64,000 bases of DNA, from contig NC_083571.1 in the NCBI RefSeq assembly GCF_027579695.1, forward strand, positions 84,829,888 through 84,893,887, written 5' to 3'. Of this stretch, positions 1-64,000 are shown piece by piece (positions within the stretch are counted from its first letter, which is position 1; each line of letters opens with the position of its first letter). Below the pieces are notes generated by a model. The model saw only the letters and a list, made by a program, of their open reading frames with translations. It searched no databases and was not told the DNA's origin. The position numbers and the translations under genes were made by a program. The stretch comes from Neoarius graeffei (Eukaryota; Chordata; Actinopteri; Siluriformes; Ariidae).

Positions 1-304
1 CCACATTAGCCTGCCATCTGCAGCATTATACTATTTATAGCCTACTCCAAGTAAGAAAATATCCCTTTGTCTCATGTCCACAATGATCGCACAGGATCCC
101 TCAGGATTCTTGACTTGTCAATTGCAAGCAAAGGTAAAAATGTTTACCTCCAATCTTCTCCTTTTTGCCTGAGCATTGCTGCTCCATTTCTTCTTTGACT
201 GCTTGATTTTGTTTCACGCGCACAATCCACTCTCTCCGCCTCGTTTCCTGTTTCGGAAAAAGCCAACCCGCTCGCTCCGCCTCGTCTCCTCTCTCAGGAA
301 AAGC

Positions 305-364
305 TTAAAAACTACTTCCTGAACCAGTCCCGTTGTTACAGTTCACTGCACAACAACGAGGCAT
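305..364 (-). pseudogene. THAP-domain N-terminal remnant
   Basis: On the - strand from 364: MPRCCAVNCNNGTGSGSSF then a stop. The spacing of the first two zinc ligands (CAVNC) and the Met-Pro start fit a THAP first exon; the SF-x-RFP continuation is lost. Likely a DNA-transposon fragment in a PRRC2C intron. Confidence 0.4.
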
Positions 365-707
365 GGTTTTTCTTTGGAAATTCCCGAACGCACGTCTGCA
401 CTCAAGCCGAACGGCAATGCAAGTAAACGGAAGTGGACTCAACTCAAGCGGTTTGTTTGTCTTGAATGACGTCACACGCCGAGTGGTCATGAAAATCGCT
501 GAACAGAAATTCGCCGTGATCCTCAGTAACTTATGTTAATTATTACTTATTAACAATACTTCTTGGGACCGGAAGAAAATTACAGAGGAGTTTTTTTTTT
601 TTTTTAATATATAAAGTTTCAAATGTGCATAAATTGAAAACTGTTGCCTATGATCTTTTAATATCATTTTCAAAGTATCATGCTGATTTTGTGTACATTA
701 CTTTCAG

Positions 708-793
708 TTGGGCCTATCAGCCCTCCTCAGCCACCTTCAGTCAGTGCCTGGAATAAACCTCTTACCTCTTTTGCTGGGACCGTAACCTCTGAA
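708..793 (+). CDS. prrc2c: prrc2c exon (first in window)
   Basis: Starts after a ttactttcag acceptor with two bases of a split codon and ends TCTGAA before gtgagt. It encodes GPISPPQPPSVSAWNKPL and onward. The upstream exon is outside the window or was not recognised in bases 1-700. Confidence 0.85.
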
Positions 794-3700
794 GTGAGTG
801 TGATTTATCAGATTTGTATTACAGTACTTTGGGTTTCACTGCTTTGTTTGTTGTTTACAAGAAATGCAGGCATTTAGTTCTGATTTTAGATGACATCGAC
901 AAGCAGTCTATGTAAGTGTTTTATATTTTTAGGGTGTGAAGGGAGCAACAGACAGCGGAGTTGAACTTGGCATGGAACGTATCCAGTTTGGTGCTCCCTC
1001 TTCAGGAGGTAGTACAGACAGCGATGGAGTCCCAGCTATGCTGGAAAAAACATCAGATAATAAATTACCTGAACCCAAAGAACAGAGACAGAAACAACCC
1101 CGTGCTGGACCCATCAAACCTCAAAAGGTAAGTTTTGCTGTTACAGGATCCGGGCCTTACTCTGCTTTGAAGTTGGCAATAATTGTTTTCCCCCTTTACT
1201 CCATGACAACCAAATTGCTATGTATTATTTACAATAAAAATAAAATGTTCTGTTTGCAAATAAGCTGTTTTGGCATGTACACAACGTTAAACTGACTTGA
1301 TAGTTCATTGCAGTCTATTATTGCTCCAGGCAAACTGTCCCAAGATGCTTAGCCTCAATCCCTTTAATTTTGTCCCAGTATTTTTGAAGCAATTAATCAT
1401 GACAGTCTTGTTCTCTGCTTTGTTGGGAGCAAATATCTGATTGGAACCAAAATTTTAGGTAGTTTCACACCTGAGGAAAAAATTGGCACCTAAAGCATCC
1501 CCTTATGTTTCTTTGTGTCATTTGGTAGTGGTCAAAATGCTTTGCTTCTCAAATGCATAAAGTTAAACTCTGCTCATTTTTTCCCTTCAGCTGCCTGACA
1601 TTGCTGCTCCTGAACAGAAGGAGTACAAGCCTGGCCCAATCGGTAAGGAACGCTCATTGAAGAACCGCAAGGCCAAAGATAGCCGACAGTCAGAAGGAGA
1701 TGGATTGGAGAAGGGTGGTCCTGGTGGCAGCAGGGACAGAGACTCCAGCTCTCCTGCTCAAGACAAAGTTCCTGAACTTGGAGGAGATATTGAAGGCATG
1801 ATCACAGTCCCTTCAGCTGAATATTCAAACAGTTCCAAGGTATGGGGCTAATGGAAATCTCAGAAGTACAGTATAGCATTTGGTTATTTCTTAGTCTTTT
1901 TCAATAGTATTCACCACATGGAACATTGCACTAACTGCATGTTAGACATTTAAAACTCTTGCAGTCACAGTTTGAACACTTTGAAGCAAGTGTAGTCATG
2001 CATGATGAGTTGTTGTAATGGTGCTGTGTTATAGGAATCTGTGACTGACTACACTACCCCATCCTCCTCACTGGCTGACACTGTCTCTACTGGAGGAAGC
2101 AAGATGGAGGAGAGCCTGGTTGCTAATGTAAGCCACAGTTGCAGTTAACATATCTAATTCACTCAAGTTTATTACTTGTATATTGCATGTTACATGCATA
2201 TGATCAATGCACTTAAAATATCAAACATAAATAAAGGAATATAAATTAAATGATATCCTAAAGATATGAAAACCTTAAAATGTTACTAAACTCCAGAAAA
2301 TTTTACACTATATGAGTGATTCCACGCTTATGGGTACTGAAATGGGGACATTAACTTATTCACCTAAAACCATTTCTTTTTTTAAAATCAGGTCACAAAA
2401 CATGTAATCTTTAATGAATGATATGTTAAAAGATATAACTTTAATTTTCTGAGATGTAATAAAAACATATTTATATGCCAAAGTCAAGCCTATGAGTTCC
2501 AAAATGATGTCTGTTACATTACTTCTGTTACGATTGTCCATCTCGCGTCTGTTACAATTTAATTACAATCTAGCTATATACCATGTTAATCTTATTGAAA
2601 GAATGTGTATGTTTATTCTACTACACATGTTTATTAATTATATTTGCTAAAACATCACCTTTCTATGTTTCAAAAAGTAATTCTACATTGTTAAAATTGA
2701 GAATATATATGTCCGCAACACTTCTGTTGCGTTCTGACTTTGGCATATAAATGTTTTTATTACATCTCAGAAAATTAAAGTTATCTTTTAACATATCATT
2801 CATTAAAGATTACATGTTTTGTGACCTGATGGTAAAAAAAAGATATGGTTTTAGGTGAATTTTTAAAAATAAGTTCATGTCCCCATTTCAGTACCCATAA
2901 GCGTGGAATCACTCATATAAAAAAAAAAATTGTTCTTTGAGATTCAAAGATTTTTTTTTTTTTTTGGTCAATTCACTATATATCCAGGACATACAGGAGA
3001 ATCAAAATCCCATTTCTCCCTCACCTTACTTGTAAGAACATAAAGATTACCAAAAAAGTTCTATTAAGAAATTATAAATGAAATATGCATACATGTGCAC
3101 ACCTGTTTTTAAAAAAAAAAATCAATTATTAAAAGTTAAATGTGTTTTTTTTAAAATCTGCCTTTCAGATTTTTCAAGTTTAGGTCATAGTTTTCCTTAA
3201 CACCCAGTTATTTTTGTTTAGTGGACCGAAAGCTACTGAATTTGAATCACAGGCTTCCAATTTTATTCAGGGTATTTTTTGTTTTTTTTTTTAATTGAAC
3301 AATTAATGAATTTAGGGCCACGTGGCCTAAATTCTACGCTCTTCCCCCCCCCCTTGCTTAACCATTATCCAGTTCAAGATACTACGTCATGCATCACGTG
3401 GTGGGCTTTCCTTGTTCGTGCAAGGCATTGTGGGATACAAATTTGAAACAGGAGAGGAAAATGAGGGATGAGAGTGAAATGTGAAAGACCGACTACAGTA
3501 ACGGAAAGCAAGAAGAAAATGTTATGTTGCTAATGAAAGGAAACGCAGGACGAAACTAATAAATATTGGCAATCAGCTGTTCGTTTAGCAACAGAATGAT
3601 GTAACTGTCAGTGCACGGTCAAAGATAAACCTGTAGATGGCAGTAATGCAACACAAGATGCCAGCTGCCATAAAACCCAAAAGAAGACGCAGCAGGTAAA

Positions 3701-6700
3701 TCTGCACATGTGCACACTGGATTTCCTCTGTCTGCTTGACTGTGTGAAGCAAGTGATTTCATGCACATTATTTGCTAGGGAATCCCCTCAAATTAAATAA
3801 CTCTCCAGCCACAGAATGGCCTGTGTGGTGTTTTTTTTGTTTTTTTTTGTATATAAAGGTATTGCAGAAATAAACATCACAATGACCAAATATTCAGATG
3901 GAACTAAATTCCACTGATTTTAGGAACTTGAAAGGCCGTATAGCTTTCAGTAAAGATTTAAAACTAGATAAATTATCAGCATCTCTAGCTTTGGCAGCAT
4001 ATTCCAAAGCTTTGGCGCTGCAAATGTGACTGCCCTATTGCCTAAAGTATTTTTAGTTATGAATAGTAATAGTTTCAATAAAAGCTCATTATTGGATCTT
4101 AAATTATACTCGGGCACCTCTTTGATCTCAAGTTAAACTAGATATATAATTAGGGGCACAGCCCTTAATAGCCTTGAAAGTAATGACTAAAATTTTAAAA
4201 TTAATCCTTAATCTAACTGGCAGCCAGTGCAAGGAATGTAAAGTTGGTGTAATATGAGAATCTAGGAGCCATACAAATTGGCCTGACTGCTGCATTCTGA
4301 ACTCTGTTAATTTAAATAAGCTTCAGGCAGCCCATAAAGAAGGCTGTTACAATCTATTCTGCCCATAATCAGTGCATGAACTAAAATTTCTGCTGAATCT
4401 TTGAGACTTTCTAATACACGTCAAATTATGTAAATAATAGAATGTAGTACTACACGTTTTTGAAATATGGGTAGTAAGACTCATGTTCGTATCAATGTTC
4501 CGAAGTTCTTTGCAACATCTGTTGGAATTGCTATGAAATTTCCAGTGGACAAGTTGTCAACTTTGACTTTCACCAGTTGCTGTTTGTTTAGTTCTGGTTA
4601 TTAAGAATTCAGTTTTATCATCAATTTTAAGTTTTTCTGAGCGCATCCAATTATGAATGGTCTTAACACACAGTTCCATAGCAGAAAGAGCATCCTGCTG
4701 TTCCATATCAGAGTTAGGTTTAAATGACAGGTACAGTTGCATATCATCCACATGTGTGTACACGTCTGGAAGATGTCCTCGAAGCACCTCAAACAGCTCA
4801 CTTACATGTATTGTAAATAGGAGTGGTCCCAGACAGGAACCTTGTGCAATACCATACGGTAGCGAAGAACAGTCCCCACCAAGATGTGCATGCTGTGTCG
4901 TCTTTGTCCTAATTCTTCACTAACCTTTCCTCTGCCCATTTTTTTCTCCTCTTTGATTGATCTTGTTCTGTAAGTATCCTTACAGCTTTTTGCATATGAC
5001 ATGATCTTTTCTCTCTTTGTATATTCAGGTGTCACTGCCTCCCTCACTTCCTCTGCCCCGTAGAGAAACCCTACAGCAGAGCTCTAGTCTGAGCACAGTG
5101 TCTCCTGCGACAGTGGACCTCACACTGAAGGTGATGTTTGGTGCTTTTATATTGGAAATTACCTACTTGTACATTTCAAACAAGTATCATTTGGCCAAAT
5201 ACTTGTTTTGGGATCTTAATTTAAATGTGGCTTGCTTTGCTTTTGAAGACATAATATTTGGGACAGTGTTGGATGTCAGTGTTTGAGGAGTATTGTTCTT
5301 GCTCGCTCTCATTTCCTGTTTTTGAGATACTGTTAACAGGGTTCCCGTGGGTCTTGGAATTTCTGGAATATCATAGAATTTTAAAAAGTCTATTCCATAT
5401 ATGGAAAGTCAGGGGATTTGATCGTATTTTGTCATGTCATGGAATTTTGTTTGTAGCATGTTTAAATTTCAGTTGTCATTTTGGCAAAATGGGAATATTT
5501 TCCATGCAGCATTTCACTAAGTTTAAGCAATAAACTAATTTTTGTACAGAAAACATCTGAATTAATAAAAAGCTTGCAAATTGAGTTTAAAATACTGTGA
5601 CGGAGGGGTTTTTTTGGGTCCCGTCTCCCCCGCCAGCATAAAGGCGGCTTGTTTTTCTGTTCGATTATAGGTCATGTAAATTCAGCTTTTTAGTCAATGA
5701 AAGTCAAGGAACTTGACATTTGACTTGGAGTCGAAACCCTGTGTTAAAGGAACAGTCCACCGTACTTCCATAATGAAATGCTCTTATCTGAATTGAGACG
5801 AGCTGCTCCGTACCTCTCCGAGCTTTGCGCGACCTCCCAGGCAGTCAGACGCTCTGTCACTCCTGTTAGCAATGTAGCTAGGCTTAGTATGGCCAATGGT
5901 ATTTTTTGGGGCTGTAGTTAGATGCGACCAAACTCTTCCGCGTTTTTCCTGTTTACATAGGTTCATATGACCAGTGATATGAAACAAGCTCAGTTACACA
6001 AATTGAAACGTGGCGATTTTCTATGCTATGGAAAGTCCGCACTATAATGACAGGCGTACTAACACCTTCTGCGCGCTTCGGCAGCGCATTGATATCTGAG
6101 CTCCGTATCAATGCGCTGCCGAAGCGCGCAGAAGGTGTTAGTACGCCTGTCATTATAGTGCGGACTTTCCATAGCATAGAAAATCGCTACATTTCATTTT
6201 GTGTAACTGAACTTGTTTCATATCACTGGTCATATAAACCTATGTAAACAGGAAAAACGCGGAAGAGTTTGGTCGCATCTAACTACAGCCCCAAAAAATA
6301 CCATTGGCCATACTGAGCCTAGCTACATTGCTAACAGGAGTGACAGCGCGTCTGACTGACTGGGAGGTCGCGCAAAGCTCGGACAGGTACGGAGCAGCTC
6401 GTCTCAATTCAGATAAGAGCATATTTCATTATGGAAGTACGGTGGACTGTTCCTTTAAGGGCTGTGCAGTGTATATTTATTGTCCATTTTCTACATCCTG
6501 AAGCATCTGTTAAGCTTTTACCTGTTTTTGCCCCTCAACAGATGGAGTCAGCTCGTAAGGCGTGGGAGAATTCCCCGAGCCTGGTAGAAAAGAGCTCTCC
6601 TGTCACTTCTTCTGCTTCCCCCATTACTAGTGGAGGAGGTGCAGGCAGTGCCTCGTTCAGCTCCTTCTCCAGTGCCTCCATGCCTCAGATACCTGTTGCA

Positions 6701-9700
6701 TCAGTGACTCCTAGCACCTCATTGTCAGGTATGCTCTGAAAGTGCCCCTTGGCCTCAGAAACCCAGTAATTAAAATCCATATTCTGGTTAAAATCATGAA
6801 TTCTGACCCACTGCTCATTAAGCCATCATTTAATCTAGATTCAAATGATAACAGTAAGTCTTCTACAGGTTCATCCACTTACACCACGTCATCTTTGAGT
6901 ACCAAGACCACATCTGCATCAGACCCTCCCAATATCTGTAAGGTGAAACCACAGCAACTGCAGAGTTCAGGAATGTCCAACAACAACTTCTCCCAGCTTG
7001 GCTGTGTACCTTCTCTGTTACCACAGCAACAGCAGCAACAGACCCCACAGGTCTTCGTCTCCCAGTCTGCAGCAGGTAAACTGTTCATTTGGTATGGTTT
7101 TGCCTTCAAACTCATGTCTTGTTCTCCATTGTTCAAAATGTAAGTCCTCTTATTTGGTTGCAGCAGCAGCAAAATACTGGTCCTTGTGGTAGTTCTTTAT
7201 TCTTTCAGTTTCTCAGACTTTACAGTAGTGTTTTTGCTGATGTGTGCGCGCATATGCATGTGCAGGTTCTGCTGCACAAATCCCAGCCTTCTATATGGAC
7301 ACCAGCCATCTGTTTAGCACACCCCATCCTCGCCTGCCTCCTCCCTCTATAGCCCAGCAGCAAGGCTTTCAGCCTGGCCTCTCACAGGTACATCTTGCCC
7401 ACTTATTTTAGTATTTGTACATCCGAGTCCCTCTTGTAACTGCATGTGTTCAGTTATTAATAAATGTAAAAGAAAAGTGGGATTGCTTTGCAGTGTTACC
7501 ATTTTTTTTTCTTTCTCCAAAGCCTTACAAGCTTGTTCATTTTATAGATATATACACACACATTAGGTTTCTAATTGGTGACAGCTAGTGTATTTATCCT
7601 TGGGGTTTATTATTCTCTTAAAGATCTGATGACACGTTTTTGACATCTTTGGCGATGTTTTATAACATAAGTAATTCACAAAGGCGCCTATTTTACAAGT
7701 TATGATGATAAAACGCGGCTATTTGGGCAAATTTGACGGGGCTGCAGCACCCAGGAGACGAATGAGGAGGAGGGGCTATATGACGTCATCGAAAGAATCT
7801 TCCTCCTCACTTACCAGTTTGTTGTTGATGCGACAGGTGTTCAGTTTGTCATTTATTATTATTATTATTATACTTATATATAATTAGTTATTATGCCTTC
7901 GCATTGTGTTGCCGGCTTTTGCTCCAAAACCCACAAGGATGGGGTAAGTTTATTCAAGTTTCCCAGAGATCCCGAGCTGCATGCGAAGTGGGTGAAGCAA
8001 GTCAGGCGCACTCGTGACAAGTGGGAGCCCTCACCAACATCCGTCCTGTGCTCTGAACACTTCGATTTGGGTTGTTTTGACACCCTTCCCAGCTTAACAG
8101 AATCTCTTGGGTGTGCAGTTCAGCACAAACGTGTGTTACTACCATCAGCAGTGCCTACAGTATTCCGGAGGGGGTCTACTAGTAGCTATGCCGGATCCAG
8201 CAGTCGCCTGGATATTTTGCTTCATTCAAGGATAAAACTAAGAAGCCATAAACTAGAAGACGTGCCTGCCAATATTATCCTAAATGTATCACGGATTAGG
8301 CATAGTCGTAAGCTTATTATGTTAGCCGTTTGCATGCTCCATTAGGAACTATGTATTCAGTGTAGCATACGGCTTACATGATATAAGCAGTGTTTACACA
8401 TGCAAGACAACAATACACAATATTAAAATATTGATTCCATAACATTTTGAACAAATACGGGTTGACCTACCAATCCTTGTTATCCAACCTTGTGGTGTTC
8501 GTCAATGCTGGGCTGTCTGCCTGTCCGCTGCCCATCTCTGAGTCGGAGTCGCTGTCAGATTGGTGCACAGTAACAGGTTCAAACCTGTCCGGTTGGATGC
8601 ACCCGTGTTCGTCATCACTAGATTCTTCCGATCTATCCCACTCACAACACAATTCTAGACTCCCAGAAGAGGAAGAGCTAGCACTAGAGAGTTCACCGGC
8701 GTTTTCATGCGCCATTTCCATTGAGTAGAACAGCCAGTGAACCGCAGCGTGTTCTTCCGCTGACGTCACAGCATGGCCGCGAGCCACGGACCCAGTTTTC
8801 TTGCGCTGTGCAATTAAAAGTTGGATATTTGCGTAACAGCTTCTTTTCACGTAATTATAACAGAAATCTAACATGTTTGCCATGTTGTATAGTTTATTTA
8901 AGAAATTGCATAGAGTCATGTTCGTGTCATCAGATCTTTAAAGTTGTATGTACATAATAATTTAAAGTGCAAATATTTCTTTGCATATCCATTGTCTGCA
9001 TTTACAAGATTGCGTTCTGACTGTTGCGTGTGTGTTCCTGTAGCCTACAGCAGTGCAGCAGATTCCTATCCCAATCTACGCCCCTCTCCAGGGTCAGCCA
9101 CAGCACCAGGCTCAGCTCGGCCTCAGCACTGGCCCTCCTGTCTCTCAGCCCCAAGATCTCTTCAGCTCCTCCATGCAGCCCTACAGGTAACCCAAATATA
9201 TTTTTTGCTTTATTTGAACTGGATTTTAAGATTGAGTAACCAGCCTGATTTGTATTTTACATGTTAATCACTCCTTATGTTTGGTCTTTTCCAGGTCCCA
9301 ACAGGCATTCATGCAGAACAGCTTGTCCCAGCCATCTCCCATGATGCTATCGGGGACAACGCTGCACAGCTACCCTGGAGTGCAGCCCCCTGAGCTAGCT
9401 AAGCCCCAGTCCAGCCTGGCTTTCCAGCAAACCTCCAACACACAGCACATCCCCATACTGTTTGAACCACAGCTCAACCAGCCTTCTGGAATGGGTGGCT
9501 CCCAGCTAATCGATACACATCTACTGCAGGTGTGGATTAAATCATAGATTGAGATGTTGAATAATATTTCTAATTCAAGATTAAGAAAGTCAAGTGTGGA
9601 ATGCTGCTTTTTCATGTGTCGCAGCCTTTTGCTTTAACTTGCACTATGATTATTGCAGCGTCAGGGAATGAGTCAGCATTCAAATCTATACTCTGGACAA

Positions 9701-10243
9701 GTACAACAGCATACGCAGAACAGTTACTACAGCTCGACACAAAGCCCCAGCTCTGCACTACAACAGGTATCCACATAGCATGTTGTATTCTTGTGTGCAT
9801 GTGGCAGATAAGTTAGTCCTCTATGATGCAATTTGATGTTCATATATTGACACCATTTATTCATACTAGGTGACTGTCCCCATGCCTGGCTCTCAGCTGT
9901 CGTTGCCTAACTTTGGCTCTGGAGGGGGTCAGCCTCTGTTGGCCCTGCCCCAGTCTCTGCCTCCTACCCCACCCCAGGCTCAGCCACCCAACCTGAACCG
10001 CCAGCCCCCAAGCAGCCAGCCATACCGTGGCCTCATTGGCCAGAGTGCACACAACATGATGCAGCCTTCCAACAAGGTGCATGCACTTTTTTCTCATTCT
10101 AGGCTACATCTAAAAATAGCTTGTGATGTATAAAGTTAGACCTCTGCAAATGCTTTTTTTTTTTTTTTTTTAAAGTCTCAATTTGAAGCACGTTTATTTG
10201 CTAGGGAGCACTTTGGGTGATCATTTAGGATTAAAAACCCCCT

Positions 10244-10274
<31 letters not shown>

Positions 10275-12873
10275 TTGAGGACAGATGTGTGATATGGACT
10301 TAAAGCTGTTTGGCACTGGGATGGATGTAAAGCCTGGAACTCCCCCAGTCAGTGCGAGAAGCACGACCCCTACCTCAAGTCCTTACAGGTGTGTACAGTC
10401 TTGGACATAAGAACACATTTCATGGTTTCAAAGCTAAGTTTTCATGATCAGGATATTGAGGACAAAAAAAATCCACATTTTAAGACCCTTTTTAGTACTT
10501 TAAATTGCGAGTATAATGACTGATACTGACATGATTTTTAAATGCATAATTTTATTATAATAAAGGTTATTGCATGTACATGGTTTCTATTGGTTAGTGG
10601 ACCCAATCATATTTGTCACATGGTGCATTATGTATGTTCTGCAACATAACTTCATGCCGTTGTTTCAGACTGAAAATATTCATGTATTTTTATTGGAGGT
10701 GTGGGTTTGTTTGGTTTTTTTTAATGTTATCCCTACCACTATGCTCTAGAAACACTATAAATGCTGGAAAAATTGGGCTGCTGGAAAGTAATTTTTCATT
10801 CACAAATTTATTAAGAACATGTTCATAAAACATATGTATTCAACACTTTAAAGTGCCATTCCACCATTGGATGTATTTTTTTGGCATAAAATACAATATA
10901 TTTTATGACATGACTAGACAGAGAAATCTTTTAGCTTCAAAATGATGCATCAAACACAATTTTTTGACAACGACAAGTATATTAATTTTGCGACCAGTCA
11001 CCTACCCTTTTAATTTCCACGCGGTAGTGAAACGTGATGTCATCGGCAGGTTCCCCTTCTTGTGTACCACGTCACGTGTGACGTGACGCAGATTATCAGC
11101 AATGGCAGATAGAACGCGATTGTCAGCTCCGGAAAAGAAGCGAAGGAAAATAGCAAGTGATGCCCAAAGGAGACGGTCGATGGTGAATATCGGCACAGCA
11201 ATCGACAAGTGGAAATCGCGTTCTATCCGCCATTGCTGATAATCTGTGCCACGTCACACGTGACGTGGTACACAAGAAGGGGAACCTGCCGATGACATCA
11301 CGTTTCACTACCGCGCGGAAATTAAAAGGGTAGGTGACTTTGGTCGCAAAATTAATATACTTGTCGTTGTCAAATTATGTTTATCATTTTGAAGCTAAAA
11401 GATTTCTCTGTCTAGTCATGTTGTCATAAAATATATTGTATTTTATGCCAAAGAATACATCCAATGGTGGAATGGCACTTTAACCCAGACACTGTGGAAC
11501 TGTTGCTTTCTTTCTTCTGGCTAATGTGACTGACTTATCAAGCCAACCGTCTTTCAAAACATCAATGTCTTTCCCAAATCAAGAAACACTTATTCAGGCA
11601 ACAGTTGATAATCTAATGATATTAAGATTTACATTACTTCAGAAATGTTTGATAGACATGCAGTCAGAATTTGCTATAAAGCTATAATTATCTTGGAGTG
11701 CTTAGTCACGTGGAATCCTTTAAGCTGTATTTTATTATAATGGCCAGATGATTTTTCTGAATGTTCCATCACCTGAAAATTTGGGCTAGCCTCAAGATGT
11801 GTGTGGGGTTTTTTTTTTTTTTTTAAGTATATACAAGTGGTAGTTGAGGGGTGAGTACTTTGCTAAAACCTTATACCCTTTTCCACAGGCTTTTCTTTAG
11901 AGTACAAGACTTTTTTTTTTTTTTTTTTTTTTAAACAGAACTGCTTTTAATTTTATTTATTTTAAACACACGCACATCGATTTCATCATACAATGAGTTT
12001 CCCTAGGCACTGAGCATACATTTAAATATAAAGCTTGATCTGAATCACAAATTCTGTCTTCCTCAGGGCGAGCTCCACAAGTCCCAGCAGTCAGTCCAGT
12101 AAGATGAACAGCATGATGTATCCCAAACAGTTTCAGTCTGGATCACAAGGCATACGAATCCCACAGCACTTCCCTGGACAGTTTAACCCACAGGTAGATC
12201 ACTGAGGGGAATTAATTTAGCTTGAGTAATTAGACTTCATGCAATTGGACAATAACATTACGCAACGCTTCTGTCTCTGTCCTTCATAGATGTTGTCTCA
12301 GCCCAACATGGTGTCTCCTCTGGTTCGTCCCCCTCATGCTAACACTTTTCCTGGAGGGGTACAACGAACCCCTATGGGTCCTCCTATGTCCCCCAACCTT
12401 AGCGGGGGCCTGATGCCACACCCCAGACCCCAGCACCCTCCCCGAGGCCCCTCTGGGCTGCCTCTAGCACCCCGTGGCACACAGGCAGCTCTTAAGGCTG
12501 AGCAGGACCTTAAGGTAATGCAGATAGACTCATGGTATAAAGATTCAGGTTTTCCTATAAGAAGAAATGTATGTTCAGTTAGAGTGATTTGTTCATGAAT
12601 GCACACTGCTTTCCTTCCTACTAGGCTAAACAAAGAGCAGAGGTACTACAGTCCACACACAAGTTCTTCTCTGAGCAGCAGCAGCAGATGAAGTCTGCCA
12701 AGTCTGCTCGTATGGATGGAGCAGGCAAGCCCATTGACAGTGTTGCTCCAAACCACCAGGGGGCTCCACCAGAGCGCACGGAGCCTGACAAACCCACACC
12801 CCTTGCTGCGACCAAGCCTATCCGCACAGGTCCCATCAAGCCCCAGGCCATCAAACCAGAAGAGAGCAAATAA
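708..12873 (+). CDS. prrc2c: PRRC2C (proline-rich coiled-coil 2C), C-terminal 16 exons, 5' end outside window
   Basis: Large, mostly disordered cytoplasmic protein of the PRRC2/BAT2 family, known for RNA association, stress-granule assembly and translation. Sixteen + strand exons join without a frame break: 708-793, 933-1127, 1591-1839, 2035-2127, 5029-5130, 6542-6728, 6869-7075, 7266-7387, 9044-9186, 9295-9529, 9659-9766, 9870-10076, 10285-10388, 12067-12193, 12290-12514, 12625-12873. They total 2639 nt, that is 878 residues plus TAA. Every intron is GT-AG. Recognisable PRRC2C segments include MESARKAWENSP, AQIPAFYMDTSHLF, GGSQLIDTHLLQ and the terminal RTGPIKPQAIKPEE, all as I recall them from the vertebrate protein. 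Composition is rich in Pro, Gln and Ser, with a short Gln run (PQQQQQQTP) in the seventh exon. The paralogues PRRC2A and PRRC2B are less likely because these C-terminal blocks and the MYOC/VAMP4 neighbours fit PRRC2C. The N-terminal two thirds is not in the window. Confidence 0.95.
933..1127 (+). CDS. prrc2c: prrc2c exon
   Basis: 65 codons between atatttttag and gtaagt, phase 0 on both sides. It contains GMERIQFGAPSSGG and ends in RAGPIKPQK, a basic motif that is repeated at the very C-terminus of the protein. Confidence 0.92.
1591..1839 (+). CDS. prrc2c: prrc2c exon
   Basis: 83 codons after ttcccttcag, donor gtatgg. It opens LPDIAAPEQKEYKPGPIGKE and includes a charged stretch (KNRKAKDSRQSEGDG) followed by VPELGGDIEGMITVP. 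Confidence 0.93.
2035..2127 (+). CDS. prrc2c: prrc2c exon
   Basis: 31 codons, ESVTDYTTPSSSLADTVSTG and onward, acceptor gtgttatag, donor gtaagc. The following 2.9-kb intron carries a foldback element and a LINE fragment. Confidence 0.9.
2313..2915. mobile_element. Foldback DNA transposon (MITE), long inverted repeats
   Basis: Roughly 170-190-base inverted arms (2313-2490 against 2735-2915) flank a short AT-rich centre. The ends read TGAGTGATTCCACGC and its complement, and both outer flanks are TATA, a possible target-site duplication. No transposase coding is visible, so it is non-autonomous. It sits inside a PRRC2C intron. Confidence 0.8.
2940..3870. other. Intronic sequence, mostly unclassified
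   Basis: AT-rich sequence with poly-T, poly-A and poly-C runs. From about 3300 to 3700 it looks like an older interspersed repeat (gggccacgtggcc near its start, aacctgtagatggcag near its end), but I see no coding and cannot name a family. Confidence 0.4.
3880..4880 (-). mobile_element. L2/CR1-type LINE reverse-transcriptase fragment
   Basis: Read on the - strand, 4870 to 4560 encodes a decayed RT palm: GIAQGSCLGPLLFTIHVSEL, then HVDDMQLYLSFKP where active LINEs have a YADD-type box, then MELCVKTIHNWMRSEKLKI. The first Asp-Asp survives but the Tyr-Ala is lost. The element is 5' truncated, and its 3' boundary near 3880 is approximate. Family assignment rests on motif resemblance to fish L2-like elements. 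Confidence 0.65.
5029..5130 (+). CDS. prrc2c: prrc2c exon
   Basis: 34 codons after atattcag, donor gtgatg. It encodes VSLPPSLPLPRRETLQQSSS and onward and ends VDLTLK, directly preceding the conserved MESARKAWENSP block. Confidence 0.92.
5748..6454. mobile_element. Near-perfect palindromic MITE flanked by TTAA
   Basis: Two arms of about 350 bases face each other around a centre near 6090-6105 (tatctgagctccgtatc region). The outer ends are AGGAACAGTCCACCG and its complement. Both flanks are TTAA (5744-5747 and 6455-6458). TTAA target sites occur with Kolobok and piggyBac elements, and a start of AGG favours a Kolobok-type MITE; the assignment is inferred. There is no transposase. The overlapping ORFs on both strands are a product of the palindrome. 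Confidence 0.88.
6542..6728 (+). CDS. prrc2c: prrc2c exon
   Basis: Encodes MESARKAWENSPSLVEKSSP, then a Ser/Gly-rich stretch ending PSTSLSG. Acceptor cctcaacag, donor gtatgc, ending in phase 1. This block is among the most PRRC2-specific in the window. Confidence 0.95.
6869..7075 (+). CDS. prrc2c: prrc2c exon with Gln run
   Basis: 69 codons, entered and left in phase 1. It includes SDPPNICKVKPQQLQ and a PQQQQQQTP stretch before VFVSQSAA. Acceptor ttctacag, donor gtaaac. The start is chosen at the GT after that acceptor because it restores Gly across the junction. Confidence 0.9.
7266..7387 (+). CDS. prrc2c: prrc2c exon
   Basis: Encodes SAAQIPAFYMDTSHLFSTPH and then IAQQQGFQPGLSQ, a strongly conserved PRRC2C block. 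Acceptor atgtgcag, donor gtacat. This frame has stops further upstream, so it is seen only once the exons are joined. Confidence 0.95.
7893..8345 (+). CDS. THAP-domain protein encoded by the TTAA element
   Basis: 150 residues. The N-terminal ~90 form a THAP zinc-dependent DNA-binding domain of C2CH type: Cys5 and Cys10 in MPSHCVAGFCSK, then the CSEHF pair near residues 53-56, and the closing AVPTVF at about 86-91, which matches the AVPTxF signature. FKFPRD and W (KWVKQV) positions also fit. The C-terminal third has no recognisable domain and may run into intronic or deleted sequence. THAP domains are common in DNA-transposon proteins and genes domesticated from them. Because the ORF lies within transposon ends, it belongs to the element, not to PRRC2C. 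The reading frame is open, but expression is unknown. Confidence 0.75.
   Translation: MPSHCVAGFCSKTHKDGVSLFKFPRDPELHAKWVKQVRRTRDKWEPSPTSVLCSEHFDLGCFDTLPSLTESLGCAVQHKRVLLPSAVPTVFRRGSTSSYAGSSSRLDILLHSRIKLRSHKLEDVPANIILNVSRIRHSRKLIMLAVCMLH
8471..8715 (-). CDS. Acidic Ser-rich ORF, P2X7-ballast-like N-terminal exon
   Basis: On the - strand an ORF opens MAHENAGELSSASSSSSGSL and continues through ELCCEWDRSEESSDDEHGC and an Asp/Ser repeat to RLDNKDW. There a GTAGGT donor (complement of 8465-8470) would splice onward. I recall similar N-termini in fish proteins carrying the cysteine-rich domain related to the P2X7 C-terminus. The cysteine-rich part is absent here, presumably deleted from this copy. 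The frame is also open further upstream to a Met at 8919, but MAHEN is the better start. Assignment is from memory of the family and is moderate. Confidence 0.5.
9044..9186 (+). CDS. prrc2c: prrc2c exon
   Basis: Encodes PTAVQQIPIPIYAPLQGQ, a Gln-rich linker and DLFSSSMQPYR. Acceptor ttcctgtag, donor gtaacc, ending in phase 2. The matching human block (QQIPIPIYAPLQGQ) supports the identification. Confidence 0.95.
9295..9529 (+). CDS. prrc2c: prrc2c exon
   Basis: 78 codons plus one base. It encodes SQQAFMQNSLSQPSPMMLSG, then LAFQQTSNTQHIPIL and GGSQLIDTHLLQ. Acceptor ttttccag, donor gtgtgg. Confidence 0.95.
9659..9766 (+). CDS. prrc2c: prrc2c exon
   Basis: 36 codons, RQGMSQHSNLYSGQVQQHTQ and onward to SPSSALQQ. 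Acceptor attattgcag, donor gtatcc, phase 0 on both sides. Confidence 0.93.
9870..10076 (+). CDS. prrc2c: prrc2c exon
   Basis: 69 codons, VTVPMPGSQLSLPNFGSGGG, then a Pro/Gln-rich run and PYRGLIGQSAHNMMQPSNK. Acceptor catactag, donor gtgcat. Confidence 0.94.
10238..10277 (+). repeat. (TTTA)n microsatellite
   Basis: About ten TTTA units lie just upstream of the acceptor of the next PRRC2C exon, only a few bases before its gaggacag 3' splice site. Confidence 0.9.
10285..10388 (+). CDS. prrc2c: prrc2c exon
   Basis: Encodes MCDMDLKLFGTGMDVKPGTP and onward to TTPTSSPYR. Acceptor gaggacag, donor gtgtgt, ending in phase 2. It corresponds to the human block ending in IKPGTPP and TTPTSSP. Confidence 0.94.
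10852..11479. mobile_element. TTAA-flanked MITE with coding core
   Basis: Inverted arms of roughly 250 bases with ends AGTGCCATTCCACCATTGG and complement, flanked by TTAA at 10848-10851 and 11480-11483. Between the arms, 11102-11210 reads MADRTRLSAPEKKRRKIASD and continues into a basic stretch. This looks like the truncated N-terminus of the parent element's protein. Kolobok- or piggyBac-like by target site; the exact family is not known to me. Confidence 0.85.
11484..12060. other. Intronic sequence, nothing recognised
   Basis: AT-rich sequence with two long poly-T runs (about 11810-11825 and 11910-11931). No coding, repeat family or splice exon was recognised before the acceptor at 12066. 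Confidence 0.5.
12067..12193 (+). CDS. prrc2c: prrc2c exon
   Basis: Encodes ASSTSPSSQSSKMNSMMYPK and onward to PQHFPGQFNPQ, entered in phase 2 after cttcctcag, donor gtagat. It corresponds to the human NSQSSKMNSIVYQKQFQS block. Confidence 0.94.
12290..12514 (+). CDS. prrc2c: prrc2c exon
   Basis: 75 codons opening MLSQPNMVSPLVRPPHANTF and ending AALKAEQDLK. Acceptor ccttcatag, donor gtaatg. Pro/Arg-rich middle. Confidence 0.95.
12625..12873 (+). CDS. prrc2c: prrc2c terminal coding exon and stop
   Basis: Opens AKQRAEVLQSTHKFFSEQQQ, a helical Gln-rich stretch, and ends IRTGPIKPQAIKPEESK followed by TAA at 12871-12873. The terminal RTGPIKPQAIK matches the human C-terminus closely. Confidence 0.96.
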   Translation, partial: AKQRAEVLQSTHKFFSEQQQQMKSAKSARMDGAGKPIDSVAPNHQGAPPERTEPDKPTPLAATKPIRTGPIKPQAIKPEESK

Positions 12874-14430
12874 ATCAGCATCACCTCCCAACAGGCCTGA
12901 CACATGGGTGGATGCGGTGATTTGATGGAGATAATTGTTAGAGGAAGAGGTAGTTTGAGTTGTGGAGAGAAGAGTGGGATTGCTGGGTGAACTGTAGCGT
13001 GTTATTAAACTATAATCTGTGTGGCTCACTCACCTTTGCCCTGCCTTTCTTCTGCTCCACCACCCACTGATCTCCTGTTCTCTCCATGGTGGAGAGTTTG
13101 TTTTTCCAGTGGACATGAAAAGGTAGACCATAAATGACTGTACATCCCTAATGTACAATGAAGGTATAAAGTGAGAAGAAAGTTAAATTTGCTGCTGGGT
13201 GCATTTTTATAATTAATCCCCTCCCCTTTCCTCAAGTAGAATCACATGTTAGGAGGGCAGTTATTTCCTTTTGTTTATTGAAAAGTTTTGTCTATCCCCT
13301 TTTTTGTTATTGTAGGTAGAGAGAGAAATCTTTGGTTAAAAAAAAGTTTGATTTTTCTATTTTTGATTTTTTTTTTCCAAGCTTTGTGGTTTAAGCAATT
13401 GAGAAAGACATGAAAATGTGCACACCTCCATCTTTCACCTGCGTGTATGGCTACTGCTCACCTTTTTATTTCTTTTTCCTGCTCACCATCATGAAGCAAT
13501 TTTCCCCTGACTGATGTCAAAAACAAGACAGTACAGCTTATATAAAACGCTGAAAAAATGTCTATGCTTTTAATTCCTTTGAGAGAAATGCATGGTTCGA
13601 GTAACAGATTTGATACTTTGCTGGTGAATTTGATTGATGTTCCTACAAGGAGACTTCACTTTGTACCTTCTCTGAATATTAATTCCCACTGGTGAGCTGG
13701 GTCTGAAACGTGTCTACCAGTCTAGAATCTTTAGCCAAAGGTTAGGCATTATAAGAGAGCCCCTTTTATCATACAAAATGGTTTCTCCTCCCCCAATAAA
13801 TAAACGGTTACTAGTTTACTTCAGAGTTGGTCCTGTATGCTTTATCCCTCCACTGTTTGCTGAATGTGAGTGGAGGAGTTTCTGACATTCACACACTTTG
13901 GCACAGCTCCGTCATGCCATGCTGCTGCTGATACTAGAGGTTGGGACCCTGTTCTTTCTGACCAGCTGTCATGATGGAAAGGGGTCGCAGAAAACTGAGC
14001 TTTGGTTTCTCACCAGTGTTTGATATATTAAAAAAAAAAAAACATTTCAAAATGTGAGTCAGCCTCTAGATGGGTGTAAAAGGGCAGAATGATGGGGGGG
14101 GGGAACTGATAGAACTGTAGTTCAGATGCAAAAAAAAAAAAAAAGACTTTTTTTCTGTTGTAATGTCTACAGGCCTCAATCTCCTGGGTCTTTTCCTTCT
14201 CAAGTCCATTTCTTTCATGTTGCTAATACAAATGGGAGGTTGCAGTTATACAGGTGTTTAAGTGTGGCTCCCAAATGACACACGCAAGAGGAAGGAATGG
14301 AGAGGGGAATGATTTTTTTTTTTTCGTTTGTTTTACTTGTACAGGGGTTAAATCGCTGTATTAAAATATGTAAGGTCTTATTTACATTGGTTTGGTTACA
14401 GAAACTAATAAAAATAATATGCTGTCAAAA
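12874..14430 (+). other. prrc2c: PRRC2C 3' untranslated region (inferred)
   Basis: About 1.55 kb without coding. Candidate AATAAA signals lie at 13795-13800 and 14407-14412; the second is followed within 30 bases by a T/G-rich stretch (gtctgacttgatgtggc) and is taken as the likely end. The end is inferred, not measured. Confidence 0.6.
14407..14412 (+). terminator. prrc2c: Candidate PRRC2C poly(A) signal
   Basis: AATAAA in an A-rich context, with a GT-rich stretch downstream. An upstream alternative is at 13795-13800. Confidence 0.5.
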
Positions 14431-14596
14431 ATGAAAAGTCTGACTTGATGTGGCTTTTTATTATTTATTTAAAGCTTGAAATAAGAGGAAAAACCTTAAG
14501 GTAATGATCAAGCCACCATGCATACCTCTTGTGTAGTTAATTCTTCAATAAAGAGTTGAATAATTAAAAATGCTCAGCCATATTCATATGATGATC

Positions 14597-14602
14597 TTTA
14601 TT
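14597..14602 (-). terminator. myoc: Candidate MYOC poly(A) signal
   Basis: TTTATT on the + strand, AATAAA on the - strand, about 770 bases downstream of the MYOC stop codon. The whole 14603-15368 stretch would then be MYOC 3' UTR; no coding is seen in it. Confidence 0.45.
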
Positions 14603-15368
14603 CAGACTGAGTTTGTACTAACATAGTTTCATGAATATCCATAAAAATCAGTATCATGCTGTGTTGATTTTTTAAAAAATGCATATTCTGACTAGCTAAA
14701 GCAAGGTGAGGGAGTTAAAACTTTTAGAACCTGACAAACGTTTTATGTACAAGAATTAGTTTTGTAAATCTGCATAGTTGGGTGTGCTTTCCTCTCCCTC
14801 AGACTTCCTTACAGTGCTGTATACAAACAAATCACAAACTGTAGAAAAATAATTTCTCTAATACAGCAAGTGGGCCATGCCCCTGCAAGGCAGAACATAA
14901 AACTATTCATATTTAAAATAAGATGGTTTGGTAGTTAGCTTTTTTTTTTTTAAAGATAAACAAAAAGGTAAATTCTCTCTTACTCTTGGAATATTCTTAG
15001 ATATGTACATTTTAAATAACGAGTTACAAGCAGAAATGATAAACAAACTGGATCTAGTGCTGCTTTGTTTGACTGGCTACCTGTACTAATGCTGGCACTC
15101 GGCTCAATAATAAATGAAACCGGATCACAAATGGTGCCTGATTGCACTGGAAAAGGACTGATATGTGCCTGTGATTTTTCTGCAGTATGTAGCTACTTAA
15201 ATACATTTCAACTTGTGCATAGGTTTATAAAATGTTTGATGACCGCTACAGATTTTGCTTATGCTTGTGATCATTTCAAACTGTATGCATATGAATAGCT
15301 GCAAAGCCAGCATAACCATATTTTTGCAGTCTACAATCTGCTACCCTCCCAACATACCCCACCCCCAA

Positions 15369-16156
15369 TCACTGTTGCTTCCCCAGCCGGATGTCATAAG
15401 ACACCATATAGTAGTTATCCCAGGCAAAAAGCTTCCTCTGAGCTGGGTTGTAGTCGATCATGCTGTTGTAACGGTGCCGATTTTGGAAGGGGACTGCAAT
15501 GGCCTTGCTTTGGCTGGTGGTTGTGTCAAAGCTGTAGTTGACTGTTGTGTTGGGTGAGGCATAGCTGCCCACGGTGTACAGCCTGCCACAGATCATGAAG
15601 GCATTGGCCACTGTGGTTTTCCGAATGTTGGTCTCCCAGCTCTTCTTGACCTCCAGGCTGTGAGGATCCAGCTGGGAGATCACAATGGCACCTTTAGCCT
15701 TGTTGGTGCTGTAGATGACCCAGAGCCCATTCTCATCTACAGCAAAGTCAATGTCTGTGTAGCCACCCCATGAGTAGGGGAACTGGCCATGGAAGCCGGC
15801 ATGTGGAAGTTCTCGGCGGGCAGCAACACTCTCTGATCCTAACTCGTAGCGAATGAGCATACGGCTACGCCGCCGCTGGTAGTAGAGTGAGCCCCGGTAC
15901 ATAACAGCACCTGTACTCTCTACCGCCTCGGGCAAGAGCAGCACTTTGGCTGGAAAGCCACGAGAGAGCTGATCCATATCTTCATAGCCATAGAGTTGGC
16001 GCACCTCTGTGCCAACTGTGTCGATTCGCCACACCATGTTGGAGCCATAAGGGCTCACAGCTTCTGGGTCCTGCATCCACACGCCATACCTACCAGCGAT
16101 GCTGTCTGCCTTACGGTGGGTCACTGGTTCTCCCACCCACAGCAGCTCACCACAGC
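15369..16156 (-). CDS. myoc: myoc exon 3 (olfactomedin domain)
   Basis: 788 bp, acceptor ttctttttcag, from [11 protein letters not shown] through [20 protein letters not shown] to the stop. It encodes nearly the whole propeller domain in one exon, as in other vertebrate MYOC genes. Confidence 0.95.
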
Positions 16157-19100
16157 CTGAAAAAGAACAGAAAGGTTGCAATAAGAACAACAACTGGGGA
16201 ATTCAGACAGTTGTCCAGTGTACCTTCATGGAAGCTGACAACTAGTCCTGTGGTTGAAAGTTGCATACAAATGGTGAAAGACATTATTTGGCAGATGTAG
16301 ACAAGATTGAAATTAGAATGTAGCAAAGTGTGTTTAAAGAGATCACATGCAATGAAGACATGCCACATCATCCTCGAATTCTTGCGAGGGTAAGTGATCG
16401 GGGTATACTTACCCTTTCCTTTTTTAGCCCCTTGCTAAACATACAGCAAGCCCATTTATAAGCTGGGCAGTTTAGGCTCCAAGTACTGTGGTAAAAATAG
16501 CTGTATTTGTTCTTGTCAGCAGAGACAGCAAGACTAATGTGTGCTGTATTTGTGGCATACAAGAAGTACTGGTATTTGGTTTCAGGCAATTGGATTGTGT
16601 CTTGGAGGTGTGTAATTAAAGTCAAGAGTGCCTTTCTGTACCGCTACTGTCTTCAGTGTTCTCTGGTCTTCGGGCAGGAAATTCAGCGACTTCAGCCTTC
16701 AACTCCTGGTATGACGGACTACCAATGGACCAAGAGGGATCTGTAAGAGAACAAGTAAAAGACAAAACAATGAAAACATAAGGTAGAAGAATGGGTAGCA
16801 TCAACCAAGTGTGAAATAGAACAGTATGTAAAACACCTAGGTGAGTGAAGGTAAAGCAGCGAGTGAACATAAGGCAGAAGGTGGGACAGCACTTGGAGAC
16901 CATACACAACTGCTCCATCCCATATCAAGTGTTACACTGATTTACTTAGTATGTGAAGGAATTGTTTGCACTTTTTTGTCATTCTAAGTAAAGAGCGAAG
17001 ATGCTCCCATCTTACAGTGCTCAGCGTAAATGAGTACACCCCCTTTGAAAAGTAACATTTTAAACAATATCTCAATGAACACAATTTCCAAAATGTTGAA
17101 AAGACAAAGTTTAATATAACATCTGTTTAACTTATAACGTGAAAGTAAGGTTAATAATATAAACTTAGATTATACATTTTTCAGTTTTACTCAAATTAGG
17201 GTGGTGCAAAAATGAGTACATCCCACAACAAAAACTACTACATCTAGTACTTTGGCCTCCATGATTTTTAATGACAGCACCAAGTCTTCTAGGCATGGAA
17301 TGAACAAGTTGGCGACATTTTGCAACATCAATCTTTTTCCATTCTTCAACAATGACCTCTTTTAGTGACTGGATGCTGGATGGAGAGTGATGCTCAACTT
17401 GTCTCTTCAGAATTCCCCATAGGTGTTCGATTGGGTTCAGATCATTAGACATACTTGGCCACTGAATCACTTTCACCCTGTTCTTCTTCAGAAATCCAAC
17501 AGTGGCCTTAGATGTGTGTTTAGGATTATTGTCATGTTGGAAAAGTGCACAACAACCAAGGGCATGGAGTGAGGGTAGCATCTTCTCTTTCAGTATAGAG
17601 CAATACATCTGTGAATTCATGATGCCATCAATGAAATGCAGCTCCCCGACACCAGCAGCACTCATGCAGCCCCACATAAGGACACTGCCACCACCATGTT
17701 TCACTGTAGGCACCATGCATTTTTCTTTGTATTCCTCACCTTTGCGACGCCATACAGTTTTGAAGCCATCAGTTCCAAAAACATTTATCTTGGTCTAATC
17801 ACTCCAGAGTATAGAGTCCCAGTAGTCTTCATCTTTGTCAGCATGGGCCCTGGCAAACTCTAGGCAGGCTTTTTTGTGCCTGGGCTTTAGGAGAGGCTTC
17901 TTTCGTGGACGGCATCCATGCATGCCATTCCTCTGCAGTGTACGCCGTATTGTGTCACGGGAAATAGTCACCCCAGTTTGGCTTTCTACTTCTTTAGATA
18001 ACTGCAGTGAACTTGCATGCCGATTTTCTTCAACCCTTCTCATCAGAAGACGCTCCTGTCGAGGTGTTAACTTCCGTGGACACCTGGACGTCTCTGCGAG
18101 ATGGTTGCAGTTCCATCTTTCTTAAATTTTTGTACCACTTTTGCTACAGTATTCTGACTGATAAGTAAAGCTTTGCTGATCTTCTTGTAGCCTTCACCTT
18201 TGTGGTGTAAAGAAATTATTTTCTTTGGGGAATTCTGAAGAGACAAGTTGAGCATCACTCTCCATCCAGCATCCAGTCACTAAAAGAGGTCATTGTTGAA
18301 GAATGGAAAAAGATTGATGTTGCAAAATGTCACCAACTTGTTCATTCCATGCCTAGAAGACTTGGTGCTGTCATTAAAAATCATAGAAGCCATACAAAGT
18401 ACTAGATGTAGTAGTTTTTGTTGTGGGGTGTACTCATTTTTGCACCACCCTAATTTGAGTAAAACTGAAAAATGTATAATCTAAGTTCTAAGTTAAACAG
18501 ATCTTATATTAAACTTTGTCTTTTCAACATTTTGGAAATTGTTTGTGTTCATTGAGATATTGTTTAAAATGTTACTTTTCAAAGGGGGTGTACTCATTTA
18601 CGCTGAGCACTGTAAGTGACATCCATAATTGTCACTTCATTTAAGCTTGGATGGAAGATCCACAAAAGTCCATTACCTCTTAATAATCTATGTAAAAGCT
18701 GTTTGTGAAGAGTCTGAATTCACCTCTCAGATTGCTTGTGTCTCCTTGTGTTCTGCCTGGCCTGGAGACCAGATGAGAGTGGGATGTGCCTATAGGGCAA
18801 AAAGCAAGTCACATTTCCAGATTGAAAAAAAGGACATTTTACACTAACTTGTGTTTTCTTGGTCTCATCTCATCTCATTATCTCTCGCCGCTTTATCCTG
18901 TTCTACAGGGTCGCAGGCAAGCTGGAGCCTATCCCAGCTGACTACGGGCGAAAGGCGGGGTACACCCTGGACAAGTCGCCAGGTCATCACAGGGCTGACA
19001 CATAGACACAGACAACCATTTACACTCACATTCACACCTACGGTCAATTTAGAGTCACCAGTTAACCTAACCTACATGTCTTTGGACTGTGGGGGAAACC

Positions 19101-22100
19101 GGAGCACCCGGAGGAAACCCACGCGGACACGGGGAGAACATGCAAACTCCGCACAGAAAGGCCCTCGCCGGCCACGGGGCTCGAACCCGGACCTTCTTGC
19201 TGTGAGGCGACAGCGCTAACCACTACGTGTTTTCTTGGTATTTAAAACAAATAAGGCAACAGAGACACTGGAACATTCTGGAAAGCAAGGCAGCACTGGA
19301 ATATCAGACGCAGAGGGGGACTATCTCTGATCTGTGAGACACCTGATTATCTGTTCACTTAAAGGAGTGTGTCCAAGAGAGCTGGGTGAAGTTCAGTGAC
19401 AGACAGGAATCTTACGGAGGGAAATAAACAGTGCTGAGTGGATTAGCAGCTGTTATGGAACCTGCTTGAACTCACGCACTTGTGCTTCAAATTGAAACTC
19501 ATTCACAGCTTTCTACTACCTCCGAGTTGTTTACAACATGAAGCAACAACTGCTGCTTCCCTTTAAGAGCAATAGAAACCACACTGTGGCAAAGTGTTTA
19601 CAAGTCTTTCTAATAGACCTGAAATTACAGTTAGTCGTTAAAGCGTGAAAGCTTTAGAGGAATGAGGAAGCCGTCCTGATGATTATTGGTTTCAAGGTGT
19701 TTGGTTTGGTTTTTTACTCTAATGTATTTTTTTAAAAAGTACTACAAATCTGGATTCATATCTCAGGAGGCTATCTCTGGGTTTAGTTTTACGGAGTTGA
19801 GTCAGTGACACAGTGGTGAATTTAACAAAGCTAGTTTCAACTGAAAAATTAGCAGATAAACACAGGACTAAGCGCAAAGGGACATGATGTTACTGAGATC
19901 TGTTTGTCTACCTGAGCTACGTGTTGCTTGATGGTAATCGGAGTAGTACAAAGAGAAACCTTTCACAGCAAGTGGCGTTCAGAGTGATTTTAACTAAACA
20001 TAATTGCTTACACCTGAACATTTCTGTGCCTATGACTGCTGGCGTGGTGAGTCTTTGCTGCTTAAATGACGTTACCCTCACTCACCTTGACGAGATGAAA
20101 TGTATATTAAGCTTCTTGCCTTTTTTGTAGGGTGAAAATTATTTCACCGCAGGCATACAAACGGTAAATCTGCTCATACCTTAGCAAACATCTTTATCAC
20201 AAAATATCCAGTGTGGCTAACATATGACTAACATTTTTACGCTTCATATATCTGAGGGAGGCGGCATGGTGGTGTAGTGGTTAGCACTGCTGCCTCACAG
20301 CAAGAAGGTTCTGGGTTCGAGCCCAGTGGCCGATGGGAGCCTTTCTGTTTGCATGTTCTCCCCGTGTCTGCATGGGTTTTCTCCGGGTGCTCCGGTTTCC
20401 CCCACAGTCCAAAGACATGCAGGTTAGGCTAATTGGTGGCTCTAAGTTGACCGTACGTGTGAATAGTTGTTTATGTGTCAGTCCTGTGATGACCTGGCGA
20501 CTTGTCCAGGGCATACCCTGCCTCTAGCCCATAGTCAGCTGGGATAGGCTCCAGCTTGCCTGCGACCCTGCACAGGATAAGCAGTTACGGATAATGAATG
20601 GATATATATGAGGGAGAAAATTATGCATGGCTAAATCTGATCTACGTTTATCCAATATCCAGTCAACTGCAGAATTATTAGTACCCTTTTTTTAAATGAC
20701 CAAAAATAAATCATCTCATCATCTCTAGCCGCTTTATCCTGTTCTACAGGGTCACAGGCAAGCTGGAGCCTATCCCAGCTGACTACGGGTGAAAGGCGGG
20801 GTACACCCTGGACAAGTCGCCAGGTCATCACAGGGCTGACACATAGACACAGACAACCATTCACACTCACATTCACACCTACGGTCAATTTAGAGTCACC
20901 AGTTAACCTAACCTGCATGTCTTTGGACTGTGGGGGAAACCGGAACACCCAGAGGAAACCCACGCAGACAACATGCAAACTCCGCACAGAAAGGCCCTCG
21001 CCAGCCATGGGGCTCGAACCCAGACCTTCTTGCTGTGAGGCGACAGCGCTAACCACTACACCACTGTGCCGCCCCATCTTAAGCTTAGATATATAACTGA
21101 TTATCTTCCTGTAAGGTTTAATATGATATATGACACCTGAAGATGGATCTTGGACCCTCCTTTATGCACAATGTTTCAAGCTTCTTTATATATTCTCATG
21201 TTGGTGTATGCGGACTTCCCTCTTTTAATTAAGGCCACGCATTTTCAAGAGGGTTCAACTTAGCTGACTTTGATGGTCACTGCAAAACACGCATTGATTT
21301 TGTTCCTGCAACCATTTCTGTGTTGATTTGGAAGCCTGTTTAGAGCCGTCATGATCTGTGGCCAAGTTGTAGCCTCTTGGCACAGACAACCAGGTTTAGT
21401 TTAGTAAAATATCCTGGCCCTTGGAGTAATTGATGTTGACAATACTGACCACCCTGGACCACCAATCACAAAACAGCCCCAAAGCATGAATAATTTAAAG
21501 AAATACTGCGTACTACAATGTCTGTAAGGTGAATATCCATCCATCCAGTTTGCATGCTGATTGTGTTTTACCCATGAAGTTCGATTTTGCTGTCATCTGA
21601 CCACATGATTCCAGTTTTATTTCAGACGGTCCAGTGAAATTCAGGCACAACGTTTGTGGGTTGCTCTAGTTTCCAAGCAGCTTGTTGTTTTACAGGTGGT
21701 GTTTAATAATTGATTCTAAACTCCATGAATCAGCTAAACTGTCCTGTTTTGAAGCTGTTACCTTTGGTAAATAATATGCATTAGGTTCTGATTTATATAT
21801 TTTAACTGCTTATATATTTTGGCAGGCCAACAGGCATCTGTTTCTTCCTTTTTTTTCCTCTTTTTTTTGAGCCTCATGGTTCAAAGAAAGTTTTTGTTGG
21901 CTGAGGTCAAGGATAATGATCGATGTGTCTTAAATCTTTCATCGGTCTAACAAATTTGCAAAAACATTTTTCACATTTTTGGGAGGCAATGCTATTATTA
22001 TACTATTAAATACTATAAATATTACTATACACATTAAATACTGGGCGGCACGGTGGTGTAGTGGTTAGCGCTGTCGCCTCACAGCAAGAAGGTCCTGGGT

Positions 22101-24452
22101 TTGAGCCCCGGGGCCGGCGAGGGCCTTTCTGTGTGGAGTTTGCATGTTCTCCCCGTGTCCGCGTGGGTTTCCTCCGGGTGCTCCGGTTTCCCCCACAGTC
22201 CAAAGACATGCAGGTTAGATTAACTGGTGGCTCTAAATTGACCGTAGGTGTGAGTGTGAATGGTTGTCTGTGTCTATGTGTCAGCCCTGTGATGACCTGG
22301 CGACTTGTCCAGGGTGTACCCCGCCTTTCGCCTGTAGTCAGCTGGGATAGGCTCCAGCTTGCCTGCGACCCTGTAGAACAGGATAAAGCGGCTAGAGATA
22401 ATGAGATGAGATGAGACATTAAATACTATAAAGACAACAGTATTAAAAATCTATTTGAGAATTTAAATAAGTAGTTTTTTTTTCTTTGCTTGTTTCTGAG
22501 TGGTAATTGTAGCTATTGTGCATAATGTTTATTTTATCCATCATTTTGTGCATTATTTTGAAAGGTGTCAATAATTCCTGATGCATTGAATTTCTCAAAA
22601 AAGTAGCCAAAATATATTGCTGCAGCTGTTTAATCATTTGTGAATTTTTGCTTTTTGATCAAACCACAAAGTATAGTGTTCTTTTGCAATGTTGGATGTC
22701 TTGGATTTCTCCACTGGAAAACCAAAGACAAAATAGGAAGAGATGATCTGTACATGTCTTCTTCTTCTTCTTCTTCTTAAAGAGCGCTCTGAAGAAGTCC
22801 TTCAGGCTTTTACAAATGAATGTCACCAAAGTTCATTGCATCTCTGTTTTAAGCATTTGCATTTTTCATCTTTTTGGCACTAGGCTTGGCAGGCCTCAGC
22901 ACCCAGTGTATAGGTGTCAACATGAGGAGCAGAACAGATGTTGAAGATGGACAAGATGAGCAGAGAAAATGAAGGAGGAACATCTGTACTTCCTTATGGG
23001 AATGTGGGAGTATTTCGTCCAGAGGGTTGTTGGCTTCATTTGTGTCAGCTTGATAACATACCAAGGCCAGATCAAGAGAAACACTCAGTACAAAGGTAGG
23101 ATAAGGCCACAATCTCTGTCATGTTGTAGAGTCTTTTGTGCCAAATTGGAGGCTTTTTCTTCTCCCAAAGCACTCATATATGCCCTTTTTGGATGGTATA
23201 AAACAAGTATACATTGTTCTTCTGTCTCTTTGATATGAACCATGGCAGACTCGTCTTTTCATACAACTTCATTCCATTTATACTGCTTTTTCGACGGACA
23301 CGTGCTGGTCACTGGACCCACGTGTGTGACTAATTCTACCAGTAAGGTATGATGGTGAGGGCTGCAGGAATCTAAAAGGCATATGACTCATTATTACCAG
23401 CACAAACTCATAACATACATAAAATAGTTGCTGTACTGGCAGTATCATTTTCAACAGTTTTTTTTTTTATCAGTTCATTTTTATATGAGCTAACTAAACT
23501 TTTGTGATATTACTGGTGCTTACAGACACACCTAATTTCTGGATTTACAGCTGGCAACCCAGACATGGGACAGCTTAGCCCAGGGGTCTTCAGTCTTATC
23601 TTCACCTGATTCCACTTGTTTAATCAGTTCATCTTGGTCATCAATCAACTATCAAGTGTGGAATGAAAGTCTGCAGCCACACCAGCCTTTTGTGGATAAG
23701 ACTGAAGACCTCTCACTTAGACCATAAGCTCTTTCATATCACATTCATACAACAGAAAACAAAGCTCCTGCAAGTATGACTTTTATTTTTTCATGAATAT
23801 CTCCAGATGAAGTCAGGGCAGCTGTAGGATACAGTTTGAAAATGTACTGCCACTTATTCAAGGCACTTCATTATGGTGTACTACTATTAGATATTCCAAA
23901 ATGACCAACATTCAGGTCAAACAACTCTACGAATAACCATTTTAAAGGTATAAATGAAAAATAATGCAGAGTTAGAGAAGAGTACTCACCTGTCCCTGGT
24001 TGGAGGCTGCTATCATACAGTGACACGCTTTGGGGAGGCGGCTGTGTGCATGGTCTGCTCCTCAGCCTCTCCACCTCACGCTGGAGCTCTTCTACTGTCT
24101 GCTGGAGCTGCTCCACCTGCTGAGACAGCCTGGCTTTCTCCTGCTGCAACCTGTCCCTCTCTCTAGTTACCTGGGTGTAGGCTGTCCGAAGTCCCATCTG
24201 AGCTTCAGTACCTGATGCTTCACCTCCAGTTAGGCGGGCTATCAATGCCTCTACCAGTCCCAGTCGAGATTTCAGGGCTTCCATCTCAGCATTGGATGCT
24301 GTCGAGGGGCAGCTGGCTTCTGTAGGGCTGTCCACTGTGAAGGTGTACTGACAGCGCTTGTTGCGGTCATTCCCTTTCCAGAAGCTGGCAGTGCTCTGAG
24401 CCTGAGTGCCTACAAGAAGGCTGGAGATCCACATTACAGCCAGGAACCACAT
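15369..24452 (-). CDS. myoc: Myocilin (olfactomedin-domain glycoprotein), complete
   Basis: Secreted glycoprotein; in mammals it is abundant in the eye's trabecular meshwork and linked to glaucoma. The coding region is complement of join(15369-16156, 16642-16740, 23990-24452), 1350 nt, 449 residues; human is 504. Start chosen at 24452 because [18 protein letters not shown] is a good signal peptide. An in-frame upstream Met at 24563 would add 37 residues lacking signal character. Residues 34-48 ([17 protein letters not shown]) match the conserved N-terminal Cys block. About 58-133 is a heptad-rich coiled coil. Residues 188-449 are the olfactomedin domain. It has the disulphide pair Cys189 and Cys377, [19 protein letters not shown] and SMIDYNP, which hold the calcium-site Asp residues of the family. 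Intron 1 (7.2 kb) is full of transposons. It is convergent with PRRC2C. Confidence 0.95.
16642..16740 (-). CDS. myoc: myoc exon 2
   Basis: 99 bp between a ttctcttacag acceptor and a gtacag donor. It encodes [20 protein letters not shown] and on to NTEDSS, the linker between coiled coil and olfactomedin domain (human FQELKSELTEVPA). The donor at 16641-16636 is chosen because it restores SSGCGEL across the junction. Confidence 0.9.
17015..18612 (-). mobile_element. Tc1-like transposon with foldback ends
   Basis: Ends CAGTGCTCAGCGTAAATGAG and complement, flanked by TA (17013-17014, 18613-18614). The transposase reads on the - strand as a pseudogene. Unusually, bases about 17160-17400 recur inverted at about 18245-18484, so both ends carry the same 3' part of the transposase. 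The true 5' end of the element is missing. It lies in MYOC intron 1. Confidence 0.9.
17212..18258 (-). pseudogene. Tc1 transposase (DD34E), truncated and broken
   Basis: On the - strand the N-terminal helix-turn-helix is partly present ([20 protein letters not shown], 18240-18160). It is followed by a second HTH half ([20 protein letters not shown]). The catalytic core has WSDE (about 18040), [13 protein letters not shown] (about 17535) and NPIEHLWG; 34 residues separate the second Asp from the Glu, the Tc1 DD34E spacing. A frame change near 18060 and the loss of the normal start, replaced at 18245-18255 by an inverted copy of its own 3' end, make it a pseudogene. It would have cut and pasted the element at TA sites. 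Confidence 0.85.
18863..19226 (-). mobile_element. tRNA-derived SINE, copy 1 (5'-truncated)
   Basis: Complement of the tRNA-headed SINE family repeated through the window. A 12-base direct repeat gtgttttcttgg (18851-18862, 19227-19238) bounds it. The outermost head bases up to the box A start are missing. Confidence 0.9.
19239..20252. other. Intronic sequence, nothing recognised
   Basis: Part of MYOC intron 1. No convincing coding, RNA or repeat family was seen. Confidence 0.5.
20260..20605 (+). mobile_element. tRNA-derived SINE, copy 2 (alternate tail)
   Basis: Same tRNA-like head (box A tggtgtagtggttagc, box B ggttcgagccc) and body, but the 3' tail is gcacaggataagcagttacgg and onward instead of the gataaagcggctagagataa tail of other copies. 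tgaggga repeats on both sides. Confidence 0.88.
20711..21075 (-). mobile_element. tRNA-derived SINE, copy 3
   Basis: Full-length family member in reverse orientation, from the tail catctcatcatctctagcc to the head complement ccactgtgccgcccc. No clear target duplication was seen. Confidence 0.9.
22043..22416 (+). mobile_element. tRNA-derived SINE, copy 4, full length
   Basis: Head gggcggcacggtggtgtag, body, and tail atgagatgagatgaga. Flanked by an 11-base direct repeat cattaaatact (22032-22042, 22417-22427), the mark of LINE-driven retroposition. Confidence 0.95.
22640..23570. other. Intronic sequence, nothing recognised apart from (TTC)n
   Basis: A short (TTC)n run at about 22760-22778. Nothing else in this part of MYOC intron 1 could be assigned. 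Confidence 0.5.
23581..23709. mobile_element. Small foldback MITE
   Basis: Inverted ends caggggtcttcagtcttatc and gataagactgaagacctct enclose about 90 bases. The CAGGGG terminus resembles hAT MITEs, but an 8-base target duplication is not convincing. Confidence 0.55.
23990..24452 (-). CDS. myoc: myoc exon 1 (signal peptide and coiled coil)
   Basis: 463 bp of coding, donor gtgagt at 23989-23984. It holds the signal peptide, the [10 protein letters not shown] block and the [20 protein letters not shown] coiled coil. Ends QPGT plus one base of the next codon. Confidence 0.92.
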
Positions 24453-24622
24453 TGTGAAGCAGGCTGTGAATGGCCAGACTACACAACTGTTTGCTTCTTC
24501 TTCTTTGCCTTGGTTACACTTGGATGCTCCCCCGATTTCTATTTCTACAACTCTTTTCTTCACTCTCGTGTTCGGTATTCTCTTAGATCCGTCGTTCTGC
24601 TTGTGCCTTGTTGCCAGTGACT

Positions 24623-24812
24623 TTATATGCAGTGAAACAGCTCTTTACCTTTGTGTCTGGTTCTCTCCTGTCCCTGTGTTTCTGCAGTTTCCTAAAGCTG
24701 GTGTCAGAAGTTTATTGGTGATGGATGACTGGTTGTGATCCTGGTTCAGTTTGCGTTCTATGCTCAGGATGCGATTTCTCTGAGCCTTGGCACCCCAGTA
24801 GGGGTTATTTAT
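24623..24812 (-). promoter_or_regulatory. myoc: Candidate MYOC core promoter (two TATA-like boxes)
   Basis: On the - strand, TATAAA at 24628-24623 (context gcatataaagtc) and TATAAATA at 24812-24805 (context actgtataaataacccc) lie 170 and 355 bases upstream of the chosen start codon. Either could set transcription about 30 bases further on. I cannot choose between them from sequence alone. Confidence 0.35.
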
Positions 24813-24902
24813 ACAGTCTAAAAGAGGGAGAGAAGGTGGGGACGTGGGAGGGAACGGGTAAAGGAGGGATTTCCTCAAACAGCAAGAATTTATAACTTTT
24901 TT

Positions 24903-25735
24903 CCTTTTCTTCTCGGGGACTGTCTTAGATGTGTGTATTTTAATGGTGCTTTTATTCTGGTGATCCTTTTTGTTGTTGTTCAGGTGGCTTTCTTTTGTCC
25001 TGTGTGAATGGGTGAAAATGTAAGGGAGGACAAGATTATTTGGTCATGCACAGGATACTTTGTCTACATGTATAAATATGAAGGGATTTTGGTTGCCCAG
25101 TTCAAACTTGCTAAAGTTGAGATCTAAAATTAATCTAACATCTGTTACAAAGTTTAGGAGCACTTCGATATTACAGCCAGGTATGTCTTGACTTTGTGAT
25201 GGAACTTCACGCTTCAGGAGCATGTAATAAATTAAAAAAGATGAATCTCATGCAAAACGTAATGGTTTCTGCTGTGGTACTGTTGCCTGAGCAGGGGAAT
25301 ATTATATAGAACATGTCCACAGTTTTCAACGTCTGCGTAGAAGTGTTTCAGTGTAAGTCAATTGAGGTGAGAGTGTATGTGCCATTTTCTAATTCTGGTG
25401 CTGTGTGGGTTTTGTGGCCCTATCAGCTTGCTACTGATGCTCCATCACTCAGGGGTTGGGGGGGATTGCAGTAAGTCATTTTAGATGCCCTGTTATGAGA
25501 GGGGGAAAGATAGATAGGGTTACCCTGTACCCTTAACTGAAAAATTATGGGCAAAAATTTGCTGCAGGCATGGAGTCTGGGCAAAGAATGTGTTCTCTTC
25601 TGTCACCATCCACTACTTAATGGTGACATACTAAGCACCAAGTCTTTTTAGCAAGTCAGTGGATGTTTGTGTTTTCTCAAGATGCTAGTCCTTTAAGCAA
25701 AATGTGAGAGATTAAACCTGCTATCTCTTTCTCTT
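24903..25735. other. Intergenic sequence upstream of MYOC, nothing recognised
   Basis: No coding or repeat family was identified. It may include distal MYOC regulatory sequence, but no site is clear. Confidence 0.45.
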
Positions 25736-25736
25736 C

Positions 25737-26710
25737 CAAGTCAAGTTTATTTGTATAGCGCTTTTAACAATAAACATTGTCGCAAAGCAGCTTCACAGAA
25801 TTTGAACGACTTAAAATATAAGCTAATTGTATCCCTAATCTATCCCCAATGAGCAAGCCTGTGGCGACGGTGGCAAGGAAAAACTTCCTCAGACAACATG
25901 AGGAAGAAACCTCGAGAGGAACCAGACTCAAAAGGGAACCCATCCTCATTTGGGCAACAACAGACATGGCTATAGCATTAACAGTCCTAACATAAAGTCA
26001 GCTTCATTGATGCTATAAACCCCCCACCAACGGAAACCCGAGCGCAAAACCGTCCAGGACAACCGCAGTCCCAAAGTCAGCAAGTCAACTGCAGCCCTAA
26101 AATCAGCAAGTCAACTGCAGCCCCCAGCCACAAAAGCACCACTGCAAGAGTCCAGAGCATCCTCCAGGCTCGACCCCCAACTGTCCACATGGGGCCGCCC
26201 TCCACAGGAGCGATGCGATGAGACTCCAACCAGACACAGGGCACCAGGATGGATCAGGCAGGTCCGAGGAGCAGAAGAGGTCAGCATCTCGATCCCAGGA
26301 CTGACATGTAACTCAGAGGGACAGATTTTTTTTTGGGGGGGGGGGGGAACCACAGGTTGTTAGGTATGCCCAATGTCACCTGAATAAGTAGGAACAGTAT
26401 ACATATTGCACTGAGTACAAGCAGGGACTCCGGCAACTGACTATGACAGCATAACTAAAAGGGGAGAGCCAGAAGGTAACACAGGCATGAGGGAGCCCCG
26501 GGACATAAAGCAGCAGCCACTATACCATCAACAAACTCGAGTGACGAAGTGAGTGGGGACTAACAGCATCCATACATCCCAGTTTACCAAAACACTCTAT
26601 GCCTGAGGACCCTCCAGATCTACTCCTTTACCTTTAACAAAAGGCTTTCAGCCTAGATATGTTTTCAGTCTAGACTTAAACACTGAGACTGTGTCTGATT
26701 TCCGAACACT
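25737..26710. repeat. Interspersed repeat starting agtcaagtttatttgtatag
   Basis: A long noncoding repeat whose first ~570 bases recur, split by insertions, at 32294-32400 and 39607-40126. Shared phrases include tttatttgtatagcgctttt, gtggcaaggaaaaactt and gaggaaccagactcaaaagg. Family unknown to me. Confidence 0.75.
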
Positions 26711-26790
26711 ACTTGGAAGGCTAGATTCCACTGTTGCCCATAGTGTGTATATATTTTCTATAAAAAAAATTTATATACAGTATATATATA

Positions 26791-27278
26791 CACAGGGTGG
26801 GCCAAATGTAGGTATGTATTCATTATTTCTCTTTATGATTTCATTATTTCTATTTATTGTTTCATTATTTCTCTGTCAAATTTTGCTTTGTCAGTATGGA
26901 GCTACCTTGATAACACCTTCCCACAGTGTTGGATCAGGCGACGTGGCAGCATTGACCGGCTGCCACATTCACCCGACCTGATACCTATGAACAACTTTTT
27001 TGGGGGCATAGTAAAAAAGAAGGCTTTTGAGAGGAGGCCCCACCCAGTGGATGAATTGAAGGAGTTCATCTTACGAGCATTTATGGACATTGATATTAAC
27101 CGGAATTTCTGTGTTACTGTGTATCACAGAATCAGGGACAGGGTCCAGGAACATTGGCAGAGGACATTTCGAGCACCTAAGAAACTAAACATGACCCGTT
27201 CAGTACTGTATACCTACTCAATACCAAAAAATACATAATGAATAAATACTGTATACTTACTTATTGGTCCACCCTGTA
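26791..27278 (+). mobile_element. mariner/IS630-like deletion derivative
   Basis: Ends acagggtgggcc and the complement of ggtccaccctgt. Between them a C-terminal transposase fragment (26888-27235) reads LPHSPDLIPMNNFFGGIVKK, VDELKEFILRAFMDI and HRIRDRVQEHWQRTF. This matches the SPDL-x-P-x-[DN]FF end of an IS630/mariner-like DDE domain. The catalytic first half is missing. A TA-rich flank fits TA targeting. Confidence 0.7.
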
Positions 27279-27279
27279 T

Positions 27280-28180
27280 ATTTCTTAAAAGTTAGTAACA
27301 TTTCCTTCCATTTTGTACCAGTAATCTACAAGCTTTTCTCTCCTTTGATTATGAGCCCCCACTACATAAATCAAATACTTTTTGGACCCCTGACCCTTAA
27401 CCTTACATCTGCCTAGATTCATAATTCCACTTAAATTCTTTAGATTCCACTACCACTTAAAATCAGACCTGAAGGTACCCCTACAGAACTAATTATAATA
27501 ACCTCCACTCTTGTGGGAAGGCTTTCCACTAGATTATGGAGCATAACTGTGGGGATTTGTGACCATTCAGCCATAAGAGTATTAGTGAGATCAGGTACTG
27601 ATGTTGGTGAGGAGGTCTGGGGTGAAGTCGGTGTTCCAGTTCATCATAAAGGTGTTCAGTGGGGTTGAGGTCAGGGGTCTGTGCAGGACATTCAAGTTCT
27701 TACAGATCAACTTTGACCAAACCATGTCTACGTGGTGGCTCTCAGATACACATACTTTGGGCCATACTGTATAGTGTTTATCATGAGACAGTGTCATTTC
27801 ATTCACTCTAAGAAACTAATTATCTTAAAACAATGCTTTTTCATTTTCAGCCTAGATTATAGGTGGAACAGTGAAAAATGTTTGTTAAATGTCAGCTTCA
27901 GTTTGAGAAAATTTATGTATGGCTACTTTGGATGAACCATTTAGAAATCACACCTCTCTTCCATAAAATGGTTCATTGTATTTTAGTGGTCTTAACTGAG
28001 CAAAAGGGGATCTGATTTCCTTGTTTAATAGGGAAACCCTATCTTGTAGATTTCTATACAGAACCTTTACTTTAAATGTTTCCCAAGAGGAACAAATATC
28101 AGTGAACCCTTAGATAGAATCTACATTTCAGATGTCCATAGCTAATTGGATTTTTAAAAATAAATAAAACTAATTAAAAA
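27280..28180. other. Intergenic, mostly unclassified; possible Tc1 shard
   Basis: 27510-27730 (ccattcagccataagagtat, tcagtggggttgaggtcagg) resembles the reverse strand of a decayed Tc1-type element. The rest shows nothing recognisable. Confidence 0.4.
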
Positions 28181-28196
28181 GCTCATGTTTAGTTTT

Positions 28197-28563
28197 GGGC
28201 GGCACAGTGGTGTAGTGGTTAACACTGTCACCTCACAGCAAGAAGGCTCTGGGTTCTAGCCCAGTGGCTGATTGGGGCCTTTCTGTGCGGAGTTTGCATG
28301 TTCTCTCCGTGTCTGCGTGGGGTTCCTCTGGGTGCTCCAGTTTCCCCCCACAGTCCAAAGTCATGCAGGTTAGGCTAATTGGTGGCGCTAAATTGACCGT
28401 AGGTGTGAATGTGAGTGTGAATGGTTGTTTGTCTCTGTGTCAGCCCTGTGATGACCTGGTGACTTGTCCAGGGTGTACCCCGCTTCTCGCCCATAGTCAG
28501 CTGGGATAGGCTCCAGCTTGCCCGTGACCCTGCACAGGATAAGTGATTACGGATAATGGATGG
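28197..28563 (+). mobile_element. tRNA-derived SINE, copy 5 (alternate tail)
   Basis: Head gggcggcacagtggtgtag; tail gcacaggataagtgattacg as in copy 2. Target duplication atgtttagttt (28185-28195, 28564-28574). Confidence 0.93.
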
Positions 28564-28744
28564 ATGTTTAGTTTCTGGCTACAAATCCTTTGCAGTCAAT
28601 TGACTGTGTGAAGTCTTTATGTTCATTTGAAAAGTTTTCCTATAAATTAAATGCATTCTCATTGGCCTGCAGTTTAATTGATTTGAATTGCAAAACTAAT
28701 AACTGAATTGAATTGCTGAACATTCCATTTCTTGGTCATAAAGG

Positions 28745-29392
28745 TCACGAGTGCTGCAAAATGAAGCATTGTGTTTTGAAACATTAGTTAGATCCAAACG
28801 ACAAAAATGGTTCCACCAACCAGCTATACATCCCCATGTCACACTGATGCGACCCTACATGCCAGCCAGATCCCTATGCGCCGTTGCTACTGGTTGCCTG
28901 GTCCCTCCTCCTCTCTGCTCCTGCCTAGCCCGCTCAAGACTGCTGTCTGTCCTGGCTCCCTGTTGGTGGAATAACTGTCCCAATGAGGTCAGAACTCCCG
29001 ACTCCCTGACCACCTTCAAGCGCAGACTGAAGACCCACCTCTTCAGGCTGCACTTCTCCCCTGCTTCCCTGTCCACTGTGTAATCACGTAGCTGTCTTAG
29101 CAGTCTTGACCAACCCAGGCTGTGTACTGTCTAGCCTGGGGTTAGCCGTTTAAGTTTTATTTTTCTCTATTGTACTTTGTCAGCTCATTTGTATGGTTGC
29201 CTTGCTTGGCCGTATGCAGGTTGTTGTTACTTCAACAGAATATTACACTAGGTGTTATTCTGTCACTTGTTCATTTGGCACTAGAATTTTCTCGTCTAGA
29301 AGTACAGCACTTCTTGTACCTGACTTTTGCACTTGTTGTATGTCGCTCTGGATAAGAGTGTCTACTAAATGCCTGTAAGGTAATGTAATGTC
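28745..29392 (+). mobile_element. L2-type LINE 3' end
   Basis: Residual ORF2 C-terminus SRLLSVLAPCWWNNCPNEVR, then LTTFKRRLKTHLFRLHF and a stop, followed by a 3' UTR ending in tctggataagagtgtctact and aaatgcctgtaaggtaatg, a tail common to fish L2-like LINEs. The element is heavily 5' truncated. Confidence 0.75.
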
Positions 29393-30815
29393 TGGTGGGC
29401 TTATGCCATGGCCTGCTGAGATCAGTGTAAAGAGGTAGGGTTGGTTTCTTGCAGCAGAACTTGAAAAATGTGACAAATAATATCTTGAAACTTGGTATAT
29501 AGGGTGGGGGATATAGATGACTCTGTCTTCTTGTTGTTTTTTACTTACTTTCCACCTTCCATTCCAATGGCCCAAGTTCTAAAATGTCAACTTCCTATTC
29601 TTACTCTTTATCAGTGGTTTGCATACTTTTGCAGCCTTTGCCTCCACAATGAAAAACATTCTTTGATCATTTCCTGCAGTGAACGTGTTCAAACTTAAGA
29701 TGCCACATCCAGAACCAAAAACTCTTTAGTGAGGTCTCTTGGACATGAAAATTCTACTCAGTTTACACAGTGTGTGTTTATGGTGTGGAATTAAGGTTGA
29801 CAGTTTGCACCTTTTGCTTGTAGCCATTTCATTTCCAAACCAGTATGCTGCAGCAGATCACTCAAAGAACATGATCACAGTGCAATGTGCATTATTTAGG
29901 GCCTTTAAGTTGCATGGAAATAACATTACTCAACATCCCAAAAGTTATATCAATGTTTCTATTGAACTATTGAGTAACACTACAATCTCAACTCTTGTCT
30001 CTCAGGGGTTCATGTGTTCCCGTTATTTTACCACCCCGAATTACAAACTCAAAACAGACCATAACTCCAGCTTCTGTCTGTGAGTTTCCTGTGGTTTATG
30101 CTTGTCAGGGTTCACAACCTGCGTTGGAAGCGTTTAACACATTCACTCATGCCTAGAGAGCAATAAAAAGCAAAACACTGACTTACGCAACTGCCCAGAA
30201 ACAAACAAAGATGCTTTACTGCTTGTGTGACTCAACACTGTCAGGGAAATTTACTGACTGGAATCAATGCTGCTGTGTCCATATTGGCTAATGAGCCAGA
30301 AACAGCACTACACCAGTGATCCAGAGAGATCTCGGATGAGGAAATGCATGTTTTCCATTAATAAAAATGCAAGACTGTAGATGCCAGACATCATCACTGT
30401 ATCATCCGGTTGTTTAACTAGTAAATAATTTCTTCCCCTGATATTCAAGCACTGTTTAACTTGCTTAATAATTTCTCTCATACCCATTCCAAAATGGCAG
30501 GATTATTTCAAAAGGAAATGTGCATACAAATTCTCCAACTGTTGTTCATGAGGTGTCATCTTGCTCATAAACTAAGAACATCACATACATATATTAACAT
30601 CCCAGGCATTGAGAATAAGAAAAGAAGCCAGAAGCATCTTGAACTGAATAAGCTTTCATAGAAGTGAGTTCATATATTTAAATAAGTCCAAGGTTATATA
30701 TTTTTTTACTTTTACTGGATTTTTAAAAAATAATTTTAAACAGTCCTTTCAATTTTGCCCCCCCAGTAACTACTTTATCCTACATTAACCTTAATTTACA
30801 TTTTTTATTTATATT
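29393..30815. other. Intergenic sequence, nothing recognised
   Basis: Several short open frames but no domain, splice structure or repeat family that I can support. Confidence 0.5.
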
Positions 30816-30825
30816 GAGATTACTT

Positions 30826-31189
30826 GAGGTGGCACGGTGGTGTAGTGGTTAGCGCTGTCGTCTCACAGCAAGAAGGTCCGGGTCCGAGCCCCGTGGTCGG
30901 CGAGGGCCTTCCTGTGCGGAGTTTGCATGTTCTCCCCGTGTCCGCATGGGTTTCCTCCGGGTGCTCCGGTTTCCCCCACAGTCCAAAGACATGCAGGTTA
31001 GGTTAACTGGTGACTCTAAATTGACCGTAGGTGTGAATGGTTGTCTGTGTCTATGTGTCAGCCCTGTGATGACCTGGCGACTTGTCCAGGGTGTACCCCG
31101 CCTTTCGCCCGTAGTCAGCTGGGATAGGCTCCAGCTTGCCTGCAACCCTGTAGAACAGGATAAAGCGGCTAGAGATAACGAGATGAGAT
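30826..31189 (+). mobile_element. tRNA-derived SINE, copy 6
   Basis: Head gaggtggcacggtggtgtag; common tail. Target duplication gagattactt (30816-30825, 31190-31199). Confidence 0.94.
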
Positions 31190-31498
31190 GAGATTACTTA
31201 ACATTAAGAATTATGAATTTCAGCATAAATAAACCATAAGTAATGTTGACTTTTCCATTTTAACCAAAGGTACTGCCATTACCCAAGTTTATTCCATCCA
31301 TATCTAAGAATTGTCCATAAACTAGCATAAATTACAGTATGTTCCTAAATTTAACATTTAATCAGAATTAACTGAACTCCAGTCTGTAGGTGTATAGTTG
31401 AAGGCAGAAGTTTACATACATGGACATGAATGTCATGACAATATTAGGCTTTCAGTTATTTCTTATGACCATTCTTTTTCTGTGGCAGAATGATTGCA

Positions 31499-31878
31499 GG
31501 GCGGCACGGTGGTGTAGTGGTTAGCGCTGTCGCCTCACAGCAAGAAGGTCCTGGGTTCGAGCCCCGGGGCCGGCGAGGGCCTTTCTGTGCGGAGTTTGCA
31601 TGTTCTCCCCGTGTCCGCGTGGGTTTCCTCCGGGTGCTCCGGTTTCCCCCACAGTCCAAAGACATGCAGGTTAGGTTAACTGGTGACTCTAAATTGACCG
31701 TAGGTGTGAATGTGAGTGTGAATGGTTGTCTGTGTCTATGTGTCAGCCCTGTGATGACCTGGCGACTTGTCCAGGGTGTACAAGTCCGCCTTTCGCCCAT
31801 AGTCAGCTGGGATAGGCTCCAGCTTGCCTGCGACCCTGTAGAAGGATAAAGCGGCTAGAGATAATGAGATGAGATGAG
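31499..31878 (+). mobile_element. tRNA-derived SINE, copy 7
   Basis: Inserted in the left arm of the outer Tc1 element; direct repeat aatgattgca (31489-31498, 31879-31888). The body carries a small insertion near 31782 (tacaagtccgcc). Confidence 0.95.
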
Positions 31879-33586
31879 AATGATTGCACAACATACATCT
31901 TTAATAGGAAAAAAAAGTTTTAATTTATTTTGGGTTTTCTGAAACCAACACAGGGTCAAAATTATACATAGACACTCAAAAATATACACACACCCACATA
32001 GATTATTAAGTCAGTGGAGCTGAAAGTTCCAAAATGTCTTTGAACTTGCCACGGCCTCTTAATTTACTGTCTGTGATCATGATTGACTACAGCTGGTAGC
32101 TTCATTTGTGCCAACATAATTTTTTTAAACGGTATTCATTGGATTGACCAACATACAGTACAATGGGAAAGTCCAAGGAGCTCAGTGCAGATCTGAAAAA
32201 GAGAATCACAGCTTTACACTCAGGAATGTCTCTTGGAACCATTTCTAAACATCTACAGATTCCAAGATCATCAGTTCAAACAACTGTATGTAAGTCAAGT
32301 TTATTTGTATAGCGCTTTTAATAACATTGTTGCAAAGCAGCTTTACAGAAAATCAAGGCTTTAAACATGAGCTAATTTTATCCCTAATTTATCCCCAATG
32401 CACATTACTGCCCTTTTTGCTGCTGTTTCCTTGACTGTTTACATCTGGTTACATTGTTTGCACATTACTGCCCTTTTTGCTGCTACAGGTACGTCCGATC
32501 ATTGCCTTATTTTTGCATTACACTACCTACAGTTAGGTCCATATATATTTAGACATTGACACAATTTTTTTTTTTTACCTGTTTACTGAAACATATTCAA
32601 GTTATAGTTATATAATGGACATGGACATAAAGTCCAGACTTTCAGCTTTCATTTGAAGGTATCCACATTAAAAATGGATGAAAGGTTTAGGAGTTTCAGC
32701 TCCTTAACATGTGCCACCTTGTTTTTAAAGGGACCAAAAGTAATTGGACAATTGACTCAAAGGCTATTTCATGGGCAGGTGTGGGCAATTCCTTCGTTAT
32801 GTCATTCTCAATTAAGCAGATAAAAGGCCTGGAATTGATTTGAGGTGTAGTGTTTGCATTTGGAAGATTTTGCTGTGAAGAAAACATGCGGTCAAAGGAG
32901 CTCTCCATGCAGGGCCCTGTACTACGAAGCGGGTTTTCTGGCTTACCAGGGTAACTTCGAGAGTAACTTGATCACGTGCAGCGTAACTTCCTGATTAACC
33001 CATACTACGAAAGTTGGCTATGTTCAAACTGAGGTATGCTGCCATGGCAACTTACGCTGCATCTCAAACCTGCTCGTCTCAGGTTATGTTCTTGGTTAAC
33101 CCGAGGTTTCCGATTAACCACACCCTTTTTAAACACCACCTCTCCACCGACATTTCCTCTAGAGACAATCCCAGCGTACCTGGATGACCCGTGTGATATC
33201 GGAGCGCAGATTAGAGATGGGATTCGGGGGCGTGTCTACGGGGGGCAGGGGTGGGCAGTGCCCACCCTGAGATAAGCCTTGCCCACCCTGATAAATTGGT
33301 TGCCCATCCTATAAAAAACGCCTGTGAATATCATCACAATATGCGTGATTTTGCTCGGAGGTGGCGTCTTGTGTTCTCCTTTAAATCCATTGTGCACTCT
33401 ACTGCTTTCTCATTGGCCATTTCGAAAGGGAAGGGGAGGGGGGGTGCCCTGCCCACCCTATATATAAAAAAAGCTGCGTGCGTGCTCGCTCTACGCACAT
33501 GCGGTAGTAGCAAAGTCAGTGTGTACGGCAGTACTGTAGATTCCAAGTTAATAGTTAACAGTAATACATTGCTTACTTTCCCTTCT

Positions 33587-33962
33587 GGCGGCACGGTGGT
33601 GTAGTGGTTAGCGCTGTCGCCTCACAGCAAGAAGGTCCTGGGTTCGAGCCCCGGGGCCGGCGAGGGCCTTTCTGTGTGGAGTTTGCATGTTCTCCCCGTG
33701 TCCGCGTGGGTTTCCTCCGGGTGCTCCGGTTTCCCCCACAGTCCAAAGACATGCAGGTTAGGTTAACTGGTGACTCTAAATTGACCGTAGGTGTGAATGT
33801 GAGTGTGAATGGTTGTCTGTGTCTATGTGTCAGCCCTGTGATGACCTGGCGACTTGTCCAGGGTGTACCCCGCCTTTCGCCCGTAGTCAGCTGGGATAGG
33901 CTCCAGCTTGCCTGTGACCCTGTAGAAGGATAAAGTGGCTAGAGATAATGAGATGAGATGAG
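33587..33962 (+). mobile_element. tRNA-derived SINE, copy 8
   Basis: Direct repeat actttcccttct (33575-33586, 33963-33974). It lies in the hAT element upstream of its coding part. Confidence 0.95.
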
Positions 33963-34024
33963 ACTTTCCCTTCTGATAGTCATGCATAGGTTTCTCATTA
34001 AAAAGCAGACACCCTCACCCCCCC

Positions 34025-35570
34025 ATGCCCAGCACTTCCTCCGATACTGAGGACGTTTCTCAGCCCAGCACCTCTGCCCTCAACCAAAGTTGCCTCAACA
34101 CCGTGCTAAGCGCTGCATCTTTGTTGGTGGATGCTAACATCGTACATGTCTCTGTTCCCGTTGACGCTAGCACCTCTGCTACAACAGATATTACCGATAA
34201 AGATGCATTGCTCTGCACAAACGTTACAGGCATCTAGTCTTCCGTTCCCCTTGATTTAAACACGGATAGCCCATCTCAGCCCATTCTAAAAATTTATCCA
34301 AAACGCCTTTTTGGCCAAACCTACCGGTCATTTAGTGCAGGCTAGTTTCAGTCACGGCCATGGTTGGAATATTCAGTCTTGCAAGATGCCAGCTTTTGCT
34401 TTGCCTGTCACAAATTTAGTTTAAATTCGGACAACATATTCACCAAACGTGGGTACACTATTGCCACTTTTCCACTACAAACGCGGCTGAGTCGGGCTGA
34501 GCCGTGCCGTGCTGAGTTGGGCTGAGTCGAGCTGAGTGGGGCTGTTGGAGTTGCATTTCGACTACAACCGCGCTGAACCGTGCTGGCTGGAAGTGGGTGG
34601 ACACATTGGGTGGAGTTAGCGAAAGTGGGTGGACGTCAGGTGATGTCGTTAAGCAGCGCAAACAGTGACATCAGTGAGCTTTTAAGCGGTAGTCTCACAA
34701 CCCGGATAGTAAACAATAAACATGGAGGACATGGAGTCGTTAGTGTTGCTGGTCTTGGTGCTGTGGCTTGTTGTCACCGACAACGCCAACAGATACTGGC
34801 AAGAGCGTATAGATGAGGCGAGGCGCATAAGGCTTCAGAAATTCTCGTAATTCGTAATTCTCCTCCTTCCGGGTTTGCGGTGTTTACAGATCCCAGCGTG
34901 CTCGCGGGGCGTGTGTGGGCATGTGAGGACACTCCTCCTCACCAATCAGTGCACAGGGGAGTGTCTGCTCACGCCCCCAGCCTTACTCGGCTCGCTTCAG
35001 CCCCATTCCAAAACCGTGCGAGTTTTAGGGGCTAAGCAGGGCTGAAGCGAGCTGAGTCGTGCTGTTTTTTGGTAGTCGAAACGCGAGCCGTGTCGGGCTG
35101 AAGTGAGCTGAAGCGAGCTGAAGTGAGCTGGAAATGGAGACAAGGTTCTGTCAAAAAAATGTTGACTTAATGAAGGCGACATCATTCCTCCTGCCCAAAT
35201 CTGTGTCTTTTCTTGACCCCTCTCTCCTACAGCCACTTCAAGTGCTTGCAGGCCAGGAACTTAATGATGTGGGCTTACAAAATGAAATTGCTGTGGCAAA
35301 AACAGTGTTAGTCAATAATCTAAGCACAGATGCTAACCTCTCTGAAGTGTGCAAATGCATCCAGCAATACAAGGAGGCCTTCCCCATGCTGCATAAACTG
35401 TATGTCACCGCACTCATCATTGGTGTGTCATCAGCTGCATGTGAAAGCTCTTTTTCTACTCTGACTCGCATTCTCACACCTCTCTGAAGAACAATGCTGC
35501 ATTCAAGGAAGACACATTTAGTCATTCTGGCACATGAAAAACAAATAACAAAGAATTTGGATATGAATTA
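34025..35570 (+). pseudogene. hAT transposase (TTF-finger/ZMYM1-like), interrupted
   Basis: An N-terminal Ser/Thr-rich region (MPSTSSDTEDVSQPSTSALN) is followed, after an in-frame stop at 34235, by a TTF-type zinc-finger segment. This reads RLFGQTYRSFSAG, a stop where Trp is expected, then RPWLEYSVLQDASFCFACHK. The frame is cut at about 34451 by a GC-rich insert. After 35131 the C-terminal part resumes with a dimerisation segment (FPMLHKLYVTALIIGVSSAA, then CESSFSTLTRIL). The RNase H-like catalytic middle is missing. A domesticated ZMYM1-like gene is unlikely given these breaks. Confidence 0.75.
34451..35130. mobile_element. GC-rich MITE-like insert
   Basis: Begins ttgccacttttccactacaa and ends near gctggaaatgg. 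Interior arms carry degenerate gctgagtcgggctgag-type repeats in both directions. It interrupts the hAT zinc-finger frame. Superfamily not determined. Confidence 0.5.
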
Positions 35571-36684
35571 ATTTGTTTTAGAATTTTCCAAATCTAACCA
35601 CAGACTAATACTGTAGATATTCCAGGTTATACACTAGAAACTGATCACTTATCTAACTAGACTGAGAGCAATTTTCCACTATTCTTGTTCTCTAGTAGGT
35701 ATAGTTCTTTAATACACCTATATTGCAGCCTATAAGTTCTGTTTGTATTCATAAAAAAGGGAAAAAAATATTGATATAAAAATGTTCCATTGCTTCTATT
35801 AATCACACAAGTCCATGTAATGACAGGTCCTTTCCTTTTATCACTAGATGCAGATATGGTGCATAATGAAGCCCAACCTTTTTTTCATGTGTCTGTTTTT
35901 TTCATGTTTGACCCTCTGAATGTTTATGTGTGAGTATGGATCTCAACTTACACTACATTCCAAATTATTATGCAAATGACTTTTTTCACTGATTTTCCTG
36001 AAGAGTCAATAGAAATGACAATCGTCCTAATTTTCAAGTCATCAACCGTCAGTGTACAAATCAACTGTTTTTGAACGAACCTTCCAATGTTAACTGTATT
36101 TTTTTAAATTAAAAAAAAACTACAAATGGACTGTTCCAAATTATTACGCAAAATAGAGTTTCAAAAGATTTTTGTTCTTGTAAAGAACTAAAAATGGCCA
36201 TTTGTGAAATTGGAAGCATTAGTAGGTGATAATTACTGGAATCAAAACCTAGTTCAATCAAAACATCTTATAGTTCAAATTGCATTACTGGATTTGTAGC
36301 AGATTCAGAGCCCAGTGGGGCTACCCAACTCCCTGGGGTCAAGCAGATGATGATGGTGAGGACGATGATGATAAAAAGTAGCAAATGTCACAAGAGCAAT
36401 AAACAAAACCTCTTCCAAGCAGTGCAGATTTCCCACCATTATGTTATTTTATCCACTTTGCTTCAACCAATCACCAGCAACTATCATTTAGGAAATCTTT
36501 GTCCTATTAATTTGCTCATACCCGTCTGAATGCGCTATTAATCATGGGAAACACGTCTGATCACGAAAATGGGGGACTTATACACACATACATACACTAC
36601 AATAAGAAATGTAATTTGTTGCCCCCCCAAATAAACCAAATGCCCACCCAAGCATGACATCCTGGCAACGCCTCTGATGGGATT

Positions 36685-37530
36685 TATGGCTCTTTGATGG
36701 GATCCGCATCTTCGTGATCCGTTCTTTGAAAAGAGCCGTTCAAAAGACTGGATCATTTGGCTCTTTTTAAATATTTATTCAGTTTTAAGAAGACAGCGTC
36801 TAAAGAAGCCAGATCCCTCTGGCTTATATTTCTGGACATACCTTTTATATAAAGCAACCTAGACTTACATTATTGTAACCCCTAAACGCTCATAAATAAC
36901 CATTAAAAAACAATGAGGGCTTCAATGAATGTCCATGCAGAACGGCTTTTCTGTAAAAAAAAAAAAGAACCCACTCAAGAACATAGTTATCAAGAACGCA
37001 AGAATATTTTATAGAAAAACACTTGTTTTACAAAAATATTTAAGTCTGAGATATAAAATAGATAACTACAATAAATATAACAAGAACATTTTAATAGAAA
37101 AAAACTTATATTAAAAATATTGAAATTTTAACAAAAATAGATACAACTAAACAGTCAGATAAATAGATAAAGTTATAACAAGAACACAAGATTATTTTAA
37201 TAGGAAAAAACAATTAATGCAAAAAATATTATTAGAAAATAGATACAACTAGACAAACAGATAAATAAATAAAATACACAAAAATAGAACAAACAAAATG
37301 ACGATAGAATAAATTATATGAACGTCCGTGCAAAGTAGTTTTCCCACAATATTATCATTAATATCACACAACTACATTATAAACTATATACAAAACAATT
37401 TGAATTATTAGGCAAACAGATAAAACTTGAATAAATAAAAGGCAAATGCTGTTTAGCCTACTACTTGTCCTTGGGCAAAAGCTTTTTCATCTGAAACACA
37501 GTACAGAAAAAGAACGACACACACACACTT
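36685..37530. other. Interior of the Harbinger element, AT-rich, nothing coded
   Basis: Includes a short inverted phrase (gatccgttctttgaaaagag and similar) at 36690-36760 and long A-rich tracts. No transposase was recognised. Confidence 0.45.
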
Positions 37531-37532
37531 AC

Positions 37533-38025
37533 CATTATGAATGATGTTTTTATATTTCATTTTCACCTGTTGCCAGGTGCGTTTGGCACTGCTGTTGCCT
37601 CTGAAATGTTCACAGGACATACAACTTAGTCAAAGGGACTGAACAGTCAGTCATCCTAATTCATGTGACTCTGTGCACATATCAGCTTAAGTAGGCTACT
37701 CCATGAATTTACTATACCAAATTTTATTCAGGATTTTTCGGACATTAAACAAGCTATATATGACTGGGGCCACATCGAAGGACCATTTTCTGTGACTTGT
37801 GATTGATCATGAAGCTTTCTCTCATCCTATACTTCTGTTCTGGAACATGTAGAAGGGAGAATGTACTTGCGCATTTACCCGATCGGCAATTCGTTGCCAA
37901 CATGCTTGCCGCTCCTTATTGGCAGCCGCTGTGTTAGATTTTGCTCTTAATGTTGTTTTGAACTCCTCGTAGCTTTGCATTATGACAGCGCATTCTTCCT
38001 CCGTGAAGCACGGCGACCGTGCCAT
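37533..38025 (-). CDS. Myb/SANT-like DNA-binding protein of the Harbinger element (partial)
   Basis: Two - strand exons. The first starts at 38025 with MARSPCFTEEECAVIMQSYE and runs through ANKERQACWQRIADRVNA to a donor near 37880. The second, 37600-37533, has a tttcag acceptor and gtaagt donor and encodes RGNSSAKRTWQQVKMKYKN. The order matches the Myb/SANT-like accessory proteins of animal PIF/Harbinger elements, which help the transposase bind DNA and enter the nucleus. Downstream exons were not identified. The exact first donor is uncertain, so joining across the intron is tentative. Confidence 0.65.
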
Positions 38026-38231
38026 TGTGAACAGTGGTGATTTGGCTGATAACCTCCCCTTTAACGTGAACGCGCATTAACCCTGATTAGGTTAAACCAG
38101 GTTCAACAAATCAACTTCATAACTGGCGTCGTAGTACCGTTTAACCCCAAACAAGATAACCAGGTTTTGTCAACCCCGGTTTAGCGGGGGAACCCTGGGT
38201 TACTTCTGGGTAGGTTAACCTCCGTTCGTAG

Positions 38232-39262
38232 TACAGGGCCCAGGTGAAACAAGCCATCCTTAAGCTGCGAAAACAGAAAAAAACAAACCAAGAAATCGCT
38301 ACAATATTAGGAGTGGCAAAATCTACAGTTTGGTACATCCTGAGAAAGAAAGAAAGCACTGGTGAACTCATCAATGCAAAAAGACCTGGACACTCACAGA
38401 AGACAACAGTAGTGGATGATCGCAGAATAATTTCCATGGTGAAGAGAAACCCCTTCACAACAGCCAACCAAGTGAACAACACTCTCCAGGAGGTAGGCGT
38501 ATCAATATCCAAATCTACCATCAAGAGAAGACTGCATGAAAGTAAATACAGAGGGTTCACTGCACGGTGCAAGCCACTCATAAGCCTCAAGAATAAAAAG
38601 GCTAGATTAGACTTTGCTAAAAAAAAAAAAAAAATCTAAAAAAGCCAGCACAGTTCTGGAAGAACATTCTTTGGACAGATGAAACCAAGCTCAACCTCTA
38701 CCAGAATGATGGAAAGAAAAAAGTATGGCAAAGGCGTGGTACAGCTCATGATCCAAAGCATACCACATCATCTGTAAAACACGGCGGAGGCAGTGTGATG
38801 GCTTGGGCATGCATGGTTGCCAGTGGCACTGGGTCACTAGTATTTATTGATGTGGTGACACAGGACAGAAGCAGCCGGATGAATTCTGAGGTATTCAGAG
38901 ACACACTGTGTGCTCAAATCCAGCCAAATGCAGCCAAACTGATTGGTCGGCGTTTCATAATACAGATGGACAATGACCCAAAACATAAAGCCAAAGCAAC
39001 CCAGGAGTTTATGAAAGCAAAGAAGTGGAATATTCTTGAATGGCCAAGTCAGTCACCTGATCTCAACCCAATTGAGCATGCATTTCACTTGTTAAAGACT
39101 AAACTTCAGACAGAAAGGCCCACAAACAAACAGCAACTGAAAACCGCTGCAGTAAAGGCCTGGCAGAGCATTAAAAAGGAGGGGAAACAGTGTCTGGTGA
39201 TGTCCATGAGTTCAAGACTTCAGGCAGTCATTGCCAACAAAGGGTTTTCAACCAAGTATTAG
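38232..39262 (+). pseudogene. Tc1 transposase of the ggtccata-type element
   Basis: Frame 1 opens after the Harbinger insertion: VKQAILKLRKQKKTNQEIAT gives the HTH and SISKSTIKRRLHESKYRGFT the second. It breaks in a poly-A run at 38618-38640. Then WTDETKLNLYQNDGKKKVW, QMDNDPKHKAKATQEF and SPDLNPIEHAF supply the D, D and E positions in DD34E spacing, ending ANKGFSTKY at 39262. The start region is cut off from its 5' sequence by the insertion (32530-32917). One A-tract frameshift is the main coding lesion. Confidence 0.8.
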
Positions 39263-41117
39263 AAATGAACATTTTATTTACAATTATTTAATTTGTCCAA
39301 TTACTTTTGAGCCCCTGAAATGAAGGGATTGTGTTTAAAAAATGCTTCAGTTCCTCACATTTTTATGCAATCATTTTGTTCAACCCACTGAATTAAAGCT
39401 GAAAGTCTGAACTCCAACTGCATCTGAATTGTTTTGTTCACAATTCATTGTGGTAATGTACAGAACCAAAATTAGAAAAATGTTGCCTCTGTCCAACTTC
39501 CACCTATTTATTTATTTGTAAGTGGCATTCATGGTGGACAGCAAACTAAGAACTTCATTGTGCAAGAGGACATGTCCTTACTGTGCATATGACAAACATT
39601 TTGAACTTGAACAATGAGCAAACCCGTAGCGACAGTGGCAAGGAAAAACTCCCTCAGGCGACATGAGGAAGAAACCGTGAGAGGAACCAGACTCAAAAGG
39701 GAACTCATCCTCATTTGGGTGATAACAGATAGTGTGATTATAAATAACCCACTTCTATAACTGTCCTATAGAGTCGCAAAGTATAACTGCGAAAACAGGA
39801 AAATCATAATAGTTTTAACATGAAGTCTCTTTTGTTGAAGTTATAAACTGTTCATTGATGGAAACTTGAGTGCAAAACTGTTTGACAACCACAGTCCTAA
39901 AGTTAGCAAGTCAACTGTAGTCCTCATTCATAAATGTATTACTATAAATGTCCAGAGCCGTCTTCCAAGTGCAACTTTCAACTGTCCATATGGGGCCGTC
40001 CTCCACAGGAGCAATGTGATGAGACTCCAGCCAGACACAGGGCATCAGCATAGATCAGGCAGGTCAGAGGAGCAGAAGAGGTCAGCATCTTACTGGTGTC
40101 TCAGAATCGACATGTATCTCAAGTACATGTGTAAATACAAGTTATTGGGAGGTGTAGACACTTTGCCAAGCCACTTTCTTGGAAGAAGACCCCCAAAGTC
40201 TCCCTCAGATGAGTGGAAATTAGTTTGGATGGTCAGGAACAACCCAGGAACCACCAAGGCACAGGCTTGCCATGAACTGGAAGCTGCTGGATCAGTGTCT
40301 ACAGTCAAGCAAGTTTCACATCGCCATGGCATGAGACTGGTATCCAAGAACGAAGCCCCTGCTCCAAAATTGGTACCCTCAAGCTCAGCTAAAGTTTGCA
40401 GCTAACCACATGGACAGAGTCTTCTGGAGGAAGTTTGAGACGAAGATTGAGGTGCTTGTCCACAATGACCAGAGGAGAGTACCACTGTACCAGTTGTTAA
40501 GCGTGGTGGGGGTAGCATCATGCTCTAGGGCTGTTTTGCTGTCAATGGAACTGGTGCATAGCACAAAGTCAATGACAGAATGACAACACATCAAAGCTGG
40601 TTGTGGAATGGATAAAGCAGACTAACAACAGACAAGTTCAAAACAAGTCCTGGCCTCAACCCAATCGAAAATATGCGGACTGTGCTTAGAAGTCAGGTCC
40701 GTGCCAGGAAACATACAAGTTTAATTGAACTCTACCATTTCTGTCAAGAAGAGTGGTCAAATATCCAACTAGAATTCTGCCAGAAGCTTACTGATGGCTA
40801 CCAAAAGCGTCTGGTCAAGGTGAGACTTGTTAAGGGACGTTTAACTAAATCTTAGGTATGCTGTATGTAACTTTGTTGACTCTGTGTTGATTTCCGAAAA
40901 CCCAAAATAAATTCAAACTTGTGCACCAAATTATTTTTATTTCTTTTAAAGATGTATGGTATACAATCATTCTGCCACAGAAAAAGAACAATTCAAAGAA
41001 ATAGTGCCATGATATTGCCCTGATATTCATGGCCACTTACGGTATGTAAACTTCTGACTGTAACTAATGTAATATAACTATATTTGTCAAGTTGTATACA
41101 TTATACATTTCATATAT

Positions 41118-41330
41118 TAAATACATTACAGGCATTTAGCAGACGCTCTTATCCAGAGCGACGTACAACAAGACCCTGACATACCCACAACAGTGGGCGG
41201 CCCAAGGAACAGTTGGGGGTTCCGTGCCTTGCTCAAGGGCACTTCAGCCATTCCTGTTGGTTCAGGGAATCAAACCGGCAACCTTTTGGTCCCAAAGCTG
41301 CTTCTCTAACCTTTAGAACATGGCTTCCCT
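41118..41330. repeat. Fish interspersed repeat with L2-like tail
   Basis: Starts acaggcatttagcagacgct and continues cttatccagagcgacgtaca, the complement of the LINE tail seen at 29350, followed by gtgccttgctcaagggcact. Probably a short truncated retroposon. Confidence 0.55.
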
Positions 41331-43441
41331 GAAAATATGAAACATACTATGAAATTTTCATCGTTATCATGATGAAAAAACACTAGTAACCTAATTTTCA
41401 ACCTCAAAGTGACATGCAGGGGGATTTGGTTGTATGGAGACTTACGTAAGATTCAAACCAGAAGCACAGTGATCAGGCTCATGTCTGTACTTCTTAGCTC
41501 AGTTTTCAGCAGGTCTTGATACACCATATCGATACAAGCTTTACATGCATAAAGCTGAGGAGATTACACGAGATGGAAAAATAAAGTGGGATATAAAGAG
41601 ACAGTGAGAAAGAAACTGAATACTGTTCCATCTATTGCATCTCCCTAAAAATAGGCTGGCTATTGCTGCAGTATTTAATGTGTCTTTGTGTTCGTTGCCA
41701 TGGCTTGGTGCTGCTGCCTACTCTGGACCTGCAGAAACCAACCACACACTGGCAATGAGAACAGAGGGAATGGGATATAAATTGGAAGATGGAAAAAAAA
41801 TTGAGGGAAGCAGCATTAAAGCAGGGGAAAAAGGTAAAGGCAGGAAATAAAAGCTGGAATGACGAGTTTTTAAAATCAAAGCTGTTTTAGTAGTGACAAG
41901 GGACCGTATTGAGCAGCACAGAATCTAGTAAAAACCTGAATAATGAAATTTACAGTAGAGAGAAGAGAGCAAAGCGATGATGAGAAGGAAGCGAGACATC
42001 AATGTGGGTAGTTTTAGTTTAGGGTGGGAAACGTTTTCATCTCACTCTTCTGCTTCTGAAACTTATCCAGCCAGACTCGCTTTAAAACCAATTTATTTCA
42101 AAACGCAAAGGTAGTTCACAGTCTAGTTATGCAATTCCCTTGTTCAAGGAATGGATATTTACAGATAAATTAAATACAAAAGAATAGTACATCATTAAAG
42201 CAATACAAGTTGATACAAATTTACAGATGTAAATTTTCCATGTTGCCTCCCATTAAACAGCGAAACAAATCAATAGCAATTCACCTACAGGCTTTACAAA
42301 TCTGATTACTCATCGAACCATCTTTCAGCATTACTAAATCCAAACACTGTGCTCATTCCTCCCTTTTAAAGCAAGCAACAGTGTAGGCTTTTAAACTCCT
42401 ATGCACTGGTAACAAGCATATCGTTTCCGTATGTCCTGTCCAAAAAAAATACTGCAGTTAATTCTGGTCCTAGTTTATTGGATATATTCAGTGCAAGCCA
42501 GCTGAATCATAATTTTTTGCCAGCTTTACATTTGAATGGTATATATACACACACACACTTTTAAAAATTTACATTTATTACGCTACAGATTAGAATTTCA
42601 GCTCATTTCAGCACCTCACTGCTGTAAATGGATCAGGAGTATTCAGGTTTGCATGACCTTACATCTTAATGAAGCTTATAAAAGCAGTAAGCCCGTCAAA
42701 GTAGAACTTGCCAAATTATTAAAAAAAACGAGCTAGCCAATCAATACAAGAAGTGCTCTGTGAAAGCCAAAACACTAGAACAACTCGCCACAATTAGCCA
42801 CGATCGTTTAACTCTTTTTTTTTTTTTTTTAAACACCTGCCAAATAAGTGAAAAGTATTTCCTTGGAGAGAAAATGACTACAGAAACCGATGTTTAAAAG
42901 TGTCTCTTTCTCCACCAGTGGATCTTGGATTAACTCTAATAATTTGTTTAAAACTTTTACGAGATCATATTAACAGTACAGAGTGAAGGCTTCATCGAAT
43001 GCATGGTGACCTAATTCCACTAATGCGAGGGGAAAATGACAAACACATATGAGTGTGTGCGTTTGTGTGCTGGTAAGCATGGGTGGAATGGTTGAGGTCT
43101 TTGTAACAATATAATAATAAAATTGGATATAAACCTTAAGACTAAGACTGGTTCTAGACTTAGAAACACTACCATGTATATACATTTACTGCATGAGTAG
43201 GGTGTGGATGTAGGGTGGACCACTTGGAATGGTGTGTTGACCTATTCAAAAGAGCATAAGCCCACACAGACACGTGCGCACACACTCTTCACTGCCTCAG
43301 TGTTGTAGATGATCCTACTGAAGCTTCAGGGAGACCATTCAGTGGGTCTCGCAGCACCCAATACTTCTGTACAGGAATGGCGATGGAGGAGGAGGAGGAT
43401 GGAGGGAGAGCAGATGAAGCCTCCAACCTCCGTGCAGGAAA
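41331..43441 (-). other. vamp4: VAMP4 3' untranslated region and flank (inferred)
   Basis: No coding seen. Complement AATAAA signals lie at 42092-42097 and near 42571, so a long VAMP4 3' UTR ending in this stretch is plausible. The true end is unknown. Confidence 0.4.
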
Positions 43442-43467
43442 CTAGTGATACCGCAGTATCACAGGGA
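43442..43467 (-). CDS. vamp4: vamp4 last coding exon (8 codons and stop)
   Basis: 26 bases after a cctgtctag acceptor, encoding PVILRYH and TAG (complement of 43442-43444). Chosen because the preceding exon has a strong gtatgt donor and the result matches the length of the mammalian anchor. Confidence 0.75.
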
Positions 43468-46400
43468 CTAGACAGGAAAAGGAGAGAGACAGAAAATAAA
43501 GATAAGTTCGTGGTTTCTTTAGCAGTAGTATATTTATCTGTGAGACTGTATACATACTAATTATAATAAGCAGCAATACGACTATCACTAATGCCACGAT
43601 CATCTTCATCTAAGGAGACAAAGGAGGGGGAAAAAAAAAAAGATTAGTGCTGTTCCGTTTAAATTCAAAAGAAAAATAAAAAGCAAAGTGAATTTCCAAA
43701 GAAATCTAGTAAATATAAAAAGGTATTTATTTCAAAAAAACAGGCTCGGGCTTTAAACAGATGCCTGCTTTACCATATTCTCAATCATTAACTATAAGGT
43801 ATACAGGTTAAATACATTAAAATTAGTTATCATTTATCATGTGCTTAATTTAGTTTTATTGGAACTATCATAAATAACTGTGCCTTTACTTTTAAACAGA
43901 GCATTTTATCAAGTTCATTATTACTTCTACTTGAGAATGTGCGAGTTTTTCCAACACATCCAGGTTTTTTTCCTTTATTTAAAAAAAAAAAAACCTGCCA
44001 GGAATTAGACGACACACCTTTATGTCCCTCCACCACATCCTCCGGTGTAGCTGTTTGGCCCGGCTGCTGAACGCAGATGCATTGTCCGACAGGCTCTCTG
44101 GAAGTCACATGACCAAGAAAAGACCACTGAAGAACTCTTCAGACATGTGTCCACTGAATTACAGGACATGGTTATGCAACACACCCCTTTTAAGTATTTA
44201 TTAATAAAATCAGGACTCCGAACAAGTTGAACCTGCCAAAAAAAACCTGGTGCAAGTGATGACCGTCCTGCCCATCCCACTACACCTGGATGAGCTGTAG
44301 AACATCAGGCTAGACTGATGTGGAAAGAATTAAGAGAGACTTGACTCTCTTTTTCAAACACACACACCCCCCTAACTTATGTAACAGCCCTACTGAGATC
44401 ACGATTACTGGCCCAGACTGTCTCCAGGGAATGCTTGTTCAAATTCACTGGGCAGAGAAGGCTTGGCTTCGTCTTTTTGTCTGGAATTCTCAATGATTCC
44501 TGTTTACAAGCATCCCAATAATGATAGTAAATTTAAAGACACGTTGTCAGGCCATGTTTCGCTCCACTCTCATGCTCAGTAATGGTCCGACATCATCTCT
44601 TGAAGTTCACACTCATTATTCCATTTGACGTTCTCTTTTTAATGACGGTAGAAAATGAGAATTCCAAAGACGGACGCAAAGCCAAGCAGTCTGCCACCAG
44701 GGGATGTCTGCTGATATTCACTGTGCCTGCTGTGACGGCTAACAGGTACAGGTATAAACAACAAGATCAAAACAAGCAGCAGACAGGCAACTTTTCCTTC
44801 ACCGAAGGCCAAGTACGATTATCTGAACAAGTCCACACAGCACTGCTGAGGCAAAGCAGCATTCTTGCTCAGTCTGTGACTGGTTGAAAGACAGAACTAA
44901 ATATTTATACACAATTGAAGCTTAGACCTGTTCAAACATTGAAGGTGTTCAGAAAAAGGAAGCATTAACGTTTGTTTATAGATGACTGACTCATCTGAGT
45001 ATATGCTCACCACATTGTGGCCACATTATTAGGTACACCCATCCACCTGCTGTTTGATGCAGTTCTCTAATCAGCCAATCCCTTGGCAGCACAACGCATA
45101 AAATCACAGATACAAATCAAGAGCTTTAGTTAATGTTCACTTCAAAACATCAGAATGGGAAATATTGTGATTTCTGTAACTTTCGCTGTAGCATAGGTGT
45201 TGGTGCCAGATGAACTGGTTTGAGTATTTCAGAAACCGCTGATCTCCTGAGGTTTTCACACACAACAGTCTCTAGGAGTTTGGTATGAATGGTGTGAAAG
45301 ACAAAAAACATTGAGTGAGCGACAGTTCTGTGGGTGGAAACAAATGTCTTGTTGATAAGACAGTTCGGAGGAAAATGGCCAGATTGGTTTGAGCTGCTAG
45401 GAAGGATAAAGCAACCCATAGCAACTCTTTACAACCATGGTGAGCAGAAAAGCATCTCAGCATGCAACAGCAGAAGACCACATTGGGTTCCACTCCTGCA
45501 GTCAAGAACAGGAATCTTAGAATCAAGAACAAGTTCCTACTAAAGTGGCCAGTGAGTGTATGATGTAAAAAAAAAAATAATAAAGACTTGCGATAAGCAT
45601 TTGGTTAATGAACGCAGCAAGTTATCGCAAAAAAAAAAAAAAAGCGGGAATTACAACCCTGATTCCAAAAAAGTTGGGACAAAGTACAAATTGTAAATAA
45701 AAACGGAATGCAATAATTTACAAATCTCAAAAACTGATATTGTACCCACAATAGAACATAGACAACATGTCAAATATCGAAAGTGAGACATTTTATGCCA
45801 AATATTGGCTCATTTGAAATTTCATGACAGCAACACATCTCAAAAAAGTTGGGACAGGGGCAATAAGAGGCTGGAAAAGTTAAAGGTACAAAAAAGGAAC
45901 AGCTGGAGGACCAAACTGCAACTCATTAGGTCAATTGGCAATAGGTCATTAACATGACTGGGTATAAAAAGAGCATCTTGGAGTGGCAGCGGCTCTCAGA
46001 AGTAAAGATGGGAAGAGGATCACCAATCCCCCTAATTCTGCGCCGACAAATAGTGGAGCAATATCAGAAAGGAGTTCGACAGTGTAAAATTGCAAAGAGT
46101 TTGAACATATCATCTACAGTGCATAATATCATCAAAAGATTCAGAGAATCTGGAAGAATCTCTGTGCGTAAGGGTCAAGGCCGGAAAACCATACTGGGTG
46201 CCCGTGATCTTCAGGCCCTTAGATGGCACTGCATCACATACAGGCATGCTTCTGTATTGGAAATCACAAAATGGGCTCAGGAATATTTCCAGAGAACATT
46301 ATCTGTGAGCACAATTCACCGTGCCATCCACCGTTGCCAGCTAAAACTCTATAGTTCAAAGAAGAAGCCGTATCTAAACATGATCCAGAAGCGCAGACGT

Positions 46401-49400
46401 CTTCTCTGGGCCAAGGCTCATTTAAAATGGACTGTGGCAAAGTAGAAAACTGTTCTGCGGTCAGACGAATCAAAATTTGAAGTTCTTTATGGAAATCAGG
46501 GACGCCGTGTCATTCGGACTAAAGAGGAGAAGGACGACCCAAGTTGTTATCAGCGCTCAGTTCAGAAGCCTGCATCTCTAATTGTATGGGGTTGCATTAG
46601 TGCATGTGGCATGGGCAGCTTACACATCTGGAAAGACACCATCAATGCTGAAAGGTATATCCAGGTTCTAGAGCAACATATGCTCCCATCCAGACGATGT
46701 CTCTTTCAGGGAAGACCTTGCATTTTCCAACATGACAATGCCAAACCACATACTGCATCAATTACAGCATCATGGCTGCGTAGAAGAAGGGTCCGGGTAC
46801 TGAACTGGCCAGCCTGCAGTCCAGATCTTTCACCCATAGAAAACATTTGGCGCATCATAAAACGGAAGATACAACAAAAAAGACCTAAGACAGTTGAGCA
46901 ACTAGAATTCTACATTAGACAAGAATGGATTAACATTCCTATCCCTAAACTTGAGCAACTTGTCTCCTCAGTCCCCAGACGTTTACAGACTGTTGTAAAG
47001 AGAAAAGGGGATGTCTCACAGTGGTAAACATGGCCTTGTCCCAACTTTGAGATGTGTTGCCATCATGAAATTTAAAAATCACCTAATTTTTCTCTTTAAA
47101 TGATACATTTTCTCAGTTTAAACATTTGATATGTCATCTATGTTCTATTCTGAATAAAATATGGAATTTTGAAACTTCCACATCATTGCATTCCGTTTTT
47201 ATTTACAATTTGTACTTTGTCCCAACTTTTTTGGAATCGGGGTTGTATATTAAGTCATTCTTTTTGGCCTGGCATTACACAAGATGTGGGTTGATGCCAG
47301 TTTATGTTCTTTAAACAACATATATAAATGTATGTGAGTAACAACACACCTTGGCACATGATGAACTGTGCCAATGAGTGAGTGAGTTACAAGCCATATT
47401 GTTATTTGCATATAAACAACATAATATTATTATGACAGTTTGGTAGCATTTGACTTGAAAAATAGCTTCGTGAATCATACCACTGCAGTAATCATGTAAA
47501 GGTGTAGGATACAGAAGAATATTACTGGACAATGAACATACGAGCTGGAACAATGACTTGATATGATTCAAGTGTAAATGAACGCCTAAGCCAGAGCGGC
47601 ACAGTGGTTAACACTGTCGTCTCACAGCAAGAAGATTCTGGGTTCGAGCCCAGCGGCCGACGGCTGCCTTTCTGTGTGGAGTTTGCATGTTGTCTGCGTG
47701 GGTTTCCTCCAGGTGCTCCGGTTTCCCTCACAGTCCAAAGACATGCAGGTTAGGCTATTTAGTGGTTCTAAATTGACCGTAGGTGTGAATGTGAGTGTGA
47801 ATGGTTGTCTGTGTCTATGTGTCAGCCCTGCAATGACCTGGCGACTTGTCCAGGGTGTACCCCGCCTTTCGCCCATAGTCAGCTGGGGTAGGCTCCAGCT
47901 TGCCTGCGACCCTGTAGAACAGGATAAAGCGGCTTAGGCATCCATCCCTCATCCATAACTGCTTATCCTATATAAGCAGTTATGGATGATGGATGGATGC
48001 CTAAGCCACTTTGTAGAAAGTATAATCTTACCAATTTGTCCAAGGAATGAATTTCGATTATGATCTGTGACTTTCTAATGCTTACATATTTTACTTCTTG
48101 TCCAAACTACAGAAGTCTGAACTGCAGGAAGGTAATAGGCTCATCATGACTTTTTGTATGTACACTGCTTCTTATTGTTTGATGAGAAAAGCATATGGTC
48201 TTTACCCATCTGTTAGGTAGATTATATACCTATATCCCTCTGGTTGCTGTATGGACTGTTCTGTGTTCCTTTAAGCCAATATTTCATAGTGATATCTGTT
48301 CTGAATGTGATGCAATGATCATATGAGATCGCTTCACCCGTCACAGCTATTTATGTATAGCAGGACAAGAGTGTGTGCTGTATGGTGTAAGAGAGCAAAC
48401 AGCACTTTTAAATCACTTAACAAATAATTATTTTGGTAATGATAATTGTAAAGTGATACATATGGCACTTCACTGGAGGACCATTTAATTTTTTTGGTCA
48501 AATTTTCAGCTTTTCCCCCCCTCTCTTTTGGCCTAAAATTGCCTTTCTCCCCCCACTATTTCCAGCGGCATCCCAAATAAACAGACTTAACCAATACTTG
48601 TCTAAATTTTAGCTAATCAAAAGGTACATTAATACACTTTATTTCAGATTAATGAACTCAAAACATTCATTTACTTTGACAAAATGAAGTCCCAAAATTG
48701 AGACGAGAACATTGGCCAAACAATTACATGACATTAGGGGTAAGAGCTGAGATGCAAAAGCAACTGTGAATCATTTTTGATTCATGTTAGTTGGCTCATC
48801 TGCTCTTTTTTTATTGGGGGGGAAAAAAAGAAAACGCTTTTGGTCCATTTTTAAAAGATAACTTGCCGGCACACTCTGATCTTAAAATGCAGATCTCTTA
48901 TGCAAAATGCATCAAGGATGGCAGGTTTGCTCCAAGTTATTTACATCAAGAGCTCCTGAGATACTCAATCCTTTCCGAATGCTTTGGCTCTGTGTTCCAC
49001 AGAAACAACAACTCCTTTGAGCGGTATACCGCAAACATCTATTGAAATGCAAACCAAGGGTACTGAAGCAGGATATGTAATCAGTTTGCACCAGGAGTGA
49101 CACATGGCTGTCTCATATAACCTAGATCAGTGTTTCCTAAGCCACAAATGTTTGCCCTTTCCCAGAATAATTATACTGCTATTCAGTGTTGTTTGGTCCA
49201 AGCATGTTGGAAGCTGGAAGGGAGCCCCTGTGGACTATATTGAGAAACTCTTCCCTAGATACACATTTAAGAGTAGATTCAAATCACTTAAAATACTAAC
49301 CGACGCCAGCTGTGTCTGAAAAATTTACAAAATGCGTCTTAGGAGGAAAACGGTGAATAAATTGTGGCACGGTGGTGTAGTGGTTAGCACTGTCGCCTTA

Positions 49401-52400
49401 CAGCAAGAAGATTCCGGGTTTGAACCTCATGGCTGACAGGGGCCTTTCTGTATGGAGTCTGCATGTTCTCCCCGCGTCTGTATGGGTTTCCTCCGGATGC
49501 TCTGGTTTCCCCCACAGTCCAAAGACATGCAGATTAGGTAAAATACCCAGCCACTGTGCACTATACAAGACAGTGCATACTTAGTGCTGGTCCCAAGCCC
49601 GGATAGATTCAAGGTCCAGTGTGACCTAAACTGTGTATTAACCTTCTGAAAATCAAGTCTTGGGTGTTTGTTTCAAATTCATTGTGTGGCACTGTAGAGA
49701 AGTTGTCCAAAACCCTTCCCTATTCACACTGGTACAATCCTAAACACCAAAAGAAGAAATAAGGAACTCATCTCATCTCATTATCTCTAGCCACTTTATC
49801 CTGTTCTACAGGGTCGCAGGCAAGCTGGAGCCTATCCCAGCTGACTACGGGCGAAAGGCGGGGTACACCCTGGACAAGTCGCCAGGTCATCACAGGGCTG
49901 ACACATAGACACGGACAACCATTCACACTCACGGTCAATTTAGTGTCACCAGTTAACCTAACCTGCATGTCTTTGGACTGTGGGGGAAACCGGAGCACCC
50001 GGAGGAAACCCACGCGGACACGGGGAGAACATGCAAACGCCGCACAGAAAGGCCCTCGTCGGCCACAGGGCTCGAACCCAGACCTTCTTGCTGTGAGGCG
50101 ACAGCGCTAACCACTACACCACCGTGCCGCCCCCGAAATAAGGAACTGTTCCAATAAATATGAACCACCATCATTAGCCTGGCAGTGCCTGGTTAAGACA
50201 AGCCAAGGGTGGACACATCATAAATACTATGTTTTGGTTGGCCAGAAGCGAATATAATGTAATGAACAATGGTGAGCTAGTTAGGTAGTTAAGCGCATTA
50301 ATACAGACAAAAAGAACATGACTGTGTTTTGCTAGCTAGGAGAGCTTTGTGCTTTTACACTGCACTTTATTTTGCTCAGTTATCACTGTTTGCACAGTCC
50401 TGCCTTCTGATGATTCTGGAGGGGAGGGGGGGGGGGGGGTGTCACACTACTTTACAGTGCATTTGACTTCAATACACATATCAAATAAAAAAAAAAAAAT
50501 TTGTGAAAGTCATAGAGGGGACCCACTTACGACCACTAGACTACTGAGCCTGTTTATCTGCCCGGACATAAATTCGTCTTGCTCCAGGCACCTGGGCAAT
50601 TGATTTATCCACCCCAACCCTCGTAATCGATCACATTCTCTTTGGTGACAATTTGTATGTCTCACCAGATTTATCCTGCAGGTCTTCTAGACGCTCTCCA
50701 CGTTCAATCACCTTCGAGATGTTCTCCTGCATCACATCAATCACCTCATCAACCTGAGACTGCACCCTGATGCACAAAAGCGAAAGACAGCAGTGCAGTA
50801 GTTGTTAAAAGATTGTTCAAGAAGGTGCAACAAATTTGAGCAAAAGTTCTTATACTTCTCATGAGCCTTCATAGGATACAAGAAGTGTTACTACACCTGA
50901 ATGGGAAGCCTGCACTGAAATCAGGAGAGGATGTGCTCCCTTACAGGTGATACACAATAGTGGTGCATAGGGCAGGCTATTTTGGCCTGTACTAGTCTAT
51001 AGCTGCACCAACCTCGATTTAAAATGAGAAAAGTAAACAACAGTTCCTGTAGTCACTGACATGTGGTTACTGGAATGAACAGCCATCAAAGCCAATTGTG
51101 TAGGAGTCTCAGTCCACCGAGCCTACCACCTGCTGCAAACGTGCATCTCATACCACCCACAGTTGTACTGCTCGCTTCGTTGGTCTGGGACACCAAAACA
51201 CTGGTCAGGCCAAGGGTGGCGGCCAACTGTGGAAACCGCATATTGGCTTACATAAATAATTTGTGGCATTAATGTGTGGGCTGAACCACACCAGAGGCCC
51301 GAGGATTAGTGGAATTTTACGGCATGTTCCAAACTCAAAACAAAAGTGCATACCAATACCACATTCCCAACTTCAACATCTTGGTGAAGAGCAAAAACCA
51401 AAAGGGGTTTGTATTTATTCATTCAGTCTAATGCTTTGAATTATACATTTTCAAATGCAATTATTTTGTTCAGTCCTGGTAGCCCAAATAATAATAAAAC
51501 CTCCCTGTTCTTCTAACCATTATTGTGAATGCAGGCTGAGTTGGTCTGTGAAAAATGTCTCCATCACTGGAAAAGTGTGTTTTCAGAAATCTATTTATGA
51601 GAAGTTATGTAAGGTCACAAGGACCAAATTTCAAACCACGTGCAGGACAAAGTACATTTCTATTGAACTAATAATGCTTCCTCCTTCTCCCTCTCTGTGT
51701 CAATCGCTAGGAAATTCATGTGTTAGTATTCACTCCATTTAACAATACATGTGCAGTGAAACTAATAATCGTACTGAAAACAACCCGATACCTCTGGTAA
51801 AAAACTTACTGTCTGATTTTGTCATTCTGCGGGCCAAACCTGGGTCCAGTTGGTCCTCTTCTGTAAGCCCACACACAAAAAAAATAAAGAGACCAGGGTT
51901 TTATTTTAAATAATTTCAACATGTAATAAAATGTTAAATGCCACTCCATTTAAGCAGAAATATTCTGACAAACACTGTGTGCATGTGTTTTGATATACTG
52001 TATATATTACTGAAGATCAAATGTCCCTACAAGGGTAGTAAAATCTGATCATTTTGACCTTGGGGGACATTTGGATGGCCCCCACAAGGAAAGCGGTGGT
52101 GGTGGCTGCTTTTTTTTTTTTTAAACAAACAAAAAGAACCAAAAAAAGTTTCCTTTTTAGGTTAGGGTTAGGTGCAGGCATAACATTAATTAACTGCATT
52201 AATAATTATATGTCAGTGGAAGGTCCTCAAAAGGATAACAAATGTGTGCGTTACTCACAAAAAGAAGTCTTCCTCCTCATCAGAGTCTTCTTCCAGCAAG
52301 TTCCTCTTTTGAAAGAGAAGGTCAGATCAGTGCAAGTTATTTCCAATTGTGCCATTTTTTTTAACGTGTGTATGTTATGTAATATACAACCCCAATTCCA

Positions 52401-55400
52401 AAAAAGTTCGGACGCTGCATAAACTGTAAATAATATCAGAATGCGATAATTTGCAAATGATGGAAACCCTATTGAATTTCATTGAAAATAGCACAGAGAC
52501 AACATATCAAACGTTGAAACAGATTTTTTTTAATTAATTATTATAATTTTTTAAAAATACATGCTCATTTTGAATTTGATGTCAGCAATACATTTAAAAA
52601 AAGTTGGAACAGGGGCATGTTGACCACTGTGCTGCATCACCTCTACTTTTAACAACACTCTGTAAACTTTTGGGAACTGAGGAGACCAACTGCTGTAGTT
52701 TTGAAAGAGAAATGTCCCATTCTTGCCTAATATACAGTTTCAGTTGCTCAACAGTTCAGGGTCTCCTTTGTCGTATTTTGCGCATCATAATGCGCCAAAT
52801 GTTTTAAATGTGAGACAGGTCTGGACTGCAGGCAGGCCAGTTTAGCACCCGGACTCTTTTACTGTGGAGCTATGCAGTTTTAATATGTGCAGAAAGTGGT
52901 TTGGCATCATCTTGTTGAAAGAAGGAAGGTCTTCCCTGAAAAAGATTTTGTCTGGATGGCAGCATATTACTCTGAAACGTGTATATATCATTCAGCATTA
53001 ATGATGCCTTCCCAGATGTACAAGCTACTCATGTCATGTGCACTAATGCACCCTCATACCATCATAGATGCTGGCTTTTTAACTATGCGCTGATAACAAG
53101 CCGGATGATCCCTCTACTCTTTAGCCTGGAGAATGTGGTGTCCATGATTTCTAAAAAGAATTTCTACTTTTGATTCGTCAGGCCTCGGGACAATTTTCCA
53201 CTTCTCAATCCACTGTAAGAGCTTGGGCCCAGAGAAGGTGGTGATGTTTATGAATACTGTTTATATCTGTTTTTAACTTGCATTTGTGGATGCAGTAATG
53301 AACTGTTTTCACAGATGATGGCTTTCCAAAGTGTTCCTGAGCCCATACAGTGATTTCCACTATAGACACATGTCTGCTTTTAAAGCAGCATCACCCAAGG
53401 GCCTGAAGATCACAGGCATCCAATGTCAGTGTTCAGCCTTGTCTCTTGCATACAGAGATTTCTCCAGATTCTCTGAATCTTTTAATGATATTATGCACCA
53501 TAGATGATGCGATCCGCAAATTCGTTGCAATTTTACATTGAGGAACGGTATTCTTAAATTGCTGCACTGTTTACCCGCGCAGTCTTTCATAGAGCGGTGA
53601 ACCCCTCCCTTCTTCTGAAAGACTCCGCCTCTCCGGGATGCTATTTTTATACCCAATCACGTTACTGACCTGTTGCCAATTAACCAAATTAATCTTTTTA
53701 GCGTTACACAATTTTTCCCACCCACTGAGTCTTTTGTTGCCCCTGTCCCAACTTTTTTGAAACGTGTTGCTGATATCAAATTCAAGATGAGCATATATTT
53801 TTCAAAAACAAATAAAATCTCAGTTTCAACATTCGATATGTTGTCTTTGTATTATTTTCAATGAAATATAGGGTTTCCATGATTTGCAAATCTTTGCATT
53901 CTGTTGTTATTTATGTTTTACCCAGTGTCTCAACATTTTTTGGAATTGGGGTTGTATGTATATATTCCCCCCCACATACACTGATCAGTCATGATCACAG
54001 GTGAATTACATTGATTATGTTGTTACAATGGCACCTGGTAGTGGGTGGGATATATTCGGCAGCAACAGAAGAGTCAGTTCTTGAAGTTGGTGTGTTGGAA
54101 GCAGGAAAAACAGGCAAGTGTAAGGATCTGAGCGACTTTGACAAGGGCCAAATTGTGATGGCTAGATGACTGGGTCTGAGCATCTCCAAAATGGCACATC
54201 TTGTGGGGTGTTCCCAGTACGCATTGGTTAGTACCTACCAAAAGTGGTCCAAGGAAAGACAACTGGTGAAGCCGTGACAGGGTCATGGGTGTCAAAGGCT
54301 CATTGATTCACATGGGTCACGAAGGCTAGCCCATATGGTCAAATCCCACAGAACAGCTACTGTAGCACAAACTGCTGGAAAAGTTAAAGCTGACACCTTT
54401 CTGTTTTAGCCAATTTGGCCCTTGTCAAAGTCGCTCAGGTCCTTACACTTGCCCATTTTTCCTACTTCCAATACATCAACTTTGAGAACTGACTGCTCGC
54501 TTGCTGCTATAACATACATTTTATATAAAATTTTACATACACGTATTATATACACATACATACACAACCTTACATGTTAATGACTTTGTGCTGTGTCTAC
54601 TGCAACATGATTTGCATATGTATAAGCAGTTGGGTAGTGGACAGAAACTTGTACAGAACATTTATTTATTCTGAATCTGGCTGCATTTTGGAACTGAGGA
54701 ACATCTGCTTCACATTCAGTCCACATTATAATTTCACAACGTTTTATTATAGGCGACTGATCGTTCAGATAATGAAGAGCTGTTTGAGAGGGTGGGAGAG
54801 GTTTAACATTCCTGACAAACGTGCACCCAGACTCCACGTGCAGGTCTGGAGTGTTTGGTCTGAAGTTTCTCCAATGGTACAAACCTTAACTGGTAATATA
54901 AATATGAATCCCTCTCTTTTTAGAATGGAGTAAAAATCAACAGCGATTGTGTAACGACCACCTGAGGGACATAGACAAATATCAGTTAGGCGTTCTCAAG
55001 TCACAGATGTCTGAATGGGAATATTTATGAGGAAAACTTGAAGACTTTTCTTTGGATGGACTAAAGCTCAGCGCTGTCAGCCAACACTATGAAGCTGGTT
55101 CTCTGACAGACCCAAATACAGTGATGAGAACAGCGTCGTATCAAGGTTTTCCACACAAGCTAGACGTTCCATAACGGACAGACATTCTCGAAAAAGTGCT
55201 GAACGAAGGTCACAACGTAAAAGGTCGAGAGTGATCTTTGCTGATATGTAAGCCCTGCGAGATCTGAGGTCCATGATATAGCCATCTTTTTTTTTTAAGA
55301 TATTTTTTTGGGCTTTTTTCACCTTTATTGGATAGGACAGTGTAGAGACAGGAAATGAGTGGGAGAGAGAGATGGGGAGGGATTGGGAAATGACCTCGGG

Positions 55401-57413
55401 TCGGAATCGAACCCGGGTCCCCGGATTTATGGTATGGCGCCTTATCCACCCGAGCCACGAACCCCCATGATATATCCATCTTCATTTTGCTCCTTCTTCA
55501 ACCATTTTTTTTAAACCTCCTACTGATAATTATCGTGCTGTCTCTTCTACCATCTTTTTCACATTAAAACCTTTTTTGTGTTGTTCGCCTCATGAGGAGA
55601 CATGCTCAGTGGTAGACCAACGTTGGACACAAACATCAGTCTCTCTGTGGTTTTATTTAATGCCATAAGGAAGTAATGATGAGTAAATAGTAATTTGGAG
55701 ACGAATACAAGAAAATGAGTTAAGTAATGCAAGGACAAAAACATGACAAAGAGCAAGGGATGAAGAAGAGGTCACGTGGGTAAAAAACAATCAGAATGCA
55801 GACATGGACTGGTAATCGTTACCGGTGATCTGCTGGGAGGAAAAGAGTGCGCACGTGTGTGTGAGAGGTCAGGTTGTTTTATAACAGTCTAACAGAAAAA
55901 AATTTGAACATAAACAAGAGGCATTAATCTTCATAATGTCTTTCCACACAAGGAGGCAGGAGAATGCAGTGATGAGGTGCTTCAACAATACACAGACATT
56001 TTGTTTATCGAATGGAAAACTACACATCTAGTGATGTTAGAGGTTTAATCCAATTTAACATTTGTCCCATTTGGTCCCCATTGTTTCATTATTCGTTTCT
56101 CTCTCTTCTGAAGAGTAAGGGCCTTTGCATGCTCTTGCGACAAGGCTTTCGCACATAGCTTTTCGCAGACAGTTGTAATTTATCGTTGAGCGGGGAGTAA
56201 TAGGCGTGCGCGATGTTATTCACCGCCACAACGCAAGGGGGCGCGAAGTCGCTAGGAGTAGTTGGTGGGTGTGGTTAGTGGAGTGTTTATCCTCCGGTTA
56301 CTTATAATGACTAGAACTGGAGTCGTATAGATGTACGTACTTCCTCACTTCCTCGATCAACTGCTCTTCGTGCTGCTCCATCTTCGCTCGTGTTTTTAAA
56401 AATGGCGGTAGTGAAAACAAACCAAACCGGGAAAGTAGGGAAGAGGAAGTGCGTGTACAGCGGATGTAGAGTGGACCAATCAGAGCCCTCTTGTCTGCGA
56501 CGCTGTCTACGAGGCTTCTGCGGTGGTCACAATTTTTGGGAGGTGCGCGCAGAGCGTCTGCGAAGGAGGGGGGCTACGCAGACGCCATCTGCGACGCCAT
56601 CTGCGAGGACTGCGTTGTCAGCATAAATTGGCCTTAACACTATTAGATGTCTTATTTGTCATACAATTAATATACAATCATGCATGTATTCACACTATAT
56701 GGTCAAAAGTTTGTGGACATGTGACCATCCCACCCATATATGGTTCTTCCCCAAACAGTTTCCACAAAGTCTGAAGCACTGAATTGTCTTGAATGTCTTT
56801 ATTTACTGTTGCTTTACAATCTCCCTTCACTGGAACCAAGACCTGTTCAAGAACAAAGCGAGCTCCATGAAGACATGGTTTGACAAGGTTGGAGTGGTAG
56901 AACTCGAGTGGCTGGAGCCCTGACGTCAACACCGACTGCACCCCAGGCCTCCGCACCCGATATCAGTACCTGATCTCACTCATGATCTTATGGCTGAATG
57001 ATCATAAATCCCCAGAGATACACTCCATAACCTAGTGTAATGCCTTTCCAGAAGAGTGGAGGTTATTATAACAGCAAAGAAGGAATAAATCTGGAACGGG
57101 ATACTCAACAAGGACATATGGGTGTGATGGTCAGATATCCTCATACTTTTTCCTATAGTGTATACACACACATATGACATCCAGTTAAATCAAGTGACAG
57201 CATGTTAAACAGTTAAAAGTTGATGTGCTAAAATGCCGAGTGCATGCAGAACGCTCCAAAACGCACATTCCATATTTGGGATGCTTCACTGGAAGGTATA
57301 TTTAGATTAAACATTCCCACAATACCCCGTAACGGGACATGTCTTACCCTCTCACTGCGTACTGAGCCAGTGACCTCATCGTCGTTCAGGTGCCGCTTGA
57401 ATTTGGGAGGCAT
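43442..57413 (-). CDS. vamp4: VAMP4 (R-SNARE, vesicle-associated membrane protein 4), complete
   Basis: Tail-anchored R-SNARE of the trans-Golgi network and endosomes; pairs with syntaxin-6/16-type partners in endosome-to-TGN traffic. Complement of join(43442-43467, 43558-43609, 44018-44097, 50666-50766, 51810-51860, 52259-52305, 57348-57413): 423 nt, 140 residues, against 141 in human. [20 protein letters not shown] opens the protein. Residues 25-26 are the di-leucine and 27-35 the acidic cluster used for TGN retrieval. The SNARE motif runs from about 56 to 113, with the zero-layer Arg77 in VIERGERL. Residues 116-135 ([18 protein letters not shown]) form the membrane anchor and the protein ends PVILRYH. 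All junctions are in phase. Introns are crowded with transposons. A 5' noncoding exon upstream was not identified with confidence. Confidence 0.95.
43558..43609 (-). CDS. vamp4: vamp4 exon, transmembrane anchor
   Basis: 52 bases, acceptor tctccttag, donor gtatgt. Encodes [17 protein letters not shown], a single hydrophobic helix. Confidence 0.88.
44018..44097 (-). CDS. vamp4: vamp4 exon, end of SNARE motif
   Basis: 80 bases, acceptor tgacttccag, donor gtgtgt. Encodes [20 protein letters not shown] and then WWRDIK, the C-terminal SNARE layers and tryptophan-rich juxtamembrane stretch. Confidence 0.92.
44110..45010. other. VAMP4 intron, nothing recognised
   Basis: Part of the 6.6-kb intron 44098-50665. 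No coding or repeat family seen before the Tc1 fragment at 45013. Confidence 0.5.
45013..45568 (+). mobile_element. Tc1-like deletion derivative
   Basis: Begins near gccacattattaggtacacc and ends ctaaagtggccagtgagtgt, ends typical of a widespread fish Tc1 family. The interior keeps a decayed N-terminal transposase ([18 protein letters not shown]-like reading in broken frames) but lacks the catalytic half. Confidence 0.7.
45654..47245 (+). mobile_element. Nearly intact Tc1-like transposon
   Basis: 1592 bp, ends CAACCCTGATTCCAAAAAAG and its near complement, TA on both sides (45652-45653, 47246-47247). Inverted terminal repeats are about 200 bases long. It carries a single long transposase frame. 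It lies in the VAMP4 intron on the strand opposite to the gene. Confidence 0.93.
46008..47027 (+). pseudogene. Tc1 transposase (DD34E), one in-frame TAG
   Basis: Start at [20 protein letters not shown]; an in-frame Met 54 bases upstream is also open. HTH pair: [20 protein letters not shown] and [19 protein letters not shown], with a basic GRKT between. Catalytic residues: LRSDES (first Asp), [13 protein letters not shown] (second Asp), [11 protein letters not shown] (Glu), with 34 residues between the last two. The only coding lesion seen is TAG at 46443-46445, where related proteins have Trp (AKWKTVL). The rest of the frame, to the stop after GDVSQW, is open. By family it would move the element at TA sites. 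Confidence 0.88.
47250..47580. other. VAMP4 intron, nothing recognised
   Basis: No coding or known repeat seen between the Tc1 element and the next SINE. Confidence 0.5.
47593..47998 (+). mobile_element. tRNA-derived SINE, copy 9, with inverted tail
   Basis: Head begins agagcggcacagtggttaac with a deletion in box A. Target duplication gcctaagcc (47584-47592, 47999-48007). After the usual gataaagcgg the tail is replaced by an inverted duplication (see the hairpin entry). Confidence 0.9.
47930..48007. repeat. Palindromic hairpin at SINE 3' end
   Basis: ggcttaggcatccatccctc on the left pairs with the complement on the right (ggatggatgcctaagcc); the centre is catccataactgcttatcct facing ataagcagttatggatg. 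The stem includes the target duplication itself. Confidence 0.85.
48008..49360. other. VAMP4 intron, nothing recognised
   Basis: Several short open frames, none with a recognisable domain; no repeat family identified. Confidence 0.5.
49365..49612 (+). mobile_element. SINE with the same head but a different 3' body
   Basis: The tRNA-like head and first ~170 bases match the other copies. After agacatgcagattaggt the sequence switches to aaaatacccagccactgtgc and cttagtgctggtcccaagcc, an ending seen in another fish SINE type. No target duplication was defined. Confidence 0.75.
49769..50134 (-). mobile_element. tRNA-derived SINE, copy 11
   Basis: Reverse orientation, full length, target duplication gaaataaggaact (49756-49768, 50135-50147). 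Confidence 0.95.
50148..50650. other. VAMP4 intron, homopolymer runs only
   Basis: A poly-G run near 50418-50439 and poly-A near 50488-50500; no coding recognised. Confidence 0.5.
50666..50766 (-). CDS. vamp4: vamp4 exon, SNARE core with zero-layer Arg
   Basis: 101 bases, acceptor ttgtgcatcag, donor gtgaga. Encodes [20 protein letters not shown] then [13 protein letters not shown]. The Arg of IERG is the R-SNARE zero layer. Confidence 0.96.
50770..51800. other. VAMP4 intron, nothing recognised
   Basis: About 1 kb with no recognised repeat or coding between two VAMP4 exons. Confidence 0.5.
51810..51860 (-). CDS. vamp4: vamp4 exon
   Basis: 51 bases, acceptor gggcttacag, donor gtaagt. Encodes [16 protein letters not shown] (human RGPSGPRFGPRNDKIK). 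Confidence 0.94.
52259..52305 (-). CDS. vamp4: vamp4 exon, di-leucine and acidic cluster
   Basis: 47 bases, acceptor ctctttcaaaag, donor gtgagt. Encodes [15 protein letters not shown], the sorting signal of VAMP4. Confidence 0.95.
52387..53954 (-). mobile_element. Decayed Tc1-like element related to the 45.7-kb copy
   Basis: Ends CAACCCCAATTCCAAAAAAG and complement, TA flanks. The transposase lies on the - strand and is broken by many stops; readable shards include the complement of tctggactgcaggcaggcca (PACSPDL region) and of gaatcttttaatgatattat (HTH). The ends resemble those of 45654-47245 (caaccccaattcc versus caaccctgattcc). Confidence 0.85.
53995..54530 (+). mobile_element. Tc1-like remnant with foldback structure
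   Basis: 54059-54155 encodes an N-terminal transposase shard ([14 protein letters not shown], then [14 protein letters not shown]). The first part recurs inverted at about 54408-54512 (caatttggcccttgtcaaag to caactttgagaactgactgc). The left flank cactgatcagtcatgatcac resembles a known fish Tc1 terminus. No catalytic domain. Confidence 0.65.
54531..55270. other. VAMP4 intron, nothing recognised
   Basis: No repeat family or coding could be supported. Confidence 0.5.
55288..55464 (-). mobile_element. Second tRNA-derived SINE family
   Basis: The complement begins gggttcgtggctcgggtgga and has box B gggttcgattcc; it ends in an A-rich tail (poly-T on the + strand at 55287-55296). An 18-base direct repeat ccatgatata-ccatctt flanks it (55271-55288, 55465-55482, one mismatch). 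Distinct in sequence from the 12 copies of the main SINE. Confidence 0.88.
55483..56117. other. VAMP4 intron, nothing recognised
   Basis: No coding or repeat family identified. Confidence 0.5.
56118..56635. mobile_element. Harbinger-like MITE (tentative)
   Basis: Inverted ends taagggcctttgcatgctct and, on the complement, taaggccaatttatgctgac, with TAA/TTA at the borders. The GC-rich interior contains a short ORF at 56402 ([20 protein letters not shown]) and repeated ctgcgacgccat phrases. Confidence 0.5.
56694..57165. mobile_element. Tc1-like MITE or remnant
   Basis: Ends actatatggtcaaaagtttg and, near 57140, atactttttcctatagtgta are roughly inverted and TA-bounded. The interior resembles decayed Tc1 3' transposase sequence but has no usable frame. 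Confidence 0.55.
57348..57413 (-). CDS. vamp4: vamp4 first coding exon
   Basis: 22 codons, [20 protein letters not shown] then ER, donor gtaaga. The exon probably begins near 57449 after a tcctgcaag acceptor, giving about 36 bases of 5' UTR in the same exon. Confidence 0.95.
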
Positions 57414-57449
57414 GCTGGCGTCAGTCTGCTCCTCCCTCTCTGGCTCCCT

Positions 57450-58190
57450 CTTGCAGGACCACAAAAGAAAAATAATCATCAAATCAATCATCCACTCTAA
57501 CCTACAGCATCAAAAAGCACTTAATAAACACAACTAAGTGCATCCCCCATAATGCAGCATGTCCCTACATAACCTATAGAGTGAATAAAAGCTGGCAGAG
57601 ATGACAGATATGTTAAGAGGAGTAGATGAATAACGGTTTAGAAATAGAGCCTGATGTACCAAGGAGAATGTTTTAAATGAGAGGATCCAAAAATACATGT
57701 TATTTACAAAAGATGTGCTTGGTGGCAATTATAAAGGCAACGGGTTGAAATATACAGTAAGCTATTAGAGAATACTTATAAACACACTAAAGCGCATCTT
57801 CATATTGTCCCTATGAGTATATAAACCTACTAGCATTGTAACACATTATATAACAAAATATTAATCTCATTACACATCCTAACTATTTTTACCAGATAAT
57901 TGTCACCTTTCTAGAAATAAATGCTTGAAGGAAAGCTAAAATATCTGCTAAAAGAACAATTTCAAGCTTGAAATGAGTAAAAAAAACAAACAGATGATAA
58001 TTAGGATTAATTTTATATTTGTTTTACAGTAATCCTGTCGTTAAAATTACTGCTTACATTTCCTGAAATTTAAAATAATTGCTCAGATCTTTTTAAAACA
58101 TTTTTTGCAGGTAAAGATCCACAGTAGCATGCCAGAGCCTTATCAATACACTGTATGTCCACAATGCTTTAAATCTCACCACAGACCTTC
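57450..58190. other. Sequence upstream of the VAMP4 start exon, nothing recognised
   Basis: Probably the intron separating a 5' noncoding exon; AT-rich, no coding seen. Confidence 0.45.
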
Positions 58191-58345
58191 ACAGAAGACA
58201 AGCATCTAATGATATATAAAACCGCGATATAAATTTATGACAATTCGAATAGAGCAGGAATGAGCGAGACTTCGGCCTCGACGGAAGTAACGCAGCTCTA
58301 ATGCTGTGAAAACACACAGAAAAGAGATCGGATATGGTAAAGAGC

Positions 58346-58438
58346 TGTTGTGCGATTGACTGTACAAATAGATTTAACAAGAAATCAGAGCTCTCTTTTT
58401 AGACTGCTGAAAGCTAAAGAAAAGAGAAGTAGATGGAG
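58346..58438 (+). pseudogene. THAP-domain N-terminal exon remnant
   Basis: Opens MVKSCCAIDCTNRFNKKSEL, a typical THAP start with the first Cys pair. A one-base insertion in the T-run near 58400 shifts the frame, after which RLLKAKEKRSRW leads to a gtaatt donor. The second zinc pair is not seen. Confidence 0.5.
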
Positions 58439-58799
58439 GTAATTGTTTTATGTTTAAGCCTGACTTCAACCTTCAAATGTTTATTAAGAAAAAGGCTTTA
58501 ATTTGTAATAAAAAGGAATATTTTAGGTAATACGCTTTTATATTTTACTCCAACCTTTACAAAATGTTTGTAAATAATTCTTGTTGGTTATTAAGAAAAT
58601 GAAACAAAAGTTTTTTTTTTTTAAATGTTAGAAAAGGAATATTTAATAAGTTGATAAAGAATAGCAAAATAAAATGTTGCAATTTTTTTGTAATAAGATT
58701 TTCTTCATTTAATTTTTTTTCAAAAATATCATGGGAAAATCAAATCATGAACCCAATAAATACTGTGACTCGAATCGAATTATGAATTAGGTGAATTGT

Positions 58800-59525
58800 T
58801 ACATGCCTAATGGAAGAACCATAAATTATACAGGTTCAATCCCATATTTGGGACCTATAACAAGGGATGTACTAATGCAATCCTGACATGTTGACTGACA
58901 ATAAGTCCTACATATGAACAGGATACGAATCATCTAAAAGACTATCAGTATGGGATCAGACGTTACTCAGAGTGTTGGGGAAAGTGGGATTTATTCTTTC
59001 CTACTTGTAGAAGTTTCTTTGTCTGCTTTTACTAGTCCATGTTAACTATCATTTCAATGCAAATCATTATTGGCACACAAAAGGAAATGGCCAAGCTCAA
59101 GATCCGCTGGCCTGTTTTCTGTAAAACATCTAAAAGCTGCCAAGACGCTGCCATCGATTCAGCAACACTGTCTCTTCTACTAAACTGTCGAATACAGACT
59201 ATGAATTTCTCACTATTTAATATCACTTGGGGCAATGAGACATGCTTGTAGAGGTGATGTAAATTTTCAAACATCATTTTGCAGAAAATCTTTCCCAGTG
59301 AAAACCAATTTTATATGCATTTCCACCCCTTCAACCCAGATTCAGTATGTAGGTCTGGTACCATTGAATCCACTGTCTTCTCTTTGAGATTACTTTCGGC
59401 TTGTTGCGTTGGAAAAAACGGACGGAAAATAGACTCTCTTCTGGCCCACGTGCAGGGTGAATGATCCAGAAATCAGGAGAAGAGGGAAAAACTGGGAATG
59501 CAAAATCAAAAGTAGGGAAATAAGC

Positions 59526-59556
<31 letters not shown>

Positions 59557-59940
59557 GAGAGAGAAGGAATTCAGGAAGAGCACTTAAGTACGAATGAAAG
59601 AGAAAGACGCAGGAAGAAATCCACTACGACCATAGGCATACATGTAATATACATCAATTTCCAATAGTACTAATAAAAGATTGGGAAGAAACTATGACTC
59701 AATGGAAAAATGAATAAAACATGAAATGGACATGTTGATAGTTGAGACAACGAGATATGACGATGGGGACTCCTCTAGATCCCTCTAAGACCTTAAGAAA
59801 TCCAGTACTATCAAAAGACCATGGTTATGATCCAGGATATGACTGATGTGATTTATTCTGAAGAGGATGTCCAGAAAAACAGCGATGAGAAAAAGACAAA
59901 AAAAAAAAGTTAAAATGATGATGAAGCTTTACAACACAGT
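58800..59940. other. Noncoding, with (GA)n run
   Basis: A (GA)n microsatellite at about 59527-59563. Otherwise nothing could be assigned. Confidence 0.5.
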
Positions 59941-60225
59941 GTAGCTGGTCTGTAGTACTCGAGTCCGATCTTGGAGTCGAGATGTTTTTTGGATTGGACT
60001 CGTTGGTATTTCCATTCAGACTTGGCTATTGGTCTTACTAGATATTCTAGTTAGTTGGTCTCGACCGAGTCCGGCTGCCTTTTAAAACGTGTTTTTCTTA
60101 AGTACCTCATTCTTCCAAAAAAAAAAAAAAGATCTATCAAGAGAGCTTTTTAAGACGCAAGTGATCTCAAAGATAGTTTTCTTTTTTCTGTCTATGTACT
60201 GACTCTCATTTGTACTTGATCTTGA

Positions 60226-61707
60226 CCTGGTCTTGAATCTCTTTGGACTCGCTCTCAACTAGTCCTGGTCTTGAATCTCTTTGGACTCGCTCTCAACTAG
60301 TCCTGGTCTTGAATCTCTTTGGACTCGCTCTCAACTAGTCCTGGTCTTGAATCTCTTTGGACTCGCTCTCAACTAGTCCTGGTCTTGAATCTCTTTGGAC
60401 TCGCTCTCAACTAGTCCTGGTCTTGAATCTCTTTGGACTCGCTCTCAACTAGTCCTGGTCTTGAATCTCTTTGGACTCGCTCTCAGCTAGTCCTGGTCTT
60501 GAATCTCTTTGGACTCGCTCTCAGCTAGTCCTGGTCTTGAATCTCTTTGGACTCTGTCTCAACTAGTCCTGGTCTTGAATCTCTTTGGACTCGCTCTCAA
60601 CTAGTCCTGGTCTTGAATCTCTTTGGACTCGCTCTCAACTAGTCCTGGTCTTGAATCTTTCTGGACTTGGTCTCAACTAGTCCTGGTCTTGAATCTTTCT
60701 GGACTCAGTCTCAACTAGTCCTGGTCTTGAATCTCTTTGGACTCGGTCTCAGCTAGTCCTGGTCTTGAATCTCTTTGGACTCGGTCTCAGCTAGTCCTGG
60801 TCTTGAATCTCTTTGGACTCGGTCTCAGCTAGTCCTGGTCTTGAATCTCTTTGGACTCTGTCTCAACTAGTCCTGGTCTTGAATCTCTTTGGACTCGCTC
60901 TCAACTAGTCCTGGTCTTGAATCTTTCTGGACTCTGTCTCAACTAGTCCTGGTCTTGAATCTTTCTGGACTCGGTCTCAACTAGTCCTGGTCTTGAATCT
61001 CTTTGGACTCGCTCTCAACTAGTCCTGGTCTTGAATCTCTTTGGACTCGCTCTCAACTAGTCCTGGTCTTGAATCTCTTTGGACTCGCTCTCAACTAGTC
61101 CTGGTCTTGAATCTCTTTGGACTCGCTCTCAACTAGTCCTGGTCTTGAATCTCTTTGGACTCTGTCTCAACTAGTCCTGGTCTTGAATCTTTCTGGACTC
61201 GGTCTCAACTAGTCCTGGTCTTGAATCTTTCTGGACTCGGTCTCAACTAGTCCTGGTCTTGAATCTCTTTGGACTCGCTCTCAATTAGTCCTGGTCTTGA
61301 ATCTCTTTGGACTCGCTCTCAACTAGTCCTGGTCTTGAATCTCTTTGGACTCGCTCTCAACTAGTCCTGGTCTTGAATCTCTTTGGACTCTGTCTCAACT
61401 AGTCCTGGTCTTGAATCTTTCTGGACTCGGTCTCAACTAGTCCTGGTCTTGAATCTTTCTGGACTCGGTCTCAACTAGTCCTGGTCTTGAATCTCTTTGG
61501 ACTCGCTCTCAACTAGTCCTGGTCTTGAATCTCTTTGGACTCGCTCTCAACTAGTCCTGGTCTTGAATCTCTTTGGACTCTGTCTCAACTAGTCCTGGTC
61601 TTGAATCTTTCTGGACTCGGTCTCAACTAGTCCTGGTCTTGAATCTTTCTGGACTCGGTCTCAACTAGTCCTGGTCTTGAATCTCTTTGGACTCGCTCTC
61701 AACTGGT
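60226..61707. repeat. 38-bp minisatellite, 39 units, higher-order organised
   Basis: The unit is 38 bases, made of cctggtcttgaatct, a ctttggact or ttctggact variant, and a cgctctcaactag-type end. I count 39 units. Variant units form the series AAAABCC, AAABCC, AABCC from about 60990 to 61690, where A ends cgctctca, B tgtctca and C has ttctggactcggtctca. Flanking 59950-60090 carries related ctcgagtccgatc-type sequence. Confidence 0.95.
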
Positions 61708-61719
61708 CTTGACTACACC

Positions 61720-62880
61720 TGTAGAGGTGTAGTCATAAACATGGTTTTGGGTATAAAATGTGTCAAACGAGCATGTTCTTTTTGACACAGAAGTGTGTGT
61801 GCGTTTTGTTTTTTAAACTTAATAGGACTTTTAAAAAAAAGTGTACAAATCTGCCAGAGCTTTCACCAGTTGTATCACTTCTTTTTAAAACACAACCTCT
61901 TCTTGATATAATAGTGAATCAGGACAGTAAAGCTAGTTAGTCACCAGCTATCCCTGAACTAAAACAAACAAACAATGTAGCCGGTGTGGGTTAGCCGAGT
62001 TAACCATCTTACCCTGGCTATATTTTTATAATACCACCGTTTATGGTTTACAAAAAAAAAAAGGTTTCAGAAGAAACATGAGCTACATACAAACTAATTT
62101 TTGATTTGTGTCAAATCCTGGTCGAGCTAAATGACGCCGTTAGCTACTTAGCTAGCTAGCTACATGTCAAAACACAGGCTGTACCTGAAGCAGCATACTA
62201 GAGTACTACATAGTGTATGAAAATAGCACTGAACCAAATGTAGCATACTGTACTATTTAGCACGCTAGTGCGTGAGTATGCTGCTCTGTATTACAGCCTG
62301 ACACTACAATGACATGGTTGGCTATTGTTACAGTCTTTCACAGCCACAAAGAAACAATGTCATGTCATAACAAATAAAGCAGAGGGAAAAAATATGAGAA
62401 AACCGAAACAGATGGAAAAAAAAAAAAAAACACGTGAATGAAAAGCCAAGCCGCTAATAGTAATACAGATCTGTCTGTGTGTCTCAGTAACACACAGGCC
62501 TCTGTGAATAAACAGCATCAGAGCCGTGATATCAGTATCTACCTGTAGTTTGTTGTCCTTCTGGGTTGAATATTCAGTTTACAGCACGATTACAAAGAAA
62601 CACTACGGTGAAAGAGCTGATTTTCTGCCGAGGTGTAAGCAGGAAGGAGCAGCAGTGCACTCAGTCGCCTGTCATATGACCAGGAAATGAAAAAACACAC
62701 TATGACCTCAAAGCATGAAGCAGGTCCTCATATCTTTACAGAGTGAACACTGTTTTACATTTTATCACAGAAGATTAGAGACAAGCTTCTCCAAATTGGC
62801 TCCTTAGCTGTATTATTAGGAGAATAATATTCACTACTGAATGATATGAGGATAGTACAGATCACTACTAATCACTAGAT
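61720..62880. other. Possible VAMP4 5' region, nothing firm
   Basis: No coding. A gtagat donor-like site on the - strand at 62543-62538 could end a noncoding first exon, but there is no independent support. Confidence 0.3.
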
Positions 62881-62882
62881 GT

Positions 62883-62921
<39 letters not shown>
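62883..62921 (+). repeat. (TC)n microsatellite
   Basis: About 18 TC units directly abutting a SINE head. Confidence 0.9.
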
Positions 62922-62923
<2 letters not shown>

Positions 62924-63150
62924 CACGGTGGTGTAGTGGTTAGCGCTGTTGCTTCACAGCAAGAAGGTTCTGGGTTCGAGCCCAGCAGCCTTTCTGTGTG
63001 GAGTTTGCATGTTCTCCCCGTGTCTGCGTGGGTTTCCTCCGGGTGCTCCGGTTTCCCCCAAAGACATGCAGGTTAGGCTAATTGGTGGCTCTAAATTGAC
63101 CGTAGGTGTGAATGGTTGTTTTCTCTATGTGTCAGCCACGGGCGATTGCT
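62921..63150 (+). mobile_element. tRNA-derived SINE, copy 12, interrupted
   Basis: Head tggcacggtggtgtagtgg through gtgtcagccacgggcgattg. The end differs from other copies and is cut by a DNA transposon at 63154; the flank resumes at 63817 (agacaacgagggaggctcag). Confidence 0.85.
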
Positions 63151-63153
63151 CTA

Positions 63154-63813
63154 GGGTGGTGTTTACATTAGACCATATCCGTATCGTTTTCGTTGCGGAT
63201 GCACTGTCCGTGCACATTAAAACGCCGGGAAACGACTCCACAGGCGGAACAGTTTGAATCCGCCAGGGCCCACGTATTCAACCCAGTACGTATCTGATCC
63301 GGTGCTGTGTAAACACTGAGGAACGAGGATACGCAGTGCTGAGCTCTAGCTGACGTCGTCATTGGATAACGTCACTGTGACATCCACCTTCCTGATTCGC
63401 TGGCGTTGGTCATGCCACGTTGGTCATGTGACGCGTCCAAAAAATGGCCCAGTATGTCCCCATATTTCGTTTGGACACTTTCCCAGTCCACACCCTGAGC
63501 CGACACCGTTGTTTTATAATCCAATGTTACATTTAGTAACAATTGGACCTCATCGTCCGTCCATGAAAAAATGGTCTTTAGGCTTGCCATCCTTCCACTT
63601 GCAAGTGGTGAGTGACTTGCGCATGCCTGATATGCACTGGGATCATGTGACGTGACGTCTAATTAGTCATGTGATTAGCGTATCCGTGTATTGGCGTTGC
63701 TGTGTGCACGGGGAATGGTTTTGTTGCGGGCACAGAAATTTTGTGTGTGTACGCGAATCTTTTTAAAAACGTTAATCTGATGATCCGCTGATTCGAAATA
63801 ATGTAAACAGGGC
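63154..63813. mobile_element. Non-autonomous DNA transposon with SANT-like ORF
   Basis: Ends ggtgtttacatta and, on the complement, ctgtttacatta, with CTA on both sides (63151-63153, 63814-63816). A - strand ORF lies at 63590-63372. The 3-base target duplication suggests a PIF/Harbinger-like element; tentative. Confidence 0.65.
63372..63590 (-). pseudogene. Myb/SANT-like domain fragment
   Basis: 72 residues opening MASLKTIFSWTDDEVQLLLN and continuing DYKTTVSAQGVDWESVQTKY. The W-T-x-x-E-x-x-x-L-L start and WESVQ-x-KY helix fit SANT/trihelix-like domains of fish transposon proteins. It stops soon after and lacks the rest of the protein. Confidence 0.5.
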
Positions 63814-64000
63814 CTAAGACAACGAGGGAGGCTCAGCCTCCTCTAAAAATAACGAACATCGTGTAGGATGAATTGCACTAGGCTTATGTTATAGCCGACC
63901 TTATAACATTGCTATTTCAGATCCAGAATCATAGAAATATATGTGCTCAACCCAACTACAGTGCGAAATCATTCCGTTATAACTTTCCCCAGTTCGCCTA

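Follow-up and report, generated by a model that had tools for sequence, protein, structure and literature searches.

Seven levels of nested mobile elements in a 9.7-kb block

In interruption analysis, the order in which mobile elements insert into one another reportedly ranks their ages, using many insertions across genomes. As far as the available parts of their descriptions go, REANNOTATE (PMC2672092) and TinT (PMC3014933) rank ages in the same way from nesting-based insertion order, also with many insertions across genomes. The maize stacks, in the accessible part of the account, consist mostly of nested LTR retrotransposons with the oldest at the base (PMC2773423). In the channel catfish, the available portion of a repeat survey gives Tc1/mariner as the largest repeat category, with 19.9% of the repeatome, and hAT/Ac as 3.0% (PMC5953449).

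The block described here occupies positions 31395-41060 (9.7 kb) of the window, that is, of the whole 64,000-nucleotide stretch of fish chromosome analysed, and holds nine mobile-element insertions at seven levels. From the outside inwards these are a Sleeping Beauty-type Tc1, a repeat designated L2, a second repeat designated L3, a second Tc1, a PIF/Harbinger, an hAT and, within the hAT, a SINE and a GC-rich MITE. The nest is real. The first-pass annotation had called it seven-deep, and every level is there in the order claimed. Removing each layer was also said to rejoin the one beneath, and the rejoined hosts do align continuously over the insertion sites with other genomic copies. Every boundary had been considered readable, which is true except for the right ends of the second Tc1 and the GC-rich insert; the remaining ends shift by 1-7 bases, and a SINE inside the outer Tc1 (31499-31876) had been missed. 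Relatives of the layers were drawn from the window's own 2.34-Gb genome, and the comparison with uninterrupted relatives covers L2, the outer Tc1, the second Tc1, the Harbinger and the hAT as hosts, the outer Tc1's own target lying outside it.

Outer layers

The Sleeping Beauty-type Tc1 (31395-41060, plus strand) retains its own sequence at 31395-31498, 31889-32293 and 40135-41060. Its target duplication, read from the sequence, is the TA of Tc1/mariner elements, on both flanks (31393-31394 and 41061-41062). With the SINE removed first, its long terminal inverted repeats reach a score of 130, whereas none of 200 shuffles exceeded 27; together with relatives that are uninterrupted at the insertion sites, this makes the nest more than a chance arrangement. 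An HTH_SB domain at 32163-32297 is above the Pfam cut-off (8.4e-17) and a DDE_3 match is below it (0.02). The segment 40127-40402 matches the Sleeping Beauty structure PDB 5unk (E 0.00085), and the 3' part of the transposase contains seven in-frame stops. At the L2 site 23 of 33 relatives are uninterrupted, 10 of them gap-free within 8 bases of the site and 13 with 2-8 gap columns.

The SINE in this element (31499-31876, plus strand) forms a side branch at level 2, flanked by a 12-bp target duplication, AGAATGATTGCA, at 31487-31498 and 31877-31888, and is 97.9% identical to the inner SINE. Of the 33 Tc1 loci, 29 align through its site, some by way of the inverted copy of the repeat. In Tc1 copies at four further loci a SINE occupies the same nick site, and in one of them (L002) the 5' junction has the same position as in the nest, as would be found if a SINE-bearing Tc1 had been copied about and the SINE predated the arrival of the Tc1 here. 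Such inheritance is improbable: the other three loci (L003, L004 and L005) have different 5' junctions, and likeness to the inner SINE is 96.8-99.5% for the SINEs, against 86.5-90.7% in the alignments of SINE plus Tc1. It is possible, at somewhat short of even odds, that the SINE insertion machinery repeatedly chooses a single nucleotide of the Tc1 inverted repeat, CAG^AATGATTG; the likely reason would be that this target resembles the GATGA tail of the SINE. In that case the same base would often be hit in parallel, and a SINE-in-Tc1 site common to several copies would be no proof of shared descent on its own.

Level 2, L2, appears to be an interspersed repeat (32294-40129, plus strand; own sequence 32294-32400 and 39612-40129), with the duplication TGTAA read at 32289-32293 and 40130-40134. 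The 32 loci collected include the nest itself three times, leaving 29 relatives, and 28 of the 29 fetched are continuous through the L3 site; one relative, L018, is itself interrupted close to that site. A second, uninterrupted copy of L2 in the window (25738-26289, plus strand) provides an empty site for L3. Level 3 is probably the 3' tail of a retroposon-like element, L3 (32401-39611, plus strand; own sequence 32401-32529 and 39497-39611), flanked by CAATG as read at 32396-32400 and 39612-39616. Relatives carry both halves; five were fetched, against 116 listed rows, and aligned.

The second Tc1 (32530-39496, plus strand; own sequence 32530-32912 and 38244-39496) has a TA on the left (32528-32529) and is missing its right edge. 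Its right end had been put at 39505; it is at 39496, and the bases that follow match L3. An end at 39504 followed by a right TA was rejected, the TA at 39505-39506 being L3's own on the present reading, and the position 39505 is an example of how an edge deletion can mimic a clean boundary. Six relatives were fetched of the 39 other listed places. All six are contiguous at the Harbinger site and extend 18-19 bp past the right end of the nest copy, and the five with both ends read (L080-L084) are flanked by TA on each side. The right edge of the nest copy is deleted and so, most likely, are 90-101 bp of the target; against this, one relative of L3, L072, lacks the approximately 100 bp called deleted in the nest. 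The element encodes DDE_3 (9.8e-18) and HTH_Tnp_Tc3_2 (3e-23) domains, as in a DDE transposase, and matches PDB 5cr4 (SB100X) with E 6.4e-46. With the Harbinger removed, its transposase frame is continuous except for one shift at an A run. Searches of viral contigs and of bacterial and archaeal genomes for the transposase of Tc1 gave no confirmed relative.

Inner layers

The PIF/Harbinger (32913-38240, minus strand; own sequence 32913-33224 and 36685-38240) carries the CAG duplication claimed for it earlier, read on both flanks (32910-32912 and 38241-38243), and its 16-bp terminal repeats are perfect. The 1.87-kb copy includes a Myb-like domain at 37825-38025 on the minus strand (Myb_DNA-bind_5, 3.4e-10). 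Seven relatives were fetched, against 42 other listed rows; all seven are uninterrupted at the hAT site, giving an exact empty site, and have 3-bp duplications of their own, CTG, CAG or CGG. The GATGGGAT repeat to the right of the hAT was rejected as an excision footprint, the same arrangement being present in all seven, with one base changed in two of them.

The hAT (33225-36676, plus strand) is internally deleted and keeps its own sequence at 33225-33586, 33975-34461 and approximately 35129-36676. Its 8-bp duplication, reported before, is ATGGGATT on both sides (33217-33224 and 36677-36684), and a Dimer_Tnp_hAT match (6.9e-08) gives the C-terminal dimerisation domain. The terminal inverted repeats score 18 locally against a shuffle maximum of 24, and 8, equal to the shuffle maximum, when anchored at the ends. 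For the right part two relatives were fetched, with 43 other rows listed, and for the left part one; these two relatives give no consensus. The fuller one, on C5, has its own 8-bp duplication, GTCGGTTG, and lacks both the SINE and the MITE at the corresponding sites, with a single CTTTCCCTTCT where the nest has the SINE.

The inner SINE (33587-33963, plus strand) lies between copies of its 11-bp duplication, CTTTCCCTTCT, at 33576-33586 and 33964-33974, so that the duplications of the two SINEs vary in length. Both SINEs presumably resemble fish tRNA SINEs. ARAGORN found no tRNA over 31400-34100, and Rfam gave no relevant match for the SINEs, only two at chance level; both seek intact genes. 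The SINE pattern was sought in viral contigs, and the SINE word in literature text, with no match in either.

The GC-rich MITE (34462-35137, plus strand) lacks its right end, and its right junction falls within 35129-35137. The left target is TAT in the nest and TAA in the hAT relative. A first look gave 1291 candidates; 39 other scored copies are 95-97% alike, and two complete copies have TAA on each side and similar ends. The ends of the nest copy alone, the right one being lost, score 21 against a shuffle maximum of 22. There is no duplication on the right, where the hAT also lacks 2,085 bp. Judged from these sequences, the insert is a MITE that would have entered at a TAA target and lost its right end together with the 2,085 bp of hAT. 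That it is mere deletion filler was rejected, given the two complete TAA-flanked copies and the TAA at the site in the hAT relative.

It is conceivable that the inner layers arrived partly as a composite unit, for example as an hAT already bearing its SINE and MITE, since the hAT could have acquired both the MITE and the deletion before its arrival, a single fuller relative was read over both sites, and the left and right parts of the hAT are unequally diverged. This is unlikely given that the hAT is absent from all seven Harbinger copies and the Harbinger from all six Tc1 copies fetched, and that among 40 scored places the nest alone spans the right junction of MITE and hAT.

Divergence and proposed history

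The nesting order had been proposed as a relative clock, with divergence falling inwards. Divergence declines overall, being 9.7% in the outer Tc1 (119/1233 sites; consensus of 24 of 33 loci kept by a coverage filter, including one badly aligned relative with a leave-one-out value of 0.448), 5.0% in L2 (30/606; consensus of 29), 7.2% in L3 (17/235; consensus of 5), 1.9% in the second Tc1 (31/1623; consensus of 6) and 0.86% in the Harbinger (16/1867; majority of 7 relatives). The inner SINE differs at 1.1% (4/377 sites) from a consensus of 6 of 7 loci, fetched by a query containing the outer SINE, and the right part of the hAT has 5 nest-private changes in 1544 sites (0.32%). Over the seven layers the Spearman coefficient is -0.86 with the hAT right part, or approximately -0.82, calculated by hand, with the pairwise 22/2390 for the hAT. 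L3 seems to be older than L2, its host, and likewise the SINE older than the right part of the hAT, with overlapping intervals. The three innermost levels are not separated by divergence, and the order of Harbinger, hAT and SINE is therefore that of the nesting. Each consensus is biased towards the nest copy, because the listed relatives are those most like it, and as ages the divergences are limited by the changes that a cut-and-paste copy can carry from before its arrival.

Comparing the halves of one host gave no significant left-right gap in four of five layers. The exception is L3, with 14/123 diverged sites in the left part, which consists of short variable repeats, and 3/112 in the right (p = 0.011). 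In the hAT, pairwise against the C5 copy, the left part differs at 16/846 sites (1.9%; 9 of the 16 are CpG-type) and the right at 6/1544 (p = 0.0004). The hAT has no single age because its parts differ in this way, and as a whole (22/2390) it is at least as diverged as the Harbinger.

The interpretation drawn at first from the nesting order is supported. Most probably (about 0.95) successive, presumably neutral insertions accumulated at one locus. The first would have been the Sleeping Beauty-type Tc1, at a TA, after which L2, L3, the second Tc1, the Harbinger and the hAT would have arrived in turn, each within the preceding arrival and each moved by a presumed enzyme. The SINE and the Harbinger-like MITE would then have entered the hAT, and a separate SINE the outer Tc1. 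Later deletions, presumably one per lost edge, would have removed two stretches: the second Tc1's right edge plus part of L3, and the MITE's right end plus 2,085 bp of hAT. Misassembly, recombination or gene conversion between repeats could also give a mosaic, and the two junctions that are not clean insertions, the repeat nature of the parts and the uneven divergence of hAT and L3 are compatible with this. It is very improbable in view of the exact flanking duplications at nested positions, the single-copy targets in uninterrupted relatives and the hosts themselves, whose left and right parts do not differ significantly in four of five cases. Successive insertion would rank activity in one lineage from the old Sleeping Beauty-type Tc1 through L2 and L3 to the second Tc1, with Harbinger, hAT and SINE close together.

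Comparison with described systems

Reading nests as relative clocks is established practice, so the present one counts as a well-resolved example of a familiar type. As a deep stack in which each layer is compared with uninterrupted copies from the same genome, it can be used to calibrate automated nesting tools. As in REANNOTATE, TinT and interruption analysis, so far as the first two are described in the parts available, the nest order ranks ages; the difference is that one locus is treated here and its sites are compared with uninterrupted copies. The channel catfish survey, in the portion available, presents a repeat landscape and describes no single nested locus like the present one (PMC5953449). 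The maize stacks, in the accessible account, share the arrangement with the oldest element at the base and younger ones inside, but are built mostly of LTR retrotransposons, while here two further repeats are mixed with Tc1, Harbinger, hAT and SINE (PMC2773423).

Layers and empty sites

The nest is built from a Sleeping Beauty-type Tc1 (31395-41060), the interspersed repeat L2 (32294-40129), the retroposon-like 3' tail L3 (32401-39611), a second Tc1 (32530-39496), a Harbinger (32913-38240) and an hAT (33225-36676), each inside the one before. The hAT contains an inner SINE (33587-33963) and a GC-rich MITE (34462 to about 35137), and an outer SINE lies in the outer Tc1 (31499-31876). The duplications flanking the layers were read directly from the sequence.

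Relatives that are uninterrupted where the nest holds an insert were found in the source assembly (2.34 Gb, 38 contigs). The L2 site is crossed by outer Tc1 relatives in 23 of 33 loci, 10 of the 23 being gap-free nearby; one of them (L065) reads TGTATGTAAATACAAG, the same as the rejoined nest, and others nearly so. The L3 site is crossed uninterrupted by 28 of the 29 L2 relatives fetched, of which 22 are gap-free within 10 bases and the others have 1-11 gap columns; the sole exception, L018, is interrupted near the site by about 560 bp of other sequence. The second L2 copy in the window (25738-26289) has the L3 site with a single CAATG. All six second Tc1 copies fetched are contiguous at the Harbinger site. 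The seven Harbinger relatives fetched each have their own 3-bp duplication and a single ATGGGATT, which in the nest is found on both sides of the hAT. The fuller hAT on contig C5 has an 8-bp duplication, GTCGGTTG, and an empty SINE site with a single CTTTCCCTTCT, and is without the MITE.

Divergence of the layers

Substitutions were counted against the consensus of relatives (95% intervals in brackets); because the search scored only the best candidates, every consensus is biased towards the nest's own sequence. The outer Tc1 differs at 119/1233 sites, 9.7% (8.1-11.4), and L2 at 30/606, 5.0% (3.4-7.0). With small consensus sets the values are 17/235, 7.2% (4.3-11.3), for L3 (n=5), 31/1623, 1.9% (1.3-2.7), for the second Tc1 (n=6), 16/1867, 0.86% (0.49-1.39), for the Harbinger (n=7) and 4/377, 1.1% (0.3-2.7), for the inner SINE (n=6). 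Compared with two relatives, the hAT has 5/1544 nest-private changes in its right part, 0.32% (0.11-0.75). The outer SINE differs at 1/375 sites. In leave-one-out tests, the nest's L3 and second Tc1 are more diverged than their relatives are on average, and its L2 about as much; among the Harbinger copies the nest's has the highest divergence (0.86% vs 0.37-0.69%).

The first-pass annotation expected divergence to fall inwards, and the Spearman coefficient over the seven layers, the hAT represented by its right part, is -0.86 (p = 0.014). The four outer levels are clearly separate from the inner ones, with L3 and L2 overlapping each other. The Harbinger, hAT and SINE are not separable by divergence, because the left part of the hAT (33225-34460) differs from the C5 copy at 16/846 sites (9 CpG-type) and the right part (35132-36676) from the same copy at 6/1544 (p = 0.0004), a difference of about five times that could be caused by CpG content or by a mixed origin of the nest's hAT. 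The number of stops is no clock in this nest, because the hAT, though younger, has several in the frames read and the second Tc1 has none, one frame shift aside; the 3' part of the outer Tc1 has seven in frame.

Junctions within the nest

Tc1 relatives extend 18-19 bp past the right end of the nest's second Tc1, and four L3 relatives (L075-L078) have 90-101 bp, TA included, between the Tc1 entry point and the start of the nest's right-hand L3 sequence, where L076 reads CTTCCACCTATTTATT as the nest does. A single deletion across this edge is the preferred explanation of both the missing Tc1 end and the missing L3 bases, and we infer that the edge was lost in one event. The fifth L3 relative, L072, runs directly from ACACTACC to TATTTATT and is at odds with a deletion in L3. 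The L3 of the nest could have been of this kind, the TA at 39505-39506 being the second Tc1's own duplication, but the eight bases CTTCCACC would then need a separate source, and the deletion is ranked higher. The edge loss leaves a nearby TA that mimics a clean boundary (39490-39510).

The MITE family gave 1291 first-look candidates; the best of them were scored, and identity is 95-97% in the 39 copies other than the nest's. Two complete copies have TAA on both flanks. At the left junction the fuller hAT reads ACACTAATTGG, which makes TAA the probable target of the MITE. The MITE sits (34456-35137) where 2,085 bp of the hAT are deleted, a stretch corresponding to C5 10527263-10529347. The right junction (35129-35137) is a nine-base overlap common to the hAT and some MITE copies; among 40 scored places it is spanned by the nest only, while 11 match just its MITE side and 28 just its hAT side.

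The same SINE is found at the identical base of the Tc1 repeat (the nick site; 31487-31888 in the nest) in four other loci, L002-L005. The 5' junction is the same as in the nest in L002 and unlike it in the other three, of which L005 has the SINE without a duplication; independence of the insertions is judged on these four loci only. The exact junction pattern has 13 matches genome-wide, including the four loci, and the reversed control none; two other positions of the repeat gave 0 and 1 junctions, as raw counts without word-frequency normalisation. None of the 29 Tc1 loci fetched with a SINE-free query (L040-L068) has a SINE at this base; in L044, L046, L048 and L068, SINEs occur at other positions within or next to the Tc1. 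Ten more full or partial SINE copies in the window (at 18862, 20260, 20711, 22043, 28197, 30828, 47603, 49366, 49767 and 62922) are 82.9-97.3% identical to those of the nest.

Surroundings and comparison with known nests

An olfactomedin domain (15369-16202, minus strand) and an ORF at 23871-24644, whose matches to coiled-coil families are all below the cut-offs of those families, together resemble myocilin, and the nest sits upstream of this olfactomedin/myocilin-like gene. The first-pass annotation called the location intergenic, which is likely because the scanned ORFs on the right side gave no recognisable gene. DDE_3 domains also mark two more stretches of Tc1-type transposase, at 17165-17794 (minus) and, in two adjacent open frames, at 45945-47027 (plus). 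An ORF with a THAP domain lies at 7884-8342 (plus, 5e-16). A stretch of another repeat just right of the nest (41122-41172) forms a short inverted pair, 92% alike, with 29332-29382.

Both the nesting of insertions and its use as a clock are already established (PMC2672092, PMC3014933, PMC2773423). The N. graeffei nest adds a new case that is deep and well verified.
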